Shown piece by piece: positions 1-64,000 of a stretch of 64,000 bases of DNA. The DNA lies in contig JAJDAT010000004.1 in NCBI GenBank assembly GCA_029261715.1, forward strand, positions 1-64,000, read 5' to 3'. Origin of the DNA: Nitrospinia bacterium (GTDB lineage Bacteria > Nitrospinota > Nitrospinia > Nitrospinales > JAJDAT01). Under the pieces are notes generated by a model, which was given only the letters and a program-made list of their open reading frames with translations, had not been told where the DNA came from and ran no database searches. Within the stretch, counting starts at the first letter, position 1. The number at the start of each line of letters is the position of its first letter. A program made the position numbers and the translations under genes.

Positions 1-1740
1 ACCTTCAATACCGCCCGTCTCAGAACCAAGCGTTACTTTACCGCCTGTAGATTCAATAACTGATCCGCTGGAAAGCGTTATCTTATCGTTACCATCCGCT
101 GAACTATTCGCATCCCCGTTAAAAGTGATATCTTCTTTAGATACAACGTTACCAACTACAGTGATTCCATTGTTTGCAGATACCGTCAATGCGTTACGAG
201 CATCTGTCCCAACAGCGCCACCGTTTAACGTCACGCCGCCTGCTGACGTTAACGTCTGATCACCAAAAAGTACGATTCGATCAAAAATCGAAGAACTATT
301 TGCTGTTCCATCCGTGTCGGCGCTCAACAACAAATCGCCTGTGTCCGTCGTCAAGTTAACTCGAATATCTACTCGGTCTTTAGCGTTAACTGTCAAAGCG
401 TTAAAAGTAGAATCGGAACCTTCAAATTGAGTAACCTCGCCTGAACTCAAAACTAGCGTTCCAATGCCTTCACTTTGAACAGCCGTGACGCCATCTATAA
501 AAATATCTCGACTGTTATTCTCATAAGTCAATGTTGAAGCGCGAATATTACGAAGCTCTGATCCACTCAAAGTCATCGCGCAACCAGTACCGGCGCAATT
601 AGACGTCATATTGCCTAAACCGATTCGCTTCTGATTGCCGGTTGATTTCTGAGAAACAGAGATCGTTATCATTCCCGAACTATCTAATTGAAACAAGCTG
701 CCAGATACGTCTTGTAAATCGATATCATCTGCCGTAATCGAAATCGCATTACTGCCGCTAAAAACGCTAGCCCCAGAAGCTACCGTAAACGTTCCTCCAG
801 ACGACGTCTCTACATCCGTATCTGCATTGAACGTAATCGTTCCATTAGCAGTAAACTGACCCGCAGATATCTCAACCCCATTCGTCGCCCTAACTGTAAC
901 GGCTCCAAGACCTTCAAAACCACCGGTTTGAGAACTAAGCGTTACTTTACCGTCCGTTGACTCAATAATTGATCCGTCGGAAAACGTTATCTTATCGCTA
1001 CCGTCTGATGAACTATTCGCGTCGCCGTTAAAATTAATATCTTCTTTAGATACAACGTTACCAACTACAGTGATTCCATTGTTTGCAGATACCGTCAATG
1101 CGTTACGAGCATCTGTCCCAACAGCGCCACCGTTTAACGTCACGCCGCCTGCTGACGTTAACGTCTGATCGCCAAAAAGTACGATTCGATCAAAAATCGA
1201 AGAACTATTTGCTGTTCCATCCGTGTCGGCGCTCAACAACAAATCGCCTGTGTCCGTCGTCAAGTTAACTCGAATATCTATTCGGTCTTTAGCGTTAACT
1301 GTCAATGCGTTAAATGTTGACGTTGAACCTTCAAATTGAGTAACCTCTCCTGAACTCAAAACTAGCGTTCCAATACCGTCGCTTTGAGCTGCCGTGATTC
1401 CATCTACAAAAATATCTCGAGTGTTATTCTCGTAAGTCAATGTCGAAGCGCGAATATTACGAAGCTCAGAACCACTTAAGGTCATTGCGCAACCTGTACC
1501 GGCGCAATTAGACGTCGTATTGCCTAAGGCGATCCGCTTCTGATTACCAGTTGACTTCTGAGAAACTGAAATCGTTATTGATCCTGAACTATCTAATTGA
1601 AACAAACTCCCAGACACGTCTTGTAAATCGATATCATCTGCCGTAATCGAAATCGCATTACTGCCGCTAACAACACTAGCTCCAGAGGCCACTGTAAAAA
1701 TACCGCCGGATGCCGTTTCTACGTCTGTATCTGCATTGAA
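1..1740. repeat. 909-bp near-identical tandem duplication inside the adhesin gene
   Basis: Sequence from 1 to about 831 is repeated at 910 to about 1740 with a constant offset of 909 bp, which is 303 codons and keeps the frame. Positions 174-359 and 1083-1268 differ at a single base that I can see. The 79 bp between 831 and 909 are not matched in the other copy's flank. The array may continue beyond the left edge. Confidence 0.9.
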
Positions 1741-4700
1741 GGACATTCCGCCATTATCTGTAGTTAAATTAACGTTTACGTCAATTCCATTGGTTGCGTT
1801 TGCAGTGAGCGCATTAAAGGTAGAAGCATTATTGGAAAACGAAATAGATTTGTTAGATCCAGCTGCATTCAATAAAACAGTTCCAACATTATTACTTTGG
1901 GCGGCGGTAATTCCATCTACGGTGATATTTCCATTTGAAGTCGCTAAGTTTAAATTTGCAGCAAAAATTCTTTCTAATTCGTCACCGCTTATTGTCATAT
2001 TGCCAGTAGATTGCCCTAAACCTATCGTGCCAACGGTCGCCCTTGTTATCGTAATATCGCCTGAGCCACTATTCAAAGTTCCTTGCAGATCAACATCTTC
2101 GACTGTAGCGTCAACGTCACCGCCATTAGTTTCAACAATCACTCCATTAGCGACAACCAAATTACCGAATCCATTTAAATCACTATCTGCGGTTAAAACT
2201 AAATTCAAAGAATCCGCCGTTCCCGTATTAGAATCTTTAATATCTGCATTGAGCACAATATTGTGATGGGCAATTAAGCTTAGAGTATTTGTTCCTGTGC
2301 CGTCATAATCTAAATCTGCGCTTAACGTAATTATTCCTTCTTGGCCTCCGCTAGCTCCCGTCTTAACCGTTACATTTGATCCTCCAATTAGTGCGGACGT
2401 TATAAGGTCAACTCCAATAGTGGCACTGTGCCCTGTCGATTCAAATGGATTAGTTGAATTAATATTTGAATTTCCTGAACCTGCAACAATTTCAATATCG
2501 TTCGGGTCTATTAACCATTCGCCTCCATTTCCATTTACAGCAGTAACATCTGCAGCTTTTGCAATGGATAAAGAATTTAATCCAGAAGTTTCGACAAAAC
2601 CACCATTACCTGAAACCGAACCGCCACGCGCCGAGATACTTCCTTGAACATTTGCGAAATCGTTGGCCCAAACTATTACTTTACCGCCATTACCAGCTGA
2701 AACCGCATTGGCATTAACCGCAGCGCCACTGGCGATATAAGTTTGTTGGGCAGTTAACGTATCTCCTTGCCCTTGATAGTCTCCGCCGATCAACGCTTCA
2801 CCACCGCCAGCATCACCAGAGACATCCACTTTAGCGTTATCAAACAGGCCAACTCTGTCGCCTAATATTTTTACGCTACCGCCAACTCCTCCGTCTTCCT
2901 TATCAGAAGCGTCAATAGTTCCAAAAACTGAAACCGTTTTATCTTCGCCGCCAGTCAATGTAATGTCGCCGCCTTGAGCGCTAACAGTTGTATTTTCTGC
3001 AACGTTAACATCGCCGCCAGTCAACCCAACAACACCATCTTCGCCCATGTTTACATCAGCATTTACGTTTACGGCATCGCTAGCGGTTGCATTGAATGTG
3101 CCGCCATCGCCTTCAATACCACCAGTTTCGGCAACTTCCGTTGTTCCTGAAGAACTAACCGTTAATTCATTCTCGCCAACATCAACTTGATCATTTAGAG
3201 TAACGTCTCCAGTTCCAGCATCAACCGTTAAACCACCAGAACCAACCTCAACTTCTTCGTTAAAAGTAACGTCGCCAGCGCCTTCACCAGTGTCAACAGA
3301 AGCGGAAACTTCACCCACTTCTACGTCTTTATTAAACGCAACATCACCGCCGCCAGTGTTGATGGAACTATTTAATTGGACTTTACTGTCAACAGAAGAA
3401 ACTCGACCGATTATTGATATTGAATCGGCAGTTACTAAACCTGAGCTAGGAGTTAATGTTAAGTTACCTGACGACTGCACTTCAAAATCATTTGAGACTT
3501 CTATATCAGGCACATCACCTACAGTAAACGTTGCGTCTGACGGGGTATTATTAATAGGCAAATTTTCATCCAAAAGAGAATCAGTTTGCGGTGTATCAAT
3601 ATTTACAATTTCCGCATTAAACCCATCTAAAATGTTAATAGCATAACTATCAACATTGATTTCCTGATAAACAAAATCTCCATCAAAACTAACGGTAACG
3701 CCTTCTTCGCCCACGACAATAAGAGTCTCGTTGTCTTGCACATCTGTTTGAACTTCAACGGAAAAAGCTCCATCTGCTGAAATAACACTTTCACCCAGTA
3801 AAACCGATTGATCTGAGGTGCCTTGGAAAACTTGAGATTCCGCCGCATTGGAGGAATCATCTGCGCTTTCATCAGCTGCGGCAACAGTATCCCCGGAAGG
3901 TTCTGAATCGTTAACAATTTCGTTATCCGCTAAATCAGTACTTGCCGGCTCAGAGTCAGGTAAGGCGTTTTCTTCAGATTCTTCGCCTGAAGTAGTGTTA
4001 CTAGAACCTTCAGAAGTGGAACCATCAATTGAATTCGTATCAGACGATTCTGTCGTAGAGCTAGTAGTATCTCCCGTAGAATCCTCGGAAGAATCAGAAG
4101 ACGAGCTAGATTCGCTGGAGGAACCTTCATCCGTTACACCCTCTTCCGACGTACCATCTTCTGATTCTGTCAAAAGAGCTTGAATTACCACACCACTAAA
4201 AGAAACATCTCCTCCATTAGTTGTGATATCGGCATTAACAGTTACATCTTTTAGAGCATTTAAATTGACTGAGAGAGCTCCTGAAGTCGAAGTAATAGGA
4301 GCATTAACTATAATATTACCAGCCGCTTCAAGAGTTAAAGAGGTATCTGCTCCCGCAGACTTAACAATCGCTGCGCTAACAACGATATTCCCTTCTTGGT
4401 CACCATCGGAACCCGTCGTAATCAAAACGCTAGTCCCGTTATTCAACGCTTCATTGATTATCGCAACGTCAATTTGGGAATTATCTTCTGAAGCGACAAT
4501 GGTTCCACCAGATTGACTAGCTCCAGATGTAGTATCGGTAATTTCTATATTTCTTGGATCTAAAAGCCATGTTCCAGCTAATCCGTTAGTCGCTGAAACA
4601 TCTGCCGCGCGGGTAACATCTAATTTATTTTTACCAGATGTTTCAATTAACCCGCCATTTCCGCTTACCGCGCCTCCACGCGCTGTTAGCAATCCTGCCG

Positions 4701-5871
4701 TAACGGTTGAATTATCAGACCAGACAATGATCTTCCCACCATCACCCTGGTTTATGGCATCTGCGTTTATAGTAGTATTTTGACTGACTGTCGTATTATT
4801 CGCCCTTTGGATACTGCCTTTGCCTTGAAAATCACCGCCAATAAGAACTGTGCCACCCCCGCTATCACCAGAGGCATCAATGGTTGCGCCATTTAATTCT
4901 ACTTCGTCCCCTAAAACGTGGATCGTTCCGCCTTTTTCTCCAGAGTTCTTGCCTGAAGCATCGAGTGTTCCCGAAACAATCGTTCCTCCACCCTCGCCCA
5001 TCAAATAAATTTCGCCGTCTTTTTCTATTGCCGATTGGGCTTCAATCACACCTTCGTTATTAACAACGCTTTTCACAATATCGCTAGCGGATTTAGCCGA
5101 AAGCGACACATAACCAGATTGAATTTTTCCGGTATTTAGAACGCGATGTTCGACAACATTTCCATCTGCGTCTAACACATCTCCGCTAACAGGTTTTGTA
5201 ATCGCAAAGTTGATCAAGCCGTCACCAATAAAATCTAAAGAAGCCGCTTCACCAGATGCGATCGCAACCGAACCTGCGCTAGCAACAATATTTCCGCGGT
5301 TTTCAACACCTGGAGCTAATAAACCAACAAATCCTGAAGATTCTATATTTCCTTGGTTCAAGATGGAAGCAAGTGGTTTTGAAGGATCTTGCTCAAACCT
5401 ATAATTTCCATTAAGAAAATCTTTATTGGAAATTCCTAGTGTGGTGGCCATTAAACCGCCAACATTGACTTTTGAATTTGCGCCGAAAATCACACCGGAA
5501 GGATTACTTAGAAATACTTGACCGTTGGCAGATAGTTTGCCCAATATTTCGCTGGGATTCGCCCCGAGGACTCTATTCAAAGCAACTGAATTAGAATTGG
5601 GCTGTTGAAACTGAACGGACTCAGAAGCCCCTATACCGAAACTACTCCAATCAGTAATCAGCTTATCTGACGATTGATTAATCGTCATGTTAGTTGGTGA
5701 AGTTTGATTGATTTGCCCCTGTCCCGCTACAACCTGCCCACCTTTCGGCAAAGCGAAAACTAGAGTAGGAAACCCACCTATGAGGTAGATTAAAAAACCA
5801 GCAAGAAACTTATAAAAAAACGATTTCCGCAAGCATCCCATATTCAAATTTTTCGTAAAAAGTGGAGGCAT
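1..5871 (-). CDS. Large filamentous-haemagglutinin-type adhesin (TpsA-like), N-terminal part, truncated by the window edge
   Basis: The frame is open from an ATG at 5871 to the left edge (1957 codons, no stop found), so the C-terminus lies outside. Residues 1-40 form a long signal peptide ending in LVFA. A two-partner-secretion haemagglutinin domain follows, with LPKGGQVVAGQGQINQT just after the signal and NPSGVIFG near residue 125. Two modules containing ETSG...LDP/IDP-type motifs lie near residues 410 and 1095, separated by an acidic Ser/Glu/Asp-rich linker at about residues 564-674. The remainder is low-complexity Asn/Thr/Ser/Gly beta-helix-like repeat, including a near-identical 303-residue duplication with a C-x4-C pair in each copy. 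The family is secreted through an FhaC/TpsB outer-membrane pore; no such gene is in this window. An in-frame ATG at 5841 is an alternative start, and neither has a clear ribosome site. Role in attachment or biofilm is inferred. Confidence 0.9.
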   Translation of the reverse strand, partial: MPPLFTKNLNMGCLRKSFFYKFLAGFLIYLIGGFPTLVFALPKGGQVVAGQGQINQTSPTNMTINQSSDKLITDWSSFGIGASESVQFQQPNSNSVALNRVLGANPSEILGKLSANGQVFLSNPSGVIFGANSKVNVGGLMATTLGISNKDFLNGNYRFEQDPSKPLASILNQGNIESSGFVGLLAPGVENRGNIVASAGSVAIASGEAASLDFIGDGLINFAITKPVSGDVLDADGNVVEHRVLNTGKIQSGYVSLSAKSASDIVKSVVNNEGVIEAQSAIEKDGEIYLMGEGGGTIVSGTLDASGKNSGEKGGTIHVLGDEVELNGATIDASGDSGGGTVLIGGDFQGKGSIQRANNTTVSQNTTINADAINQGDGGKIIVWSDNSTVTAGLLTARGGAVSGNGGLIETSGKNKLDVTRAADVSATNGLAGTWLLDPRNIEITDTTSGASQSGGTIVASEDNSQIDVAIINEALNNGTSVLITTGSDGDQEGNIVVSAAIVKSAGADTSLTLEAAGNIIVNAPITSTSGALSVNLNALKDVTVNADITTNGGDVSFSGVVIQALLTESEDGTSEEGVTDEGSSSESSSSSDSSEDSTGDTTSSTTESSDTNSIDGSTSEGSSNTTSGEESEENALPDSEPASTDLADNEIVNDSEPSGDTVAAADESADDSSNAAESQVFQGTSDQSVLLGESVISADGAFSVEVQTDVQDNETLIVVGEEGVTVSFDGDFVYQEINVDSYAINILDGFNAEIVNIDTPQTDSLLDENLPINNTPSDATFTVGDVPDIEVSNDFEVQSSGNLTLTPSSGLVTADSISIIGRVSSVDSKVQLNSSINTGGGDVAFNKDVEVGEVSASVDTGEGAGDVTFNEEVEVGSGGLTVDAGTGDVTLNDQVDVGENELTVSSSGTTEVAETGGIEGDGGTFNATASDAVNVNADVNMGEDGVVGLTGGDVNVAENTTVSAQGGDITLTGGEDKTVSVFGTIDASDKEDGGVGGSVKILGDRVGLFDNAKVDVSGDAGGGEALIGGDYQGQGDTLTAQQTYIASGAAVNANAVSAGNGGKVIVWANDFANVQGSISARGGSVSGNGGFVETSGLNSLSIAKAADVTAVNGNGGEWLIDPNDIEIVAGSGNSNINSTNPFESTGHSATIGVDLITSALIGGSNVTVKTGASGGQEGIITLSADLDYDGTGTNTLSLIAHHNIVLNADIKDSNTGTADSLNLVLTADSDLNGFGNLVVANGVIVETNGGDVDATVEDVDLQGTLNSGSGDITITRATVGTIGLGQSTGNMTISGDELERIFAANLNLATSNGNITVDGITAAQSNNVGTVLLNAAGSNKSISFSNNASTFNALTANATNGIDVNVNLTTDNGGMSFNADTDVETASGGIFTVASGASVVSGSNAISITADDIDLQDVSGSLFQLDSSGSITISVSQKSTGNQKRIALGNTTSNCAGTGCAMTLSGSELRNIRASTLTYENNTRDIFVDGITAAQSDGIGTLVLSSGEVTQFEGSTSTFNALTVNAKDRIDIRVNLTTDTGDLLLSADTDGTANSSSIFDRIVLFGDQTLTSAGGVTLNGGAVGTDARNALTVSANNGITVVGNVVSKEDINFNGDANSSSDGSDKITFSDGSIIESTDGKVTLSSQTGGFEGLGAVTVRATNGVEISAGQFTANGTITFNADTDVETSSGGTFTVASGASVFSGSNAISITADDIDLQDVSGSLFQLDSSGMITISVSQKSTGNQKRIGLGNMTSNCAGTGCAMTLSGSELRNIRASTLTYENNSRDIFIDGVTAVQSEGIGTLVLSSGEVTQFEGSDSTFNALTVNAKDRVDIRVNLTTDTGDLLLSADTDGTANSSSIFDRIVLFGDQTLTSAGGVTLNGGAVGTDARNALTVSANNGITVVGNVVSKEDITFNGDANSSADGNDKITLSSGSVIESTGGKVTLGSETGGIEG

Positions 5872-6299
5872 CAAACGACCGACCAAGGGGAAAAGAAAAA
5901 AGCTTTCTCTGCTTCTTATAATATTCACTACGGCTATTATATAGAAGTCCTTAAACCCTTTAGATAAGAATGGGTTACAGTATTGTCACAATCATGTAAC
6001 AATTCTAAGATTTTCCTTTAATTTAGTAAAAATTGAAGGTCTAAATCACTAAAATTTAACGATTTTTCCATTTTTTCAAAAAAAGACTGATTTTCGACTA
6101 AAAATGGGATGAGTTCCTAACAAAAGCTTTTTTTCGAAATTCCAATATTTTTAAATCTAAACTCTATTTACTAATGAATTTTTAATTGACGTTACTTAAC
6201 CGCAATGTATATTAGAAAAAATAACGACACCCTTTATTTTTTTTGAAATAAAAACAAAAAAATCATTCATATTCATAATCAAAATACAGTTTTGGAGTT
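5872..6299. other. AT-rich divergent intergenic region between adhesin and methyltransferase
   Basis: No convincing ORF. On the minus strand a TATAAT box lies at 5941-5936, about 65 bp upstream of the adhesin ATG, but the -35 position is poor. A 27-bp imperfect palindrome sits at 5974-6000 (separate entry). The half nearer the methyltransferase is very A/T-rich and shows nothing else recognisable. Confidence 0.5.
5974..6000. promoter_or_regulatory. 27-bp imperfect palindrome upstream of the adhesin, possible operator
   Basis: GTTACA and TGTAAC form perfect outer arms and ATTGT/ACAAT perfect inner arms around a central C; only the two-base spacer between arms is unpaired (11 of 13 positions symmetric). 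It lies about 100 bp upstream of the adhesin start. A related TGTGACA...TGTAACA arrangement occurs near 28857-28877, upstream of the Wzc-like gene. A regulator-binding role is inference only. Confidence 0.3.
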
Positions 6300-7142
6300 A
6301 TGGAAGATAACGCTACTTTAATTAAAACCATCCAAGAAATGAACCGGGTGGCTAACGAAGCATGGCTTTCTAACTTAAACGAACAAAAGTTAGAAGAAAT
6401 GAAACATGCCGACACACAACGCGATCTGGAGGTTGTCAATAATTTATCCACAAATGAATTTCAAAAATCCCATGGAAACAAGAAGTTCTACAAAACTGTG
6501 CAATTATCTCAAGATTATTTTCAAAACAGAATCAAACAAGCTGTTATGGGGAAAATCCACTTAGACTTTGCTTGCGGCAACGGTAATACCACTATAAAAT
6601 CGGCAAAATCTGGAGCTAAATTAGCTATTGGACTTGATCTGAGTCGAGTTTCTATTAAAAACGCCACTCGAAAAGCTGAAGAAGAAAACCTATCCGATAA
6701 GGTTGTCTTTTATCAAGGCGATTGCGAAAAAACTGGCTTACCAGATAACTCAGTTGACGTCATCACCTGCCTCGGAGTTTTGCATCATATGAATTTGAGT
6801 TATGTTTTGCATGAAATGAGACGAGTCCTAAAACCAGAGGGAGTTATTTTGGTCAACGAAGCTCTTGCTTACAACCCATTAATTCAGCTTTATAGAAACA
6901 GAACTCCAGAAATGAGAACTGAATGGGAAAAAGATCATATCATTTCTAATAAAGAAATTGATTTTGCTTCGCATTTTTTTGAGGTCAAAGAAATAAGATA
7001 TTGGCACTTATTCAGCATTGCGGCAGCCTATTTTCCATCTATTTTAGATCCCCTTAACTTATTAGATAAATTTGCTTTAAAAATACCGCTTCTGAGGAAT
7101 ATGGCTTGGCAAATAACTTTCGAATTACATCAAAAGTCTTAA
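6300..7142 (+). CDS. Class I SAM-dependent methyltransferase
   Basis: 280 residues. The SAM-binding motif I is LDFACGNGNTT near residue 90, followed by an acidic loop (GLDLS) and a VDVITCLGVLHHM segment typical of motif IV in UbiE/Coq5-like class I methyltransferases. About 80 N-terminal residues precede the fold and the last ~90 look like a substrate lid. The start is the ATG preceded closely by TTTGGAG. It stands alone, divergent from the adhesin and convergent with the polysaccharide exporter gene. Its closeness to the glycan locus suggests a sugar or lipid-linked substrate, but the sequence does not identify it. Confidence 0.8.
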   Translation: MEDNATLIKTIQEMNRVANEAWLSNLNEQKLEEMKHADTQRDLEVVNNLSTNEFQKSHGNKKFYKTVQLSQDYFQNRIKQAVMGKIHLDFACGNGNTTIKSAKSGAKLAIGLDLSRVSIKNATRKAEEENLSDKVVFYQGDCEKTGLPDNSVDVITCLGVLHHMNLSYVLHEMRRVLKPEGVILVNEALAYNPLIQLYRNRTPEMRTEWEKDHIISNKEIDFASHFFEVKEIRYWHLFSIAAAYFPSILDPLNLLDKFALKIPLLRNMAWQITFELHQKS

Positions 7143-7202
7143 TCTGAAAGACTTCCGCTCTTTTTATTGCAAAAATTTTTATCTCCTCCTTAACTATTTG
7201 CA

Positions 7203-8144
7203 TTAGAAAAAGCTTCGGGGAATATGGATAATATCTCCAGGTTTTAACAAAACATTTTTAGACAAATTCCCTTTAAAAATCACCTCTTCTAAATCTACTT
7301 CAATAATTCCAATTGAGCGAGAGCCATTTGCTTTCTTAATCTTTCGGTATACTTTAGCGTCTTGCGGTTTTGCAATTTCCGTTAACCCACCAGACAAAAG
7401 AACAGAATCCAAAACTGTCATGCCTTCCCTAAAATCAATAACCTGTGGATTAGCTATTTCGCCGATTATGTTTATGCGACTTTTAAAGTTATCTCGAATA
7501 ACTATTAAATCATTTGGCCTTAACCAAATATTTTGAGAAAAATCGTCTTTCTTTACCAAAGCGTACATATCAATATCCAGTTTCTTACCATCTCTTAAAA
7601 TAAAAGAGCGTTTCATATCCGCCTTATCAGTCACCCCCTTAGCTTTTGAAATTATATGCAAAAGAGTAATAGGACGATTAATTTTGTAAGAACCCGGATC
7701 GTTAATTTCACCAGTGATAGAAATTTGAATGCTATTAATTTCCTGCACCATCACCGTGACACTTGGATTTCTGATGAATTTTGATAATTTTACAGCAAGC
7801 TTTGCTCTGAGTTGGTTTGGCGTTAGTCCTTGCGCTTTGACATCTCCTATAAGAGGAAAACTAATTAAACCATCTGGCCTAACAGGCATAATTGTTGTCA
7901 ATTCGGGATTATCCCAAACCAAAATTTTCACAACGTCTTCTTGAGCAAGGGTAAAGGGAGAGGGGGATTTGTCAATTACTACTTCAGAAGATGACTTATC
8001 TTTAGCAGCGATTTTCTTCTCGAACTTTAAAAACGTTCTTCCTTTTTTTGAGGAAGTTTTTTTTTCTTCAGCCAAAATATTTTCTGAAAGAATAAGACAC
8101 TGCCAAATAATAAGCGCGATAACCAAAATATAATTTCTCTTCAT
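7203..8144 (-). CDS. Polysaccharide export protein, Wza-like (Poly_export/SLBB)
   Basis: Outer-membrane/periplasmic export channel for capsule or exopolysaccharide. After a signal peptide (MKRNYILVIALII... to ILA), residues ~50-135 match the polysaccharide-export domain (LAQEDVVKILVWDNPELT, VRPDGLISFPLIGDV), followed by two SLBB-type domains with ITGEINDPGSY and IIGEIANPQV segments and a final VLLKPGDIIHIPR. I choose the ATG at 8144 over the longer frame start at 8189 because TTGGAG lies 7 bases upstream and the signal peptide then begins correctly. Unlike E. coli Wza no good lipobox is seen. It is the last gene of the 23-kb minus-strand polysaccharide locus; the copolymerase partner is at 26374-28608. 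Confidence 0.9.
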   Translation of the reverse strand: MKRNYILVIALIIWQCLILSENILAEEKKTSSKKGRTFLKFEKKIAAKDKSSSEVVIDKSPSPFTLAQEDVVKILVWDNPELTTIMPVRPDGLISFPLIGDVKAQGLTPNQLRAKLAVKLSKFIRNPSVTVMVQEINSIQISITGEINDPGSYKINRPITLLHIISKAKGVTDKADMKRSFILRDGKKLDIDMYALVKKDDFSQNIWLRPNDLIVIRDNFKSRINIIGEIANPQVIDFREGMTVLDSVLLSGGLTEIAKPQDAKVYRKIKKANGSRSIGIIEVDLEEVIFKGNLSKNVLLKPGDIIHIPRSFF

Positions 8145-8198
8145 GGTTTTCTCCAACTTTGTCTTCTTATTATTTATAAATAATCTCATCAGTTTAAT

Positions 8199-8816
8199 TC
8201 AATGTTCAATATAGTAAGCAACGGTCTTTAAATATTCCAACAAAATCATTTTTCTTCCCATTCGTGATTCCCACCAATCTCCTATCGGAATATCTGGATC
8301 CTTTGCAGGATGAACTTTAAACTCCATTTTTAAATCCATTTCGTCCACTAGTTTTTGATATACCCAATGAGATCTCTTTGTGTGAAAACTGGAAGTGACA
8401 AGAATAAATTTATGAATATCATTTTGCTTCAACAGATTAAGATTGGCTATAGCTTCACCCCAAGTACTGCTCTCTCCAGTCGATATTTTGGTTATTATTT
8501 TATCGGAGAACACTCCAAGACTCTTTGCATGTTCAATCATTAGTTGATTTGTGAAGCTGTGGGGATAAACCTGAAAACCACTAAAAAGCAAAGTCTTTCC
8601 TAAACCATCTTTTAATAATCGTACGCCTTCTTCCAAACGATTACCAGACTTAGAACCGGCTAAAACGACAATTGCCTCTGCAGGCTCCAAAACGTCCTCA
8701 TGCACTAGATTAGCTGAGAAACTTATTAATACACTATCTTTAAAAAAAAGTACGCTGCCGATAAAGACTATAAATAAAATGAAAAAAACCGTTCTTGTTT
8801 TCAAATTATTTAGCAT
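8199..8816 (-). CDS. DUF218/YdcF-SanA-like membrane-anchored protein
   Basis: 205 residues with one N-terminal membrane segment (residues ~9-30) followed by a DUF218 domain: EAIVVLAGSKSGNRLEEGVRLL near residue 48, then LLFSGF and LVTSSFHTKRS. Members of this family (YdcF, SanA, ElyC) affect envelope polysaccharide or lipid-carrier metabolism, but the biochemical reaction is not established. The start codon overlaps the end of the transketolase C-subunit gene by 11 bp, and the Wza-like gene follows after 54 bp, so it belongs to the polysaccharide operon. Confidence 0.8.
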   Translation of the reverse strand: MLNNLKTRTVFFILFIVFIGSVLFFKDSVLISFSANLVHEDVLEPAEAIVVLAGSKSGNRLEEGVRLLKDGLGKTLLFSGFQVYPHSFTNQLMIEHAKSLGVFSDKIITKISTGESSTWGEAIANLNLLKQNDIHKFILVTSSFHTKRSHWVYQKLVDEMDLKMEFKVHPAKDPDIPIGDWWESRMGRKMILLEYLKTVAYYIEH

Positions 8817-9759
8817 TAGGCATCATGGTTGGCCTATTTGAGTTAAGCAATTGAACAACATTTGAGACTATTGATTCGGCATCCACGCCATAAGTTTTCC
8901 TTAAAAATTGCTGACTTCCTACTATAGATGAAAAACCAGACTTCAAACCAATGCGTTTAAATTTTTTTGGAATAACTCCACATTCTAAAAAGTTTTCGGC
9001 AACCGCTCCCCCTAATCCTCCTTCAATCGTATGCTCTTCAATAGTCAAAACCGCCTCAGTTTCACTAGCGGCTTTTAAAATGCTTTCTAAATCTAAAGGC
9101 TTAAGTGTGTGCAAGCTTAGAACTCGGCAAAAAATGCCCTTTTCTTTTAATAACTCATACGCCTTTAGAACCTCATTTAAAATCCCTCCCGTACTTATCA
9201 AGGTAGCGTCGTGTCCTTCTTTTAAACAACGCGCTTTTCCAAACTCAAACTTTTCGGAATCTATATTTGTGTAACCCGCATTTGATTTATCTAGCCGAAA
9301 ATAGCATGTCCCTGGAATATCGACCATAGCCTTAGTCGCCTCTTCTGTTTCCCAAAGGTCTCCAGGAGCCATTACCGAAATTTCTGGTAACGCTCTCATA
9401 ATGCTCAAATCTTCCGTTGCGTGATGAGAGATCCCCAATGCTCCATAACTGAATCCCCCTCCTATTGATACGATTTTAACATTTGCCTGGTGATAACAAG
9501 CATCGTTTCTAACTTGCTCCAAACACCTAAGGATAGGGAAATTAGCGATCGAATAAACGAAAACTATGCGACCTTCTAAGGCAAGCCCAGTGGCAAGCCC
9601 CATCATATTTTGCTCGGCCACCCCAGCATTTAAAAACTGTCTTGGATAATTTAAGGCATACTCGTCAAAAACCTTAAATCCCAAATCGCCGGTAACCAAC
9701 ATTATCCGAGAATCGTTTTTTGCCAACTCTCCTAAAACTCTAATAAAAGCGTCTCTCAT
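8806..9759 (-). CDS. Transketolase, C-terminal subunit
   Basis: 317 residues covering the pyrimidine-binding and C-terminal domains of a split transketolase. It contains the VTGDLGF and FLNAGVAEQNMMGLATGLAL segments, which carry the conserved catalytic Glu, and a C-terminal TIEEHTIEGGLGGAVAE region. It would pair with the adjacent N-terminal subunit (3-bp gap) to form the TPP enzyme that moves two-carbon ketol units between sugar phosphates. Split transketolases occur both as housekeeping enzymes and inside surface-sugar clusters. Here it sits in the middle of the exopolysaccharide operon, so a role in supplying a sugar precursor such as sedoheptulose 7-phosphate is a reasonable inference. 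Confidence 0.9.
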   Translation of the reverse strand: MRDAFIRVLGELAKNDSRIMLVTGDLGFKVFDEYALNYPRQFLNAGVAEQNMMGLATGLALEGRIVFVYSIANFPILRCLEQVRNDACYHQANVKIVSIGGGFSYGALGISHHATEDLSIMRALPEISVMAPGDLWETEEATKAMVDIPGTCYFRLDKSNAGYTNIDSEKFEFGKARCLKEGHDATLISTGGILNEVLKAYELLKEKGIFCRVLSLHTLKPLDLESILKAASETEAVLTIEEHTIEGGLGGAVAENFLECGVIPKKFKRIGLKSGFSSIVGSQQFLRKTYGVDAESIVSNVVQLLNSNRPTMMPNAK

Positions 9760-9762
9760 TTT

Positions 9763-10569
9763 TTACGCTTCTTCCAATTCTTTTAAAGCCGCATCATACT
9801 CTTCACCTTTAGCAGTTCTATAATGCCACAATACTTTATTCTCCATAAAAGAAACCCCTTTTCCCTTTACCGTATGCGCAATAATACAGTTTGGGTAACC
9901 TTCCTGAAATGGGATTTCTTGAAAAACAGATTCCAATTGATAGTGATCATGTCCATCTATCTCTTTTACAGCCCATCCAAAGCTTTCCCACTTTTCTCTG
10001 AACGGTTCCAGATTTAGAGTTTTTTTAACAGTGGTTAAACTTTGAATCTTGTTATAGTCAACAACAACCGTTAGATTATCCAAGTTATGATGCGAAGCAA
10101 ACAAAGCGGCTTCCCAGTTGGACCCTTCATCGCACTCTCCATCGCTTAATATAACAAACGTGCGGCGATTTAAGTCGTCTAATTTGGCAGCTAATGCCAT
10201 TCCAGTTCCTATTGGCAGACCATGCCCTAAAGATCCGGTTGAAATATCTACTCCCGGTATTCCCTTATGCGATACATGTCCGGACAAATCTGAACCGTCT
10301 TGATAATGGGTATCCAGTTTAGATATTGGGAAAAAACCGCATTCGGCTAAAACTGCATATACTCCTGCTCCACCATGCCCCTTGCTCAAAATAAAACGAT
10401 CCCTCTCTTCCCATTCTGGGCGTTTTGAATCGTACTTCAAAATACAAGCGTATAAAACAGCCAAAATATCTGCCATAGAAAAAACGCTTCCAATATGAGA
10501 GCTTTCCCCTCTGTTTGTCATGCGTAGGGCATGCAATCGAATTTTTTGAGATAATTTTACAGAGTCCAT
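9763..10569 (-). CDS. Transketolase, N-terminal (TPP-binding) subunit
   Basis: 268 residues. The TPP/metal-binding signature is clear: LSDGECDEGSNWEAAL near residue 143 followed by NLTVVVDYNKIQ, plus the upstream GHGGAGVYAVLAECG and STGSLGHGLPIGTGMA motifs with the conserved His residues. Together with the C-subunit downstream it makes a complete enzyme. It starts at an ATG 36 bp after the stop of the aldo/keto reductase gene, in the same orientation. Split pairs of this kind are known; whether this is the organism's only transketolase cannot be told from the window. Confidence 0.9.
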   Translation of the reverse strand: MDSVKLSQKIRLHALRMTNRGESSHIGSVFSMADILAVLYACILKYDSKRPEWEERDRFILSKGHGGAGVYAVLAECGFFPISKLDTHYQDGSDLSGHVSHKGIPGVDISTGSLGHGLPIGTGMALAAKLDDLNRRTFVILSDGECDEGSNWEAALFASHHNLDNLTVVVDYNKIQSLTTVKKTLNLEPFREKWESFGWAVKEIDGHDHYQLESVFQEIPFQEGYPNCIIAHTVKGKGVSFMENKVLWHYRTAKGEEYDAALKELEEA

Positions 10570-10605
10570 TTAATTCACTATTATTGATCCATTTCCTAAT
10601 TCTCT

Positions 10606-11541
10606 TTATTTAGAAATCGTATCTAAATATTCTAAATCTTCAGAAGTTAATTTCCAATTGGTAGTAGAAACCAAATCTACTATTTCTTGAGGTTCTTTAA
10701 TTCCAATTAACGCAACACTGGATTTGATATTATCCAAAATCCATCTGATCGCCAATTGAGAAACTGATTTAGAATTGCTTTTTGAGATGAGCAATTCCAT
10801 TTTTTTTAACATATTCATATTCTCTTGAAACTTGTCGCCATGAAAATTTTTGTATATGCTCCTTCCACGCCTATCTTCTGGACCAAAACTAGTAGAGCTA
10901 TCGTACTTTCCAGATAAAATACCCTGTCCTAAACTTCCCCAAGAGAAAAAACTTAATCGATTTTTTTCAATAATTTCATTAACAATAGATTCTTTTTCTC
11001 TATTAGCCAAACTATATTCGAAAGAAAAACTTGCCAATTTTTTAGGTAACTCAATTTCCAGTTTACTCAAATCAACATTCGTTACCCCATAAAACCGAAT
11101 CTTTCCTTCCTGACATTTTCTATCTAAATGCTCAAAAATTTTCTCTAATGAAATCTGATCGTCCCAATAATGAATTTGATATAAATCTATGTAATCCGTG
11201 TTCAATCGATTTAAACTTGCGTCTAAAGCTTTATCCAACCATTCCGGAGAGTTATCATAAAACGTTTTGCCATTTGAATCTTGCCGAACTCCAAATTTGG
11301 TGGCTATTACTGCATGTTGCCTTTTTTTCTGAAGGAAATTACCCAATCTTTCTTCAGAAACTCCAAGCCCATAAATATCCGCCGTATCAAAAAAATTAAC
11401 TCCTCCATCTAAAGCTTGGTCAACGGACCTTTTAAGGTCTTTTTCTTCAACAGTCCCCCATCCATATCCGCCCATTGGACAACAACCAAACCCAATTCGG
11501 GAAACTTTAAGATCCGAAGTCCCTAGATTCAAGTACTCCAT
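10606..11541 (-). CDS. Aldo/keto reductase
   Basis: A TIM-barrel NADPH-dependent oxidoreductase of 311 residues. The expected catalytic tetrad is recognisable: Asp and Tyr in FFDTADIYGLG, Lys in IATKFGV, His in DLYQIHYW. A further VALIGIKEP segment near the C-terminus resembles the cofactor-binding region. The frame is open to 11601, but I place the start at 11541 (MEYLNLGTSDLKVSRIG), which begins exactly where the family begins and leaves a 19-bp gap after the sugar transferase gene instead of an overlap. In a polysaccharide operon it may reduce a keto- or deoxysugar intermediate; the substrate cannot be read from sequence. Confidence 0.85.
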   Translation of the reverse strand: MEYLNLGTSDLKVSRIGFGCCPMGGYGWGTVEEKDLKRSVDQALDGGVNFFDTADIYGLGVSEERLGNFLQKKRQHAVIATKFGVRQDSNGKTFYDNSPEWLDKALDASLNRLNTDYIDLYQIHYWDDQISLEKIFEHLDRKCQEGKIRFYGVTNVDLSKLEIELPKKLASFSFEYSLANREKESIVNEIIEKNRLSFFSWGSLGQGILSGKYDSSTSFGPEDRRGRSIYKNFHGDKFQENMNMLKKMELLISKSNSKSVSQLAIRWILDNIKSSVALIGIKEPQEIVDLVSTTNWKLTSEDLEYLDTISK

Positions 11542-11560
11542 AATTATTACTTTAAGAGAG

Positions 11561-12166
11561 TCAAAACAAAAATTGAAAAATTTTTTTAAACAATAAGGCA
11601 AACGTTTTATAAATTATCTTCATATCAAAAATAAAATTATTTTCATAAACGTACTTCAAACGAAGCGCATTTTTTTTCTTTAAAACTTTTTCTTCAAAAA
11701 CTTGATCAGCATTGTCTTTCCCAACAATTTCATCTAGAGAAAATAATTCGATTGAGCTGTAATCGGTTATTCCGGGAAGTACGCTTAAAATTTTTTTTTC
11801 TTCTTCGTCATACATATCAGTGTATCTAGTTAATTCTGGTCTTGGCCCAACAACGCTCATTTCGCCTTTAATTATATTTATAGATTGAGGTAGCTCGTCA
11901 AACTTAAATCTTCTAAGAAATTTCCCAACACGAGTAACCCTTGGATCTCCCAAAGCCGTAGTTCCGCCACCTAATTTTTCGGCGTTATCTACCATGGTGC
12001 GAAATTTATAAATTTGAAAAGGAACGCCGTTTTTTCCCGCTCGAACTCCTCTATAAAAAATGGGTCCAGGAGACTCCAGCTTTATAAGAATCCCTATAAT
12101 TATTAAAAAGGGAGCTAAAACGGTTAAACCAAAACACGAAGAAATTACGTCAAAAATTCTTTTCAA
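11561..12166 (-). CDS. Undecaprenyl-phosphate sugar phosphotransferase (short PglC-like)
   Basis: 201 residues: a minimal bacterial sugar transferase that moves a sugar phosphate from a nucleotide sugar to undecaprenyl phosphate, the first step of repeat-unit assembly. One N-terminal re-entrant membrane helix (residues ~5-30) is followed by family hallmarks: SPGPIFYRGVRAGKNG, FQIYKFRTMV, the RRFKFDELPQ Asp-Glu pair and MSVVGPRPE. It lacks the N-terminal multi-helix domain of WcaJ/WbaP types, so it is the small monotopic form. The start appears to be TTG at 12166; no ATG fits the N-terminus and no strong ribosome site is visible. Confidence 0.9.
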   Translation of the reverse strand: MKRIFDVISSCFGLTVLAPFLIIIGILIKLESPGPIFYRGVRAGKNGVPFQIYKFRTMVDNAEKLGGGTTALGDPRVTRVGKFLRRFKFDELPQSINIIKGEMSVVGPRPELTRYTDMYDEEEKKILSVLPGITDYSSIELFSLDEIVGKDNADQVFEEKVLKKKNALRLKYVYENNFIFDMKIIYKTFALLFKKIFQFLF

Positions 12167-12239
12167 GGTAAGTCACAAACGAAAGTTAACAATGAGAGCA
12201 TCGATAGTTTTTTTTAAACCTATTTAAAAAACTTACTTA

Positions 12240-13514
12240 CTAATCGCAAATCGAATTATTTTCTTTCTCGATTACAAAATCATATAAGTTTTCGATGTGC
12301 TTTGTATAATTTTCATAAATTGTGTTGGCGTCAAACTTCTCTTCATAAACATCTTTAGCTTTCCTCCCCATTTCGTCTCTTAATTTAGAATCATCTGCAA
12401 GCTTTAAAGTATTCTTAATTAACGCAGAAATATCTCCTGGCCGATAAGAAAAACCAATTTTATTTTGATCTATAATCTCAGCCATTTCCCCTTCCAAAGA
12501 AGAAATTACAGGTAACCCAAAAGCTAAATATTGCATCGCTTTATTTGTCATTGCATCAGGCATCGCTAAATATGGATTTAATCCTACATAAGCTGATGAA
12601 AGTAGTTTCCATGCATCATTCCGTCTTAGAAATCCCGGAACGCTTAAGTTTGTTATTGGTTCTGACAATTTTTTAATTTTTTCATAATTTTGCCCAGCTC
12701 CCGCAAGAACAAAATGAATGTCTTTTCTCCCCATTCCTTCTAATTGTTTAGCTGCCTCAGCAACTAACTCAAGTTGATAGGAAAGACCAAAAGTTCCCAA
12801 GAAAACAAAAGTTTTCTTATCTTTAAATAATTCATATTCTTTTTGGAACTCTACGTTGTGAGCGCCAGGTTCTTCTGAAGACGTTTTTGGATTTCTCGAT
12901 CCAATATAAAAAACACGATCAAAATCTTTTTTTGAACGATCGGCATAATTTAACGCCCAGTTCAAAAAGCCATTAGAAACGGCAATTATTCCGTCACAAT
13001 TTTTTAACGCCCAACTTGTTTTCTGGAAATCGTAAAATAATCCCATTCGCCCTATAGTCCTTAAACCGCGGGGAAGATTATTTACAATATTATCTGGCCA
13101 TAAATCACGCACATCAACCAAAACAGGAATTTGGCGTTGTTTTGCAAACTTAACAATTTCAAAAGTAATATCGTAAATCGGCATAGAAGTTACAATTATA
13201 TCCGGTACTGGTTCATTCAATATTTTATTTTTAAGTTTGAATGCCAATCTTTTGTGATGAAAGTATCTTGGAAGCGATACATTACGTTTGTAAGGAATTC
13301 CTGGAAGCAAGTTAATCTTATATCTTTCGTCTTGTTTTATTTCCTTGTAACTATTAAACAATTGAATTTTTTCGGAGTGATAAAAGGTTGCTCCCCACCA
13401 AGTCACAGAATGCCCTTGAGCAAGTAAAGCTTCGGCTAGCATACCAGTACGCATCAAAATAACGTTTTTTTGAAACGGATAACATTCACCTGTTTGAGTA
13501 ATCCAAACATTCAT
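12240..13514 (-). CDS. Glycosyltransferase family 4, WbuB-like
   Basis: 424 residues, GT-B fold. The N-terminal half has MNVWITQTGECYPF and IIVTSMPIYDITFE; the C-terminal half has FLGTFGLSYQLELVAEA and the donor-site region PDAMTNKAMQYLAFGLPVI followed by a conserved Glu, typical of WbuB-type GT4 enzymes. It should add a sugar to the lipid-linked repeat unit on the cytoplasmic side. Its ATG overlaps the stop of the polymerase candidate by 4 bp (ATGA), indicating translational coupling. Donor and linkage are unknown. Confidence 0.85.
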   Translation of the reverse strand: MNVWITQTGECYPFQKNVILMRTGMLAEALLAQGHSVTWWGATFYHSEKIQLFNSYKEIKQDERYKINLLPGIPYKRNVSLPRYFHHKRLAFKLKNKILNEPVPDIIVTSMPIYDITFEIVKFAKQRQIPVLVDVRDLWPDNIVNNLPRGLRTIGRMGLFYDFQKTSWALKNCDGIIAVSNGFLNWALNYADRSKKDFDRVFYIGSRNPKTSSEEPGAHNVEFQKEYELFKDKKTFVFLGTFGLSYQLELVAEAAKQLEGMGRKDIHFVLAGAGQNYEKIKKLSEPITNLSVPGFLRRNDAWKLLSSAYVGLNPYLAMPDAMTNKAMQYLAFGLPVISSLEGEMAEIIDQNKIGFSYRPGDISALIKNTLKLADDSKLRDEMGRKAKDVYEEKFDANTIYENYTKHIENLYDFVIEKENNSICD

Positions 13515-14785
13515 AAGCGTCTTTCTAATTGTATAGCTTCCGTCGTTTTGGTAGACCAGCTTAAATATAAAAGAGACAATACGTAATTGAGTACAATGGA
13601 GTTGTATCTAAAAAAAGAACCTCCAAAAAGAGCCAAATCGACATAACATGAAACTAAAAAAACACAATAAGCAGGCTTTCTTCCATGTACAACTTTGACA
13701 TATGCAAACCCTAATACCCCTCCATATAAAAACCACCAGAAAAAAGACCCTGCCAATCCAAAATCATCTATTGGAACTCGAAATCCCGTATAAACGTTAC
13801 TATAAACTTTACTTTCTAGACTTACAGTTGTCGTTTCAAAAGATTCCCTTGGTTTAATCCCTAAAAGCTTTAATGGTCCAGCAAAGGCAAAAGTTCCATA
13901 CTGAAGCGGTGGCGGAAAATCCCAAGCGGTTTTAAAAAAAACAGAAAAAAAGGCCACATTTCCAAAGGCTAAATAGCGAAACTTTTCCCAACGAAGCATA
14001 AACTCATCTACACTCGCATAGTTCAAATATGCCTGTACCTTTTGTTCAGTGCTAGTATGGTCTGACCGAGCCCCGCGTAGCATATCTAACCCCATACCAA
14101 TAATTATAAAAACTAGTAAAAAGATAGCCACCCCTACTATATTTTTAAATTTGAATAGAGCCACTCGTCCATAACTTAAATAAAGCCGAAAAGCAAAATA
14201 ACCAGACACATAGTATAAAATTGGCTGGAGAATTTGGGTTCGCCCCGTATAAAGGACCGCTAGAATTCCTGGAGGAATAAACGGCAAAAATGTTAACCAT
14301 TTTTGCCCAACTGGTAAAACACCTGAAGCCGCAATAACTCCCGCAACTAAAGGACCACAATATAAAAAGGCTAGAAAAAATTTTAAAAACAACGGTATAT
14401 GGTTATCTGATACTCCAACTTGTACTCCGCTCACTTTAATAATGAATACATCGTAAACCATACCTATTATAAAACTAAAAATTAGAACCGTGGCTGGTTT
14501 CCATGGCACAACCACTCTTCCAATTCGGTTATCTCTTAAAGACTTTCTAGGAAAACCTATTTGAAACCCAAGAAAACTACCAATACACATAGTGGTAGAA
14601 CTACACGCAATCCACCAAAGCGCTCCCGACCATACTTCAAGAGGAACAATCATAGGAAGTAAACAACTGACAGCCCAAAAAAGAGGGTAGATAGCTCCTG
14701 GGAAAAACCAGCTTTTCGCAAATGAAAAAGCAAAATAAGATATCCCGATCATCAGAATTATAGGAGGTATGTTTTCAACTGGCAC
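13511..14785 (-). CDS. Polytopic membrane protein, candidate O-antigen/exopolysaccharide polymerase (Wzy)
   Basis: 424 residues with about ten hydrophobic segments and no globular domain. A large extracytoplasmic stretch lies in the middle (about residues 230-350) and a YTGRTQILQP segment just before a helix resembles those in oligosaccharide-repeat-unit polymerases (EpsG/Wzy group). Wzy proteins are poorly conserved, so assignment rests on topology and on its place between glycosyltransferase genes in a locus that has a flippase and a chain-length protein but no other polymerase candidate. The start is GTG at 14785 with GGAG eight bases upstream. Confidence 0.65.
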   Translation of the reverse strand: MPVENIPPIILMIGISYFAFSFAKSWFFPGAIYPLFWAVSCLLPMIVPLEVWSGALWWIACSSTTMCIGSFLGFQIGFPRKSLRDNRIGRVVVPWKPATVLIFSFIIGMVYDVFIIKVSGVQVGVSDNHIPLFLKFFLAFLYCGPLVAGVIAASGVLPVGQKWLTFLPFIPPGILAVLYTGRTQILQPILYYVSGYFAFRLYLSYGRVALFKFKNIVGVAIFLLVFIIIGMGLDMLRGARSDHTSTEQKVQAYLNYASVDEFMLRWEKFRYLAFGNVAFFSVFFKTAWDFPPPLQYGTFAFAGPLKLLGIKPRESFETTTVSLESKVYSNVYTGFRVPIDDFGLAGSFFWWFLYGGVLGFAYVKVVHGRKPAYCVFLVSCYVDLALFGGSFFRYNSIVLNYVLSLLYLSWSTKTTEAIQLERRL

Positions 14786-14840
14786 AACCAGTCTCCGGTA
14801 TTTTTTTTAAATTTTTATTTTGGTTACTCAATATATAATT

Positions 14841-15971
14841 TCAATTGTTATTTTCGAGAATTTTCAAAAACTTCTTTCCTTGAATCGTCGAGTTAAATTC
14901 GTTTTTCACAAATTCCTTACCCGCACTACCAAGATCTAATCTTAGCGATTCATCATCTAATAATCGCGTAATCCCTTCCACAAGACAACCTACATTAGGG
15001 CTTTCAACCAACAATCCCGTTTTCCCATCGACGACGGCATCCTCTACCCCTCCGGATCTACCTGCAATCACAGGTTTCCCAAAAGCGCTAGCTTCGGCTA
15101 ATGACATACCAAAACCTTCAATATCATCATATATTTCATGAGACGGGGAAACATAAATATCACAACGTCGATATAACAAAGATAAATCTTGCTCCGACAC
15201 AAAACCAGTCATGATAACTCGGTCTCTCACTCCATATTCATCGGCAATTTTTTTTAACTTTTCAATATATAAGCCTTCACCTGTCATGACATATCGCAGG
15301 TGAGGATATTTTGAGTAAAGCTCCGCTAAAGCGCTTATGACTTCGGCATGTCCTTTTCGAGGCACCAGTCGAGAAACTGTCAATAAAACGCTCTTGCCAC
15401 CAAGGTCAAACTTCTTATTTAATTCATTCAAATCCGAATCCGAAGGCGTTGCAGCAATTGAGATAGGAGGGTGCGCTATGGCAATATCCGGAAGTTTAAG
15501 TTTTAAAGAAAATACCAATCCTTTGGTAAATTTACTATTAGCGCAAATGGTTTCAGCGCTTTCGAATATCGCCTTCATAAGTCTCCGGACAAAACCTCTT
15601 TCCTTATGCTTCAAAACCTCGCTACCATGAGCCATCAAAAAATATTTGATGCCTAAGATCTTTTTAACCAAAAAAGCAACTATTCCTTCATGAGTCCACA
15701 CCATGGCCAAAATATTATTTGGTTTGTCATATACGCCAAACAATAACGTATAAAAAAATAACGGAATTATTTTAATAAACTTTTTATTTAAAAAAGGAGC
15801 AATACGAAAAACTTTTATATTGGATATATTGGAAAGATCACTTTTATTTCCAAATGTAATCACTCTTATTTCAACATCAGACGCAGATAGCCCAAGCGAC
15901 AAGTTGTAGGCGTAGGAACTAATCCCTCCAACTATAGGAGGAAACTCAGAAGCAAGAATCAAAGTTTTCAA
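14841..15971 (-). CDS. Glycosyltransferase family 4 (group 1)
   Basis: 376 residues, GT-B fold. Starts with LASEFPPIVGGISSYAYNL, the glycine-rich acceptor loop of GT4 enzymes. The C-terminal domain carries LLTVSRLVPRKGHAEVI, VIMTGFVSEQDL and the nucleotide-sugar motif EGFGMSLAEASAFGKPVIA with the paired Glu residues. It probably transfers a hexose to the growing repeat unit. The start is a TTG that overlaps the previous gene's stop (TTGA), so translation is coupled. Sugar specificity cannot be assigned. Confidence 0.88.
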   Translation of the reverse strand: MKTLILASEFPPIVGGISSYAYNLSLGLSASDVEIRVITFGNKSDLSNISNIKVFRIAPFLNKKFIKIIPLFFYTLLFGVYDKPNNILAMVWTHEGIVAFLVKKILGIKYFLMAHGSEVLKHKERGFVRRLMKAIFESAETICANSKFTKGLVFSLKLKLPDIAIAHPPISIAATPSDSDLNELNKKFDLGGKSVLLTVSRLVPRKGHAEVISALAELYSKYPHLRYVMTGEGLYIEKLKKIADEYGVRDRVIMTGFVSEQDLSLLYRRCDIYVSPSHEIYDDIEGFGMSLAEASAFGKPVIAGRSGGVEDAVVDGKTGLLVESPNVGCLVEGITRLLDDESLRLDLGSAGKEFVKNEFNSTIQGKKFLKILENNN

Positions 15972-16972
15972 CCGATTGACTCCAAAATTTTACGCATGCC
16001 GTCTTTGTGGGTATACCCGGAGTTCAAACAACGCTCATGACCTTTTTCTTTTACCTCTAGTCGAGCCTCTTCGTTTTTTAAATAATATTGCGCCTTCTCA
16101 ATCAATTCTTGATTATCTTTAAAATAAACAGCTTCTTTATCTTCTTTAAAATAAGATAGTTGTTCTTCAGTTTTTTCAGTCAATAGAAAAGAACCGCATG
16201 CAGGAACCTCAAATGTCCGACTAGCTGAGGTGTTAAAATTCCATTTCGATAAAAAGCCTAAACAAATTTTTGAAGCGTTAATAACTTTAATATATTCTTC
16301 TCCATAAACCGGCTTTATAGATTCACGATCATCTAAAGATTTGGCCTTCTTCCATCCAGGTCCCCAAACTTTTACCTTAACCCCAGCGCCTCTTAAAGCC
16401 GCAACTTTAGCTTCAGTTTCTGGTTCCCAGTGTCCTATAAAAACAGCATCGGATTGATATCGTTCTCGATCTTCTTCTGTTAAATCCATTGGCCTATGAA
16501 GCTCTGGGTCAAAACCAAAATGTGTTTTGAAAATTTTCTTTGCTCCACGTTTTTCTAAATCGGGAACCACCAAATCATTTGTAATTATATGGGCGTCGTA
16601 AACGTCAACCGTCTTAAAAAAATGCCTATACGTATAACTATTAAATCCAAAATATTCCGAAGAATAATGAATCAGATTTTGGGTGGTTTCTTTTAATTTA
16701 GAAACTATTTTGGGGGATAAACACAATCCAATATCTATATAAATTAAATCGGGTTGCACCTTTAATGCCAAACGATATAAATCTTTACCGTAAGCCCTGA
16801 TCCCAAACCCTATATGTAGATGTAGTTGAAGCTTCCTATGAACGTAACCGCCTTGATCTAAATAAGGAGCTCGATCTAGAGAATGAACTTCATGACCTAA
16901 TTCAATTAACGCTAATCGTCTTGCTTCAGTCAAACTACCTAAACGACATGGTCCTGTATAAAGGATCTTCAT
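15968..16972 (-). CDS. CgeB-like glycosyltransferase (GT4-type C-terminal domain)
   Basis: 334 residues. It starts MKILYTGPCRLGSLTEARR and ends in the GT group-1 catalytic half typical of CgeB proteins, with FNTSASRTFEVPACGSFLL, where the Glu in FEVPACG is the usual donor-contact residue. CgeB-family enzymes glycosylate spore or surface polymers. This is one of two CgeB-like genes in the locus; the other is at 19305-20402 and is clearly divergent from it. It lies 36 bp after the methyltransferase gene and overlaps the next gene by 4 bp. Confidence 0.8.
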   Translation of the reverse strand: MKILYTGPCRLGSLTEARRLALIELGHEVHSLDRAPYLDQGGYVHRKLQLHLHIGFGIRAYGKDLYRLALKVQPDLIYIDIGLCLSPKIVSKLKETTQNLIHYSSEYFGFNSYTYRHFFKTVDVYDAHIITNDLVVPDLEKRGAKKIFKTHFGFDPELHRPMDLTEEDRERYQSDAVFIGHWEPETEAKVAALRGAGVKVKVWGPGWKKAKSLDDRESIKPVYGEEYIKVINASKICLGFLSKWNFNTSASRTFEVPACGSFLLTEKTEEQLSYFKEDKEAVYFKDNQELIEKAQYYLKNEEARLEVKEKGHERCLNSGYTHKDGMRKILESIG

Positions 16973-17008
16973 TGTTTAAACTTCGCCTTCTTTTTTCTAA
17001 ATAACGAG

Positions 17009-17773
17009 CTAATCATTATTCCAATCAACTAATCCGGTTCCCGTCCAATGCCCAAAACTAGTTAGATCCAATTTGGGATAGGATATTTCCCGCCAAAATG
17101 CCAACATATTCCATACGCGAATGTCATCAAACATCAGCAAAGCATTCTTCTTCAATCCAACTTCTTGTAAATTCTCAAAAAGCTTCTTCTCCATCGATCC
17201 ATCTTTAGCTGCGTCTATAAAAATAAAGTCGGCAGTTTGCAATAGTGACTCATATTTTTTTGCGTTTTCGATTTGGGTTAGGTCAGAAACAATCTGAGAA
17301 AATCCTCCGTCTTCAAAATCTTTAGATTGTAAAAAAGTATTCTCAATCTCATTCCACGGAATTATGTCAAATGTGATTAATTCCGATTTTTTTGGTAGGA
17401 CCGGTATCATGGCTAGAGCGCTTAACCCTGTATAGGTTCCAATTTCTAGTATTATAGCTGGCTGTAATTCCTCAACTAAAGCTGACAAAAGCTTGTAGTG
17501 CTCCCCAGGCCATACATGCGCTAAATCGGGCGCATCTCTCTCTTTTAACAAAGGCAAACTAGTTTTCCTAGCTCGATCAATAATCGCATGAGATAAATCT
17601 AATAATTTATCGTTCGCCGCTCCTTGAGAATCATCCATGGAAAACAAACCGCTCAACTCAACATGTCGAGACTCGGTTTCCTCTAATACTAAACGACTTA
17701 ACTTTAAGTTATACCGTTGCAAGAAAGGAATATTTTCAAAGACTAATTTACAAACTTTTTTAGCCAAACTCAT
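17009..17773 (-). CDS. Class I SAM methyltransferase (O-methyltransferase/CmcI-like)
   Basis: About 254 residues. Motif I is IILEIGTYTGLSALAMIPVL, followed by ITFDIIPW and an ADFIFIDAAKDG segment matching the post-II Asp region of small-molecule O-methyltransferases. The frame extends to a TTG at 17788, but the ATG at 17773 (MSLAKKVCK) is the likelier start and leaves a 22-bp gap to the flippase gene. Within the glycan operon it most likely methylates a sugar hydroxyl of the repeat unit or caps the chain; that is inference from context. Confidence 0.78.
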   Translation of the reverse strand: MSLAKKVCKLVFENIPFLQRYNLKLSRLVLEETESRHVELSGLFSMDDSQGAANDKLLDLSHAIIDRARKTSLPLLKERDAPDLAHVWPGEHYKLLSALVEELQPAIILEIGTYTGLSALAMIPVLPKKSELITFDIIPWNEIENTFLQSKDFEDGGFSQIVSDLTQIENAKKYESLLQTADFIFIDAAKDGSMEKKLFENLQEVGLKKNALLMFDDIRVWNMLAFWREISYPKLDLTSFGHWTGTGLVDWNND

Positions 17774-17795
17774 TTTAAAATCTTTCAAAAAACAG

Positions 17796-19289
17796 CTATT
17801 TAATAATTAAATTTTTAAGTTTTCTTAATTCTAGTTTCTCTCTAAACAAAAAAGATAAAATCAAACCCAAGAATAAAAAAATTAAAATTGAATTGAAATT
17901 AGAAAACCAGCCATCTATCAAATAGGCCAAGCCTACAAAAGGACTCAAAATTAATAGTCCTTTAAAAAAGGTTTGGTAAATTACAATCGGGGATGTTTTT
18001 AGAAATCTTCCAGATAAAACAGGGAAAACCAAAACTCCTATAAAAATTTCGCTAATCATTTCGGCCAAAACGATTCCTTCTGCTCCGTGCTTAGGAACCA
18101 AGTAAAAAGCTAAGGCAAATGTTAGACCAGAACTTGCTAACGTCCACAATGACAAAGTACGATGGTGATTCGTCGCTAATAATCCCCAACAAGCGGTCTG
18201 ATTTCCTGAAGCTAAAACTCCTTGCGCCAACAATAGAACAAATAGAAAAGGCTTAATTTCTAATTCGTTTCCTGTCCAAAGTGGATAAAATAGCGAACCT
18301 GCAAACCAAATAAAAATAGATACAATGCCCGTCAACACAATCACCCACTTTAGAGCGATCAGGATAAAATCATACAATTCCTTTACTCGGTTTTCTCCCC
18401 ACAAAAAACTTAGTTCAGGCAATATAGGCCCATGCAATAAAACCCTAATATAACTTGAACAATTTGATAACACACGATGCGTAGAATATGTTGAAACCGC
18501 AATAGGAGTAGCAAAGGACGCTAGTATTAGAAGAGATCCATGTTGCCTAATGGCCTGAGAAAAAGCCAAAACCCAAAAATAGATGGAACCTTTCAGGTGC
18601 TTTTTTCCTTTTTTCACATTTTCTATATTAACTTTAAGTCTTCGACTCTCTTTAATTTTTTTCCTTGAATCAAAAAAAAGAAAAAAACATAAAACCCCTC
18701 CAAAAACAAATTGATAGGCGGCATAATATTTAGGTTCTATTGAGAAATAAAGCAGAATAATAGATAAAACTATTCCAACAATTTTAATTCCATTACCTAT
18801 CATTGTTCCTCGAGCAAACAATCCAGTAGCCTTATAAACTGTTGCGTAAAGACCTCCGATATTTGAAAATAGAAGGAATAAAGCCCCCATAAAGACTAAT
18901 ATCCACGCTTCATCAACCAATAAAGGTCTATTTAATCCCGGAGGAGACCAAGTTGATCCAAACCAAATTATTGCTACCCATATTCCCAACCCACAGATCC
19001 CAATAAATAAAAATAAAGAAACTCCTTCAGATAACGTCTTAGAAAATCCCTCGAAATCTTTCTTAGCAAATAAAATGGCTAGTGAATTGCCAATATAATT
19101 TTGTCCTCCAAAGTCTAAAAGAGTTAAATAAGACACGAATGCAGTTAAAGTCAACCAATGGCCGTATTCCTCAGGTCCCCAAGCGTTTAAAAAAAAAGGA
19201 ACTAATACAATCGCTTGAGTGGCAAGAACTGCTTGGTGAAAAACAGACGAGCCTAATCCTTTAATAATACGGTTATTGGAATCACTCAT
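17796..19289 (-). CDS. wzx: Polysaccharide flippase, Wzx-like (MATE/MOP superfamily)
   Basis: 497 residues with about twelve to fourteen hydrophobic helices and the pattern of the polysaccharide-biosynthesis transporter family: GLGSSVFHQAVLATQAIVLVPFF at the N-terminus and LLDFGGQNYIGNSLA in the second and third helices. It should flip the undecaprenyl-linked repeat unit to the periplasm for polymerisation. Its presence together with a Wzy candidate, a Wzc-like copolymerase and a Wza-like exporter marks the locus as Wzx/Wzy dependent rather than ABC-transporter dependent. It starts 15 bp after the neighbouring CgeB-like gene. Confidence 0.88.
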   Translation of the reverse strand: MSDSNNRIIKGLGSSVFHQAVLATQAIVLVPFFLNAWGPEEYGHWLTLTAFVSYLTLLDFGGQNYIGNSLAILFAKKDFEGFSKTLSEGVSLFLFIGICGLGIWVAIIWFGSTWSPPGLNRPLLVDEAWILVFMGALFLLFSNIGGLYATVYKATGLFARGTMIGNGIKIVGIVLSIILLYFSIEPKYYAAYQFVFGGVLCFFLFFDSRKKIKESRRLKVNIENVKKGKKHLKGSIYFWVLAFSQAIRQHGSLLILASFATPIAVSTYSTHRVLSNCSSYIRVLLHGPILPELSFLWGENRVKELYDFILIALKWVIVLTGIVSIFIWFAGSLFYPLWTGNELEIKPFLFVLLLAQGVLASGNQTACWGLLATNHHRTLSLWTLASSGLTFALAFYLVPKHGAEGIVLAEMISEIFIGVLVFPVLSGRFLKTSPIVIYQTFFKGLLILSPFVGLAYLIDGWFSNFNSILIFLFLGLILSFLFREKLELRKLKNLIIK

Positions 19290-19304
19290 CTATATACCTT
19301 ATTA

Positions 19305-20402
19305 TTACCAAGCATTGATTGATCTACGCATAAAAGCTCTTCCGGCCTTTATCAACATTTTTATTCTCTCCGATCCATTTTCTTTATTCTCAGCGGCAAG
19401 CTTTAACAAAGTATCTATCTGACCATTTTTTTCATAATACTGAGCGTACAAATTCATAACTTCATTCGAACTCATATTTCTAATCGGAGCATTTTTTTGA
19501 GGCCCGGTTAAAATTGTTTTGAGTAACTCTTCAATTCTTATTGATAATGTATGAGAACGCTTTACAGCTTCATTTCCTGAGAGAGCAATTCTTTGTCTCT
19601 CAGAATCGTTTTTTAGGTAATAGTCTATTTTCTCAAGTAATTCATCCCGACTTTCAAAAGCGACATAATGAACGTCTTCTTCAAATAATTCTTCTTGTCC
19701 ATTATTTATTCTTTTTGTAATCAATAGAGACTTGGAAGATAACGCTTCAAAAAATCGAAAATTTAAGTCGTCTCCAATAGGAAGATTTAAAACTATTTTT
19801 GCCTGTGAATAAACTTGCGGAATTTCTTCCTGTAAATAATACCGAATTTCATTTAAACGATATCGACTTTGTAGAAAATGTAAAGTTTTCTGCCTTTCGC
19901 TCCCCTTTTGAAATAAGTTACCAATAAACGCTATATCCAGATCGCGATCTTTTTCTTGAATATTAAATTTTTCAAGATCACAAGCATAAGGCAACCAGCG
20001 AACATTATCTTTAGGATGATCGGAAAACTTACTCAGGTAATTACGTTGATATAAAAACACATGATCAAAAAACTTAGCCAACGTTTGACGCGGTTTTAAC
20101 TGTCGATGACAATCGCAAATTATGCATGCCGTTGGAATGGATGATACGTTTAAACCTTTGGGTAACAAACCCAAAGGTTCTATATATAAAAATAGGTCAG
20201 CGCTCTCATAATGAACGATCAAATCATCAATACTTGTATCCGCAGGAAACCCTTTTACGACTTTCCTCGGCCCCCAAGAACCATTGGAGCTTGCGGAAGA
20301 ATTAACTTCTATTACCTCGTGTCCTAGCCTCCTTAATACTTGGCAATAGTTAATTCCTTCCCCATTATCATTCTCCGATGGATAGCTTAAAAGAATTTTC
20401 AT
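19305..20402 (-). CDS. CgeB-like glycosyltransferase
   Basis: 365 residues. Opens with MKILLSYPSENDNGEGINYCQVLRR, has AFIGNLFQKGSERQKTL at the start of the second Rossmann domain and LNLPIGDDLNFRFFEALSSKSLLI as the donor-site segment with the expected Glu. The last ~60 residues (from about NEVMNLYAQYYEKNGQIDTL) look like a short helical repeat tail after the catalytic domain. It probably acts in the cytoplasm on the lipid-linked repeat unit. It lies 12 bp downstream of the GT2 gene, so it belongs to the same transcript. Confidence 0.78.
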   Translation of the reverse strand: MKILLSYPSENDNGEGINYCQVLRRLGHEVIEVNSSASSNGSWGPRKVVKGFPADTSIDDLIVHYESADLFLYIEPLGLLPKGLNVSSIPTACIICDCHRQLKPRQTLAKFFDHVFLYQRNYLSKFSDHPKDNVRWLPYACDLEKFNIQEKDRDLDIAFIGNLFQKGSERQKTLHFLQSRYRLNEIRYYLQEEIPQVYSQAKIVLNLPIGDDLNFRFFEALSSKSLLITKRINNGQEELFEEDVHYVAFESRDELLEKIDYYLKNDSERQRIALSGNEAVKRSHTLSIRIEELLKTILTGPQKNAPIRNMSSNEVMNLYAQYYEKNGQIDTLLKLAAENKENGSERIKMLIKAGRAFMRRSINAW

Positions 20403-20414
20403 AGTTTATTGGGT

Positions 20415-21395
20415 TCATTTAGGCTTGTGAACCAATTCCCAAATAAATCGATACGAATGACTTAATAAATAAGCGATTTTTTCTGGAAAGTAGTCGATGA
20501 GATAAACCAAAAATACTCCCGGAGACGATAAAAACTTACTGACGTTTTCATTATCTTCATCGGTCCAAACCATTTTACGTAAATAAATTTTATTGGCTTT
20601 AAATCTCAAAATATTCCAGGTTTTTGCAACTTCATAAAACTTTTGATCAATTGATCCCATAATAGATTTTTGAGGATAAAGTAATTTCCAATTAGCTTGA
20701 TGGATCCGATCAACGGCAAAAAAAGTCCTCCATTCTTTACCTTTCAAAAAATGGTCTTGCTCTCTAAATCGCATTTGAAGTAATGGAGATTGTACGTATC
20801 CTACATCGCCTTTTGAGGCCAACTGCATCCACAAATTGATATCCGCGTACCACCAAAACTCTGAAGAAAAAGGTTCTTTAAAATCAGAAAGAAAACTTTT
20901 ACGAATTAATGTTGTTATAGAACAAGGACAAGTGACTCTAATCAGTAAATTTCTGAGGGCTTTTCTCCCAGAATGGATTTTTGGAAAAGTAGGAGAGAAA
21001 TTAATTTTTTTATTACCGTTTTGATCAATCATGACAATTGAGCAGAATGCAAAAGACAATTGAGGATGAGTTTTAAATAAAGGTAAGAGTTCTTCTAAAT
21101 AATTGGGTTCTAAAAGATCATGATCTTCCAACAGGCATATGTATTCTCCTTGAGCAAGAGAAAAAACATAGTTATAGTTCTGAGGAACTCCAAGATTTTT
21201 AGAATTTCTAATATATCGAATTCTAGGATCAGAAATGTTTTCCATAATCTTTTCTGTCGAATCCGTAGAAGCGTCATCCACAACAATTATTTCAAAGTCT
21301 TCCTCCGTTTGATTTAAAGCGCTGTCCAGCGTTTGCCGCAAATAGTCGGCTCGATTAAATGTAGGAACGCAAAAACTTACGAGTGGTTTTTTCAT
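20415..21395 (-). CDS. Glycosyltransferase family 2
   Basis: 326 residues with a GT-A fold at the N-terminus: VSFCVPTFNRADYLRQTLDS, IIVVDDASTDST, and the metal-binding acidic cluster LLEDHDLLEPNYLEELL (a DxD variant) near residue 95. The ED/WWYAD region around residue 190 is the usual place of the catalytic base. About 80 C-terminal residues extend past the catalytic domain. It sits in the repeat-unit-assembly block between HddA and a CgeB-like gene; substrate unknown. Confidence 0.88.
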   Translation of the reverse strand: MKKPLVSFCVPTFNRADYLRQTLDSALNQTEEDFEIIVVDDASTDSTEKIMENISDPRIRYIRNSKNLGVPQNYNYVFSLAQGEYICLLEDHDLLEPNYLEELLPLFKTHPQLSFAFCSIVMIDQNGNKKINFSPTFPKIHSGRKALRNLLIRVTCPCSITTLIRKSFLSDFKEPFSSEFWWYADINLWMQLASKGDVGYVQSPLLQMRFREQDHFLKGKEWRTFFAVDRIHQANWKLLYPQKSIMGSIDQKFYEVAKTWNILRFKANKIYLRKMVWTDEDNENVSKFLSSPGVFLVYLIDYFPEKIAYLLSHSYRFIWELVHKPK

Positions 21396-21466
21396 TTTTG
21401 AAGATCAAATTAAATAAAAATCTAAATTGCTTTAAACAAAACGTAGAAATAACTTTTTGATTAGGT

Positions 21467-22456
21467 TCATTTCCAAGAAGGTCGTCTATAGTTAAATATA
21501 ACTTTTGAACCATCTGGTTCTAAAAATAACGGCATCTCTTTATAACTTTTTAAAGCTTCACGCAGATTATGATGGTATTGCACAGGACAATAAACTAAAA
21601 GGAACCCGCCTCCGCCTGCGCCACAAATTTTTGCTCCACGGGCTCCCGTTGAAATAGTTTTTTCATACATTTCATCTATATTTGGATTACTGATATTGGA
21701 AGCCAGCTCTTTTTTTAGTCGCCAATTATCATTAAGCGCATCTCCAATGACATCAAAATCATTTAACTTAACTGCCTCTGAGACATTAACCGCTAATCTT
21801 TTTATATCGTCTAAAGAGTTTAAATTAGAATTGATTTGTTTCTTTTGCTCGGTAAGTATCGTTTCCGATTTTCTCGACTGATTCGTATAAAACAAAAAAA
21901 GAGATTGAGATAAGTCTCGATTTTGAGCTTCAGATAACTCAAAACGTCTATTTTTTACTTCGCCATTTTTTTGAAATGTAAACTCTCTAAGTCCTCCGAA
22001 TGCCGCAATATATTGATCTTGCTTGCCAATCGGCTTTTTACAACGATTAATTTCAATGTCGCAAGCTTCTTCCGCCAATTGAGCGGGGCTAACCTGTTCG
22101 CCTTTATAAATATGTAGCGCATTTAACAATCCAACTGAAAAACTACTCGAAGATCCTAACCCCGAACCTTCTGAGGGAATATCAGACAAAAGCATGATCT
22201 CAATTCCTTCATTTACCCCTGTTATCCGCATAGCTTCTCGGACTAACTCATGTTGGATATCGTCTACTTTATCGACAACTTCTTTTTTAAAATAATTTAC
22301 GTAAATTTTGTCGTCAAATCTCTTTGATAAAATCACAAAAACATATTTATCGATCGCAGAACTCACTACCAAACCTTCGCGACTTTCATAATAATCTTTG
22401 AAATCTGTGCCACCGCCAGCAAAACTAATTCTTAATGGAGTTTGAGTTACGATCAT
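21467..22456 (-). CDS. hddA: D-glycero-alpha-D-manno-heptose 7-phosphate kinase-like GHMP kinase
   Basis: 329 residues. GHMP kinase motifs are all present: TPLRISFAGGGTDF at the N-terminus, the ATP-loop EGSGLGSSSSFSVGLLNAL near residue 95, and GAKICGAGGGGFLLV near the C-terminus. The RISFAGGGTD form and IGKQDQYIAAFGG match HddA, which phosphorylates D-glycero-D-manno-heptose 7-phosphate at C1. It overlaps the HddC-like gene by 4 bp (ATGA), so the two steps are coupled. The preceding isomerase (GmhA) and the following phosphatase (GmhB) are not in this window. Related kinases act on other sugars, so the heptose assignment is probable, not certain. Confidence 0.8.
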   Translation of the reverse strand: MIVTQTPLRISFAGGGTDFKDYYESREGLVVSSAIDKYVFVILSKRFDDKIYVNYFKKEVVDKVDDIQHELVREAMRITGVNEGIEIMLLSDIPSEGSGLGSSSSFSVGLLNALHIYKGEQVSPAQLAEEACDIEINRCKKPIGKQDQYIAAFGGLREFTFQKNGEVKNRRFELSEAQNRDLSQSLFLFYTNQSRKSETILTEQKKQINSNLNSLDDIKRLAVNVSEAVKLNDFDVIGDALNDNWRLKKELASNISNPNIDEMYEKTISTGARGAKICGAGGGGFLLVYCPVQYHHNLREALKSYKEMPLFLEPDGSKVIFNYRRPSWK

Positions 22457-23163
22457 ATAAAATATTCTTTCAATTCAGCCCAATCTTTTTCCGCTTGGGC
22501 CAGACTTTCTAAAGTTCCTATATCTCTTAGATATCCCTGGATTTCTATCCCAGCCATACGTCCCAACAAACGCTCAATAACATCCCTAGCTAAATCACAA
22601 GGAACTTTATTTGGTATCTCTTCCAAAAATTCAGTGGTTGCTATAGCAACTCCCGCAAAGGCCAAGTTAGATTTCGGGCTTATAGGTTTTTCTTCAAACT
22701 GTTCTATTATTCCTTGTTTGTCTAGAAGAGCTATTCCGCAGTTTTTCGGTTCTGAACTCTGGAACAATCCTAAAGTCGCTAATTGCCCTAATCGACAATG
22801 TCCTTTCCAAAGCGCATCTATATCTATATTGGTCAAGTTATCGGCGTAGACAATCAAAAACCCATTCTCATCGCTTACAAAGTCTTTATTTTTTTTAAGA
22901 GTTCCAGCGCTGCCTAAAAGAGTCTCTTCATAAACAAGACTAATCTCAATATCTCCCTCATAATTTTGAACAAAACTCACCATTTTTTCATGTAGATGAT
23001 GGCTATTTATTAAAACTGAGGTTATTCCATGCTTTTGCAGCCAATCCAACCATATAGCAAGTAATGGTTTTCCTCCAACTGAAACAAGGCATTTAGGTAT
23101 ATCATCTGTAAGAGGCTTCAAACGAGTTCCCAGTCCTGCGGCTAAAATAAAAGCTGATTTCAT
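22453..23163 (-). CDS. hddC: Sugar-1-phosphate nucleotidyltransferase, HddC-like
   Basis: 236 residues with the nucleotidyltransferase signature AFILAAGLGTRLKPLTDDIPKC (GLGTRL...K) and the product-binding ADNLTNIDI and EEKP segments. The short length without a left-handed beta-helix domain and the coupling to a HddA-like kinase match HddC, which makes GDP-D-glycero-alpha-D-manno-heptose. It overlaps both neighbours by 4 bp (ATGA each time). A role in activating another sugar 1-phosphate remains possible since this family is broad. Confidence 0.78.
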   Translation of the reverse strand: MKSAFILAAGLGTRLKPLTDDIPKCLVSVGGKPLLAIWLDWLQKHGITSVLINSHHLHEKMVSFVQNYEGDIEISLVYEETLLGSAGTLKKNKDFVSDENGFLIVYADNLTNIDIDALWKGHCRLGQLATLGLFQSSEPKNCGIALLDKQGIIEQFEEKPISPKSNLAFAGVAIATTEFLEEIPNKVPCDLARDVIERLLGRMAGIEIQGYLRDIGTLESLAQAEKDWAELKEYFI

Positions 23164-24275
23164 GAAGGCTTAAATGATCTTACGACGTTTAAGTTTTTCA
23201 TATTCTTTTCGGCATATTCCAAAATATCATCGATATCATTTTGATCTTGAAGCCAAGAAACATAATCGCGCAAACTATCTTCAGGATTAAACTTTGGGAC
23301 CCAACCTAAAGCATTTAGCTTTGAGATATCAGAACAAATATGCCGTGTATCCCCAAAACGATAGGCTCCTGTCAACTTTCCTGAAATTTCTTTTTGAAAA
23401 ACTTTAGCGGCCATTGCCGACAACTCCAAAACGGTATACCCCTTCCCTCCCCCAACATTAAAAGCTTGATAATCCGCTTTCGAAGAATTGAGGGCTAATA
23501 AATTTGCAGATACCACATCTTTAATATTGACATAATCTCGAATTTGAAGACCATCCTCATAAATCGGAGGCCTTTTATCAAAGTAAAGACTCAGACAAAA
23601 AATACGACAAGCTCCCGAATACATATTAAAAAAAGATTGTCGTGGGCCTTGAACAATAGAATAGCGAAAAGCTACTGTAGGAATTTTGTATCGTTTACCA
23701 AGAACTAAAGAAATCATTTCTTGAGAATACTTAGAAAGACCATATGCATTTTGAGGAGACGCGTGAGACTCATCAGTCAATTTCCATTGGATATCGCCTT
23801 CGCATATAGGACACAAAGGATCCCAAATTCCCAATTCCATTTTTGATTCCGATCTAAGATCTGGAAACACTAAATTATGTTGGGGACAGTTATAAGCGCC
23901 TTCACCTAAAACCGATTGAGAAGAAGCTACAATTACTTTCTGTATCGGAAGTTTCTTTTCAACAATTATTTCAAAAAGCAACGCAGCGCTCTTCGAATTA
24001 ACTTCAATAAAAGAACTAAAATCGGGTAAATAGTCTTGATAGGCTGCAAAATGATAAACAAAATCAATTCCGTCGAGAGCGGATTCTAAGGCAGATTTGT
24101 CAGTTACATCTCCCTGAATAAACTCAGCCTCATTAGGTAGGTAATCGGGTTTTCCTTTAGGATGAATTCTAGATTGAAGAACATCTAAGATTCGAACAGA
24201 ATGCCCCTCAGTCAACAAAGCGTCAACCGTGTGTGAACCAATAAAACCGGCTCCTCCAATAACAAGCCCCTTCAT
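23160..24275 (-). CDS. NAD-dependent epimerase/dehydratase, dTDP-L-rhamnose 4-epimerase-like
   Basis: 371-residue extended SDR. The NAD motif is VIGGAGFIGSHTVDALL; the active site is ASSQSV with YGLSK as the Tyr-x3-Lys pair; QGPRQSFFNMYSGACRIF and YEDGLQIRDYVNIKDV are the substrate region. A Cys-containing insert before the active-site Tyr (NCPQH then LCPICEGDIQW) is a feature I associate with the dTDP-L-rhamnose 4-epimerase (WbiB/Tll-like) subgroup. That enzyme would give dTDP-6-deoxy-L-talose, but no rhamnose-synthesis genes (rmlABCD) are in the window. It is coupled to HddC by a 4-bp overlap. Confidence 0.75.
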   Translation of the reverse strand: MKGLVIGGAGFIGSHTVDALLTEGHSVRILDVLQSRIHPKGKPDYLPNEAEFIQGDVTDKSALESALDGIDFVYHFAAYQDYLPDFSSFIEVNSKSAALLFEIIVEKKLPIQKVIVASSQSVLGEGAYNCPQHNLVFPDLRSESKMELGIWDPLCPICEGDIQWKLTDESHASPQNAYGLSKYSQEMISLVLGKRYKIPTVAFRYSIVQGPRQSFFNMYSGACRIFCLSLYFDKRPPIYEDGLQIRDYVNIKDVVSANLLALNSSKADYQAFNVGGGKGYTVLELSAMAAKVFQKEISGKLTGAYRFGDTRHICSDISKLNALGWVPKFNPEDSLRDYVSWLQDQNDIDDILEYAEKNMKNLNVVRSFKPS

Positions 24276-24326
24276 ATCATTGGGCCCTTTTCCTTTAAAA
24301 AAAAGAAGTGACTATATAAAAAGTCT

Positions 24327-26258
24327 TCATTTAAGCATACCTTCTAACTCAGCATGTAACGCTGTACAGTCATCTGGAATTAATTTCTTAACGGCTCTTC
24401 CAAGTTCCGCTTTATCGCCGTTTTGAGCTAGCTCGAAAAGTTTATCAATTTTTTTATCGAAATTTTCGACAAATACTTCTTCGGATTCAACTCTTTTAAT
24501 TTCTCTAATTTTTTCATGGAAAGTTTCGTCTGCTTCTTCAAACTCTCCAACTAACTCTTCCGCAAGCTTTTCACCAGGTCTAATCCCAGTTATCTTAATT
24601 TCAATATCGTCTTTCCTGCGATAACCGGATACTTTGATCATTTTTTTAGCTAAATCTAATATCTTCACAGGCTCTCCCATCTCAAGAAAAAAAGTTCCAC
24701 CTTCTCCTTTTCTCATTGTGACCGCTTGAAGAATTAATCTAACCGCTTCTGGCAATAACATAAAAAATCTTTCCATCTCCGGATGAGTTACCGTAACGGG
24801 ACCGCCACGTTCAATTTGTTTCTTAAACGTTGGAACAACACTTCCTCTACTTCCTAAAACATTACCAAATCTAACTATAGAAAACTTGCTCTTGCTCTTC
24901 GCTTGGACAAATCGAATATATTGCTCAGCAATTCTTTTGGTCATCCCCATGATGCTTGAAGGTTTAACAACCTTATCTGTAGACACAAAAACAAAATCTT
25001 CAACTCCATGCTGATGAGACAAATTGGCAATTATTTTAGTTCCATAAATATTATTAATAACCGCTTCGTCTAAATTTGATTCCATTAATGGAACGTGTTT
25101 ATTTGCCGCTGCATGAATTACTAAATGAGGCTTGTGTCCAGCGAACAAACTTTCCATTTTATTAAAGTTAGTAACAGACCCAAAAATATAATGAGCTTCT
25201 GTACCCCCCAAGTCAGGCTCTAACAATACACTTAAGTTATGGAGATAGTTTTCTCCTCGATCAACCATCACTAAAGACTTCGGATTAAATTCTAATAACT
25301 GTTGACAGAGTTCAGAGCCGATGGAACCAGCAGCTCCAGTAACTAAAATAACTTTATCTTCAACTAATTTTCTTATTGCCGCCAAATCAATTGAAATAGG
25401 TTCTCTTCTCAACAAATCACTGATTTCGATATTTCTAATCTTTGAAACATGCAGTTCGTTGGTTGCTATATCGATAAACGTATAAACCATTTTATGACGC
25501 ACTCTGCATTTCTTACAGAGATCAACAATTTCAGAAACACCTTCTGCCGATATATTATTAACCGCAATAAAAACCTCTTTAGCATTAAACCTTTTTGACA
25601 ATTCATGAATCTGATAGCGATTGCCTAGTACTTTTACTCCATGCAGCATGTTATTTAGTTTCTCTTTATCGTCGTCGATAAAACCCACTACATTATAGTT
25701 GGAACCATGCGTCTTTAAATTATCTAATAGCAAAGCTCCGATATCACCAGCGCCTAATATAAAAACATTTGTCGAAAATGCTCTGGGAGATTGTTTTTTC
25801 TTTAGCGTTTTCTTATGACTTCTCCAAGATCTCCAGAACACACGCGTTCCAGTTTGGAAAGCTGTGATCAACATCAGATCCATCGCTAATATGGCGAAGG
25901 GAACTTTAATAAATTCTTGGTTTGTAAAACTTGACCAAATTGAAAATCCTATCAAAAAAGATCCAATGGCATTCGAATAAAATATTTTTAAAAAATCATG
26001 AAGGTTCGCATACTCCCAAAGCCTAGAGTACATCTTGAAATAAAAATGGGATATCGATCTGAAGACAAAAATATGAGGAAGAATATAAAAGTAAACCGAA
26101 AGTTTATCGTTTGGAATACTTAAATCAAAACGTAACAGAAACGCCAAATACATTGAAAAAAAGCCCAAAACTAAATCTAGGCAAAACAAATAAACATTCC
26201 ATAGATTTAATGAATAATCTCTTTGGCGATCATCTTGGGATGTGATTTCAGTACTCAT
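24327..26258 (-). CDS. Membrane-bound nucleoside-diphosphate-sugar 4,6-dehydratase/epimerase, CapD/WbpM/PglF-like
   Basis: 643 residues. Four N-terminal membrane helices (residues ~15-140) precede a first Rossmann CoA-like domain (FILGAGDIGALLLDNL near residue 165) and then the catalytic SDR domain with VTGAAGSIGSELCQQLL near residue 308, FVSTDKVVKPSSIMGMTKR and RFGNVLGSRGSVVPTF. The T-D-K and Met in place of Tyr are normal for the long WbpM-type enzymes, which convert UDP-GlcNAc to a 4-keto-6-deoxy sugar. It probably makes the precursor of the first sugar loaded by the phosphoglycosyl transferase. Confidence 0.9.
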   Translation of the reverse strand: MSTEITSQDDRQRDYSLNLWNVYLFCLDLVLGFFSMYLAFLLRFDLSIPNDKLSVYFYILPHIFVFRSISHFYFKMYSRLWEYANLHDFLKIFYSNAIGSFLIGFSIWSSFTNQEFIKVPFAILAMDLMLITAFQTGTRVFWRSWRSHKKTLKKKQSPRAFSTNVFILGAGDIGALLLDNLKTHGSNYNVVGFIDDDKEKLNNMLHGVKVLGNRYQIHELSKRFNAKEVFIAVNNISAEGVSEIVDLCKKCRVRHKMVYTFIDIATNELHVSKIRNIEISDLLRREPISIDLAAIRKLVEDKVILVTGAAGSIGSELCQQLLEFNPKSLVMVDRGENYLHNLSVLLEPDLGGTEAHYIFGSVTNFNKMESLFAGHKPHLVIHAAANKHVPLMESNLDEAVINNIYGTKIIANLSHQHGVEDFVFVSTDKVVKPSSIMGMTKRIAEQYIRFVQAKSKSKFSIVRFGNVLGSRGSVVPTFKKQIERGGPVTVTHPEMERFFMLLPEAVRLILQAVTMRKGEGGTFFLEMGEPVKILDLAKKMIKVSGYRRKDDIEIKITGIRPGEKLAEELVGEFEEADETFHEKIREIKRVESEEVFVENFDKKIDKLFELAQNGDKAELGRAVKKLIPDDCTALHAELEGMLK

Positions 26259-26373
26259 TAAAACTCAAAAAAAATGCTTAGTTATTTAAAGTTTGATCTA
26301 TAAAAAATATTATGCGACTGCCAATAAAACCCAAATACCAGTCAAAATGGCGAAAAAGAATAATCTAAAAATA

Positions 26374-28608
26374 TTAAGCTGATATTTGGTTGTCTTTATT
26401 TATCTGCGCATTTATATACCGATGGTATTCTTGACTATATTTGATTAGCTGATCATTATTTGAATCTACCATATTTAAAACAACACCTAAAACTTTAGCC
26501 TTTATATTTGGCACCAATTGCATATTTTTTACCTGTCCCTCATTTCTTCTATCATTAAGAGTGGGAACGGAATAGCAGAGTTGCTTTAAACCTCGTTGGA
26601 CAATCCTATAATCAACTTTTCCCGAACGAATCAAATAAATTATATTATCGCAAACAGGAGCTAATACCGAAGAATCCGAAAGACTTAAAACTGACGGGGC
26701 ATCTAAAAAAACTATATCAAAGTTTTCTTTGGCTGTTTTAAGCAAGTCATGAAATTTTTTCGAGCTTAAAGCTTCTACTGATTGCGAAGGCGTTTTCCCT
26801 CCAGAAATCACATAGATGTCTTCCTCTAAAGGTTTTTGAAAAATCGAAGTTAAAGGAATATCCTCTAAAAGATAGTTCGACAATCCAGGCGATTCATTTA
26901 CTGAAAAAATTTTATGTAATTGCGACCTTCTTAAATCACAATCAATAATTAATACTTTTTGTCCTAATTGAGCAAAGCCAATAGCTAAATTGGACAAAAC
27001 GGTACTTTTCCCTTCGGATGGCGCAGTACTAGTAATCATTATTATTTTTTTTGGCGGATCACCCGTTGCGTTTAGAATATTTGCCCGAACTATTCTAAAT
27101 CCTTCATCCCACTGGCTTTGCGACGCTTCCTTATATAAAAAGATAGTCCCTAATATAGGAAACGGAATTTGGGCTTCAACATCCTCAAGAGTTTTAAGCG
27201 TTTTGTCTTGAGATTCAAAAAAGAAAATTAAAAAAACCCCGCCAAAAATTGCCAATAACCCTGAAATTAAAACATTCATTTTCAAGTTTGGCTTAATTGG
27301 CCTTGTAGGAACTTCCGCTCTATCCACTATCCGAATATTGCTTTCGATGCCTTTAGCTGAAATATCTGTTTCTTTTAATCTTCTCAATAGCAATTGATAA
27401 ACATTGGCGTTACTCTCTACTTCGACTTTTAAGGAATTAAATTTGATTAATTTTTTATTTAATTCCATAACTTTTTCTTTTTGCTGCTCCAATGCCCCTA
27501 TTAAGGATTGTTCTGTTTGCACAGCAGTGCTAAATTCAACTTGAATCGACTTTAATAGTCTATCTATCTCTCTCGGAATTCGTTCCTCAAGAGATCTCAT
27601 TTTTCTTTTGAGGCTTAACAATGTCGGATGATTAGGATTAAGCTTTCTAACTTTTATAGATAGATCTTCCTGCAACGCAACATACTCTCTATTAATACTT
27701 CCGATAGTAGCCGTTTTATATCTATCGGGAATAGATTGAAGCATTTCAATCGGATTGTGTCTTAATTTTTCCAATTGCTCCATTAATGTTGTTAATCGAA
27801 CTCGCTCCGCTTTTGAGTTTGTTACGTGAGAATTGATTTGAACTAATTCCTGAGTACTAATGTCTTGTCGCGATTCGTTAAATTCTATTATGTTTTCTTC
27901 TTCCAAAAACTTTTGAAGTTCCAGTTGAGACTCTTCAAGTTTCTTTTGTGTTTCCATAACTCTGGACCCAAGCCATTGCCCAGCGCCTTGCTCTGCAGTA
28001 CTGCGCAATTCAATATTTCTTAATATATACATGTCTCCGATAACATTTGCTATATCGGCAACTAATTGAGGAGAATGACCGCGAAACACCACTTCTACTA
28101 GCCGGCTATTCCGAACAGGGTTAATCGATAATCGACTTAAAAATGCATTAATTACAACCGTATAAGGATCTTTAAATGATTCATCTTCTTCCGGTTGCTT
28201 TAAAAGATTCCATTCAATTAGATAAGCTTTTACTATGTTTTTCATTCGAGCAAGATTAATCAAAGGCGGATCTACTTTGAACTCTTCATCCTCTTCCAAA
28301 CCCAATCGCTGAATGACAGTTTTTATCAAAGATCGGCTTTTTAATAAACCATATTGCGTTTTGTAAAAATTTAATCCAGCCGTATCAATACCAGTTATTG
28401 CGGCAGTGTTTAACGAAAGCGCCTGCGGAGCTTTTCTCTCTATTAAAAGCATAGCTTTCGCTTGGTACACCTTTTTGATTTTTAAAGAATAGTAAAAAGT
28501 AGGAACCATAACCAAGACCATAAAAAATAATAAAAAAAACTTACGTTTTTTTATTATTTTCCAGTAGTCAACGATAAAAGTTTCGCTCGATAAATTATTA
28601 AAACTCAT
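26374..28608 (-). CDS. Polysaccharide copolymerase/BY-kinase, Wzc-like
   Basis: 744 residues. A Wzz chain-length domain with two membrane helices (residues ~28-45 and ~447-465) brackets a large periplasmic coiled-coil region containing a PTRPIKPNL motif just before the second helix. The cytoplasmic C-terminus is a bacterial tyrosine kinase: Walker A ITSTAPSEGKSTVLSNLA, Walker A' VLIIDCDLRRSQLHKIF and Walker B FDIVFLDAP. A short Tyr-containing tail (YSQEYHRYI) could be the autophosphorylation cluster. The family controls chain length and contacts the Wza channel. A 343-bp gap upstream suggests a separate promoter for the biosynthetic operon starting here. Confidence 0.92.
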   Translation of the reverse strand: MSFNNLSSETFIVDYWKIIKKRKFFLLFFMVLVMVPTFYYSLKIKKVYQAKAMLLIERKAPQALSLNTAAITGIDTAGLNFYKTQYGLLKSRSLIKTVIQRLGLEEDEEFKVDPPLINLARMKNIVKAYLIEWNLLKQPEEDESFKDPYTVVINAFLSRLSINPVRNSRLVEVVFRGHSPQLVADIANVIGDMYILRNIELRSTAEQGAGQWLGSRVMETQKKLEESQLELQKFLEEENIIEFNESRQDISTQELVQINSHVTNSKAERVRLTTLMEQLEKLRHNPIEMLQSIPDRYKTATIGSINREYVALQEDLSIKVRKLNPNHPTLLSLKRKMRSLEERIPREIDRLLKSIQVEFSTAVQTEQSLIGALEQQKEKVMELNKKLIKFNSLKVEVESNANVYQLLLRRLKETDISAKGIESNIRIVDRAEVPTRPIKPNLKMNVLISGLLAIFGGVFLIFFFESQDKTLKTLEDVEAQIPFPILGTIFLYKEASQSQWDEGFRIVRANILNATGDPPKKIIMITSTAPSEGKSTVLSNLAIGFAQLGQKVLIIDCDLRRSQLHKIFSVNESPGLSNYLLEDIPLTSIFQKPLEEDIYVISGGKTPSQSVEALSSKKFHDLLKTAKENFDIVFLDAPSVLSLSDSSVLAPVCDNIIYLIRSGKVDYRIVQRGLKQLCYSVPTLNDRRNEGQVKNMQLVPNIKAKVLGVVLNMVDSNNDQLIKYSQEYHRYINAQINKDNQISA

Positions 28609-28951
28609 TAACGGGCATCCCTAACCATAAACCATTACCAAAACTCTTTAGTCCAGCGACCAATGAAAAACGAGTATTAAAAAAATAAGGCAAGTAATTT
28701 ACTTTAAATAAAAATTTATAATTTTAAAATAGAATGGTCTTCAAAAAAATCTACATGCGGAAACTGCGTTTAAATAAAATAAAAACAATAAGATCTGAAA
28801 CCATCTATATACTTTTTTATTAAATTAACACAATAAAAAACTTATATTTAAGTTTTTGTGACACATTTTTGTAACATTTGGCATGAAAAATGTATTAACA
28901 AGAAACCGCAACTTAGCAAAACTGTCACGAAAAGAACTTTGCCAAAAAACT
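28609..28951. other. Intergenic region upstream of the Wzc-like gene
   Basis: Strongly AT-rich, no ORF of note. It probably holds the promoter of the main minus-strand polysaccharide operon, but no -35/-10 pair convinces me. TGTGACA and TGTAACA occur as a 13-bp-spaced direct repeat at about 28858-28877, resembling half-sites of the palindrome upstream of the adhesin. Confidence 0.4.
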
Positions 28952-30181
28952 TTAGAAAATAATAGTGAGGGCTAAAGAAGCTAAATTTAAATCAAATTCG
29001 GTGTCTTTAAAGTTAGAAGCGGTATTATTGTATTTATAATCTGCCGAGGCTTGAAGCCATTCTTGTAATTTGTAGGCAATATTAACCCCAAGAGTAACTT
29101 GATCGTCATTACGTTTTTTTAGTCCTCCTCCACCAGTAATATCTTCGGCATCTTCTCCAAAGTCCCTATTTTGATAACCAATTCCTATGTTTGACTCGAC
29201 TTTAGAGTTCCATTCTTTAGACCAGGTTAAATCGACAGAAGTAAGAATAAATGCGTCTACGTTACTAAAAGTAGAATCAATAACATTTCTTTGCCCCTTC
29301 AATTTAAAAATAGACCTTTCCGTTAGTTCGTACTCTAAATCCATTTGATATTGAATTGTGTTTTGATTAAGCCCATCATCAAAGCTTCTATGGGTAAATC
29401 CAACGGAGGCCTCTCCACTAATTAAAGCCGTGGGATCCCAACGTAGAGCAAAAGCGGCAGTATTAGTTTGAGAATCGATATTGATAGTAAAAGGGGATGT
29501 GTATTCGATGCTCTGGAAATCATACTTTAAACCCATCGCCGTTAGCTTTAAAAACTTCCAAAAAAAAGAAGCTCCAGCTAAAAAATTATTCTGGTCTTCG
29601 CCTTGTGAAGCAATGTTGTCAAATTTATTGCTGCGGTATCCTAGACTAGCGGAAAGTTTAGATAGAGGAGTTACAGAATGACTTAGCTCTCCGTCAACCC
29701 TTGTTAGCAAACGTTGAGCTCGCGGATTTAAATTCGTCGCAAACTCGTTTGTCGTCCGTCTTAGAGTGTCGAAAATACGCCCCTTGACCAAAAGTTGTGT
29801 ACGATTCCCTGGCCCTGAAAACTCCAATTGGCCTTGTAAATCGTGTTCAAAGTAATTTTGGTCCGTTAGCTCAAAAAAATGTTCGTCGTTCCCAATATAA
29901 CTGACTTGAAACCCAAAAAGCTCCCCTCGTTCTCTAGTTTTTTCTATATTAAGTAAAGGGCTATGAACCCAACTGAAATCTTCACTTCTAGATTCACTAG
30001 TCCCATCAGCAAAACTACTATCTGCTTCTAAAAACAAATTGCTGTTAAACCTGCTTTTAATCCCAAAGCCTGGATGAATAGCAACTCTACCCAACTTTAT
30101 GTTGCCAATAGCTTCAGATAATTGAGGAAACCAAAGCAGCATTATCACAAAAAAACAAATAATTCGGGCGAAGAATGACAT
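28952..30181 (-). CDS. Outer-membrane beta-barrel protein (BBP2/EpsL-like)
   Basis: 409 residues: a signal peptide (residues 1-24, ending SEAIG) and then alternating hydrophobic/aromatic strands ending in LASLALTIIF, the C-terminal Phe signature of outer-membrane barrels. The sequence RVAIHPGFGIKSRFNSNLFLE at the mature N-terminus and the many ~20-residue strands resemble the putative beta-barrel porin-2 family often found with exopolysaccharide export genes. It lies upstream of Wzc in the same orientation and may work as, or with, the export channel. Enzymatic function is not apparent. Confidence 0.75.
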   Translation of the reverse strand: MSFFARIICFFVIMLLWFPQLSEAIGNIKLGRVAIHPGFGIKSRFNSNLFLEADSSFADGTSESRSEDFSWVHSPLLNIEKTRERGELFGFQVSYIGNDEHFFELTDQNYFEHDLQGQLEFSGPGNRTQLLVKGRIFDTLRRTTNEFATNLNPRAQRLLTRVDGELSHSVTPLSKLSASLGYRSNKFDNIASQGEDQNNFLAGASFFWKFLKLTAMGLKYDFQSIEYTSPFTINIDSQTNTAAFALRWDPTALISGEASVGFTHRSFDDGLNQNTIQYQMDLEYELTERSIFKLKGQRNVIDSTFSNVDAFILTSVDLTWSKEWNSKVESNIGIGYQNRDFGEDAEDITGGGGLKKRNDDQVTLGVNIAYKLQEWLQASADYKYNNTASNFKDTEFDLNLASLALTIIF

Positions 30182-30428
30182 CCCCTATCTACCTTCTTCT
30201 CAAAAGAGATTGAACTAAGAAAAAACAACTAAAGCTATCGCCAATTCTTTCTTAAAATTTTTATTTCAGCCAATTTATGAATAGTAGAAGGATATCAAAA
30301 AAAGATATAAATTTAAATAATTAATAGTTAATTTAATCAAATTCATAAACTTATAGTGTTTATATTATATTTAAGGATTTTATTTTTTAAAAACTGCGGA
30401 GGGGGGAAAGGCAGGGAATCTGAATTTT

Positions 30429-31328
30429 TTAGAGTGAGTTTTGAAATAAAGCACATGCTTTTTTAAAAGAGATCAACCGGCATTCTGGTACAAAAAAAAC
30501 ATTATTTCCATTCAAACGATCTTCTAATTTAGTAATTTCAAATGGGATACCATTTTTATTTTGGGAAAAGGTTTTATAGTCTTGATTGCTTGCTTCAAAA
30601 ATACTAACCCAATCTTCTATAGAATAACCTGCTTCCTCGGCAAACTCCTCGTCTACTTCCAGCATCCAAATAGGCGGATTTTCTAATTTAAAAACTTCAC
30701 TAGCTCCCTTTAAAACAAGTAGTTCTCCTCCTTCTGTATCACATTTAATTAAATCTATTTTTTCTAATTTTCTTTCTTTAAAAAAGGCATCCAAAGAAAT
30801 AATATTAATGGGCAAAGGAGATCCCACTTTTCGAACTGTAGAGTTAAGATTGCTAGTTGTTCCTTTCCATAAATAACCCTTACCAGCTGTTTCTCCCACT
30901 CCAGATAAAAAACATTCCGCATTTGGAATATTTTTCAAATTATATTCAACATAAGCAAAGTTTAATGGGTCTGGTTCAAAAGCGAAAACTTCGACTTTAG
31001 GGTTTACATTTGCAGCAAGCCTTGCATACCAACCCATGTGACTTCCAATATCAATGACTACATCCATTTCCTTCACCAAATGCGCAATTAAACCAGACTC
31101 ACGGGTTTCCTGAATGGTTTGGCGGCATATTATGCAACTGGCGCTCCTTTCTGCAACAGGAACACACATGGGACCCAATTCAGTATTAATTTCTAGAGAT
31201 GGTCCACCCCAAAAACTTTCGGGTAAAACTTTCAATATCCAAGATTGACCACGTCGAAGAATTCCCTTTTGAACTAAAAATTGCAAAATTTTAGTCGCCT
31301 GACTTGGCTGATGAGGAAATATATCCAT
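30429..31328 (-). CDS. FkbM-family methyltransferase
   Basis: 299 residues. The FkbM SAM-binding region is DVVIDIGSHMGWYARLAANV near residue 90, followed by FAFEPDPLNFAYVEYNL and the C-terminal hallmark IDLIKCDTEGGELLVLKGA. These enzymes methylate sugar hydroxyls or polyketide oxygens. About 85 residues precede the domain and include a Cys pair (SCIICRQ) of unknown purpose. It lies between the glycan export genes and the copper-protein genes, with gaps of over 200 bp on both sides, so it may have its own promoter. Glycan methylation is the most likely role by position. Confidence 0.85.
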   Translation of the reverse strand: MDIFPHQPSQATKILQFLVQKGILRRGQSWILKVLPESFWGGPSLEINTELGPMCVPVAERSASCIICRQTIQETRESGLIAHLVKEMDVVIDIGSHMGWYARLAANVNPKVEVFAFEPDPLNFAYVEYNLKNIPNAECFLSGVGETAGKGYLWKGTTSNLNSTVRKVGSPLPINIISLDAFFKERKLEKIDLIKCDTEGGELLVLKGASEVFKLENPPIWMLEVDEEFAEEAGYSIEDWVSIFEASNQDYKTFSQNKNGIPFEITKLEDRLNGNNVFFVPECRLISFKKACALFQNSL

Positions 31329-31486
31329 AGGAAAGGGTATGATAAATGCTGTTAAGGTTTAATCTTATCTAAAACTTTCATCTTAACATTAACATCAAAT
31401 AAAAGTTATGAAAACTGATCAAATAGTCTATTGATAAAAAACAGCTGGGGAGCTTTGAGACTGTACAAATAACAACCTTAAGAAAC

Positions 31487-31523
31487 AAAAAAAAACGGTA
31501 CCGGGTTAAACCCGATACCGTTT
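31487..31523 (-). terminator. Rho-independent terminator after the cupredoxin-like gene
   Basis: A 15-bp stem with one mismatch (arms 31493-31507 and 31509-31523) is followed on the minus strand by a run of nine T (31495-31487). It lies 16 bp beyond the stop codon of the 31540-32340 gene. Confidence 0.9.
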
Positions 31524-31539
31524 AAAAGAAACGCGAAAT

Positions 31540-32340
31540 TTATTTAATCGTAAAATCCGCTTTAGCATCTGCACCACCAGCTACAGTAACTTCTTGAGTC
31601 ACTTCGCCAGCGTAAGGATGCCATGCAACTACTTTGTATTTTCCAGCAGGAACGTCTTTCAAGCTGAAAGCGCCATCAGCGCCAGTAACTTGAAAATATG
31701 GGTTCCAAACGATTCGACCATCAGCTTCCATGAAGTTATGCTGATCGCATTGCAAAAAGAAATGCTTACTTTTCTTCTTTTTAAGACGCTTTAGGTTCTT
31801 GGTAACGTCTGCAGAAGCTCCAACACTTGGCAACGGTTTGTTGAACAAGGTTTTGCGGTTTGCTCCAGCAACATCGTAACCATGTGGATTGTGCAAGGTG
31901 TCGGTGTCTTGATTAGTAATAATCAAGTTACCTTCTTTTTCGCCTTTGTTAGTTTTGCGAACGGTGAAAACTCTAGGAGAAATATCACAGGCTGCGAAAT
32001 CAATTTTTACTGTTTCTTGCTTCCATTCTTTACCTTTAGCGAGATCTTTAATGAAAACAACAGCTCCCTCTAATTTACCGTCTTTAGACTTAATTTTTTC
32101 AATTGTTCGAATCAAACCTTCATTCATAGGATGTTTAGAACAAAATTCTTTATTTTTTTCTTTTGCTAAGTCTTTCTTGATGGTTTGAGGTTTACCTGCA
32201 AAGCTTACTACCCCACTAACCGATCCGCCATTTGCAACCGCGCCGCCTTCATACTTATATTTTGCGGCAAAACTGGTCGAAGCCGTTAAAGCTACTGCGG
32301 CAGTCAAAACAACCGCTCCGGTGAACACTTTTTTAATCAT
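31540..32340 (-). CDS. Secreted cupredoxin-like / carboxypeptidase-regulatory-like domain protein
   Basis: 266 residues. A clear signal peptide ends at TSFA (residue ~25). The middle has a possible type-1 copper set: His residues in LHNPHGYD near residue 150 and C-x2-H-x2-M in LQCDQHNFM near residue 198, resembling but shorter than the plastocyanin/pseudoazurin spacing. The C-terminal ~55 residues (GADGAFSLKDVPAGKYKVVAWHP) form a carboxypeptidase-regulatory-like beta-sandwich. The gene has a strong AAGGAGGAT ribosome site and its own terminator. It follows the giant multicopper oxidase gene by 172 bp with a terminator between, so it is probably transcribed separately. An electron-transfer partnership with the oxidase is a hypothesis. 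Confidence 0.75.
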   Translation of the reverse strand: MIKKVFTGAVVLTAAVALTASTSFAAKYKYEGGAVANGGSVSGVVSFAGKPQTIKKDLAKEKNKEFCSKHPMNEGLIRTIEKIKSKDGKLEGAVVFIKDLAKGKEWKQETVKIDFAACDISPRVFTVRKTNKGEKEGNLIITNQDTDTLHNPHGYDVAGANRKTLFNKPLPSVGASADVTKNLKRLKKKKSKHFFLQCDQHNFMEADGRIVWNPYFQVTGADGAFSLKDVPAGKYKVVAWHPYAGEVTQEVTVAGGADAKADFTIK

Positions 32341-32454
32341 TTAAACGAAATCCTCCTTACAAGATTAACGATCCAAATTTAAAAATGGGAAATTGAACGC
32401 TCTAAACTTTTTGAAATCTAGTAATTTTACCCAAATTATCTTTGAAAACAATAG

Positions 32455-32486
32455 AAAAATGGGAGCCCCATAAAATGGAGCTCCCA
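32455..32486 (-). terminator. Rho-independent terminator after the multicopper oxidase gene
   Basis: An 11-bp stem with one mismatch (arms 32460-32470 and 32476-32486, loop TAAAA in plus-strand reading) is followed on the minus strand by five T. It lies 26 bp past the oxidase stop codon. Confidence 0.85.
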
Positions 32487-32512
32487 ATATTTCAAAAAAC
32501 TTCATGAAAAAC

Positions 32513-35500
32513 TTACTTCATAGATAGTTTTTCTTGCTCTTCTTTAGAAGCAGTTACGCCTTTTGGAGTCACATTACCCAATGGAAGAATTGAATTCTCT
32601 CCCTTAGGTAATACTTTGAAATAACCCCATTGCCCTGCTTGTTGATAAGGCGTTCGAGCATTCAACCAAAGGTAGGTGCCAGGATTATGATAAGCGCCAC
32701 CTGCTCCTTCAGCAATAAAGGCCTGAATATATTCGCCGCCGCCAAATTCTTCGACGTCGATCATATCAGAACCTTCTTGATTAATATGGCGGCGCCATTG
32801 ATGGCCGTCAACATTAAACATTTGGTTTTGCTCGTTATGCGCGCCAAAGACATTGATCATAACTCTATCTCCAGCATGCGCCTTCAACGTAGGCGTTGCA
32901 GGATCTTTATCTGCGGCTACACAAGCTGTGAAAATGTTACCTAATTCACAACCTTCGTCTTCGCGATAAGTCCATGGCTCTAACCGGTAATTAACGCCAG
33001 TCAAACCAGCAACGTTTTGCAGATAAGGCATAAACGATGTACCGATAATGTTATCTTCATCCTGGAAGTACAACGCAAAATCTCTGTAGTTCTGGAGATG
33101 TTGGTTTTCAGGATAAGACTTATCGATAATTACGTCCGCTTTCCAAGAGTTGCCGAGGGTGATATCTTTCCCGGTCTCTGGATCACGATACACAGAACCT
33201 CTTGGTCCAATAATGATTCCGCCATACAACCCATTGCGGACATTACCAAGAAGGTTACCAAAATCCCAGAGCAACGCGCCGTTCAAGTTGTAATCTGGGT
33301 GTGCATAGAAGGTATAGGTCTTGGCTTTACCAGGAGCAACCGTTTGATCGCCTGGGTTATTACCAACATTAATACCTTGAGAATCCATAGGATCGAAAGC
33401 GATGTTATTCGCGTGAATCGAAGCGTTGCCGGATTCCATGCGGTTAGTCAATTTAACTTTGACACAATCGCCCATATTAGCGCGCAATGTCAAAGGATGA
33501 GGCATATGACCCTCGTCCGAAACTTTGCTGATCTCATTGTCGAGAACGTAAATAGCGCCTTCCTCATTTGCAGCTAACAACTTACGCTCAAAGTCCACTT
33601 CAATTTCGTCTTCCGTATTTGGATTGAATTTCAACCCTTTATTTACGGCAGATACACTGAAGTTTTTGACAGGAGCGTCTGCTGGGCAAACTTTGGTTTT
33701 AACTTTTTTAGCAAAGTCTTTATTATTCGGAAGCATTAACAAATCGTCTTGCTTCTTATCATAAACTCGGAAAATACCCCAACTACCTTCACCAAGTTTG
33801 GAAGTACGACCATCATAGAAGAGATAGTCTCCTGCCATTGCTTGGTAACCGCCAGCAGTTGTGGCCATATCATACCGTTCCGCGATACCAATATGAATTG
33901 TATTGGTTACGCGAGAATCGCGGTCGTATCTTTCAGGTCGATAACCATGACCAGAAAGAACAAAAGTATGAGTTTCATTCATCATGCCGTGAAGCAACCG
34001 GAATAATACGCTATCGCCTACGTAAGCGCGAATTAACGGAGTGGTTGGATCTGCATGAGCTTTATTTGAAAACAACAAAGTTGGATCCGGATTAGCTTTC
34101 AACCGAGCCGCCAAAGAGGCCGCACGGAAATTAAATCCACTACCCGTAGTATGAGTGCCACCATTTAAATTTGGAAAAGCAGCATCCATCATATTGTCAG
34201 GCATTTGAAAGGAAATGGATTGCCCTGCGGCGATCGCATTTTCTCGACTCATACCTGGAGGATTACCAGCGCTAATCAATTGCGCCGTGTGAGGCACGGT
34301 GTCATGCAATTGGACAACGATTTCTCGGAAACTTCCACTTCGAGCATAAGCAATCGGCTCGGTTCCTCTAATATCTACAACAGGACCAGACCGAACTTCT
34401 TTACCCGTAACAGGATCATGATAAGTAGATCCCCAAGGCTCAACAATAGTCGAACCAATACCGCCATGCGGCCAAGTGGTCGCGCCAAAAGCGTGATCAT
34501 GCCAGAAAACTAATCCAACATCAGCATCTACCCACATTCGATACCGAACAAACTCAGTGGTAACGATTTCGCCTTTTGGATGAGCTTTTTTCAATGGCTG
34601 GGTCAAATGCAAGGTAAAAATACCATCGCCTTCTAAAGCTCCGTTGTGCGGATCAGTTTTAGGCTTAGGATCCATGCTTTTAATCCAGCGTGACTCTTTA
34701 TTCGCTTCCGTTTCAATACCGATCATAACGTCGGCTCCTTCATGAAATGGAGTCGAATGCTTAGCCATTTGGATTTTAATACTTCTATCTCCAATATTGG
34801 CAGTCTGAATCACATGAGCGTTCATAGGAACAGGCATACCAACATGATGATCATGTCCTTCTTTATCTTTCTTCATTTTCTTATCGAACTGCACATAAGA
34901 GCGCATTGATTGATCGTAAGAAAATCCAGAGATAACACCGTCCGAAGATTGGTTATCAAATTGGAAGAAATGTGGATGGATGTTGACTTTAGACATTTGA
35001 AAGTTTGTAAAGTCATCGTCATTCCACTCACTAGAAAGTACTACGTCTACACAATCATAAACGTTGGCACGGTAAACCAAAGGCTCCGCTTTCTTAGGAT
35101 CGCCTTTTTTCAAAGCCAACTCTTCTTCTAATACATATATCAAACCATATTTATCAATTACCGGAGCAGTATCTCCAACTTGAGGAGTCAACTCGATAGG
35201 CGTGTTGATAAAATGGATCGCATATTGCTTTCTACCCGCTCCAGCTGGGCATAAACTCCAACGACCATGTTCACCTGGTTTAGCAGGAGTCGAGTTTTCC
35301 ATATTAGGACCGGCGTCACCACTTCCAGGCTCAGTGCTGGCATAGGTATCGTCAGGTTGAATATGGAACGGCTCTAACCAAGGAGCGCCGCCATGATGCC
35401 TTGCAAACGGAATCCTCTTACCAAAATGCGGCTTAAAGTGAGGCCATGCTAATTTACCGTTATTTGGTTCAAAAAGAATGGCATGCCGTTTTCCAGGATG

Positions 35501-37465
35501 CGGAGATTTATACTTAGGATTAGGTAACGTAGACTCTCGCTCGGATAGAGCTCGATTGCCTTTCCAACCGTAATCCCAAACAGAACCATCATAAGAAAGG
35601 ATTTGTCCTCGTTCGTCTTCGGTATGACCCGGTTGACCTTGAGGAGGCAACATGTATTTAACCCAATCGCGGATGTTAACGGTGGGCGAATCGGTAGTCC
35701 AATCGCTTGTACCGTCTTTGTCTACAATATTAAACTTCTTTCCAAACCAATCCATAGTCTTACCAGTCAATTGATCGGATGGAACGCCTTTTGGAATACG
35801 TCCTTGCCTATCTGGTAACTCAGCCAAAGGAGGCATAACGTCTGTGCTTCCAAATGGATAATTTCCATATTGAAGGGTGTTATAAACTCTCCAATACCCC
35901 CACATACCGGCAACATAATGATGCGCTACATGGCAATGAAATAAGAAATCACCAGCTAAATGTTGACATAGTCCAGATCCGCATTCAGTTTCCAAATCAA
36001 CAACTTCGGAAGGACCAATAACTTCAACGTCAACACGATCAGAAGTGGTTCTCACTACAGGATATTTAACAGGACCATCCCAAGCGGCTGTAATCATGTT
36101 TTCCAAACTTGGTTCTCGTTTTGGAGCTCGTAACCATCGGATGGAACCACCATGTGGATGATGAGAATGGAACACTTCGCCACCGCCATGAACCAATCGA
36201 AACTTAGCAGGGTCACCCATGTAAGATCGTGGAATCGTGGTTGGAGCGTCGCCAAAAGTATAAGAACTGTAGGCTAACGACTCATCTTCGTAATGAAAAT
36301 GTCTTTCTTGTTGCGCCAAGTTATTGATACCAAACGGTTCACTGCGATAGTTCATCGCGCGAGCAGAAGGACGATAAGCGTCCGTTTGCGGGTCCCGTTG
36401 TGGAATCATTTCACCGTGGCGGTTCAAAGGTCGGAAAGATTCGTCGCCAACCTCATGATACATGAGGATAAACTCACGAAAGTCTCGATTATTTGGTTGA
36501 GCAATCATCATTTCCCAACCACTATCCAAAGGCTCGCCAGTAAAAGGACTCAAATAGGTAGATCCTTTTGGCTCAACAATGAAAGTTCCAATAAGACCTA
36601 AAGAGGAAGGATCACGTCCAGCATGACTTTGGATCATACGTCCGCCTTCTTGCTCATCAATTGGAATTTGCCATTCAAAATCTTGAGATTCTCCTGAAGG
36701 AATAACAGCTCCAGGGGTAGCGGCAGTAGCCGGTTGACCAGTGGAACTAATTATTATTTCAGAACCATTGACTTGAAACGCAATATCTTCGTCTTCAACT
36801 TGGTTTCTTACTTTGAAACGAACACAATCGCCTTGGTTTCCACGAATAACCAATGGCTGAATTAAATCGCCTTGAAGACCATTCGTAATTGCGCCTGGAT
36901 CTAACTCATCTTCACGAGCTGCGGCATTTTTCTCTTCATCCGCGCGAACGCCTTCAATGTTTTTGGTTAAAACATACATATAACCAGGGTAATAATCCCC
37001 CCATTGGTTCAATGTAATTTCTACATTGATAGCCGAAATATCGTATTGTTTAACCGGCGCAGAACTAGCGCAATGGGCTCCTTTATAAGTCTTAGCCGAG
37101 GCTTCAGTCGGCCCAAGCAAAAAGGATTGTCCCATTTGATGAGCGGACCAAGAGTCATGATACATACCACCAGAAGATGCTGGAGCGGCATGCTCTTTTA
37201 GCTCTTGTTTAACTTTACCCATCAACTTCATGAATGTTTTGTCAAGCCGCTGGCGACTGCCATTGAGACCGCTTTCATTTTCTTCACGATCAACTTGACC
37301 TTCCAACTTGTTCAACCATTCTGGATGTTCTGCCGAAGCAACTACGTGTTTCTGTCCTTTATGACCATCGGCCGCAAAAGAACCTGAAACTCCTAGCGCC
37401 AGGAACAAAACCATTCCCAGAGCGGCGACCGGGAAACCCCGTCCGCACAAGAATCGAAAAACCAT
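32513..37465 (-). CDS. Giant six-domain multicopper oxidase (secreted)
   Basis: 1650 residues, far longer than laccases (about 500). A signal peptide ends at GSFA (residue ~31). Three homologous units begin near residues 140 (KQYDISAIN), 745 (KQYAIHFIN) and 1280 (KNFSVSAVN), each ending in W-G-Y/I-W/F-R/K-V, implying six cupredoxin domains. Copper motifs: HSHHPHGG near residue 433, HCHVAHHYVAGMWG near 508, NIHPHFF near 828 and WHDH near 988. Units 2 and 3 lack the HCH motif at their ends, so only one complete set exists, shared between units 1 and 2. The ATG at 37465 is chosen (the frame also has GTG at 37468) because AGGAGG lies six bases upstream. Substrate unknown: Mn(II), Fe(II), Cu(I) or an organic are all possible. 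An HtrA-like protease gene lies 95 bp upstream. Confidence 0.9.
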   Translation of the reverse strand: MVFRFLCGRGFPVAALGMVLFLALGVSGSFAADGHKGQKHVVASAEHPEWLNKLEGQVDREENESGLNGSRQRLDKTFMKLMGKVKQELKEHAAPASSGGMYHDSWSAHQMGQSFLLGPTEASAKTYKGAHCASSAPVKQYDISAINVEITLNQWGDYYPGYMYVLTKNIEGVRADEEKNAAAREDELDPGAITNGLQGDLIQPLVIRGNQGDCVRFKVRNQVEDEDIAFQVNGSEIIISSTGQPATAATPGAVIPSGESQDFEWQIPIDEQEGGRMIQSHAGRDPSSLGLIGTFIVEPKGSTYLSPFTGEPLDSGWEMMIAQPNNRDFREFILMYHEVGDESFRPLNRHGEMIPQRDPQTDAYRPSARAMNYRSEPFGINNLAQQERHFHYEDESLAYSSYTFGDAPTTIPRSYMGDPAKFRLVHGGGEVFHSHHPHGGSIRWLRAPKREPSLENMITAAWDGPVKYPVVRTTSDRVDVEVIGPSEVVDLETECGSGLCQHLAGDFLFHCHVAHHYVAGMWGYWRVYNTLQYGNYPFGSTDVMPPLAELPDRQGRIPKGVPSDQLTGKTMDWFGKKFNIVDKDGTSDWTTDSPTVNIRDWVKYMLPPQGQPGHTEDERGQILSYDGSVWDYGWKGNRALSERESTLPNPKYKSPHPGKRHAILFEPNNGKLAWPHFKPHFGKRIPFARHHGGAPWLEPFHIQPDDTYASTEPGSGDAGPNMENSTPAKPGEHGRWSLCPAGAGRKQYAIHFINTPIELTPQVGDTAPVIDKYGLIYVLEEELALKKGDPKKAEPLVYRANVYDCVDVVLSSEWNDDDFTNFQMSKVNIHPHFFQFDNQSSDGVISGFSYDQSMRSYVQFDKKMKKDKEGHDHHVGMPVPMNAHVIQTANIGDRSIKIQMAKHSTPFHEGADVMIGIETEANKESRWIKSMDPKPKTDPHNGALEGDGIFTLHLTQPLKKAHPKGEIVTTEFVRYRMWVDADVGLVFWHDHAFGATTWPHGGIGSTIVEPWGSTYHDPVTGKEVRSGPVVDIRGTEPIAYARSGSFREIVVQLHDTVPHTAQLISAGNPPGMSRENAIAAGQSISFQMPDNMMDAAFPNLNGGTHTTGSGFNFRAASLAARLKANPDPTLLFSNKAHADPTTPLIRAYVGDSVLFRLLHGMMNETHTFVLSGHGYRPERYDRDSRVTNTIHIGIAERYDMATTAGGYQAMAGDYLFYDGRTSKLGEGSWGIFRVYDKKQDDLLMLPNNKDFAKKVKTKVCPADAPVKNFSVSAVNKGLKFNPNTEDEIEVDFERKLLAANEEGAIYVLDNEISKVSDEGHMPHPLTLRANMGDCVKVKLTNRMESGNASIHANNIAFDPMDSQGINVGNNPGDQTVAPGKAKTYTFYAHPDYNLNGALLWDFGNLLGNVRNGLYGGIIIGPRGSVYRDPETGKDITLGNSWKADVIIDKSYPENQHLQNYRDFALYFQDEDNIIGTSFMPYLQNVAGLTGVNYRLEPWTYREDEGCELGNIFTACVAADKDPATPTLKAHAGDRVMINVFGAHNEQNQMFNVDGHQWRRHINQEGSDMIDVEEFGGGEYIQAFIAEGAGGAYHNPGTYLWLNARTPYQQAGQWGYFKVLPKGENSILPLGNVTPKGVTASKEEQEKLSMK

Positions 37466-37560
37466 CACTACCCTCCTTAACGATTCATTAAAAAAATTAG
37501 AGGTTTAACAAAAACCACTAAAAAACACAAAAAAAAACAGGTAACTATCTTTCCAAACTT

Positions 37561-38937
37561 TTAATTAACTCCTTCAACGGTAATATGAAGGGATTCTTTG
37601 CCACGGAATATTAGCAAAAAAATCGTATCATCAGAAACTAAATCGCCCACAACTTTTTTAAACTCTACCCGCGATTTAATAGACTGCCCATTAATAGCCA
37701 TGATCAAGTCACCTTTTTTAAGGCTAGCCTTTTCAGACCTACCGTCTGGGAAAATATCTGTGACAACCACTCCCTCCTTATCAAAAAGATTGTATTTTTC
37801 TTTTAACACATTACTTAAATCTCTCACCGCTAACCCCAAAGACCTGATTGAGTTTCTGGGAAGCATCACAACTCTTTCTTTCTTTTTAGCAATTCCCATC
37901 GTCACAGGAACAACCTTCTTCTGACCATCGCGAAGAACATGAACATTTATCAACTGCCCAGGGGTTATACCTCCAACAACCCTAATCATAGTTGCTGGGG
38001 ATTTAACATAAGCCCCCCCTACCTTAAAAATAATATCTCCGATTTTTAATCCAGCTTTCTCGGCAGGTTCTCCTTCAAAAATTGCGTTTATGTATACGCC
38101 TTGTCCAAGCCCTAAATTTTCAACCACTTTTTTTTCTTTATCGACCGGTTCAATCCCAACACCCAACCAACCACGCCGCACTTCGCCACTTTCAATTAAA
38201 TCTTTTACAACAGCCTTGACCATGTTAACTGGGATTGAAAAACCAATATTTTGAGCATAATTGATAATGGCTGTATTGATACCTATAATTTCCCCATCAA
38301 GATTTAGTAAAGGACCACCGCTATTTCCTGGATTAATCGAAGCGTCTGTTTGTATAAAGTCTTCGTATCTCGAAATATTAATATTTTCACGGTTCAAACC
38401 GCTGACAATACCAAATGTCATTGTGCTATCTAAACCAAAAGGATTACCAACCGCAATCACAAATTGCCCAACATGTAAATCGCTGGAATCTCCAAATTGA
38501 GCTTCTGGAAGCCGATTTTTCGTTTCAATTTGAACAACAGCTAAATCAGTTTCTTCGTCGGCTCCGAGAACCTTACCTTGAAATTTTTTACCGCCCATCA
38601 AAGTAATTTCGGGCGTACTCATATCTTTAACAACGTGACTATTTGTTACGATCAATCCTCTTTGCCCATCTATGATTACGCCAGTACCCGTATTCGTAGG
38701 CCGTACCCGTCGAATCGAACGAGATTTTTTATTTTTAGATTTTATGTAAGGGGTAATGGTCACAACCGCCGGCCTAGTTTTATCTGCCAAACTAACTAAG
38801 GCAGCTTCCATATCTTTTAAAATCGACAATCCACTCGAAATATCTGCAGCAACCCCATGCCTTGGAAGCGTTAGAATTACTAAAGCACAAAAAACCGAGA
38901 AGAACACTTTCAAAGCCGTACGATTATAAACTTTCAT
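37561..38937 (-). CDS. HtrA/DegP-type periplasmic serine protease
   Basis: 458 residues. A signal peptide ends at HGVAA; the trypsin-like domain contains the catalytic triad as His in VTNSHVVKDM, Asp in EETDLAVVQIE and Ser in NPGNSGGPLLN. Two PDZ domains follow (YINAIFEGEPAEKAGLKIGD and VVTDIFPDGRSEKASLKKGD). The frame is open to 39006, but the internal ATG at 38937 (MKVYNRTALKVFF) gives a proper signal peptide. It would degrade or refold misfolded envelope proteins. It precedes the giant oxidase in the same direction, so it may assist folding of that protein; that is inference. Confidence 0.92.
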   Translation of the reverse strand: MKVYNRTALKVFFSVFCALVILTLPRHGVAADISSGLSILKDMEAALVSLADKTRPAVVTITPYIKSKNKKSRSIRRVRPTNTGTGVIIDGQRGLIVTNSHVVKDMSTPEITLMGGKKFQGKVLGADEETDLAVVQIETKNRLPEAQFGDSSDLHVGQFVIAVGNPFGLDSTMTFGIVSGLNRENINISRYEDFIQTDASINPGNSGGPLLNLDGEIIGINTAIINYAQNIGFSIPVNMVKAVVKDLIESGEVRRGWLGVGIEPVDKEKKVVENLGLGQGVYINAIFEGEPAEKAGLKIGDIIFKVGGAYVKSPATMIRVVGGITPGQLINVHVLRDGQKKVVPVTMGIAKKKERVVMLPRNSIRSLGLAVRDLSNVLKEKYNLFDKEGVVVTDIFPDGRSEKASLKKGDLIMAINGQSIKSRVEFKKVVGDLVSDDTIFLLIFRGKESLHITVEGVN

Positions 38938-39428
38938 CTTTATTTGGATAAGACTCAACAGCGCTAATTTCTCCAAAAAGAAGTAAGGCAAAATGGCCTT
39001 AGCCAATGCGTAATCAAAAACCGGGTTGAAGTAAATTCCCGATTTTAACGGAAAAAAACATAACTTTCAAATATGAATTGGCTATTCTACTTGCAACCTC
39101 GATTCAATTAATAAAAACGACTGCAAAAGGATATTAACTTGGTTTTGAAAGGGGATTCGTGGAGCGTTTTCAAGGTTTTCCTACGCAAAATAACAGCGTA
39201 TTTAAAGCTCATATATGTTAACCTTGGCGAAGCTAAAAAATAAGCTTTGCTATCAAAGAGAGACTTGATTTATATATAGTATTTAAAATCGTGTCAAGGA
39301 AAATATTGATTATTGGCCACTTATCGGAACTTTCCGACCCCTTAATCGTCTCCCACTAGCAGCAAAGACTAAATATCGGAACTGAACGCAAATAAATTTA
39401 GTTATTTAACAGGAGCTTCTCTTAAGTA
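38938..39428. other. Intergenic region between divergent htrA-like and cysH genes
   Basis: No real gene. It contains one copy of a ~160-bp diverged repeat (39077-39235), a small hairpin around 39227-39250 (GCGAAGCT/AGCTTTGC) and a 14-bp palindrome TCGGAAct TTCCGA near 39326. A TCGGAA half-site recurs near 39378, upstream of cysH, and might be a regulatory site. Confidence 0.45.
39077..39235 (+). repeat. Diverged intergenic repeat, copy A
   Basis: Shares ATTCTA-TTG-ACCTCGATTCAAT-AAAAACG and, further on, GAGC-TTTTCAA-TCC-GCAAAA-TA-CG-ATTT-AA-TATG-TAA-CTTG with 43781-43950, with about 10 bp length difference between the blocks. Both copies read on the plus strand and lie upstream of a plus-strand gene. 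Matched blocks are too long and ordered for chance, but no exact alignment was run. Confidence 0.55.
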
Positions 39429-40115
39429 ATGAATCTCAAAGAATTAAATAGTAAAAGTGCGGAAGAAATTTTGGATTGGTCCTCAAAGGAATATTCTGGT
39501 CGGATAGCTTTGGCTTCTAGCTTTGGACTGGAGGATATGGTTTTAATCGACATAATTTCTAAATTACCTCAACCAATTTCTATTTTCACTTTAGATACAG
39601 GTAGACTGCATGAAGAAACATATACATTAATAGATCGAGTCAGATCACGTTACAAACTTGAAATCGTTACCTACTTTCCAGACTCTTCTTCAGTAGAAAA
39701 ACTCTTAAGAGAAAAGGGATTCCTTTCTTTCCGAGAAAGTCTTGAAAACCGCAAAGAATGTTGCCGAATCCGAAAAGTAGATCCTCTAAATCGCGCTCTT
39801 AAGGAATTAAGCGCTTGGGTAACTGGGTTACGTAAAGATCAAAATGTTACTAGGAATGATATACAAGCAGTAGAAGAGGACAAAGATCACCCACCACTTG
39901 TTAAAATAAACCCTTTAAAAGATTGGGCTTCAGGAGATATTGAGAAATACATTCTCAAAAATAATGTTCCAACCAATCCTTTACATAAACAAAATTATCC
40001 AAGCATTGGATGCGCTCCTTGCACTCGATCCGTTGAGCCTGGCGAAGACCCCCGATCAGGTCGATGGTGGTGGGAAAACCCAGAGCACAAAGAATGCGGT
40101 TTGCATCAAAAATGA
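39429..40115 (+). CDS. cysH: Adenylyl-sulfate (APS) reductase, thioredoxin/glutathione dependent
   Basis: 228 residues of the CysH family. Motifs: ASSFGLEDMVLIDI for nucleotide binding, TLDTGRLHEETY, CCRIRKVDPL and YPSIGCAPCTR with the redox-active ECGLH at the C-terminus. The two Cys pairs (CC and C-x2-C) bind a [4Fe-4S] cluster and mark an APS reductase rather than a PAPS reductase. It reduces APS to sulfite for cysteine synthesis. No other sulfate-assimilation gene is adjacent. It is divergent from htrA-like and convergent with an MBOAT gene 67 bp away. Confidence 0.9.
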   Translation: MNLKELNSKSAEEILDWSSKEYSGRIALASSFGLEDMVLIDIISKLPQPISIFTLDTGRLHEETYTLIDRVRSRYKLEIVTYFPDSSSVEKLLREKGFLSFRESLENRKECCRIRKVDPLNRALKELSAWVTGLRKDQNVTRNDIQAVEEDKDHPPLVKINPLKDWASGDIEKYILKNNVPTNPLHKQNYPSIGCAPCTRSVEPGEDPRSGRWWWENPEHKECGLHQK

Positions 40116-40182
40116 AACACTAAAAAGCGCTTCTATTCATTTCCTCGTCTGACATTAGCAGTTTTCAAATCCTAAACCCCCT

Positions 40183-41574
40183 TTAGAATTGAAAATAAAT
40201 AAACGGTTGATCGCTAAAATCTCCCCCAAAATACATCAAAACGGTTAGCAGAATTATAAAAGAATATCTTAATCCCTTGTGCATTTTTAAGATAATTAAT
40301 GAGTTATTTTTCATCTCTTGAAATAACTCAACCACCAACAAAATCGAAATAATTAAAACTACCTCGATTAAGTTTTCAAAAAAGCTGGGCAAAATTTGAA
40401 AATTATTAAATATGCTGATTAACATTTCATAGGCTTGCTTACCTGAAGACGCCCGAAAAATTAACCACCCAAGGCAAACGAACTGATAAGTTAAAAAAAT
40501 CTGAATAATCGGATTCACTCTATTCCAAACCTTTGAAATATTGTGATGAATTCCAATTAAGATACCGTGATAAACTCCAAAAGATCCAAAACTCCAACTA
40601 GCCCCGTGCCATAATCCACCAAGCAGCATGGTTATAAGAATATTTATGCAAGTTCGTCTAGCTCCTTTTTGATTCCCTCCTAACGGGACATAAAGATAGT
40701 CTCTTAACCAGGAAGACAACGAGATATGCCATCGACGCCAAAATTCTGCAATATTTCTTGAGAAATACGGTTGTCGAAAATTCTCCATAAGCTCGATGCC
40801 CATGACTTTTGCCAATCCAATGGCCATTAAGGAATAGCCTAAAAAATCACAAAAAATTTGAAAACTGAAAGCGTAAACTGCTATCAACACTTCGCTTCCA
40901 TTGTGAAGACTTAATTGAGAAAAAATAGGATCAACAATCCGAGCCAGATTATCCGCAATAAAAATTTTTAAAAATAACCCCCAATAAAACAACAAGGCGC
41001 CTCGAAAAAAACTTTCTACTTTAATAACGCGAGGTTGAAGTATTTGAGGAAGTAATCGAGTTGCTCTTTCAATGGGTCCTGCGATCAGTTGTGGGAAAAA
41101 GGCCACATAAAGAGCAAAATCAAAAAAGTTTCTTTCAGCTTGAATTTTTCCTCGATAAACGTCGATGGTGTAGCTCATTGTCTGAAAAGTATAAAAAGAA
41201 ATTCCTACTGGCAAGATTATTTCAAGAAAATACGGTTGGACGTTCAAACCTAAAAGTCTAAATAAATCACCAAAACTCTCAGCAAAGAAACCAAAGTATT
41301 TAAAAACTCCTAATAAAGTCAGATTGAAAGCTACGCTAATAACAACGAATCGCTTTTTTATTTTTTTATCCTGATTCGATAAGATTTTAAGACCACAAAA
41401 ATAATCACAAAGAGTTGATACAAATAACAAGAATAAATACTTCCAGTTCCAACTCCCATAAAACACATAACTAGCAACCAGTAATAATCGGTTTTGATAG
41501 ATATGAGGTAAGGTCAAATACAGGCTGTAAAAAAAACAGAAGAAAAGAAGGAACTCTATGGAGTGAAACAACAT
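40183..41574 (-). CDS. MBOAT-family O-acyltransferase (AlgI/DltB-like), copy 1
   Basis: 463 residues with about ten membrane helices. Family motifs are FFPQLIAGPIERA, WRRWHISLSSWLRDYLYVPLGG and, holding the presumed catalytic His, LGGLWHGASW near residue 320. AlgI-type proteins move an acyl group across the membrane to an exported polymer and usually work with a periplasmic SGNH protein. The SGNH gene directly upstream (41690-43630) fits that pairing. This pair lacks its own ACP. It is clearly paralogous to the MBOAT at 47541-49004. Confidence 0.92.
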   Translation of the reverse strand: MLFHSIEFLLFFCFFYSLYLTLPHIYQNRLLLVASYVFYGSWNWKYLFLLFVSTLCDYFCGLKILSNQDKKIKKRFVVISVAFNLTLLGVFKYFGFFAESFGDLFRLLGLNVQPYFLEIILPVGISFYTFQTMSYTIDVYRGKIQAERNFFDFALYVAFFPQLIAGPIERATRLLPQILQPRVIKVESFFRGALLFYWGLFLKIFIADNLARIVDPIFSQLSLHNGSEVLIAVYAFSFQIFCDFLGYSLMAIGLAKVMGIELMENFRQPYFSRNIAEFWRRWHISLSSWLRDYLYVPLGGNQKGARRTCINILITMLLGGLWHGASWSFGSFGVYHGILIGIHHNISKVWNRVNPIIQIFLTYQFVCLGWLIFRASSGKQAYEMLISIFNNFQILPSFFENLIEVVLIISILLVVELFQEMKNNSLIILKMHKGLRYSFIILLTVLMYFGGDFSDQPFIYFQF

Positions 41575-41689
41575 TGATTATTTCTCAATTCAGGAAACTT
41601 TGAATAACCGATTTAGTAAAAACGGGAAAGGAGTTTATTTTTTAAGGACTTGAAATTATTTAGATTTAAATATCAAAAGGATTTCAACT

Positions 41690-43630
41690 TTATGGTTCAA
41701 GAGAGCCTTTCATATTCATGAGAGATTCAATCTTTTTTTCGTAGTTGGAAAAAGCCCCAAACGAACTGTACCCTGACCTAATTGTCTTAATTTTTTTTAC
41801 AAGTTCTAAAGCTCGGTCATAATCTTTAATTTCGACTAAATAATCTAGAGCTTTTTTATAAATAGATCTAACCAGCAAAGGAGATGAATAATACAAGTTT
41901 TTAAAGTTTCGTAAATTTAATTCTTCTGGATAAGATTTTAGATCACGTCCAATTATAGAATTTGCAAAAAGATAAGACAGATTATACTTTGGTCCAGTTT
42001 TTAGAAAAACTATGACCTCTTTAAGACTAGAAACTATTGGATTATCAATATGTCTATCGTTAAAAAAACGTTTCCACCAACCAAAGTCAAAATCTTTCAA
42101 CAAAGGGTTTAGCTGAAATGAAACGCTCTCATACTTTTTAGCCAAATCATCTTTCCCTTGTGCAAAAAGAATTTGGGCTAAGACCCAATAAGATAGTGAA
42201 AAATCTGGACTCTTTATAATTACATCTCTAAGTAAACTTTCTACTTCCGCTCTTATTTCTGTTGTTAAAAACTCTTCTTCAAACTGCAGGAAGCTTCCTA
42301 ATGAGAACTCTACTGCTGACGTGGTCCATTCTTCCTTTTTTCTAATAAAATCCGTATAAATGCATTTACTATTAAAAACAACGCACCCCGAACAAATTAA
42401 ATCTTCAATTTTATTACTTAAAAATAAACTCTTTAAATATTCAATTTCTAATCGTTCAGAACTTATTGTTTGCTTTGCAAATGGTTTTGGTAATTCAGGA
42501 TCTATTTTTAACTGGTCATTCAATGACAGTTTTACGCTATATGCTAAAATTCGATTACCGCTCCCCGTTAAATGCTCTTTATCACTCTTGAAGAAAAATT
42601 TCTTTCCTTCCGCATTTAATGTCACCCCATTATTTATATAAAAAACATTGAGATATGACTTTGCTAACTCTTGGTAAAGCTTATCTACTTGCTGGATCAA
42701 CAAAACTCTTTTTTTATCCGCTTCACATTCTTTACGATTTTCTCCAGAGCAGAAAGATGGACTAGACATAGATCCATTATTTTCCAATTCTGTCGGCAAA
42801 CTAATCAAACCGACAGAAATACCATCTTTATCTGCCCTTCGAATCACTTTCTGAAGTTCTTTTTTATAATAGAAAAGATTATGAGGCTGGAACCTATAGG
42901 GCAAAGGTTTGCGACTAGGACGAGGAATTTTCATAAGAGAGTTTTTTAACAGAACTGTTAAATTTTGTCCCCATTTAACATCTTGCACCCAGGCTCCAGA
43001 ATTGCAAAATTGAGCCGAACTAGATATTCTCGTCCCTAATTTTGTAGCGTCTTTAGAACCAGCCATAATTAGAATCATATCTGGTTTAAATTGTAATGCC
43101 TCATGCTCAAAAATAAATCTTACATCGCAAATACCATATCCCCAGTGACCAAAATTGAGTACTTGGTAAGAACGATTAGAACTTTTGGAGCTGTTTAACA
43201 TTCTTTCAAGATGCCGCGGATAATTAGCTTCGCTAGGCGCTCCTTCTCCAAGAGTCGTAGAATCTCCTAAAGTAATAATTCGGAAAATATTCGATTCGGC
43301 GATTTTATTGAAATAAGGTCCTTCATATCCCCATTTATTAATAATAGTATCTCCCTTAGCATGGCGAACCAAACCTTCTAAACCAAATAAAGAATATTCT
43401 CCTTTAATTTGCGTCGAAGTCTTTCCTTTTACTATTTCGGCAAAATAATAGTTATCATCTGCAAAAATATTTTTTCGGATATGATAAGGCAAGGGCGGGG
43501 ACGCTTCAATATGCGCAACTCTGTCTGTATACTGAGGAAATTTATCAACGTAATAATCAGCAAAAGCTTCCAACGCAATAAAAAAAATTAAAACTAAAAT
43601 TGGCTTCTTAAATTTATTTTTTTTCTCCAT
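41690..43630 (-). CDS. SGNH/GDSL hydrolase-like protein with C-terminal helical repeats, copy 1
   Basis: 646 residues. An N-terminal membrane anchor (residues ~10-25) is followed by an SGNH domain: IITLGDSTTLGEGA with the nucleophile Ser near residue 122, the Gly/Asn blocks around FGHWGYG and IMAGSKDAT, and the Asp/His pair in SDKEHLTGSGN near residue 348. The last ~250 residues are predicted helical and TPR-like (YDRALELVKKIK). By analogy to AlgJ/AlgX and PatB, it would transfer or remove an acyl group on a glycan in the periplasm. It is upstream of and paired with MBOAT copy 1; the layout mirrors 47541-50825, but the gene order is reversed. Confidence 0.82.
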   Translation of the reverse strand: MEKKNKFKKPILVLIFFIALEAFADYYVDKFPQYTDRVAHIEASPPLPYHIRKNIFADDNYYFAEIVKGKTSTQIKGEYSLFGLEGLVRHAKGDTIINKWGYEGPYFNKIAESNIFRIITLGDSTTLGEGAPSEANYPRHLERMLNSSKSSNRSYQVLNFGHWGYGICDVRFIFEHEALQFKPDMILIMAGSKDATKLGTRISSSAQFCNSGAWVQDVKWGQNLTVLLKNSLMKIPRPSRKPLPYRFQPHNLFYYKKELQKVIRRADKDGISVGLISLPTELENNGSMSSPSFCSGENRKECEADKKRVLLIQQVDKLYQELAKSYLNVFYINNGVTLNAEGKKFFFKSDKEHLTGSGNRILAYSVKLSLNDQLKIDPELPKPFAKQTISSERLEIEYLKSLFLSNKIEDLICSGCVVFNSKCIYTDFIRKKEEWTTSAVEFSLGSFLQFEEEFLTTEIRAEVESLLRDVIIKSPDFSLSYWVLAQILFAQGKDDLAKKYESVSFQLNPLLKDFDFGWWKRFFNDRHIDNPIVSSLKEVIVFLKTGPKYNLSYLFANSIIGRDLKSYPEELNLRNFKNLYYSSPLLVRSIYKKALDYLVEIKDYDRALELVKKIKTIRSGYSSFGAFSNYEKKIESLMNMKGSLEP

Positions 43631-44019
43631 TTAACTCATAATCAAAATAGCATCGTTTCTAATAAGCACGGCAAAGCTTTTACTTTTTAAATTAACTTAT
43701 CAAAGAATTGCAAGTGTTAATAATGCGCCAAGGATTAACAAACATTTTGGCCTTTTAAAAAGCATAATTTCCAAACCTCAATTAACCATTCTATTGTATA
43801 CCTCGATTCAATCTAAAAACGCTTAAAATATATTAAGAGAATTTTTTATAATTACTCTCAAAAAACAATTTCTAGAGCCATTTTCAATACTCTCCAATGC
43901 AAAAATAGCGACGAATTTCAAAATAATCTATGGTAATCTTGTTGGAGTTATAGATACGCTTCACTATTTAAGAGATAAAAAGCTTCTTTTTCCTTCCCAC
44001 CTGAGTCATTCTTAAAATT
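43631..44019. other. Divergent intergenic region between SGNH copy 1 and the MaoC-SDR gene
   Basis: No ORF of note. It carries copy B of the diverged intergenic repeat (43781-43950) whose 3' end is ~70 bp from the MaoC-SDR start. No convincing promoter was identified on either strand. Confidence 0.45.
43781..43950 (+). repeat. Diverged intergenic repeat, copy B
   Basis: Counterpart of 39077-39235 (see that entry for shared blocks). The two copies flank the minus-strand MBOAT/SGNH pair in direct orientation, 4.7 kb apart. Confidence 0.55.
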
Positions 44020-45234
44020 ATGTCTGACACATTTTTAGATCTAGATTATGAAGACATTGACCTTGGGATGGAAAAATCGTTTTCTGTTACAATTACCGAA
44101 GAACTGGTAAATAAGTTTTCTGAAATATCGGGCGACATTAGTCCCCTGCATATGGATGAAGATTTTGCAAAAGAATCCCAATTTGGTAAACGTCTTGTTC
44201 ACGGGATGTTATTAGCTTCATTTATTTCTCAAATGGTAGGAATCCATTTACCAGGAAGAAATGGTTTATGCGTATCTCAAGAAACTCAATTCCCTAACCC
44301 ATGCTTTATTGGGGATACAGTTCAAGTTGTAGGAAAAGTCGAAAAAAAATCAGACGTAGGTCGAATTTTAACTTTAGATCTCAAAATCTTCCGAGAACCA
44401 GATTGCCCCGTTTTAGTTGGAAAGATTAAAGCGATGGTATTGGCAAAAAAAAAACTTAAAAATATAGAAAAAACCGAAGGAATGGATCTATCAAACAAAA
44501 ATGTTTTAATCGTTGGAGGAAGCGGCGAAATTGGCGGGGCTATTGCAAAAACTTTAGCTCTGCATAAAGCTAATGTGACAATTACTTACAATAAAAGTAA
44601 AGAGTCGGCTCAAAAGTTAAAAGATGAAATGTTGACTGAAAATTGCGTTTTAACAGCTTACGAAGCTGACCTAACGTCTCCCGAAGGATTAAATAGTTTT
44701 TTTCAAAATCTATCTCTAGAAGACAAAAGTTTTGACACTCTAATTCATTGCGCAGCAGGAGACTTAGAACAAAAAAGTTTCGCAGATTCAACCTGGGAAG
44801 ATATGCAAAAAAATTTAGATATTTCCATTAAAGGTTTTTTTTCTATAACTCATAAACTCTTACCGGCTATGGTAGAAAAAAAATCAGGCAATATCATAAC
44901 AGTTCTAGACACTCAAGTTATTGGATCGCCTTCTGAAAAAAACGCGCCCTATGTAACTTCTAAATATGCCCTTTTAGGGCTTTCTAAAGCTCTCGCTAAA
45001 GAATATGGACCTCACGGCATTAGAGTTAACATGTTATCGCCAGGACTTACGGACACAGATTTTGTGAAATTTATGCCACAGAGAATAAAAGATACCGTAG
45101 CTTTTGAAACTCCTTTAAAGCGCATCGCTTATCCTGATGATATTGCAAAAATAGCTTTATTCCTCGTCTCCGACTTATCAGATTACTTATCTGGAGTTAA
45201 CCTTCCCATTTGTGGAGGCCACGACATGGTCTAA
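44020..45234 (+). CDS. MaoC-like hydratase fused to a short-chain dehydrogenase/reductase
   Basis: 404 residues. Residues ~10-150 form a MaoC/hot-dog domain (ISGDISPLHMDEDFAKES and VHGMLLASFIS, holding the Asp/His site of (R)-specific enoyl hydratases). Residues ~158-404 form a classical SDR with VGGSGEIGGAIAKTLA and Y311-V-T-S-K315. The position 13 before the catalytic Tyr, normally Ser, is Thr298. The fusion could interconvert enoyl-, 3-hydroxy- and 3-keto-acyl thioesters. It lies upstream of the FkbH/ACP/MBOAT genes but is separated from them by a strong palindrome and a repeat element, so joint transcription is uncertain. Confidence 0.88.
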   Translation: MSDTFLDLDYEDIDLGMEKSFSVTITEELVNKFSEISGDISPLHMDEDFAKESQFGKRLVHGMLLASFISQMVGIHLPGRNGLCVSQETQFPNPCFIGDTVQVVGKVEKKSDVGRILTLDLKIFREPDCPVLVGKIKAMVLAKKKLKNIEKTEGMDLSNKNVLIVGGSGEIGGAIAKTLALHKANVTITYNKSKESAQKLKDEMLTENCVLTAYEADLTSPEGLNSFFQNLSLEDKSFDTLIHCAAGDLEQKSFADSTWEDMQKNLDISIKGFFSITHKLLPAMVEKKSGNIITVLDTQVIGSPSEKNAPYVTSKYALLGLSKALAKEYGPHGIRVNMLSPGLTDTDFVKFMPQRIKDTVAFETPLKRIAYPDDIAKIALFLVSDLSDYLSGVNLPICGGHDMV

Positions 45235-45249
45235 AAATTTAGACCATGT
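45224..45249 (+). terminator. Perfect palindrome spanning the MaoC-SDR stop codon
   Basis: ACATGGTCTAAA and TTTAGACCATGT form a perfect 12-bp stem around AA. The TAA stop codon lies inside the left arm. There is no T-run of note downstream, so this may be a processing, pausing or attenuating hairpin rather than a simple terminator. Confidence 0.55.
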
Positions 45250-45325
45250 ACTAATTTTGATATTGCCGCTGTTTATATCAAACGATAAACTCCGAACCAA
45301 GCGTTTCTAAATAACCAAATTCTTT

Positions 45326-45433
45326 TTTAAGGGAACCTCTAAAAACTGTTTTTGGCTACGAGTGGACCTTATGAAATAAGGGCTTACGAGTTGCCCCAAG
45401 TATAAATATTAAATTATTAGAGACACCCTTAAA
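45326..45433 (+). repeat. ~108-bp element with terminal inverted repeats, copy 1 (MITE/REP-like)
   Basis: Ends TTTAAGGGAACCTCTAA and, inverted, TTTAAGGGTGTCTCTAA. An internal hairpin CCTTAT-gaa-ATAAGG lies at 45367-45381. The left end, the central GACCTTA...AAGGGCT block and the overall length match the copy at 55795-55903. No coding capacity. Confidence 0.65.
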
Positions 45434-45468
45434 TTAAAGCTCGCTTTAAACAAATCATATTCAAAAAT

Positions 45469-47283
45469 ATGACAAAACCTCACTTTCAAGAATCTATTGA
45501 GAACCTCCAAACAATAGCCGAAAACCTAAGCCCTGCACCAAGCTTAAACTCTTATTTATCTGTAAAAACAAAGATTCTTGAGATAGTTTCCGCAATCCCC
45601 ATTGAGCAAAAAACCCGAATAGCCATAATATCCACCTTTTCAATTCAACCTTTGGATCTATGTCTTATTTTGGAAAGCGCCAAGCAAGGAATCGCCTTAG
45701 AAGTGTATGTTGGAGAATACAATCAAATTTTCCAAGAAACTTACCAACTTGATAGCGGTTTAAATCAATTCAAACCGGATGCAGTGTTTTATTTCTGTCA
45801 ATTTGATCGACTCATTCCCCATAAAGGAGTTTCGGCAATTGACAAACCCGATATTGAAGAATTAAATAAAAAGATTTTAGATCTATACCATCAGTTTAGA
45901 AATCACCACAATTCCCTCTTTGTTTTTAGCAACTTTATTATCCCAATTAGTTTCCCTTATAGCAATTTACCGTCTGATGATTTATCTCAGTCTCTAAATA
46001 ATTTTAATCAAAAATTTAATCTAAACTTTCAAAACCTAGAAAATGCTTGCGTATTTGATTTAGAAAACTTAGCCCAATTCCATGGAAAGGGAAACATCAC
46101 ACATCCCTTATTAAAATTTTCCTCTGACCTTTATTTTAGCGAAGGCTTCATGGTAGAGGTCGGCAAAAAATTAGCCACAGTCATCACAAGTTATAAGTCT
46201 AAGGCTAAAAAATGTCTGGTACTGGATTGCGATAATACTCTTTGGGGGGGAATTGTTGGCGAAAGCGGTATCGACGGAATTAGACTATCCGATACAGGTC
46301 CAGGAAGCGAATTTTACGAACTACAAAAAAGAATAAAATCTTTGTATAATCGCGGAGTTATTCTTGCTTTGAATAGCAAAAACAACATGACCGACGTACT
46401 AGAAGTCCTTCAGAAACACCCTTATATGCTTCTTAAAGAAAAAGATTTCGCTTCTATTCAGGTTAATTGGGAAAATAAAGCCGAAAATATGATCACTATC
46501 GCTAACGACCTGAATATTGGACTTGATAGCATGTTATTTCTGGACGACGACCCAATTCAGAGAAAACTAGTCCGAGACCTCCTGCCTGAGGTCAAAGTCG
46601 TCGAGCTACCTAAAAACCCTGTCACGTACTTTCAGATAGTTCAAACTCTTACTGATTTCGAAACTATTAGGCTAACTGACGAGGATAAAAAGCGAGGCTT
46701 AAGTTATGCCGCTCAAAAAGAGAGAAAAGTTTTAGCGTCTAAATCTGAATCTTTCGATGAATATTTAAAAAGCCTCAACACTGTGATTGAAATTAATCCG
46801 GCTGACACCAAAGAAATAGCCAGACTTTCGCAGTTATGCCAAAGAACAAATCAATTTAATTTATCCACAAAAAGATATACCGAGTCCGAGCTAAAAGACT
46901 ATTTAAATTCATCAGATAAAAAAATATTCTCGTTAAAATCCAAAGACATTTTTGGCGATGATGGAATTGTCGGACTTGGAATTGTAAATGTTGACGACTC
47001 AACAGAATGGAAACTCGATTCATTCTTAGTAAGCTGTAGAGTTTTAGGACGAAATATAGAAAACGCTTTTATTGATTACATTTCAAGAATGGGATTAAAA
47101 TCTTCCGTTACTGTATTAAAGGCAGAATATTTACCGACTGCAAAAAACTCTCAAATAAAAACTTTTTTTGAACGCGTAAACTTTATAAAAAAAACAGAAC
47201 AAAACCATAAAATTGAATTTGAACTTGAACTAACCAATTATAAGAGGCGAACGTTTCCTGGCATACAGGTTGTCGAAAATTAA
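45469..47283 (+). CDS. FkbH-like HAD-IIIC protein (acyl/glyceryl loading onto ACP)
   Basis: 604 residues. The N-terminal ~240 residues are an SGNH-like domain; the HAD core begins at LVLDCDNTLWGG (Asp-x-Asp-x-Thr near residue 252) with NSKNN and LFLDDDPIQRKLV as later HAD motifs; the C-terminal ~180 residues are a GNAT-like domain (LAARL... KSKDIFGDDGIVGLGIV). In polyketide pathways, FkbH proteins take 1,3-bisphosphoglycerate and load a glyceryl group on an ACP. The ACP gene starts 3 bp after this stop, exactly the expected partner. A different phosphorylated acyl substrate cannot be ruled out. Confidence 0.88.
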   Translation: MTKPHFQESIENLQTIAENLSPAPSLNSYLSVKTKILEIVSAIPIEQKTRIAIISTFSIQPLDLCLILESAKQGIALEVYVGEYNQIFQETYQLDSGLNQFKPDAVFYFCQFDRLIPHKGVSAIDKPDIEELNKKILDLYHQFRNHHNSLFVFSNFIIPISFPYSNLPSDDLSQSLNNFNQKFNLNFQNLENACVFDLENLAQFHGKGNITHPLLKFSSDLYFSEGFMVEVGKKLATVITSYKSKAKKCLVLDCDNTLWGGIVGESGIDGIRLSDTGPGSEFYELQKRIKSLYNRGVILALNSKNNMTDVLEVLQKHPYMLLKEKDFASIQVNWENKAENMITIANDLNIGLDSMLFLDDDPIQRKLVRDLLPEVKVVELPKNPVTYFQIVQTLTDFETIRLTDEDKKRGLSYAAQKERKVLASKSESFDEYLKSLNTVIEINPADTKEIARLSQLCQRTNQFNLSTKRYTESELKDYLNSSDKKIFSLKSKDIFGDDGIVGLGIVNVDDSTEWKLDSFLVSCRVLGRNIENAFIDYISRMGLKSSVTVLKAEYLPTAKNSQIKTFFERVNFIKKTEQNHKIEFELELTNYKRRTFPGIQVVEN

Positions 47284-47286
47284 CTT

Positions 47287-47511
47287 ATGGAAGAAAAACT
47301 CAAAAAAATATTTGTAGATTTATTTAACTTTCACGATTTGCAAGATCACATGACACGAGACGATATACCAGACTGGGATTCTATGCGTCACCTTAGTCTA
47401 ATTCTAGAAATAGAAAAAGAATTTGACCTCAGTTTATCTATTGAAGACTCCATTCATATGGTTTCCATAAGAGCTATTAAGGAAATCATATCGGAACATG
47501 GAGATATCTAA
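47287..47511 (+). CDS. Free-standing acyl carrier protein
   Basis: 74 residues, short and acidic, with the phosphopantetheine site D-S-M at residues 31-33 (Ser32 in PDWDSMRHL). Its place between fkbH-like and MBOAT genes suggests it carries the acyl group, loaded by the FkbH-like protein and used by the MBOAT. It begins 3 bp after the fkbH-like stop and ends 29 bp before the MBOAT start. Confidence 0.9.
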   Translation: MEEKLKKIFVDLFNFHDLQDHMTRDDIPDWDSMRHLSLILEIEKEFDLSLSIEDSIHMVSIRAIKEIISEHGDI

Positions 47512-47540
47512 AATCATTTAGACCTTAAACATCCACAATA

Positions 47541-49004
47541 ATGGTTTTTCACAGTTTTGCTTTTTTAAAATTTTTCGTCATCACCTACTTTATACTTTTT
47601 GTCATATATCTTATTTCAAAAAATCTTAAAGATTCATCCACGCCGCACTTAATAAACAAAACATTTTTATTAATTGTCAGCTATTATTTTTATGCTTATT
47701 GGGACGTTCGGTTCTTATCTCTAATTATATTATCGACAGTCATTTCATATTTTTCTGGTCTTTTTATTTCAAAGGCTAGAGAGAAAAAGCAAAAAAAACG
47801 TTTTCTTTTCATTGGGCTTGCTCTTAATTTAGGAATATTAGGCTTCTTCAAATACTATAATTTTTTTACCGAATCTTTCAACGCTCTAACGGATAGCTTC
47901 GGAGTCTCTCTTCCCTTACTTAATATTATTTTACCGGTTGGAATATCCTTCTATATATTTCAGTCCATGAGCTATAGCTTGGACATTTATTTTAGAACGG
48001 TAAAACCCGCAAACAATTTTCTCGACTTGGCGTTATTTATATCTTTTTTCCCGCAACTAGTAGCCGGACCTATTGTTAGATCCAGTCATTTTTTGCCACA
48101 ACTGGAACGCTACTCCCCGCTAACATTAAAAAACTTTAGCGATGGATTTCAGATATTTCTATTTGGATTATTTTTGAAAGTAGCGGTCGCCGATAATGTA
48201 GCTCCCATTATTGACCCAGTATTTAAAGATCCTTCCGATTATTCGAGCGCAGTTATCTGGTTCGCCCTTTTGGGTTATTCAGTCCAAATATTCTGCGATT
48301 TCTGTGGATATTCTGAAATGGCTATTGGGCTTGCGCTAACAATCGGTTTCAAAATTCCACCGAATTTTAAAACTCCCTTTTTATCTTTAAACATCGCGGA
48401 TTTCTGGCGTCGTTGGCATATTTCTATGTCGTCCTGGTTTCGGGATTACTTATTTATTCCCTTACAGCTTTCTAACCTAGGCATATTCTCGCGCGAATCT
48501 CGAAACACTCTTTATAGAGCGACGATAAACTTTCTAATTGTCATGGGATTGATCGGACTTTGGCATGGTTCAAGTTGGAAGTTTGTGCTATTTGGACTTT
48601 TTCACGGTATCGGTTTGACAATCAACCACATATTATCTACATATCGTAGAACAAAAAATTCCCATATGGTAATTAACGTTATAAATTGGACAATCACCTT
48701 TTTATTCGTCCTATGCGGTTGGGTTTTATTTAGAGCCGAAAATATGTCGCTAGTTTTGGAAATGTATTCAAAAATGTTTCTGTGGGAAAGTGTCCAAAAT
48801 ATTGGAGAGTTTCAATTTAATTCCATCCTCTATCTTTTTGCTGGAATAATGGCGATCCATTTTTGGCAATTTAAACGCAATTCGGAAAACTTTATTTTTA
48901 AACCCGGTACGATAGCCTTTTCATTTTATATATTTTCACTTGTGAGCCTTATCTACTTATTCTCTCCAAGAAATTCCGTAAATTTTATTTATTTTCAATT
49001 TTGA
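47541..49004 (+). CDS. MBOAT-family O-acyltransferase (AlgI/DltB-like), copy 2
   Basis: 487 residues with about ten membrane helices. Motifs FFPQLVAGPIVRS, FWRRWHISMSSWFRDYLFIPL and the presumed catalytic His in IGLWHGSSW near residue 340 match AlgI/DltB. Unlike copy 1 it carries a longer loop (LSNLGIFSRESRNTL) between the last two motifs. The ACP gene immediately upstream is the likely donor, an arrangement like the DltB/DltC pair for D-alanylation. The stop TGA directly abuts the next gene's ATG, so the SGNH protein is translated with it. Confidence 0.92.
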   Translation: MVFHSFAFLKFFVITYFILFVIYLISKNLKDSSTPHLINKTFLLIVSYYFYAYWDVRFLSLIILSTVISYFSGLFISKAREKKQKKRFLFIGLALNLGILGFFKYYNFFTESFNALTDSFGVSLPLLNIILPVGISFYIFQSMSYSLDIYFRTVKPANNFLDLALFISFFPQLVAGPIVRSSHFLPQLERYSPLTLKNFSDGFQIFLFGLFLKVAVADNVAPIIDPVFKDPSDYSSAVIWFALLGYSVQIFCDFCGYSEMAIGLALTIGFKIPPNFKTPFLSLNIADFWRRWHISMSSWFRDYLFIPLQLSNLGIFSRESRNTLYRATINFLIVMGLIGLWHGSSWKFVLFGLFHGIGLTINHILSTYRRTKNSHMVINVINWTITFLFVLCGWVLFRAENMSLVLEMYSKMFLWESVQNIGEFQFNSILYLFAGIMAIHFWQFKRNSENFIFKPGTIAFSFYIFSLVSLIYLFSPRNSVNFIYFQF

Positions 49005-50825
49005 ATGGAACTCACTGTTAATAATTTTTTAAAAAAAACAGCTTTTACTATTCTTGGAATCATCCTTAGCCTCGCTTTCCTTGAAGTTTTTGTAAGAAGC
49101 TTTTTTTATCAAAATATAACTCCTAGTCTTACGGCTCCAGGCTTTGGTATTCCAAGCGCAATGCGGCCTAACTTCAAAAGCGAAGCTCTTAATTCTGTCG
49201 GGGTGAAATACAAGATTCAGACAAATAATAATCGGATTAGGCGAAGTGGTCCCATCGGATATAAGAAACCTCCAAACACATTTAGAATCTTGTGTATTGG
49301 GGACTCCATGACATTCGGATTATCAATATCAAATAATGAAACCTATTCTTATTATCTGGAGGAAATTCTAAATAAAAATGCAGAAGAGGTTAAATTTGAA
49401 GTTCTTAACGCTGGAGTTACAGGCTGGGAACCAGTTGATTACTTTCTCTATTTAAAAAACGAAGGAATCAAATATTCTCCCGACTTAGTCATAGTTGGCA
49501 TAGACGCCTCGGACATGGTTAACTTAAAGTCCAATTTTTTTGAATTTGAAAAGTTAAGCGCTAAGAAATCGCCCGATGTCGTCAACATTTCATTAATAAA
49601 TCCAAACATCAAACCATACTTTGACCAAGTTACGGAAACTATCAGGGAAGGGATTTTAACCCTCCCTTTCTTTTTACAAATATCGGAAGTTTCGCAATTT
49701 CTTAATTTAGTTCGAAAAAACCTTTCTATTGATTTCACTCAACCCCCAAAACCGACAGATTCTTTAACTAAACTAGTCTCTAGCAAAGCTATTAATTCTA
49801 AAGATATCGTCAACTGGGATATTGCAATTGATTCTGAAAGACTAGAGTTCGATCAATCAAGCTTATCAGAAACCCAAGACATCTTATTTGCCATCATCCA
49901 AAACAAAATTAAAAACCTCGCAAAAGAAAAAAACTTTAAATTGGCCTGGGTAAAAATGCCATACGCACCGGAAGTGTTTGGCACTATAGATCCCAAAAAA
50001 GATAAGGACAAATCACCGCTTCCTTCTTCAAAGTTTATAAACTTATTAAAAGAATTTAAAGCTTTTAGCGGCAAAAATCCTATTCCCTTATATTTCCCCC
50101 ACGATATTCATTTCACTCCTTCAGGCAATCGTTTATTTGCCTATTTACTACTCAATTCTCTGATCGAATCAAAAAAAATTGATGGAAAATATTTAGACGT
50201 CAATACCCCAACAATTATCCAAGAAATTGAAAAGTCCAATGGGGAGATAGAGGAAAAGATAAAGCAATTGCCCGTTTGGAATTTAATTTTAGCAAAAAAA
50301 TATAAAAGCCTTCATCAACTCGCACGTGCAACAGAAACGCTAAAACTTTATCTCGAACAAAAACCTAATTCAGGCGAAGGATTATTCCAAATGGGATTAA
50401 TCTATTACGATCTAAAACAATGGGATCAAGCTTTAAAGTATCTGAGCCGGGCTTTCAAATTCAACAAGTTCTGGGGTCCTGAAATTCTAAATTTGCAGGC
50501 TAAATCTTATTATAGAAAAGGCGACCTTTTAAATGCAGAAAAGCTTTGGTATCAAGCCATAAACTTGACTCCCAACAATTCAAAACTATATAGAAACTTA
50601 GGGAGCTTGTACTTTGACAATGAGCGTTACAAACAGGCGGTGGAGCAATACAACATATCCCTACGACTAAATCCTAATGAATATAAAGTCTATTTAGTTT
50701 CAGGACTCGCTTATCTAAAATTACAAGAACACGAAAAAGCTATTACGATGTTCCAAAATGTCGTAAGACTTCAACCTAACAATGCTATGGCTAAAGGAGC
50801 TTTATTCCAATTAACTCAAAAATAG
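49005..50825 (+). CDS. SGNH/GDSL hydrolase-like protein with C-terminal TPR repeats, copy 2
   Basis: 606 residues. One membrane helix (residues ~10-27) is followed by an SGNH domain: ILCIGDSMTFGL with the nucleophile Ser near residue 100, NAGVTGWEPVDY, and the Asp/His pair in HDIHFTPSGN near residue 365. Residues ~430-606 hold four recognisable TPR units (for example LFQMGLIYYDLKQWDQALKY and LYRNLGSLYFDNERYKQAVE). The domain order and length match the minus-strand copy at 41690-43630. It should act in the periplasm on the acyl group delivered by the MBOAT; the TPRs may dock the export machinery. Confidence 0.88.
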   Translation: MELTVNNFLKKTAFTILGIILSLAFLEVFVRSFFYQNITPSLTAPGFGIPSAMRPNFKSEALNSVGVKYKIQTNNNRIRRSGPIGYKKPPNTFRILCIGDSMTFGLSISNNETYSYYLEEILNKNAEEVKFEVLNAGVTGWEPVDYFLYLKNEGIKYSPDLVIVGIDASDMVNLKSNFFEFEKLSAKKSPDVVNISLINPNIKPYFDQVTETIREGILTLPFFLQISEVSQFLNLVRKNLSIDFTQPPKPTDSLTKLVSSKAINSKDIVNWDIAIDSERLEFDQSSLSETQDILFAIIQNKIKNLAKEKNFKLAWVKMPYAPEVFGTIDPKKDKDKSPLPSSKFINLLKEFKAFSGKNPIPLYFPHDIHFTPSGNRLFAYLLLNSLIESKKIDGKYLDVNTPTIIQEIEKSNGEIEEKIKQLPVWNLILAKKYKSLHQLARATETLKLYLEQKPNSGEGLFQMGLIYYDLKQWDQALKYLSRAFKFNKFWGPEILNLQAKSYYRKGDLLNAEKLWYQAINLTPNNSKLYRNLGSLYFDNERYKQAVEQYNISLRLNPNEYKVYLVSGLAYLKLQEHEKAITMFQNVVRLQPNNAMAKGALFQLTQK

Positions 50826-50954
50826 TACGAACCTGAAAACCTTTCTGATTTAAACTCCCCTCCTCCTTCCAAAGATTAATTGTAAGCAAACTTCGTTTTT
50901 TTCGACTAACTGGTCATTAGAAGAATAAACCTATTATCCAAAAACGAGCTCCTC

Positions 50955-52274
50955 ATGGAATCTTCGCAAATAAAGAATCGAAAGATTTTTAATTTCTCTC
51001 CTTTCGGGAAAGAAAGAGAACTAAACTCAAAAGAAGAAAAATCTCTTTTTCAAACGCTTCATAAAGCGCGTAAACGGATGGGAAAATTTTTCTTAGAAAA
51101 CCAAATTCTAGGGAGAAAAGGTTCTATTGGCTGTGTTTCCCTTGAAATTAGCCAGCGATGCAACTTGGATTGTAGCTTATGCTATCTATCAGAAAGTTCA
51201 AATTATGTAGACGATATCCCTTTTCAAGAACTTAAAAATAGGTTAGACGGCGTACGCGATCATTTCGGAGTGGGAACCAACGTTCAAATCAGCGGCGGCG
51301 ACCCTACATTAAGAGATCGAGTTGAACTAGTTGCAATTGTGAAATATGCCAGAGAAATTGGCCTACTTCCGGCGCTTTTTACAAACGGTATTAAGTGTTC
51401 ACGAAGTCTTTTAAAAGAGCTCTCCGAAAATGGATTGTCAGACGTAGCCTTTCATGTCGATTTGTCCCAAGAACGTAAAGGATATAAAACAGAACACGAT
51501 TTAAACGCCGTGAGATTAGAATACATCAAAAGAACTAAAGGACTACCTCTCATGGTAGTTTTCAACACTACCGTCTTCGAAAAGAATTTTCACGAAGTTA
51601 AAAATATAGCAAAGTTTTTTGCGCAAAATGCGGATACAGTTGATTTTGCTTCGTTTCAACTCCAAGCCGATACAGGACGGGGAACCATTAAAGAAAGACC
51701 CAATAAAATATCTACAGAGACTATTCGAGAGCAAATCAATCTTGGAGTTGGCTCCTCTCTATCTTGGGACGCTATTTTAGTCGGTCATCCTAAATGCCAC
51801 AGTTACGTCCCAACCTTTGCTATCAACGAAAAATGTTATGAAATTATTGACGACCCAGAGTTTTTTGGAGAGTTTCTTAAAGATTTCTCACACATATCCC
51901 ATGATCGAAGAGAGAGTGTTTTAAAAATAGCTTGGCGTTATATAAAAGCGGCAAACCAAAAACCAAGTTGGTATATTAAAGGTATAAAATACTTTTTACC
52001 GCGACTTTGGAAAGTAAAAGGCGACTTGCTTAGAAGCAAAGGCAAAATAAATAAAATTTCTTTTTTTGTTCAAAACTTTATGGACCAAAATAACTTGGAC
52101 CAGGAAAGAATAGACGCCTGTTCCTTCATGGTTATGACACACGAAGGCCCCATTTCCATGTGCCTCCATAACTCTAAAAGAGACGATTACATATTAAAAC
52201 CCTTTATTGTTGAGTCTGAAAAAGGATCTGAGCTATATCATCCATTTAAAGCTAGTCAAGTAGCTTCGAAATAA
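50955..52274 (+). CDS. Radical SAM protein of unknown substrate
   Basis: 439 residues. The [4Fe-4S]/SAM motif is C69-x3-C73-x2-C76 in SQRCNLDCSLCYLSE; ISGGDPTL is the usual glycine-rich SAM contact. The C-terminal region has further Cys residues (ACSFMVMTHEGPISMCLHN) that may bind a second cluster. The N-terminal ~55 residues are basic and not typical. It heads an operon with a DUF547 lipoprotein and a MauE-like membrane protein, 9 bp and then an overlap apart. The substrate may be a lipid or a cofactor rather than a peptide, since no obvious peptide precursor lies within the operon; this is inference. Confidence 0.82.
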   Translation: MESSQIKNRKIFNFSPFGKERELNSKEEKSLFQTLHKARKRMGKFFLENQILGRKGSIGCVSLEISQRCNLDCSLCYLSESSNYVDDIPFQELKNRLDGVRDHFGVGTNVQISGGDPTLRDRVELVAIVKYAREIGLLPALFTNGIKCSRSLLKELSENGLSDVAFHVDLSQERKGYKTEHDLNAVRLEYIKRTKGLPLMVVFNTTVFEKNFHEVKNIAKFFAQNADTVDFASFQLQADTGRGTIKERPNKISTETIREQINLGVGSSLSWDAILVGHPKCHSYVPTFAINEKCYEIIDDPEFFGEFLKDFSHISHDRRESVLKIAWRYIKAANQKPSWYIKGIKYFLPRLWKVKGDLLRSKGKINKISFFVQNFMDQNNLDQERIDACSFMVMTHEGPISMCLHNSKRDDYILKPFIVESEKGSELYHPFKASQVASK

Positions 52275-52283
52275 TTATCGCTT

Positions 52284-53066
52284 ATGTTTCTTTTAAAAAT
52301 AAAACGCTTTTTAATTATATGTTCTTTATTAGTTAGCTCTGGCTGCGCCACAGTGGTCCATCCGCCAACTGCTCCCTATATCGTTACGGAACGATCTTCA
52401 ATTATCCCTTGGACCAAGGTTTTGATTTCTTCAGTAGATAAAAACGGTCGGGTCGATTTTCAAGGACTCTCTGAAGACACGAAAGACCTACAAGCTTACG
52501 TTGCCTTTATCGCTAGAGTCAGCCCAGAATCATATCCCTTTCCAAACGAAGATCGCGAAATGGCTTACTATATGAACTCATATAACGCCTTAGCAATGTT
52601 TGGAGTGATTAATCACAACATCCCAAAAGATTTTTTTAGCTTTTCAGACAAAGCAAAGTTTTTTAAATTCACCGAATACATCATTGGTGGACGTCCAATT
52701 TCTCTGTACGACTATGAAAACAAAATTATTCGTCCATTGGGCGATCCTAGAGTTCACTTTGCCTTAAATTGTATGGTTGTTTCTTGTCCTCGCTTACCTC
52801 AAAAGCCATTTCAAGCTGGGACAATTAACGATCAATTAGACAAAGCGGCACGGGAATTTGTTAACAGCGACAAACATGTTCAAGTTGATAAAGACCAAGA
52901 AATTGCAAAAATTTCCGAAATTTTTAAATTTTATAAAGAAGATTTTGTCAATTCTCAGCAATCCAAATCGTTAATTAAATACATTAATCGTTATCGAACA
53001 AAAAAGATCCCCGAAAACTTCGATGTTGAATTTCTTCCATACAATTGGACCATTAACCGGCAGTGA
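52284..53066 (+). CDS. DUF547 lipoprotein
   Basis: 260 residues. A lipoprotein signal peptide ends at the lipobox LVSSGC (residue ~21), so it is membrane-anchored in the periplasm. The DUF547 domain is recognisable from YYMNSYNALAMFGVI and GDPRVHFALNCMVVSCPRL. The function of the family is not established, though its conserved His/Cys pattern suggests a thiol-type hydrolase or transferase fold. It starts 9 bp after the radical SAM gene and overlaps the next gene by 44 bp. Confidence 0.85.
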   Translation: MFLLKIKRFLIICSLLVSSGCATVVHPPTAPYIVTERSSIIPWTKVLISSVDKNGRVDFQGLSEDTKDLQAYVAFIARVSPESYPFPNEDREMAYYMNSYNALAMFGVINHNIPKDFFSFSDKAKFFKFTEYIIGGRPISLYDYENKIIRPLGDPRVHFALNCMVVSCPRLPQKPFQAGTINDQLDKAAREFVNSDKHVQVDKDQEIAKISEIFKFYKEDFVNSQQSKSLIKYINRYRTKKIPENFDVEFLPYNWTINRQ

Positions 53067-53508
53067 AATATTAAAAAGGCTACTCCAGTATTCGATAGCC
53101 TCTATTTTATTGGCTACAGGTATTGGCAAACTGCTCGATGTGCCGGGATTTATAGAAGTCATTAAAACCTATCAGGTTTTCCCTCACTGGACTCTTCCAT
53201 TCATAGCAACCATGATGGTTTTAATCGAGCTAAAGCTTTCAGAAGTTTTGTTTCGAGGAAAAAAGCTTTTCGAAGCGGCTCTTTTTTCAATTGGGCTTCA
53301 CTCAATTTTTACGATCTGGTCAACCATCGCCCTACTTCGAGGCCTTGAGATCTTAAACTGTGGATGTTTCGGCATTTTTTGGGCTCGCCCATTAACCTGG
53401 TTAACGGTATTTGAAGATATCATTATGGTTGGAGCGTCATATTTATTGGCACGTCTTGCACATAAAGATAACCGTCCATTTAATTCAATTCCAGAAAGTA
53501 GGCTTTAA
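53023..53508 (+). CDS. MauE/DoxX-like integral membrane protein
   Basis: 161 residues, four membrane helices. The first helix contains ATGIGKLLDVPGFIEVIKTY, matching the MauE/DoxX start, and a NCGCFG motif sits before the last helix as in MauE proteins, which are linked to disulfide formation in methylamine dehydrogenase. The two Cys of NCGCFG are present. The ATG at 53023 lies inside the end of the DUF547 gene, giving a 44-bp overlap, so the two are coupled. Its redox role is by family analogy only. Confidence 0.82.
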   Translation: MLNFFHTIGPLTGSEILKRLLQYSIASILLATGIGKLLDVPGFIEVIKTYQVFPHWTLPFIATMMVLIELKLSEVLFRGKKLFEAALFSIGLHSIFTIWSTIALLRGLEILNCGCFGIFWARPLTWLTVFEDIIMVGASYLLARLAHKDNRPFNSIPESRL

Positions 53509-53865
53509 CCTCTAGCTTGCAATAATTCATCTAAAATATTTTTGATTAACCAATAAAGCCTAGCTTTAATTCAATAAATTTAATTTATTGCTCCTCCCTC
53601 TAAAAGATTATCTTTTCTATAAAAGCTTACACTTAGCGCCCCCAGATAGAAAAAAATCAATAAAATTCAATAGTTACAGGTCGACGCATTAAAAAATCGT
53701 CAGTTTAAACCTCATCTGCCCCTTTCTCAAAATTATTAATACCCCTCTAAAACATTAAAAATTATTAATTTAGCATTAATGTTCCTTTAATTCTGGGTGA
53801 GTATTATTGACCCTGAAAATAAAGAAGAATAATAAATAATTCGAGAAATTAATTAGGAGGGTCTT
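53509..53865. other. Non-coding region before the 58-residue ORF
   Basis: AT-rich without ORFs. It contains small palindromes (AAAGC-cta-GCTTT near 53556 and AATAAATTTAATTTATT near 53573) and, at its right end, the promoter listed next. No RNA gene was recognised. Confidence 0.5.
53807..53835 (+). promoter_or_regulatory. Sigma-70-type promoter for the 58-residue ORF
   Basis: TTGACC at 53807-53812 and TAATAA at 53830-53835 with an exact 17-bp spacer. The TAGGAGGG ribosome site (53854-53861) and the ATG at 53866 follow at sensible distances. Confidence 0.65.
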
Positions 53866-54042
53866 ATGTTATTTGAAGTAAGGGTGTTGGACCCCAAAGG
53901 AAAAGTTACAAAAGTCATCCAAGAAAAAGAATTGAAACAAATTCATTGGAAAAAGTTTGAGGCTGAGCATGCCCCTCCAGATAAAAAAGGCGGCTCGGCA
54001 AAGAATAAAAGAGGTCGAGGTAGAACTAGAAGTAAAAAATAA
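53866..54042 (+). CDS. Small basic protein of unknown function
   Basis: 58 residues, below the size usually listed. It has a strong ribosome site (TAGGAGGG, four bases before the ATG), a promoter upstream and a terminator downstream, which together argue that it is real. The N-terminal half looks structured (MLFEVRVLDPKGKVTKVI); the C-terminal third is Gly/Lys/Arg-rich (KKGGSAKNKRGRGRTRSKK) and could bind nucleic acid or a polyanion. I do not recognise the family. It is monocistronic and convergent with the HEAGH membrane protein. Confidence 0.72.
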   Translation: MLFEVRVLDPKGKVTKVIQEKELKQIHWKKFEAEHAPPDKKGGSAKNKRGRGRTRSKK

Positions 54043-54052
54043 TAATAAAACC

Positions 54053-54073
54053 AAAAACTCACTGAGTGTTTTT
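54053..54073. terminator. Bidirectional terminator between convergent genes
   Basis: AAAAACTC-ACT-GAGTGTTTTT: a GC-containing stem flanked by A and T runs on both sides, so it has U-runs in both directions. It lies 10 bp after the small ORF and 19 bp before the end of the minus-strand gene at 54093. Confidence 0.65.
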
Positions 54074-54092
54074 CAAATTTCAATGAGTTTGA

Positions 54093-54818
54093 CTATTTAT
54101 ATGCTTTGGGCGGCGGGTTGGTTTCTCCCTCTTTGGTCAAGGTCCAACTCCAACCTAGCCAAAACCAAAATAAAGCCATTCCCGTCCACCCCATAGCCTC
54201 TATAATCCCTGCAATTTTTAAGTCTTTTTCCAGAACTCCCCAATGGAGAAACAAGTTTCTCCAATCATGACCATCCTCTCCCATTCCTCCAATTAACGGC
54301 AATATCAAAGCCCTCGAATCAGCCATATAAACCGCAATATCTAAAAAGTTTTCAAAGAACCACACGCCAGCAAAAGCAAAACCAGCTCTATCCCTCTCTT
54401 GAAAAAAAGCGATACACACGATTAGAGGAATCGCTAACTGACCTAAACTACCGCCTAAAATTACCGGAATTCTTCCAAAGTTTAATAGCGTGAGAATAAA
54501 GTGTCCCGCTTCATGGAATACCAAATTGACATTATGAAGTAGAAAAAGAAAAATTCCGTCTCCCATTGCTCCATCTAAAAAAAGTAAGAAAAACAAACCG
54601 GAAAAAAGGAGAGACAGCCCTATAAATTGTCCAGTCGTAATTGGTTTCCAAAATTGGGTTGGTTTGGTGGGAATTACTTCAGAAATAGAATATTTTTCTG
54701 ATTTTGCGGGCGTATTTTTTTTTCTATCTTGGAGTTCTTGATATTTTGCAAAAATAATCCCACAGTCGTTACAAGTATCTCCTTGGTTGCCATCAAAACC
54801 GCATTTGGGACATTTCAT
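54093..54818 (-). CDS. Zinc-ribbon membrane protein with HEAGH motif (M50-like peptidase candidate)
   Basis: 241 residues. The N-terminus is a zinc ribbon (CPKCGFDGNQGDTCNDCG, two Cys pairs), followed by a linker and about five membrane helices. The second helix region has FHEAGHFIL, the HExxH zinc-binding motif of site-2-type proteases, and a later helix has LPLIGGMGEDGHDWRN with Asp/His that could supply the third ligand. The classic M50 NPxxD form is not seen, so protease activity is plausible but unproven. It stands alone between a small convergent ORF and a cytochrome gene 46 bp away in the same direction. Confidence 0.75.
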   Translation of the reverse strand: MKCPKCGFDGNQGDTCNDCGIIFAKYQELQDRKKNTPAKSEKYSISEVIPTKPTQFWKPITTGQFIGLSLLFSGLFFLLFLDGAMGDGIFLFLLHNVNLVFHEAGHFILTLLNFGRIPVILGGSLGQLAIPLIVCIAFFQERDRAGFAFAGVWFFENFLDIAVYMADSRALILPLIGGMGEDGHDWRNLFLHWGVLEKDLKIAGIIEAMGWTGMALFWFWLGWSWTLTKEGETNPPPKAYK

Positions 54819-54864
54819 ATTTCTTTTAAAGGCTTTATGAAAAAAACCTTACCGCTAACAGAAA

Positions 54865-55659
54865 TCAATTCTTTTTAATAATACTTAAAAACTCCGCGAT
54901 TTTTTGGGCTTTTTTTTCATGCACAAATTCTTCAACACTAGAATATTGCCCATTGTTGTAATGCTTAATACCAAAAGCTTGGACAAATCCTTTTTGGCCA
55001 GATTTAGAAGAAAACTGAAACTTTTTAGTTAAATCTCCTCCTTTATTACCCCCTATTCCTTTTAAAGAATGGCAATAAAGACAATCATCTCCAAAAGCCT
55101 CGAATCCAAGTTGTCCGTGTTTTGGGTATTTTTTCAAAACAGCGGTTATTGGTTTGTAGTAATCTTCCCAGCGAACGTACCTCAAGTTTTTAATATTAGC
55201 GGGTAAATATCTTTCAACATCAGGCGGGCTAGAAGAGTTTGGCACAACAAGAGCAAGAGGGTTCATCCAATCAGGTTTTTTTTCGCCAGCAGACACTTGG
55301 ATTTTAGTAGCCCAATATAGATTATATTTTTTCCCCTGATCTAAAGAAATGATTGCCTGATAATCATCCTCTCCATCCATTAATATAGAATCCATTCCAT
55401 TAGAGGGAGGAAAGATTTCTAACATACGGCTAAACGGAACTACCGTTAACCGAGTTTCTTTTAAACCCATTCCTTTATCAAAATAAGAACTACGAATAAT
55501 TTGTTTTCCTTTAGCCTCAAGTTCTTCTAATCGAAAGGCTTTATTTTTGGAAGAATCGCTTCCGTTCTCCCAAATTAAGTATTTAGATTCGCCAGCCGAT
55601 AATGGTTCCAAAAAACAAAACAAATAGACAAAAAGAATCCAAAAACAACTTTTTTTCAC
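54865..55659 (-). CDS. Secreted monohaem cytochrome c-like protein
   Basis: 264 residues. A signal peptide (VKKSCFWILFVYLFCF to LSAG) is followed by ~170 residues without a recognised domain and then one haem-binding motif, C-L-Y-C-H near residue 196, with KGIGGNKGGDL after it, as in small c-type cytochromes. The frame is open to 55695, but the GTG at 55659 has GGGAG seven bases upstream and gives a clean signal peptide. A distal Met ligand is not obvious. It precedes the zinc-ribbon HEAGH gene by 46 bp; electron partners are unknown. Confidence 0.8.
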   Translation of the reverse strand: MKKSCFWILFVYLFCFLEPLSAGESKYLIWENGSDSSKNKAFRLEELEAKGKQIIRSSYFDKGMGLKETRLTVVPFSRMLEIFPPSNGMDSILMDGEDDYQAIISLDQGKKYNLYWATKIQVSAGEKKPDWMNPLALVVPNSSSPPDVERYLPANIKNLRYVRWEDYYKPITAVLKKYPKHGQLGFEAFGDDCLYCHSLKGIGGNKGGDLTKKFQFSSKSGQKGFVQAFGIKHYNNGQYSSVEEFVHEKKAQKIAEFLSIIKKN

Positions 55660-55968
55660 GGGTATCTCCCAAAAATGATAACATGCAAGGTTCAAAGGGA
55701 ACTTTAATCTATTGTAATAATATACAAAATCAGCCCGACCAATTCTTTATAATTTTAGAAGAGGTCTTTAAATAGTATTTTTTGCGCCTAATCCCTTAAG
55801 AGAATCTCTAAAAATTCAGGCATGCCAAGAGGCTAGACCTTAAAATCAAGGGCTAGCCGATAGCAAATCTATAAAAATGCTGATTATTTGAGGCTCTATT
55901 AAACTAAACGGCCAATTGATTTTAACTAGCCAAAGCCGACCAATCAACCTGTTAAATATTTGAAACTT
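55660..55968. other. Divergent intergenic region between cytochrome and radical SAM/PCP-reductase genes
   Basis: No ORF. About a third of it is the second copy of the terminal-inverted-repeat element (55795-55903). Promoters for both genes are presumably here but were not resolved. Confidence 0.45.
55795..55903 (+). repeat. ~108-bp element with terminal inverted repeats, copy 2
   Basis: Left end TTAAGAGAATCTCTAAAAA matches TTAAGGGAACCTCTAAAAA of copy 1; the right end, inverted, is TTTAATAGAGCCTCAAATAAT. A strong internal hairpin GGCTAG-a-CCTT...AAGG-g-CTAGCC lies at 55831-55858. The relation to 45326-45433 is clear by shared ends and centre. Confidence 0.65.
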
Positions 55969-57315
55969 ATGGAAGCCACCTTCGTTAAAGATGATAAAAC
56001 CGACCGGATGGATTTCCGGACTTATTCTATTTCTTGGAACTTAACTAAACGATGTAATTTAAATTGCGATCACTGCTATCTTGACGCTGATTTTCGCGGC
56101 GGAGCTAGGACAGACGAACTTGGAACTGAAGAGTGCTTTCGAGTAATCGATCAAATTGCTGAAGTTAATCCAAATGCATTTTTGATTTTGACAGGCGGCG
56201 AACCATTACTGCGCCCAGACATATACGAAATTGTCCGTTATGCCGCAGATAAAAAGTTCATGGTTGTTTTAGGAACCAATGGCACCATGATAAACCATAC
56301 AGTCGCTAAGAAAATTAAAGAGGCTGGAGCTCATGGCGTAGGTATTAGCATCGATTCAATGGATGCTATAAAACACAACAAGTTCCGAGGCGTGGACCAA
56401 GCTTGGGAAAACTCCACTAAAGCTTTCGAAATTTTAAATGAGGTGGGCGTCGACTTTTTAATTCAAATGTCTGTTTCCGAAATGAATTATAAAGAAATTC
56501 CCGATGTGGTCGCTTACGCAGAAAGTATTGGCGCTATTGCGTTTAATTTATATTTTCTAGTTTGCACCGGTCGCGGTCAAGGAAACACAGATATTTCAAA
56601 CGCAGCTTACGAAGACGCTCTTAAAACTTTATACAAGTTGCAAATGGATTATAAGGGGCGATTGATGATCAACTCTAAGTGCGCTCCTCAATATAAAAGA
56701 GTTGTCTACGAAAATGATCCAGAATCAGTCTATCAAAGGACTTATTCTGGAGGATGCCCTGCTGGAACTCATTATGGAAGAATATCCCCAGAGGGAGATT
56801 TAACGCCTTGTCCTTTTATTGCAGAATCGGTCGGTAATTTAAAAGATTCTTCCTTTAAGGATCTTTGGGAAAACGCTCCGTTGATGAACCAACTTCGCGA
56901 TAGAAAAAAACTCGAAGGAAAATGTGGCGCTTGCGAGTTTTCCTCTATGTGTTCAGGTTGTCGTGCGCGCGCCTTTGCCGAAACAGGAAACTATATGGCA
57001 GAGGATAATTCATGCGATTACGAGCCTGGCAAATATGGCGGTAAAGAAATTACGCTAAAAATTGAAGACACTTTAGGACTAGAAGTCGAATATAAAGCTC
57101 AATGGACTGAAGAAGCTGCGGAACGCTTGCAAAAGATTCCTTCATTCGCAAGAGGTATGGTAATCAAAAGCGTAGAACGATATGCCGAGGAAAGTGGCTA
57201 TAAAGTCATCAACGCTGAAGTCGTAAAAAAATCGCGTGAAGAGATGATCGAAAAACGAGGAGCAATGTTCCCATTTTTAAAGAAATTTATCGACCGGGAA
57301 AACGCCGAATCATAA
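55969..57315 (+). CDS. Radical SAM/SPASM protein with C-terminal PCP-reductase domain
   Basis: 448 residues. The radical SAM cluster is C29-x3-C33-x2-C36 (KRCNLNCDHCYLDA) with ILTGGEPLLR; a SPASM region follows with CPAGTHYG, LTPCPF and C-x2-C-x5-C-x2-C (KCGACEFSSMCSGC). Residues ~380-434 (WTEEAAERLQKIPSFARGMV ... GYKVINAEVV) match the PCP-reductase domain found at the C-terminus of the BchB subunit of dark protochlorophyllide reductase. The fusion suggests a tetrapyrrole substrate, for example a haem d1- or Ahb-like step, but this is inference. The ATG at 55969 is preferred to the TTG at 55960. Confidence 0.88.
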   Translation: MEATFVKDDKTDRMDFRTYSISWNLTKRCNLNCDHCYLDADFRGGARTDELGTEECFRVIDQIAEVNPNAFLILTGGEPLLRPDIYEIVRYAADKKFMVVLGTNGTMINHTVAKKIKEAGAHGVGISIDSMDAIKHNKFRGVDQAWENSTKAFEILNEVGVDFLIQMSVSEMNYKEIPDVVAYAESIGAIAFNLYFLVCTGRGQGNTDISNAAYEDALKTLYKLQMDYKGRLMINSKCAPQYKRVVYENDPESVYQRTYSGGCPAGTHYGRISPEGDLTPCPFIAESVGNLKDSSFKDLWENAPLMNQLRDRKKLEGKCGACEFSSMCSGCRARAFAETGNYMAEDNSCDYEPGKYGGKEITLKIEDTLGLEVEYKAQWTEEAAERLQKIPSFARGMVIKSVERYAEESGYKVINAEVVKKSREEMIEKRGAMFPFLKKFIDRENAES

Positions 57316-57439
57316 TCTTACGGGGACAAATAAATAGCTAACATTAAGTGCCGCAAATACTTCTGTTTAAAGCCTTGTTTCTGAATGATGTGTCTAGGCC
57401 AACATAGTTTAATTTGAGGTGAAGTTAATGACAGCTCCC

Positions 57440-57793
57440 CTATTTTTTATATAGATTGCCGACTCGAAAAGAAGAGTTGTTTATATTCTGAGTAGGTTTT
57501 GCTAATTCTTCCGCCACTTCGTTTCGGTAATCTCTAACCTTGCTAAATAATGGGTGTTTTATATCCAGCTTCAAATTGGTTAACGCTGCAGATACTTTTT
57601 CTCCGTTTTCCAAAGCAATATTACAAACGATTTCTCCTGACTCATTAGAACGGAAAGCGTCCGTCACCTGTAAAGACGTCTTTTTATCTACTCTCGCTCC
57701 CATTTCACGCATTAATTCTATTACAGGCCCTTTTCCATAAACTCGAACTGGAAGGTGCTTTTTAAATTCAATAAGTAATTTTTGAGCGCTCAC
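57440..57793 (-). CDS. Hypothetical protein, 117 residues
   Basis: No family recognised. GTG start at 57793 with a strong AAGGAG ribosome site. The protein is mixed alpha/beta with no signal or membrane segment; its N-terminal half contains LPVRVYGKGPVIELMREMGA, and a later segment reads ALENGEKVSAALTNLKLDI. It is divergent from the T2SS operon 187 bp away and convergent with the radical SAM/PCP-reductase gene. Confidence 0.7.
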   Translation of the reverse strand: MSAQKLLIEFKKHLPVRVYGKGPVIELMREMGARVDKKTSLQVTDAFRSNESGEIVCNIALENGEKVSAALTNLKLDIKHPLFSKVRDYRNEVAEELAKPTQNINNSSFRVGNLYKK

Positions 57794-57919
57794 GGATATC
57801 TCCTTTTCTTATAAATAATCTAATTTCAATCTACGCTCGCAGAATTCAATCATTTTTATTTTAAAAAATAAAACCTAAGTTTTTTTACTCATTCAACTTT
57901 TACGCCGGATCAATGAAAC

Positions 57920-57948
57920 TTGACAAAGCCCAATAAATTCATTAGTTT
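57920..57948 (+). promoter_or_regulatory. Candidate promoter for the T2SS operon
   Basis: A perfect TTGACA (57920-57925) is followed after 17 bp by TAGTTT, a weak -10. It lies 32 bp upstream of the GTG start of gspC. Confidence 0.4.
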
Positions 57949-57980
57949 ATAAGGATTATTGACGGTAAACTCGCCATCTC

Positions 57981-58817
57981 GTGGACAAAAAACTCTCGGT
58001 CCTCAATTTTATTTTAATCGTTGCAGTAAGCGGCCTGTTGCTCTGGAATGCTAATATTTGGCTCAATCCCAAATATCCAGCTCAAGTAGATGGCAGTACC
58101 TTAGATACAACGCCTAAAAGTTTGCAAAATTATGACTTAAAACGCAAGACTTATCCTGCGTCTATAGTTTCAAGCATAAATTCAGGTAATTTATTTCGCA
58201 AAGAACGACAGGAATATGTAAAAGCTCCGGAACCCGTTCAAGTTGTATCTACATCATCATCTCAAAAACCTCAAGTTCCTCCGCCAGAATTTAACGTTAA
58301 AGGTATTATGATGCTAGCTTCTAGTAAAATAGCCGTATTAGAAGGCAAATATTATATCTCTTCGGGACAAACCAACATCACGCTGAAACCTATCAAAAAA
58401 AAGGGATATAGACTAGGGGATTATATTGGCGATTATCAAGTAAGAAATATCAATAAAACTTCAGTAACGCTTTCTGACGATTCCGGCAATAGCGTTACTA
58501 AAAAATTACATCAAAAATCAACAACTCCCATTGAAAGAAATAGTAGCGGATTACAATATAAACCGCCTAAAGGCGCAAAAAAACAGATAGCGAATACGGA
58601 TAAAAATCCTCAGCCTGTTGTGCCGCCAAGACCGGTCGCACGATCACAATCTAAGAAATCAACTCCGCCACAGGCTAAAAGCTCTAAACCGGCCTTAGTG
58701 CCTCATATTTCTGGGCGCCCCCAATATGCTAAACCGCGAAGAGGAGCAAATATTTCGGGAGCAAATATTTCAGGCAACAGAACTCGAACTAACCGCCCTC
58801 GCATTTCGGGGAGATAA
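57981..58817 (+). CDS. gspC: T2SS inner-membrane protein GspC-like, with Lys/Pro/Arg-rich tail
   Basis: 278 residues. One N-terminal membrane helix (residues ~8-27), a periplasmic linker, then the HR domain (FNVKGIMMLASSKIAVLEG, YRLGDYIGDYQVRNINKTSVTL) that contacts GspD. Instead of a PDZ domain, residues ~170-278 are low-complexity Lys/Pro/Arg-rich and end in four ISG repeats (HISGR, NISGA, NISGN, RISGR). The start is GTG. In the usual operon gspD follows gspC, but here gspE begins 3 bp after the stop. Confidence 0.85.
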   Translation: MDKKLSVLNFILIVAVSGLLLWNANIWLNPKYPAQVDGSTLDTTPKSLQNYDLKRKTYPASIVSSINSGNLFRKERQEYVKAPEPVQVVSTSSSQKPQVPPPEFNVKGIMMLASSKIAVLEGKYYISSGQTNITLKPIKKKGYRLGDYIGDYQVRNINKTSVTLSDDSGNSVTKKLHQKSTTPIERNSSGLQYKPPKGAKKQIANTDKNPQPVVPPRPVARSQSKKSTPPQAKSSKPALVPHISGRPQYAKPRRGANISGANISGNRTRTNRPRISGR

Positions 58818-58820
58818 AGT

Positions 58821-60527
58821 ATGTTAAAAAAAATTGATCCTGTAGAAAAAATTCTTATTTCCAGGAATAAAATTTCAGAGAAAGATCTGGAAGAAATAAA
58901 AACTAATAGCTTTCAAAATGGGAATTTTTTAGGAAAAACTCTCGTTGAACATGGTTATATACATTCCGAAGTATTGCTAAAAACTTTAAGCGAAGAATTA
59001 GGGATCCCTTACGTTACCTCTAAGGATTTTTCGCAAGAAGAATTACCACTACCAGACTTTCCAGTATCAACCGCTTTTTTGAGAGAAAAACTAATATTCC
59101 CGTTGAGAGTTGACTCCGAAAATTTGACTATAGCCGTATTCAATCCTTTTGATCTAAATACCATTGAAGACTTAAAAATTTCTCTCCAAAAAACCATAAA
59201 AACCGTCTTATGTAGCGAAGAGGAAATCTTAGAATCTATTGAATCATTTTACGGCGAGGGCAACTCAGCTCTCGGAAGAATTGTAGGGGATATAGATGAT
59301 GACGATATTGGCGATGTCGAATTAGATTCCGAAAGCGCCGACCATATTCGAGATATGGCTTCGGAAGCTCCGGTTATTAAACTGGTTAACCACATTATTA
59401 GCCAGGCCATCGAAAGAGGCGCGAGTGATATACATCTAGAACCTTTCGAAAAAGACCTTGTTCTACGTTATCGCATTGACGGCGTTTTACACGACTTTGA
59501 ATCGCCTCCAAAGCGATTTCACGCCGCTATTTCATCCAGAATTAAAATCATGGCTCATCTCGATATTTCGGAGCGCAGGCTTCCTCAAGACGGAAGAATT
59601 AAATTAAAAGCCCAAGGTAAAGATATCGACCTCCGCGTGTCCACCCTTCCCACCCTTTATGGCGAAAGCGTCGTAATGAGAATTCTAGATAAAGGAGACG
59701 AAGGAGTTTTTAGCCTTGAAGGGTTAGGTTTTCCTGAAGAGGAATTGCGTAAATTTCAAGAAATCATTAAAAAACCTTACGGGAAATTTTTAGTTACGGG
59801 TCCGACAGGTAGCGGTAAAACAACCACTCTTTATGGCGCCCTACAAACAATTAATACACAAGACCGAAAAATAATTACCGTTGAAGATCCAGTAGAGTAT
59901 CAATTAAAAGGAGTCAATCAAATCCACGTTAAAGCTTCTATCGGACTCACTTTTGCTCATGGCTTACGCTCTATTGTTCGACAAGATCCAGACGTCATAA
60001 TGATAGGTGAAATTCGAGATTCAGAAACAGCGGATATCGCTATACAAGCGGCTCTAACTGGACATATGGTATTCAGCACCGTTCATACTAATGACGCGGC
60101 TGGCGCTATCACTCGTTTGGTGGATATGGGAGTGGAAAGTTTTTTAATTTCTTCTGCCCTTATCGGCGTTCTTGCTCAACGACTGGTTCGCGTGATTTGC
60201 GAGAACTGCAAAGAAAAAATCCCCATAAAACCTTCCTTCATAAAAGAGATGGGCAATTATGCAGATCAGGGATATACTTTTGAAGGGAAAGGATGCGACC
60301 AATGCACCAATACAGGCTATAGAGGTAGAAAAGGGCTTTACGAGTTGATGATTATCGACAATGATATTCGAAAACTGATCGTGGAAAACGCATCCGCGCA
60401 TCTTATTAGAGACTCGGCTCAAAGCAAAGGCATGAAAATTCTTCGGGAAGACGGTTGGGAAAAAGTATTAAGTGGAGTCACTACTCCTGAAGAAGTTTTA
60501 CGAGTTACCCTGGATAACGAATTATAA
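58821..60527 (+). CDS. gspE: T2SS ATPase GspE
   Basis: 568 residues. An N-terminal MshEN-type domain (residues ~1-150) is followed by the secretion ATPase: Walker A GPTGSGKTTTLYGAL near residue 330, Asp box with EIRDSETADIAIQAALTGH, His box STVHTNDA, and a C-terminal zinc tetra-Cys module (CENC and CDQC) as in GspE/PilB. It powers pseudopilus assembly from the cytoplasmic face. Assignment to T2SS over type IV pili rests on the gspC and GspG-H-I-J neighbours. Confidence 0.93.
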   Translation: MLKKIDPVEKILISRNKISEKDLEEIKTNSFQNGNFLGKTLVEHGYIHSEVLLKTLSEELGIPYVTSKDFSQEELPLPDFPVSTAFLREKLIFPLRVDSENLTIAVFNPFDLNTIEDLKISLQKTIKTVLCSEEEILESIESFYGEGNSALGRIVGDIDDDDIGDVELDSESADHIRDMASEAPVIKLVNHIISQAIERGASDIHLEPFEKDLVLRYRIDGVLHDFESPPKRFHAAISSRIKIMAHLDISERRLPQDGRIKLKAQGKDIDLRVSTLPTLYGESVVMRILDKGDEGVFSLEGLGFPEEELRKFQEIIKKPYGKFLVTGPTGSGKTTTLYGALQTINTQDRKIITVEDPVEYQLKGVNQIHVKASIGLTFAHGLRSIVRQDPDVIMIGEIRDSETADIAIQAALTGHMVFSTVHTNDAAGAITRLVDMGVESFLISSALIGVLAQRLVRVICENCKEKIPIKPSFIKEMGNYADQGYTFEGKGCDQCTNTGYRGRKGLYELMIIDNDIRKLIVENASAHLIRDSAQSKGMKILREDGWEKVLSGVTTPEEVLRVTLDNEL

Positions 60528-60562
60528 AATACGTAAATGAACCGCTCTTTTGATTAATTATT

Positions 60563-61786
60563 ATGACCTTATATTTTTATCAAGCGACGGATAAAGCCGG
60601 CAAGTATGTTGAAGGAAGCGTAGACGCTTCCGATCCCAAGTTGGCAGTTCGAAAAATACGAGGGTTGAATTATCTTCCGATTAAAGTTTCGGAGAAAAAA
60701 ACCAGCGGCTCCATTGGCCTTAACTTAAAAATTCCGGGTTTTGATTTTTCACCGAAAGTTTCCTCTAAAGCTCTCTTAGCTGCAACACAACAATTAGCGA
60801 CGCTGGTGTCATCGGGTTTAACGTTAGACAAAAGTTTGGCCATATCCATAAAAATCTCTGAAGGCGACGCGATAAAGAATACGCTCACAGATATTAGAAA
60901 CAAAGTGCAAGGAGGCTCTACTCTTGCCGACGCTCTTGCTCAACATCCTGCAGTTTTTTCAAAGTTGTATATCAATATGGTACGCGCAGGCGAAGCTGGC
61001 GGCGTTCTAGGCGCAATTTTGCTTAGATTGTCCGATTTTTTAGAGAAAAATCAAGAATTTAAAAATACTGTTCGGTCGGCTTCTATATATCCTTTTTTCT
61101 TGATGTTGGTAGGACTTGGCGCGGTCATCGTTATTTTCACAGTTGTTTTGCCTAAATTTGCGGATATTTTCGAAGAATTGGGCCAATTGCCTTTACCCAC
61201 ACTCATTTTATTGGGAATAAGCGATTTCCTTCAATCCTTCTGGTGGGCCATAATATTCGGCATAGTAGGATTGGTCATAGCATTTAACTTGTATTTAAAA
61301 AACGAAGAAGGAAAACTAAAATGGGACACAATGATTTTAAAACTTCCTCTCGTTGGCTCCCTAATCAGAAAAATTGAAACAGCTCGCTTTAGCTTAACAT
61401 TATCGACTCTGCTCAATAGTGGAGTCCCTATTTTAAACGCATTGCTCATTGTTCGAGCCATATTGGAAAATAGCGTAATGGCAAAATCTTTGGAAAATTT
61501 ACACAAAGGTTTAAAAGGAGGTAAAGGAATCTCCAATCCCCTCCAAAAAGCTGGAATTTTTCCGCCAATGGCTATTCATATGATCACAGTGGGAGAAGAA
61601 ACTGGAAGCTTAGACCAGATGCTGGAAAAGGTTTCGCAAACTTATGAAAAAGAAGTTGAACTTGCCGTCAAAGGCCTTATTTCACTGATCGAACCATTAA
61701 TGATACTGATAATGGCAATGGTTATTGGTTTTATTGTAATTGCCATATTAATGGCCGTATTTAGCATTAACGATATTCCTCTTTAA
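60563..61786 (+). CDS. gspF: T2SS inner-membrane platform protein GspF
   Basis: 407 residues with three membrane helices in the usual places (residues ~170-195, ~220-240, ~375-400) and two T2SF domains. Conserved segments include LATLVSSGLTLDKSLA, MVRAGEAGGVLGAILLRLSDFLEK and VGEETGSLDQMLEKVSQTYE. It anchors GspE and couples ATP hydrolysis to pseudopilus growth. It starts 35 bp after gspE in the same operon. Confidence 0.93.
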   Translation: MTLYFYQATDKAGKYVEGSVDASDPKLAVRKIRGLNYLPIKVSEKKTSGSIGLNLKIPGFDFSPKVSSKALLAATQQLATLVSSGLTLDKSLAISIKISEGDAIKNTLTDIRNKVQGGSTLADALAQHPAVFSKLYINMVRAGEAGGVLGAILLRLSDFLEKNQEFKNTVRSASIYPFFLMLVGLGAVIVIFTVVLPKFADIFEELGQLPLPTLILLGISDFLQSFWWAIIFGIVGLVIAFNLYLKNEEGKLKWDTMILKLPLVGSLIRKIETARFSLTLSTLLNSGVPILNALLIVRAILENSVMAKSLENLHKGLKGGKGISNPLQKAGIFPPMAIHMITVGEETGSLDQMLEKVSQTYEKEVELAVKGLISLIEPLMILIMAMVIGFIVIAILMAVFSINDIPL

Positions 61787-61805
61787 GCTTTTTTCTGGAA
61801 ACATT

Positions 61806-62225
61806 ATGAAACCCTCAAATTATTTAGCGGCATTTTCAAAATTAGGAAACAAGGGATTTTCTCTTATTGAGCTACTTGTAGTCATGCTCATTATTGGCCT
61901 GTTAGCTTCTTTAGTAGGTCCTAAAATTTTTGGTCAAGTCGACAAAGCCCGTCAAAAAGACGCACAAGCCCAAATTGAATTATTAGGGCAAGCGTTAGAT
62001 CTTTATCGATTAGAAAACCACAAATATCCAACAACGTCCGAGGGTTTGGAAGCCATAAAACCTTACCTCAAGAAAAAAGTTCCTAAAGACCCTTTTAGTA
62101 ACGAATATGTCTACCGTTCTCCCGGTGAACATGGCGAATATGATCTACTTTCTTTAGGGGCCGATAATGCGGAAGGCGGAGAAGGCTATAACCAAGATAT
62201 CACTAGCTGGAAAACATTGGAATAG
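61806..62225 (+). CDS. gspG: T2SS major pseudopilin GspG
   Basis: 139 residues. A 17-residue leader ends in G before FSLIELLVVMLIIG; Gly(-1), Phe(+1) and Glu(+5) are all present for prepilin peptidase. The C-terminal region LSLGADNAEGGEGYNQDITSW contains the GspG calcium-binding loop. It forms the main fibre of the pseudopilus. The 3' end overlaps the assumed start of gspH by 59 bp. Confidence 0.95.
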   Translation: MKPSNYLAAFSKLGNKGFSLIELLVVMLIIGLLASLVGPKIFGQVDKARQKDAQAQIELLGQALDLYRLENHKYPTTSEGLEAIKPYLKKKVPKDPFSNEYVYRSPGEHGEYDLLSLGADNAEGGEGYNQDITSWKTLE

Positions 62226-62715
62226 TCAGTCTAGAGTTTGGAAAAATCGTGACGGTTTTTCGCTATTCGAACTGATTTTAGTCCTTTTATTGATTGCGTT
62301 AATAACGGGATTAACAACCCCATTTCTATTTAAAACTCTTGATCGAATTAAGAGCCAAACTTCGGCTCGGAGTATAGCTACCGTACTACGTTACGCAAGA
62401 TCAAAATCTATTTCGGAAAAAATTCCGTACACGTTTAACGCGAATATCGATACTAATCAATATTGGATCAATAACGTAGAAACAGAGAAATCCTCCGAAG
62501 TGAAGGAATTAGATTCTCGACTGAAAATCATTCAATTTGTCGATTCCGATGAAGAAGTAAATACTGGGCCTTTTTATATCGTTTTTTATCCACAGGGTAA
62601 TTCAAGCGGCGGCGAGATCTTAATTGAGACCACTAAGGAGGAAGAAAAAACTCGATACACGATTACCTTGGACCCTGTTACAGGAAAACCCGATGTCGAA
62701 ATCGAAAAACCATAA
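62167..62715 (+). CDS. gspH: T2SS minor pseudopilin GspH-like
   Basis: 182 residues. The prepilin signal is NRDG before FSLFELILVLLLIALITGL with Glu at +5. The leader is unusually long (30 residues) if the only available ATG (62167) is used, and the start lies inside gspG. The remaining domain (ARSIATVLRYARSKSIS, then beta-rich) is the GspH fold. It caps the pseudopilus with GspI and GspJ. A non-ATG start nearer to the helix is possible. Confidence 0.82.
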   Translation: MRKAEKAITKISLAGKHWNSQSRVWKNRDGFSLFELILVLLLIALITGLTTPFLFKTLDRIKSQTSARSIATVLRYARSKSISEKIPYTFNANIDTNQYWINNVETEKSSEVKELDSRLKIIQFVDSDEEVNTGPFYIVFYPQGNSSGGEILIETTKEEEKTRYTITLDPVTGKPDVEIEKP

Positions 62716-63310
62716 AGATGAAGGCTTCTCACTTTTGGAGGTCATCGTAGCGCTATCTATTATGGCCGTGGGATTTGCTACCGTTATGCAATTATTTTCT
62801 GGGAGTATTAAATCTATTGATCTATCGGATGAATACTTAAAAGCAGTCGCATTAGCTAATCATAAAATGGACGAGTTGGAATTAGATGACTTCTTAACCG
62901 AAGAACTTACCGGAGAATTCGAAAGCGAACCTAATTACTCCTGGACACTAGATTTAGAACCATATGGCGACACTCTTAACGACGACGAAGAAAATATTCA
63001 ATTAGCTAAAGTAACGTTAAATGTCCTCTGGAACAGCAGAGGGAGAGAACGAAACATCGAAATAGTGACAGTCAGAACGGATGGTTTTTCGTACACACCT
63101 TTAGACTCCTTAATTGGAGCAAACGCATCTCAAGACAATTTATTAAAACAACAACTGGGTAACTTAATAGCCGCTCCACCTCCTCCTAGTAACGATTCAG
63201 CTCCACCAGCCGCCGTAGAAAAAACGGTAAACTTTTGCGGGAAAGAAACTACTTTCATAAATGTGAGTGGACTGGGAAGCGGAATTTCTAACAATTTTTC
63301 CGGCAACTAA
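62693..63310 (+). CDS. gspI: T2SS minor pseudopilin GspI-like
   Basis: 205 residues. I choose the ATG at 62693 (MSKSKNHKDEG before FSLLEVIVALSIMAVG), which gives a normal 11-residue leader with Glu at +5, over the frame's first ATG at 62624. It overlaps gspH by 23 bp. The domain ends in a Pro-rich stretch and a C-terminal segment with one Cys (NFCGKETTF) that is longer than usual for GspI. It heads the tip complex. Confidence 0.85.
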   Translation: MSKSKNHKDEGFSLLEVIVALSIMAVGFATVMQLFSGSIKSIDLSDEYLKAVALANHKMDELELDDFLTEELTGEFESEPNYSWTLDLEPYGDTLNDDEENIQLAKVTLNVLWNSRGRERNIEIVTVRTDGFSYTPLDSLIGANASQDNLLKQQLGNLIAAPPPPSNDSAPPAAVEKTVNFCGKETTFINVSGLGSGISNNFSGN

Positions 63311-63314
63311 TCTT

Positions 63315-64000
63315 ATGAAACGAGTTGACAACCAATCCGGATTCACATTATTGGAACTCATTGTATCCCTCGCTATTATCGCCCTAATAGCAGGTTTATC
63401 AATGGGAGGCGTTCGATTAGGCATTGCGGCAAGAGAGGCGGGAGAAGAACGAGCGGATATTTACCAAAGACTTCGGTTTATTGGCGAACAAATCTCTCAA
63501 AAAATTAAATCCACACACCCATTATTTATTAAGGCTCCGGATGATTCAGACGATATATTCGAAGAGGACAAAAATTTAGAAACGAATCAGAATCCACAAC
63601 AAAAGCAGAGCGGCGGAAAGGTTATCGCCTTTGAAGGCAGGAGCGACTCTATTCGTTTGGTAACCTTTACACATGGGCTTTCTAACTTTAAAAACACTCC
63701 CTGGATTCACGAAGTATCAATTTACCAGGGGCAAAACCCTCTCACGGAAGAAACTGGCATAGTAATGATGGAGAGAGACCTTTTTGCAGAAGACGTTTTT
63801 TCCGAAATAGACCCAAGCTCAGACGCAATCACTTACATCACGTTAGCAAAGGATGTTGCGTTTCTAAAGTTTCGTTACTACAAAATGGAAAAATATACAC
63901 CAGAAGAATTAGAGCAACGTGAAGACAAATCTAAAGAATATTATGGCGAATGGGTCGATGAAGTTGTCCCCGACGCCTCTGAAGATTTAATCGAAGGTTT
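63315..64000 (+). CDS. gspJ: T2SS minor pseudopilin GspJ-like, truncated by the window edge
   Basis: The frame is open to the right edge (228 codons plus two bases). The nine-residue leader MKRVDNQSG precedes FTLLELIVSLAIIALIAG with Glu at +5. Segments such as GKVIAFEGRSDSIRLVTFT and LAKDVAFLKFRYY match the GspJ fold. It starts 4 bp after gspI. gspK and other T2SS genes presumably follow outside the window. Confidence 0.85.
   Translation, partial: MKRVDNQSGFTLLELIVSLAIIALIAGLSMGGVRLGIAAREAGEERADIYQRLRFIGEQISQKIKSTHPLFIKAPDDSDDIFEEDKNLETNQNPQQKQSGGKVIAFEGRSDSIRLVTFTHGLSNFKNTPWIHEVSIYQGQNPLTEETGIVMMERDLFAEDVFSEIDPSSDAITYITLAKDVAFLKFRYYKMEKYTPEELEQREDKSKEYYGEWVDEVVPDASEDLIEG

Follow-up and report, generated by a model that had tools for sequence, protein, structure and literature searches.

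A copper centre placed across domains 2 and 3 is the layout of all the bacterial and archaeal six-domain oxidases analyzed by Vasin (2013; PMC3600357), whose list includes MnxG and proteins from Leptothrix, Pseudomonas, haloarchaea, and Geobacter (GSU1252, 1652 aa). MnxG works together with MnxE/F subunits (PMC5622069). In nitrite oxidizers, a periplasmic multicopper protein was described in N. gracilis that is conserved in Ca. Nitrospira defluvii and similar to the Bacillus SG-1 enzyme; its gene lies within the NXR cluster, and a manganese-based (Mn(III)) protection from reactive oxygen was proposed for it (Lucker 2013; PMC3578206). A study of nitrifier MAGs reported MoxA/MnxG/McoA-type genes in almost all of the genomes studied, with their function unproven (PMC11995701). 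Here, we compare with these systems a six-domain multicopper oxidase (MCO) encoded in a 64,000-nucleotide stretch, here called the window, of a Nitrospinales genome.

Results

The gene is read from a GTG start codon, and an in-frame ATG one codon on gives an alternative end at 37465 (Table 1). In our best explanation, the protein is exported, as predicted from its sequence, to the periplasm or the cell surface.

Table 1. Coordinates in the window of the MCO, its parts, and its conserved neighbors
Feature	Coordinates	Strand	Basis or remark
Six-domain MCO, 1651 aa	32513..37468	-	single intact ORF
Sec-type signal peptide, aa 1-33	37370..37468	-	by eye: hydrophobic core, then SFA/A
Unit 1 (domains 1-2), ~aa 130-575	35744..37081	-	hhalign
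HSHHPH, aa 434-439: T1 His434, trinuclear His437 and His439	36152..36169	-	alignment
HCHVAHHYVAGM, aa 511-522: trinuclear His511/513; T1 Cys512, His517, Met522	35903..35938	-	alignment
Unit 2 (domains 3-4), ~aa 735-1258	33695..35266	-	hhalign
HPH, aa 831-833: trinuclear ligands, domain 3	34970..34978	-	alignment
WHDH, aa 989-992 (His990, His992): trinuclear ligands, domain 3	34493..34504	-	alignment
Unit 3 (domains 5-6), ~aa 1259-1645, no complete copper site	32534..33694	-	hhalign
cup266: exported cupredoxin-like protein with CarboxypepD_reg domain	31540..32340	-	conserved downstream partner of MCO
HtrA/DegP-family periplasmic protease	37561..39006	-	conserved upstream neighbor in Nitrospinaceae
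CysH-type (P)APS reductase	39429..40115	+	conserved flank

A sequence-only reading of this DNA had proposed that the protein consists of three homologous two-domain units, and hhalign of the sub-alignments bears this out, with units 1, 2, and 3 matching one another at a probability of 99.8% and E-values of 1e-29 to 4e-29. The threefold repeat is further backed by an invariant Cys pair found at the same place in each unit (C133/C215, C740/C806, and C1261/C1335). The same reading had listed four surviving motifs (HSHHPH, HCHxxHH...M, HPH, and WHDH) and assigned them to a single copper set that units 1 and 2 make up together. Both points stand: the T1 set is H434, C512, H517, and M522, all eight trinuclear His are present (437, 439, 511, 513, 831, 833, 990, and 992), and the T1 together with half of the trinuclear ligands lies in domain 2, the other half being in domain 3, so that, as judged from these residues, the MCO is predicted to carry one full T1 and trinuclear set. 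An alignment of 37 sequences (the window MCO and 36 homologs, mean identity 77%) shows no variation at any of the 12 canonical ligands, and they are retained in the six Nitrospirota homologs examined, at 54-61% identity. It is this invariance that makes the case for the motifs strong; the excess of HxH (7 against 2.6 expected from shuffles, p ~0.014) is weak taken alone. The further statement that unit 3 appears to have lost all its ligands is right about the copper site and goes too far about the residues: the unit alignments show no complete copper site at the equivalent positions of domains 1, 4, 5, and 6, but unit 3 retains isolated His, for example H1352, that form no site. The MCO is best understood as three fused two-domain oxidases in which copper was kept only at the unit-1/unit-2 interface; on a simple reading, a fused trimer has three possible interfaces, of which ceruloplasmin kept 6/1 and the class of the window MCO kept 2/3.

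Over the six domains, the motifs run in the order HxxHxH, HCH, HxH, HxH, and not in the order HxH, HxH, HxxHxH, HCH over three domains that defines three-domain laccases. All four relatives checked by sequence motifs (Streptomyces sp. NBC_00335, Halalkalicoccus jeotgali, Priestia megaterium, and the homolog on contig C30 of the source genome) share the order of the window MCO. The permuted order pointed out by the sequence-only reading is real, yet it is not unusual, being the layout of PMC3600357, seen in MnxG-type, haloarchaeal, and Streptomyces relatives and known as that of bacterial manganese-oxidase-like proteins. An artefact of assembly or annotation, in which a fused or rearranged gene would fake this order, has next to no chance of being the explanation and was dropped. 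Nothing turned up in its favor: equal length and the same order recur across dozens of independent genomes, and the source genome itself holds a second copy, on contig C25, that is 87% identical to the window MCO and has the same length and order.

Among solved structures, MnxG of Bacillus sp. PL-12 is the best match (PDB 9bxa; E 7e-90 with the single sequence, 9e-107 with a profile). Alignment to MnxG had been proposed as a check on the sequence-only reading; the profile alignment is collinear with 9bxa from domain 1 through domain 5, and in it the motifs for T1 and the trinuclear site line up between the two proteins. The solved protein is an H340A mutant, and its residue 340 aligns with His517 of the window MCO, the second T1 His. 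The structure of MnxG being available, the MCO is not an uncharacterized oxidase as a type, as had been suggested; the accompanying suggestion of a metal oxidase is plausible. An AlphaFold2 model of units 1-2, made from a 35-sequence alignment, has a mean pLDDT of 52.9 with domain 2 unfolded, and for this reason we do not use it to claim that the ligands converge. The best structural match of this poor model is 9bxa (Z 17.8, 595 residues, 23% identity), and it also matches coagulation factors (Z up to 14), ceruloplasmin (~12), and two-domain laccases (~11.5). By analogy with 9bxa, the ligands of domains 2 and 3 would converge.

The nearest named loci belong to Nitrospinota MAGs of the same order as the source genome, which is the sole member of its family in our sample. 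A TIGR03478 search of the source genome for NXR gave weak matches only. The view that the genome has no NXR was dropped, as the last 31 residues of NxrB sit at a contig edge, which suggests that NXR was cut by the assembly; because this fragment is present, the marine host is most likely a Nitrospinales nitrite oxidizer. Within the order, the MCO occurs in 53/64 genomes (27/28 of the good ones), often in two or three copies, and a search with the MnxG family model did not find it in 11 genomes of sister orders. Among 148 sampled Nitrospirota genomes, 40 carry the MCO at ~51-62% identity: it is present in 24/24 genomes with a strong NxrB match (E at most 1e-200) and in 16/124 others (Fisher p ~2e-17, from a table compiled by hand from listings), counts in which the genomes share ancestry and are not independent events. 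Some of those 16 genomes carry NxrB fragments, and NXR may be missing from some of them through assembly.

The two MCO copies of the source genome, in the window and on C25, are sisters in the tree. A division into two clean orthologue groups, one htrA-linked and the other ECF-linked, was dropped, as copies pair within a genome (source genome, OFTM7). Contig C30 (L067:5034-10433, minus strand) encodes another six-domain protein of this kind (1799 aa), which is closer to Pseudomonas MnxG; its two best stretches score 323 and 298 bits with the MnxG family model, and matches in genomes of the same order reach at most ~45 bits each. MCO genes more than 70% identical to the window protein also occur in MAG contigs labeled Poseidoniales archaeon, Acidobacteriota, Verrucomicrobiales, and Alphaproteobacteria (L011, L038, L039, and L047), probably as binning contamination.

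In cup266, residues H150, C198, H201, and M204 (C-x2-H-x2-M) are invariant in 23/23 sequences, and the model of the protein is good (pLDDT 85); its fold matches that of small laccases weakly (E 6e-3). A cupredoxin gene adjoins the MCO in ~23 Nitrospinota loci and is found beside it in most of the Nitrospirota loci checked, with the C-x2-H-x2-M motif kept. cup266 is likely to be the partner of the window MCO. A cupredoxin-like protein that has both a CarboxypepD_reg domain and the motif C-x2-H-x2-M is encoded beside the MCO in two phyla (window; L029, L050, L055, and L083-L087), and at certain Nitrospirota loci as many as three such genes follow one another.

A common order of genes in Nitrospinaceae is cysH, htrA, MCO, cup266, a rubrerythrin-family gene, an ECF sigma gene, a second MCO, cytochrome c, an alternative NxrC, and a second cupredoxin. 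The window keeps the first four and continues with exopolysaccharide genes, and on C25 a distance of ~15-19 kb separates the MCO copy from altNxrC and the cupredoxin that goes with it. Rubrerythrin-family and divergent ECF sigma genes stand between tandem MCOs at L006, L009, L018, L019, L024, L033, L036, and L045. The exopolysaccharide-type cluster directly downstream of cup266 is long (window ~7203-31328) and encodes a Wzz/GNVR kinase, a polysaccharide synthase, glycosyl- and methyltransferases, and a protein with weak similarity to outer membrane proteins of the EpsL/PEP-CTERM-associated type. Elsewhere in the window are genes for an FkbH-like protein, an MBOAT-like protein, and an SGNH/GDSL-like protein that has TPR-like repeats (45469-50825; MBOAT-like, SGNH/GDSL-like, and TPR-like assignments by eye) and a second MBOAT and GDSL-like pair (40183-43630; Pfam), which suggest polysaccharide or lipid acylation.

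Discussion

We favor, with some confidence, the explanation that the protein is an exported, MnxG-like MCO of the domain-2/domain-3 class, most likely a periplasmic oxidase of Mn(II), Fe(II), or Cu(I) with a protective role. An electron from the substrate would enter at the T1 copper (H434, C512, H517, and M522) and be handed on by Cys512 to the His residues on either side of it (His511 and His513) and to the trinuclear site, where O2 would be reduced to water. Oxidation of a reduced metal ion in the periplasm could in this way protect the cell envelope of the nitrite oxidizer, and the adjacent cupredoxin may pass electrons or handle copper. We infer the three-dimensional assembly of the site, the oxidase activity, the substrate, and the role of the cupredoxin; Fe(II), Mn(II), and Cu(I) are indistinguishable as substrates from sequence. 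The rubrerythrin and HtrA neighbors fit a stress role, and the cupredoxin neighbor, together with the cytochrome c and alternative NxrC neighbors seen in relatives, fits a role in electron transfer. Several observations count against the favored explanation. The protein scores 112 bits with the NCBIfam MnxG equivalog NF041487 (Pseudomonas type), for which the cutoff is 3100; among the genes adjoining the window MCO (HtrA, cup266, and CysH), none was recognized as MnxE/F-like; ECF sigma and rubrerythrin genes are absent near both MCO copies of the source genome; and no member of the Nitrospinota has been shown to oxidize Mn (PMC11995701).

A narrower form of this explanation, a dedicated Mn(II) oxidase that yields Mn(III/IV) as a true functional MnxG, could draw on Bacillus MnxG being the best characterized homolog, on the Fe-Mn-rich habitats that harbor these lineages (PMC11995701), and on the protection from ROS by Mn(III) already proposed (PMC3578206). 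We think it rather unlikely: identity to MnxG is only ~23% and the score falls below the MnxG cutoff, the C30 protein is the better MnxG candidate in the source genome, and Mn oxidation has not been shown for any member of the group. The MCO might instead be a periplasmic electron sink of nitrite oxidation, fed by the cupredoxin and by cytochrome c/alternative NxrC with no metal substrate, and serving to scavenge O2 or tune redox conditions near NXR. The tandem MCOs of Nitrospinaceae beside c429 (three Cytochrom_C stretches, Pfam), altNxrC, and nxrCup287 speak for such a sink, as do the invariant H and C-x2-H-x2-M set of the cupredoxin partner and the presence of the MCO in 24/24 sampled Nitrospirota genomes that match NxrB strongly against 16/124 others. 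That co-occurrence is, however, confounded by shared ancestry, the neighborhood in the window is no NXR cluster, characterized non-nitrifier relatives that share the fold are metal oxidases, and bypassing a proton-pumping oxidase would presumably waste scarce energy, all of which leaves the sink improbable in our judgment. We put forward equally tentatively, as a doubtful idea, that nitrite oxidizers of both Nitrospinota and Nitrospirota have a dedicated periplasmic module made up of the MCO and the cupredoxin, in which electron exchange between the two would couple the nitrite-oxidizing chain to the reduction of O2 or the oxidation of a metal.

Our analysis adds to the cited literature that the MCO is near-universal in the order, that a cupredoxin gene usually comes next to it, in Nitrospirota as well, that the MCO often occurs in tandem, the copies being separated by rubrerythrin-like and ECF sigma genes, and that the MCO is found in each of the sampled Nitrospirota genomes that match NxrB strongly. 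We found no mention of the ECF sigma/rubrerythrin linkage in PMC3578206, and did not find the cross-phylum cupredoxin linkage described in the cited literature. With the permuted order already explained, the finding as first posed is ordinary. The question that it raises is why, in two phyla, nitrite oxidizers have retained multiple MCO copies under strict conservation, with a cupredoxin alongside. If the MCO oxidizes Mn or Fe, abundant marine nitrite oxidizers would join nitrogen and metal cycling; if it draws electrons from the cupredoxin, it would represent an unrecognized branch of nitrite-oxidizer electron transport.

Comparison with known systems

Two-domain small laccases assemble as trimers whose chains are separate and whose three interfaces are all active. 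Their unit is equivalent to one of the three MCO units, whereas the window MCO is one chain with one predicted active interface. Ceruloplasmin/hephaestin resemble the window MCO in being six-domain fusions with T1 and trinuclear chemistry. Bacillus MnxG likewise has its T1 in domain 2 and divides its trinuclear ligands between that domain and domain 3, although identity is ~23% and the lengths differ (1227 vs 1651 aa). The protein of N. gracilis and Ca. Nitrospira defluvii, compared by description, very probably belongs to the same family; in N. gracilis, it is encoded in the NXR cluster, whereas the copies of the source genome lie by exopolysaccharide genes (C4, window) or on C25. The MCOs of Leptothrix, Geobacter (GSU1252), Pseudomonas, and haloarchaea, likened here by their description in PMC3600357 (Vasin 2013), also have the trinuclear site at domains 2/3 and T1 in domain 2 only, and several are similar in length to the window MCO. 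Unlike these named proteins, the close relatives of the window MCO are found in Nitrospinales and Nitrospirota.

Follow-up and report, generated by a model that had tools for sequence, protein, structure and literature searches.

The described systems closest to the locus reported here combine an MBOAT membrane acyltransferase with an SGNH-type partner. In the Dlt system (DltA-DltC-DltB-DltX-DltD), which transfers an amino-acyl group, a dedicated carrier protein is served by the adenylation enzyme DltA, and the acyl-Tyr hexapeptide resides in a separate protein, DltX. In PatA/PatB, AlgI/AlgJ and WssH/WssI, the MBOAT itself carries a C-terminal FXYXXF motif and is accompanied by a separate periplasmic SGNH protein (PMC12148441). 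The acyl-Tyr hexapeptide mechanism has been demonstrated in DltX and PatA, and according to a 2025 paper MBOAT/SGNH pathways other than Dlt operate without a carrier protein (PMC12148441). A different way of charging carrier proteins is known from FkbH-type domains, which load glyceryl from 1,3-bisphosphoglycerate and replace adenylation domains in doing so (PMC8949500; PMC7489565). In a PKS pathway tool an FkbH loading module is written as yielding D-lactate-ACP (PMC7901079).

The window analysed in this work is a stretch of 64,000 nucleotides (contig C4:1-64000) from the 5.33-Mb genome of a Nitrospinia bacterium that possesses six MBOAT genes. On its plus strand, genes for an FkbH-like protein (604 amino acids; 45469-47283), an ACP (74 amino acids; 47287-47511), an MBOAT (487 amino acids; 47541-49004) and an SGNH-TPR protein (606 amino acids; 49005-50825) form a run at 45469-50825 with gaps of exactly 3, 29 and 0 bp. 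The four genes and their spacing had been described in an earlier note made from the sequence alone, and all coordinates were found to be correct. That note also listed a second MBOAT/SGNH-TPR pair on the opposite strand. Such a pair is present, with the SGNH gene (646 amino acids; 41690-43630, minus strand) followed by the MBOAT gene (463 amino acids; 40183-41574, minus strand), but no TPR match was obtained in this second SGNH protein even at E values up to 10. A Pfam scan added a gene which the note had missed: a MaoC-SDR fusion (404 amino acids; 44020-45234, plus strand; PF01575, 71 bits; PF13561, 158 bits), located between the minus-strand pair and the FkbH run.

The wider surroundings include a polysaccharide cluster at approximately 12-28 kb of the window with glycosyltransferases, a Polysacc_synt_2 dehydratase and a Wzz/kinase-like protein. 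An unusual protein of 1651 amino acids (32513-37468) contains repeated multicopper-oxidase-like motifs, as judged by eye from its sequence. Downstream of the FkbH run, genes for a radical SAM protein, a DUF547 protein and a MauE-like membrane protein lie in a row (50955-53508). Among 77 genomes of the window's phylum, 15 have conserved the radical SAM protein; its gene (50955-52274) was considered as a member of the system and rejected, as FkbH was seen alongside it in only one other of these 15 genomes. It looks unrelated to the acylation genes.

Gene content and order, which are observed directly, were compared with the known systems. With Dlt, the run shares the dedicated carrier protein, the MBOAT and the SGNH-type partner, the ACP gene preceding the MBOAT gene by 29 bp and the SGNH gene following it directly; in addition, DltB is the best solved relative of the MBOAT. 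It differs from Dlt in that an FkbH-like protein stands in for DltA (no AMP-binding gene was present among the Pfam-scanned cluster genes), in that a separate DltX is absent and the hexapeptide is fused to the C-terminus of the MBOAT, in that the MBOAT scores below the DltB cut-off (184 versus 375 bits), and in the predicted donor, a hydroxyacyl instead of an amino-acyl group. The C-terminal FXYXXF motif and the separate SGNH protein are shared with the PatA/PatB type of pair, whereas those pairs are stated to be carrier-free and to use acyl-CoA while here, as known from gene content, an ACP and its loader are part of the gene run. The cluster thus lacks two features that define Dlt (adenylation loader, separate DltX) and one that has been stated for the PatA type (independence of a carrier protein), but has the core of an MBOAT-SGNH pair: an MBOAT fold with the catalytic His, the FXYXXF motif and, encoded next to it, an SGNH protein that has the Ser and Asp-x(-x)-His motifs. 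FkbH-ACP loaders of the tetronate and methoxymalonyl type and D-lactyl loading modules likewise consist of FkbH and ACP, with dehydratase and ketoreductase as extra steps; unlike there, no polyketide or peptide synthase is found here, and the product would be passed to a membrane acyltransferase. FkbH-type genes also occur in other loci for sugar decoration (Niveispirillum FkbH-ACP-WcbI-SDR; C. jejuni flagellar-glycan gene cj1302), where MBOAT-SGNH transmembrane transfer is not seen.

The FkbH-like protein (TIGR01686, 294 bits with a cut-off of 147) consists of an N-terminal domain, a HAD-IIIC domain and a C-terminal GNAT-like domain. Its HAD motif (D253-x-D255-x-T257) and C523 within an SCR motif, the putative acyl-bearing residue, are invariant among 11 homologues. 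In the predicted structure (pLDDT 84) the fold of the N-terminal and HAD parts corresponds to 3slr and that of the C-terminus to GNAT acyltransferases. HAD-IIIC motif, C-terminal domain and a partner ACP encoded 3 bp downstream together place the protein in the FkbH-like class, and by analogy with characterized members it is predicted to load glyceryl from 1,3-bisphosphoglycerate. The ACP is divergent and gave weak profile matches; nevertheless, the DSM phosphopantetheine site is present in WDSMRHLSLILEIEKEF, and the protein matches ACPs that adjoin FkbH genes in relatives with E values down to approximately 1e-14.

The only relevant solved relative of the plus-strand MBOAT is DltB (E = 6e-30), and its PF03062 match (75 bits) is above the cut-off. 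It contains the histidine motif WHG at position 341. Both MBOATs of the window (PF03062, 92 bits for the minus-strand protein) terminate in FIYFQF, which matches the FXYXXF acyl-Tyr shuttle. The SGNH-TPR protein, predicted to be the final transferase, is composed of an N-terminal membrane helix, an SGNH domain with GDSM at position 99 and DIHF at position 367, and C-terminal TPR repeats. Its TPR match is strong and its GDSL profile score lies just below the cut-off; in the structure model the SGNH part is poor (pLDDT 54) and the TPR part alone is confident. The second SGNH protein has GDST and DKEHL motifs. SGNH identity is predicted from sub-threshold profiles plus motifs. The architecture with TPR had been called unusual, which holds in part: SGNH partners of MBOATs that are long or bear TPR repeats recur in this genome and in the order.

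The sister of the second MBOAT is encoded on contig C49 of the same genome (57% identity) next to an ACP gene, and the minus-strand pair is likely a separate or sister acylation pair. Further MBOAT loci were noted. On contig C49 (L033:4419-9324), genes for a methyltransferase, an ACP, an MBOAT and an SGNH-TPR protein point in one direction, a carrier-linked set without FkbH. Contig C23 (L032:3112-9960) encodes an AMP-binding enzyme, an MBOAT without FXYXXF tail, an SGNH-TPR protein and a further SGNH protein, an arrangement nearer to Dlt logic. Five loci of Nitrospinota (L128, L129, L130, L131 and L043) contain a second, shorter type of MBOAT (approximately 400 amino acids) that has no FXYXXF tail and is linked to FkbH, to an SGNH protein and mostly also to an ACP.

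We assign a probability of roughly 0.6 to the reading that the cluster directs carrier-protein-dependent extracytoplasmic O-acylation, with an FkbH-loaded ACP, conversion to lactyl by MaoC-SDR, an MBOAT, and an SGNH-TPR protein that delivers the group to a polysaccharide. The acyl chemistry and the glycan acceptor are inferred as follows. FkbH would dephosphorylate 1,3-bisphosphoglycerate from glycolysis and transfer D-glyceryl to the phosphopantetheine of the ACP. The MaoC half could then dehydrate glyceryl-ACP to pyruvyl-ACP, which the SDR half would reduce to lactyl-ACP. On the cytoplasmic side, the ACP would donate the hydroxyacyl group to the MBOAT, whose own C-terminal FIYFQF would then receive it on its Tyr at the outer face. 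Finally, the catalytic Ser of the SGNH-TPR protein would receive the group and hand it on to a surface or secreted polysaccharide. The last two steps are modelled on what has been demonstrated for Dlt and PatA/B. A transfer to a glycan outside the membrane had already been suggested in the earlier note; it agrees with the MBOAT-SGNH mechanism and with the nearby polysaccharide genes, and the acceptor is a prediction.

The proposal of a lactyl donor derives from the MaoC-SDR gene. The nearest solved structure of the MaoC half is 3-hydroxyacyl-thioester dehydratase 2 (3ir3), and the SDR half is FabG-like. The catalytic motifs GDISPLHMD and TQVIGSPSEKNAPYVTSK are retained, with Thr where SDRs usually have Ser. 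A bryostatin-type loading module provides a precedent for FkbH-derived lactyl-ACP. No KS or FabH gene was observed within 8 kb in 55 FkbH loci bearing MaoC or MBOAT, the search profiles having been built from the KS and FabH proteins of this genome; this argues against chain extension and favours a C3 acyl group. As a dehydratase and a ketoreductase are added to FkbH with no ketosynthase nearby, lactyl-ACP is the simplest product to be predicted. The presence of the MaoC-SDR gene thus makes lactyl the more likely donor in this cluster, judging from the genes, and of the earlier suggestion of "glyceryl or another hydroxyacyl group" the hydroxyacyl is kept while glyceryl is revised to lactyl.

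Alternatively, the same system may move glyceryl, with MaoC-SDR being a mere neighbour from another pathway such as general 3-hydroxyacyl metabolism. In line with this, MaoC-SDR is a separate open reading frame that ends 234 bp upstream of FkbH, and a perfect 11-bp hairpin (45224-45249, plus strand), a candidate terminator or regulatory site, spans its stop codon. Owing to gap and hairpin, MaoC-SDR may be transcribed apart from the FkbH run, although such sites are no more numerous in the region than in shuffled sequences, which makes the hairpin weak as evidence. Moreover, MaoC is absent from 21 of 28 FkbH-MBOAT loci, S. meliloti included, and lactyl therefore cannot be the general donor; plain glyceryl fits those versions of the cluster that are devoid of MaoC and SDR, for example in S. 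meliloti. Against a mere neighbour stands a locus from another genus of the window's phylum (L125), where ACP, MaoC, SDR, FkbH, MBOAT and SGNH genes, MaoC and SDR being separate, all point in one direction and are no more than about 12 bp apart. A second cassette, FkbH-ACP-MaoC-SDR, is located on contig C30 of the same genome as the window (L029), and MaoC-SDR fusions adjoin FkbH in several phyla. Altogether, 25 of 102 FkbH loci have MaoC and SDR, fused or separate, at a distance of up to 8 kb from FkbH, and five of these 25 also contain an MBOAT. A glyceryl donor with an unconnected MaoC-SDR gene is accordingly considered unlikely for this cluster.

The linkage of FkbH and MBOAT genes, for which the earlier note had proposed a neighbourhood survey, was determined in the best 80 of more than 500 FkbH candidates, a choice that biases the sample toward the window's FkbH. 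An MBOAT gene was present in 20 of these 80 loci; in 18 it was no further than seven genes away from FkbH. Based on the MBOAT density in 45 of these genomes, only 0.38 loci were expected (P ~1e-27); hence, the linkage is not due to chance. Directly observed across seven phyla, the 18 linked loci belong to Acidobacteriota, Bacteroidota, Pseudomonadota, Vulcanimicrobiota (Eremiobacterota), Doudnabacteria, Nitrososphaerota and Micrarchaeota, the last case being a 4.5-kb metagenome contig that should be treated cautiously. Among these best 80 of more than 500, FXYXXF is the ending of most MBOATs near FkbH and xVYxAF that of a few; next to most of them lies a gene whose product has a GxS or DxxH motif. 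In the other phyla, SGNH-like partners were called by GxS and DxxH motifs; Pfam mostly gave no match for them, and a few gave weak matches to DUF1574, DltD or SGNH. Within the window's phylum, an MBOAT lies within approximately 5 kb in eight of 20 FkbH matches. The analysed set as a whole comprises 28 MBOATs near FkbH, most of them with an FXYXXF-type tail.

On pSymB of the laboratory model Sinorhizobium meliloti (L182:6201-11236; L178), in which the system would be open to testing, genes for an MBOAT, an SGNH-like protein, an ACP and FkbH precede, by a few kilobases, a set of capsule genes that comprises export genes and RkpR. In strain 2011, where the locus occupies approximately 631-636 kb of NC_020560, the ACP is intact. 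The SGNH-like gene is annotated as "TonB-dependent receptor", which is likely a misannotation. The Dlt-like logic with FkbH in the position of the adenylation enzyme, as put forward before, is well supported by the recurrent linkage, by DltB as closest solved relative and by the catalytic residues.

These data also bear on the possibility that FkbH-ACP-MaoC-SDR feeds a small molecule or an N- or O-acyltransferase that acts on sugars in the cytoplasm, and that the adjoining MBOAT-SGNH pair is unrelated and uses acetyl-CoA like PatA/AlgI. No MBOAT was present in 74 of the 102 FkbH loci examined, some FkbH loci adjoin genes for other transferases such as WcbI, and acyl-CoA has been reported as donor in other MBOAT/SGNH pathways (PMC12148441). 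However, the genes of the run are co-directional and separated by only 3, 29 and 0 bp, the linkage in the surveyed best 80 of more than 500 candidates far exceeds the approximately 0.4 loci expected, and the same partners recur in distant phyla, which renders such a chance neighbourhood improbable. In a tree of 72 MBOATs the FkbH label changes at least nine times, and the idea of a single clade of carrier-using MBOATs was rejected on these grounds. Linkage to FkbH must have been gained or lost repeatedly. Together with three MBOATs that lack a neighbouring FkbH gene, the window's MBOAT forms one group (100/100), so that carrier use is not clade-wide and the sequence of an MBOAT does not reveal which donor it prefers.

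A natural-product cluster of the tetronate or polyketide type, with FkbH-ACP providing an extender or release unit, is very improbable and was rejected: FkbH-ACP clusters with KS/FabH do exist, for example on Methylosinus and Pseudalkalibacillus plasmids, but no KS/FabH was found within 8 kb in any of the 55 MBOAT- or MaoC-bearing FkbH loci, the KS genes of this genome are on other contigs, and an MBOAT in the membrane together with an SGNH partner would be out of place in such a cluster.

The complete path had been taken to be undescribed in the earlier note, and the open-access literature indeed yielded nothing relevant on FkbH with MBOAT, carrier-fed MBOAT/SGNH, FkbH with MaoC for polysaccharide, or a gellan glyceryl transferase. 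The system is a real and coherent variant of MBOAT-SGNH acylation. In this cluster a small sugar-derived acid, lactyl or glyceryl, is probably made on a carrier protein and moved across the membrane to a surface polysaccharide. About an even chance is given to the broader notion of a widespread modification of surface polysaccharides, in which glyceryl-ACP or, where MaoC-SDR is present, lactyl-ACP is formed from 1,3-bisphosphoglycerate and the group is exported by an MBOAT that uses a carrier, as in Dlt, and has the acyl-Tyr shuttle built in, as in PatA, yielding O-glyceryl or O-lactyl glycans in many phyla.

If true, this would be a further donor arrangement for MBOAT-SGNH surface acylation and would contradict the statement that pathways of this kind other than Dlt have no carrier protein (PMC12148441). 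It would link a central glycolytic intermediate to the decoration of the cell surface, suggest how O-lactyl and O-glyceryl polysaccharides may be made, and give a testable function to many genes for "HAD-IIIC family phosphatase" that adjoin MBOAT genes.
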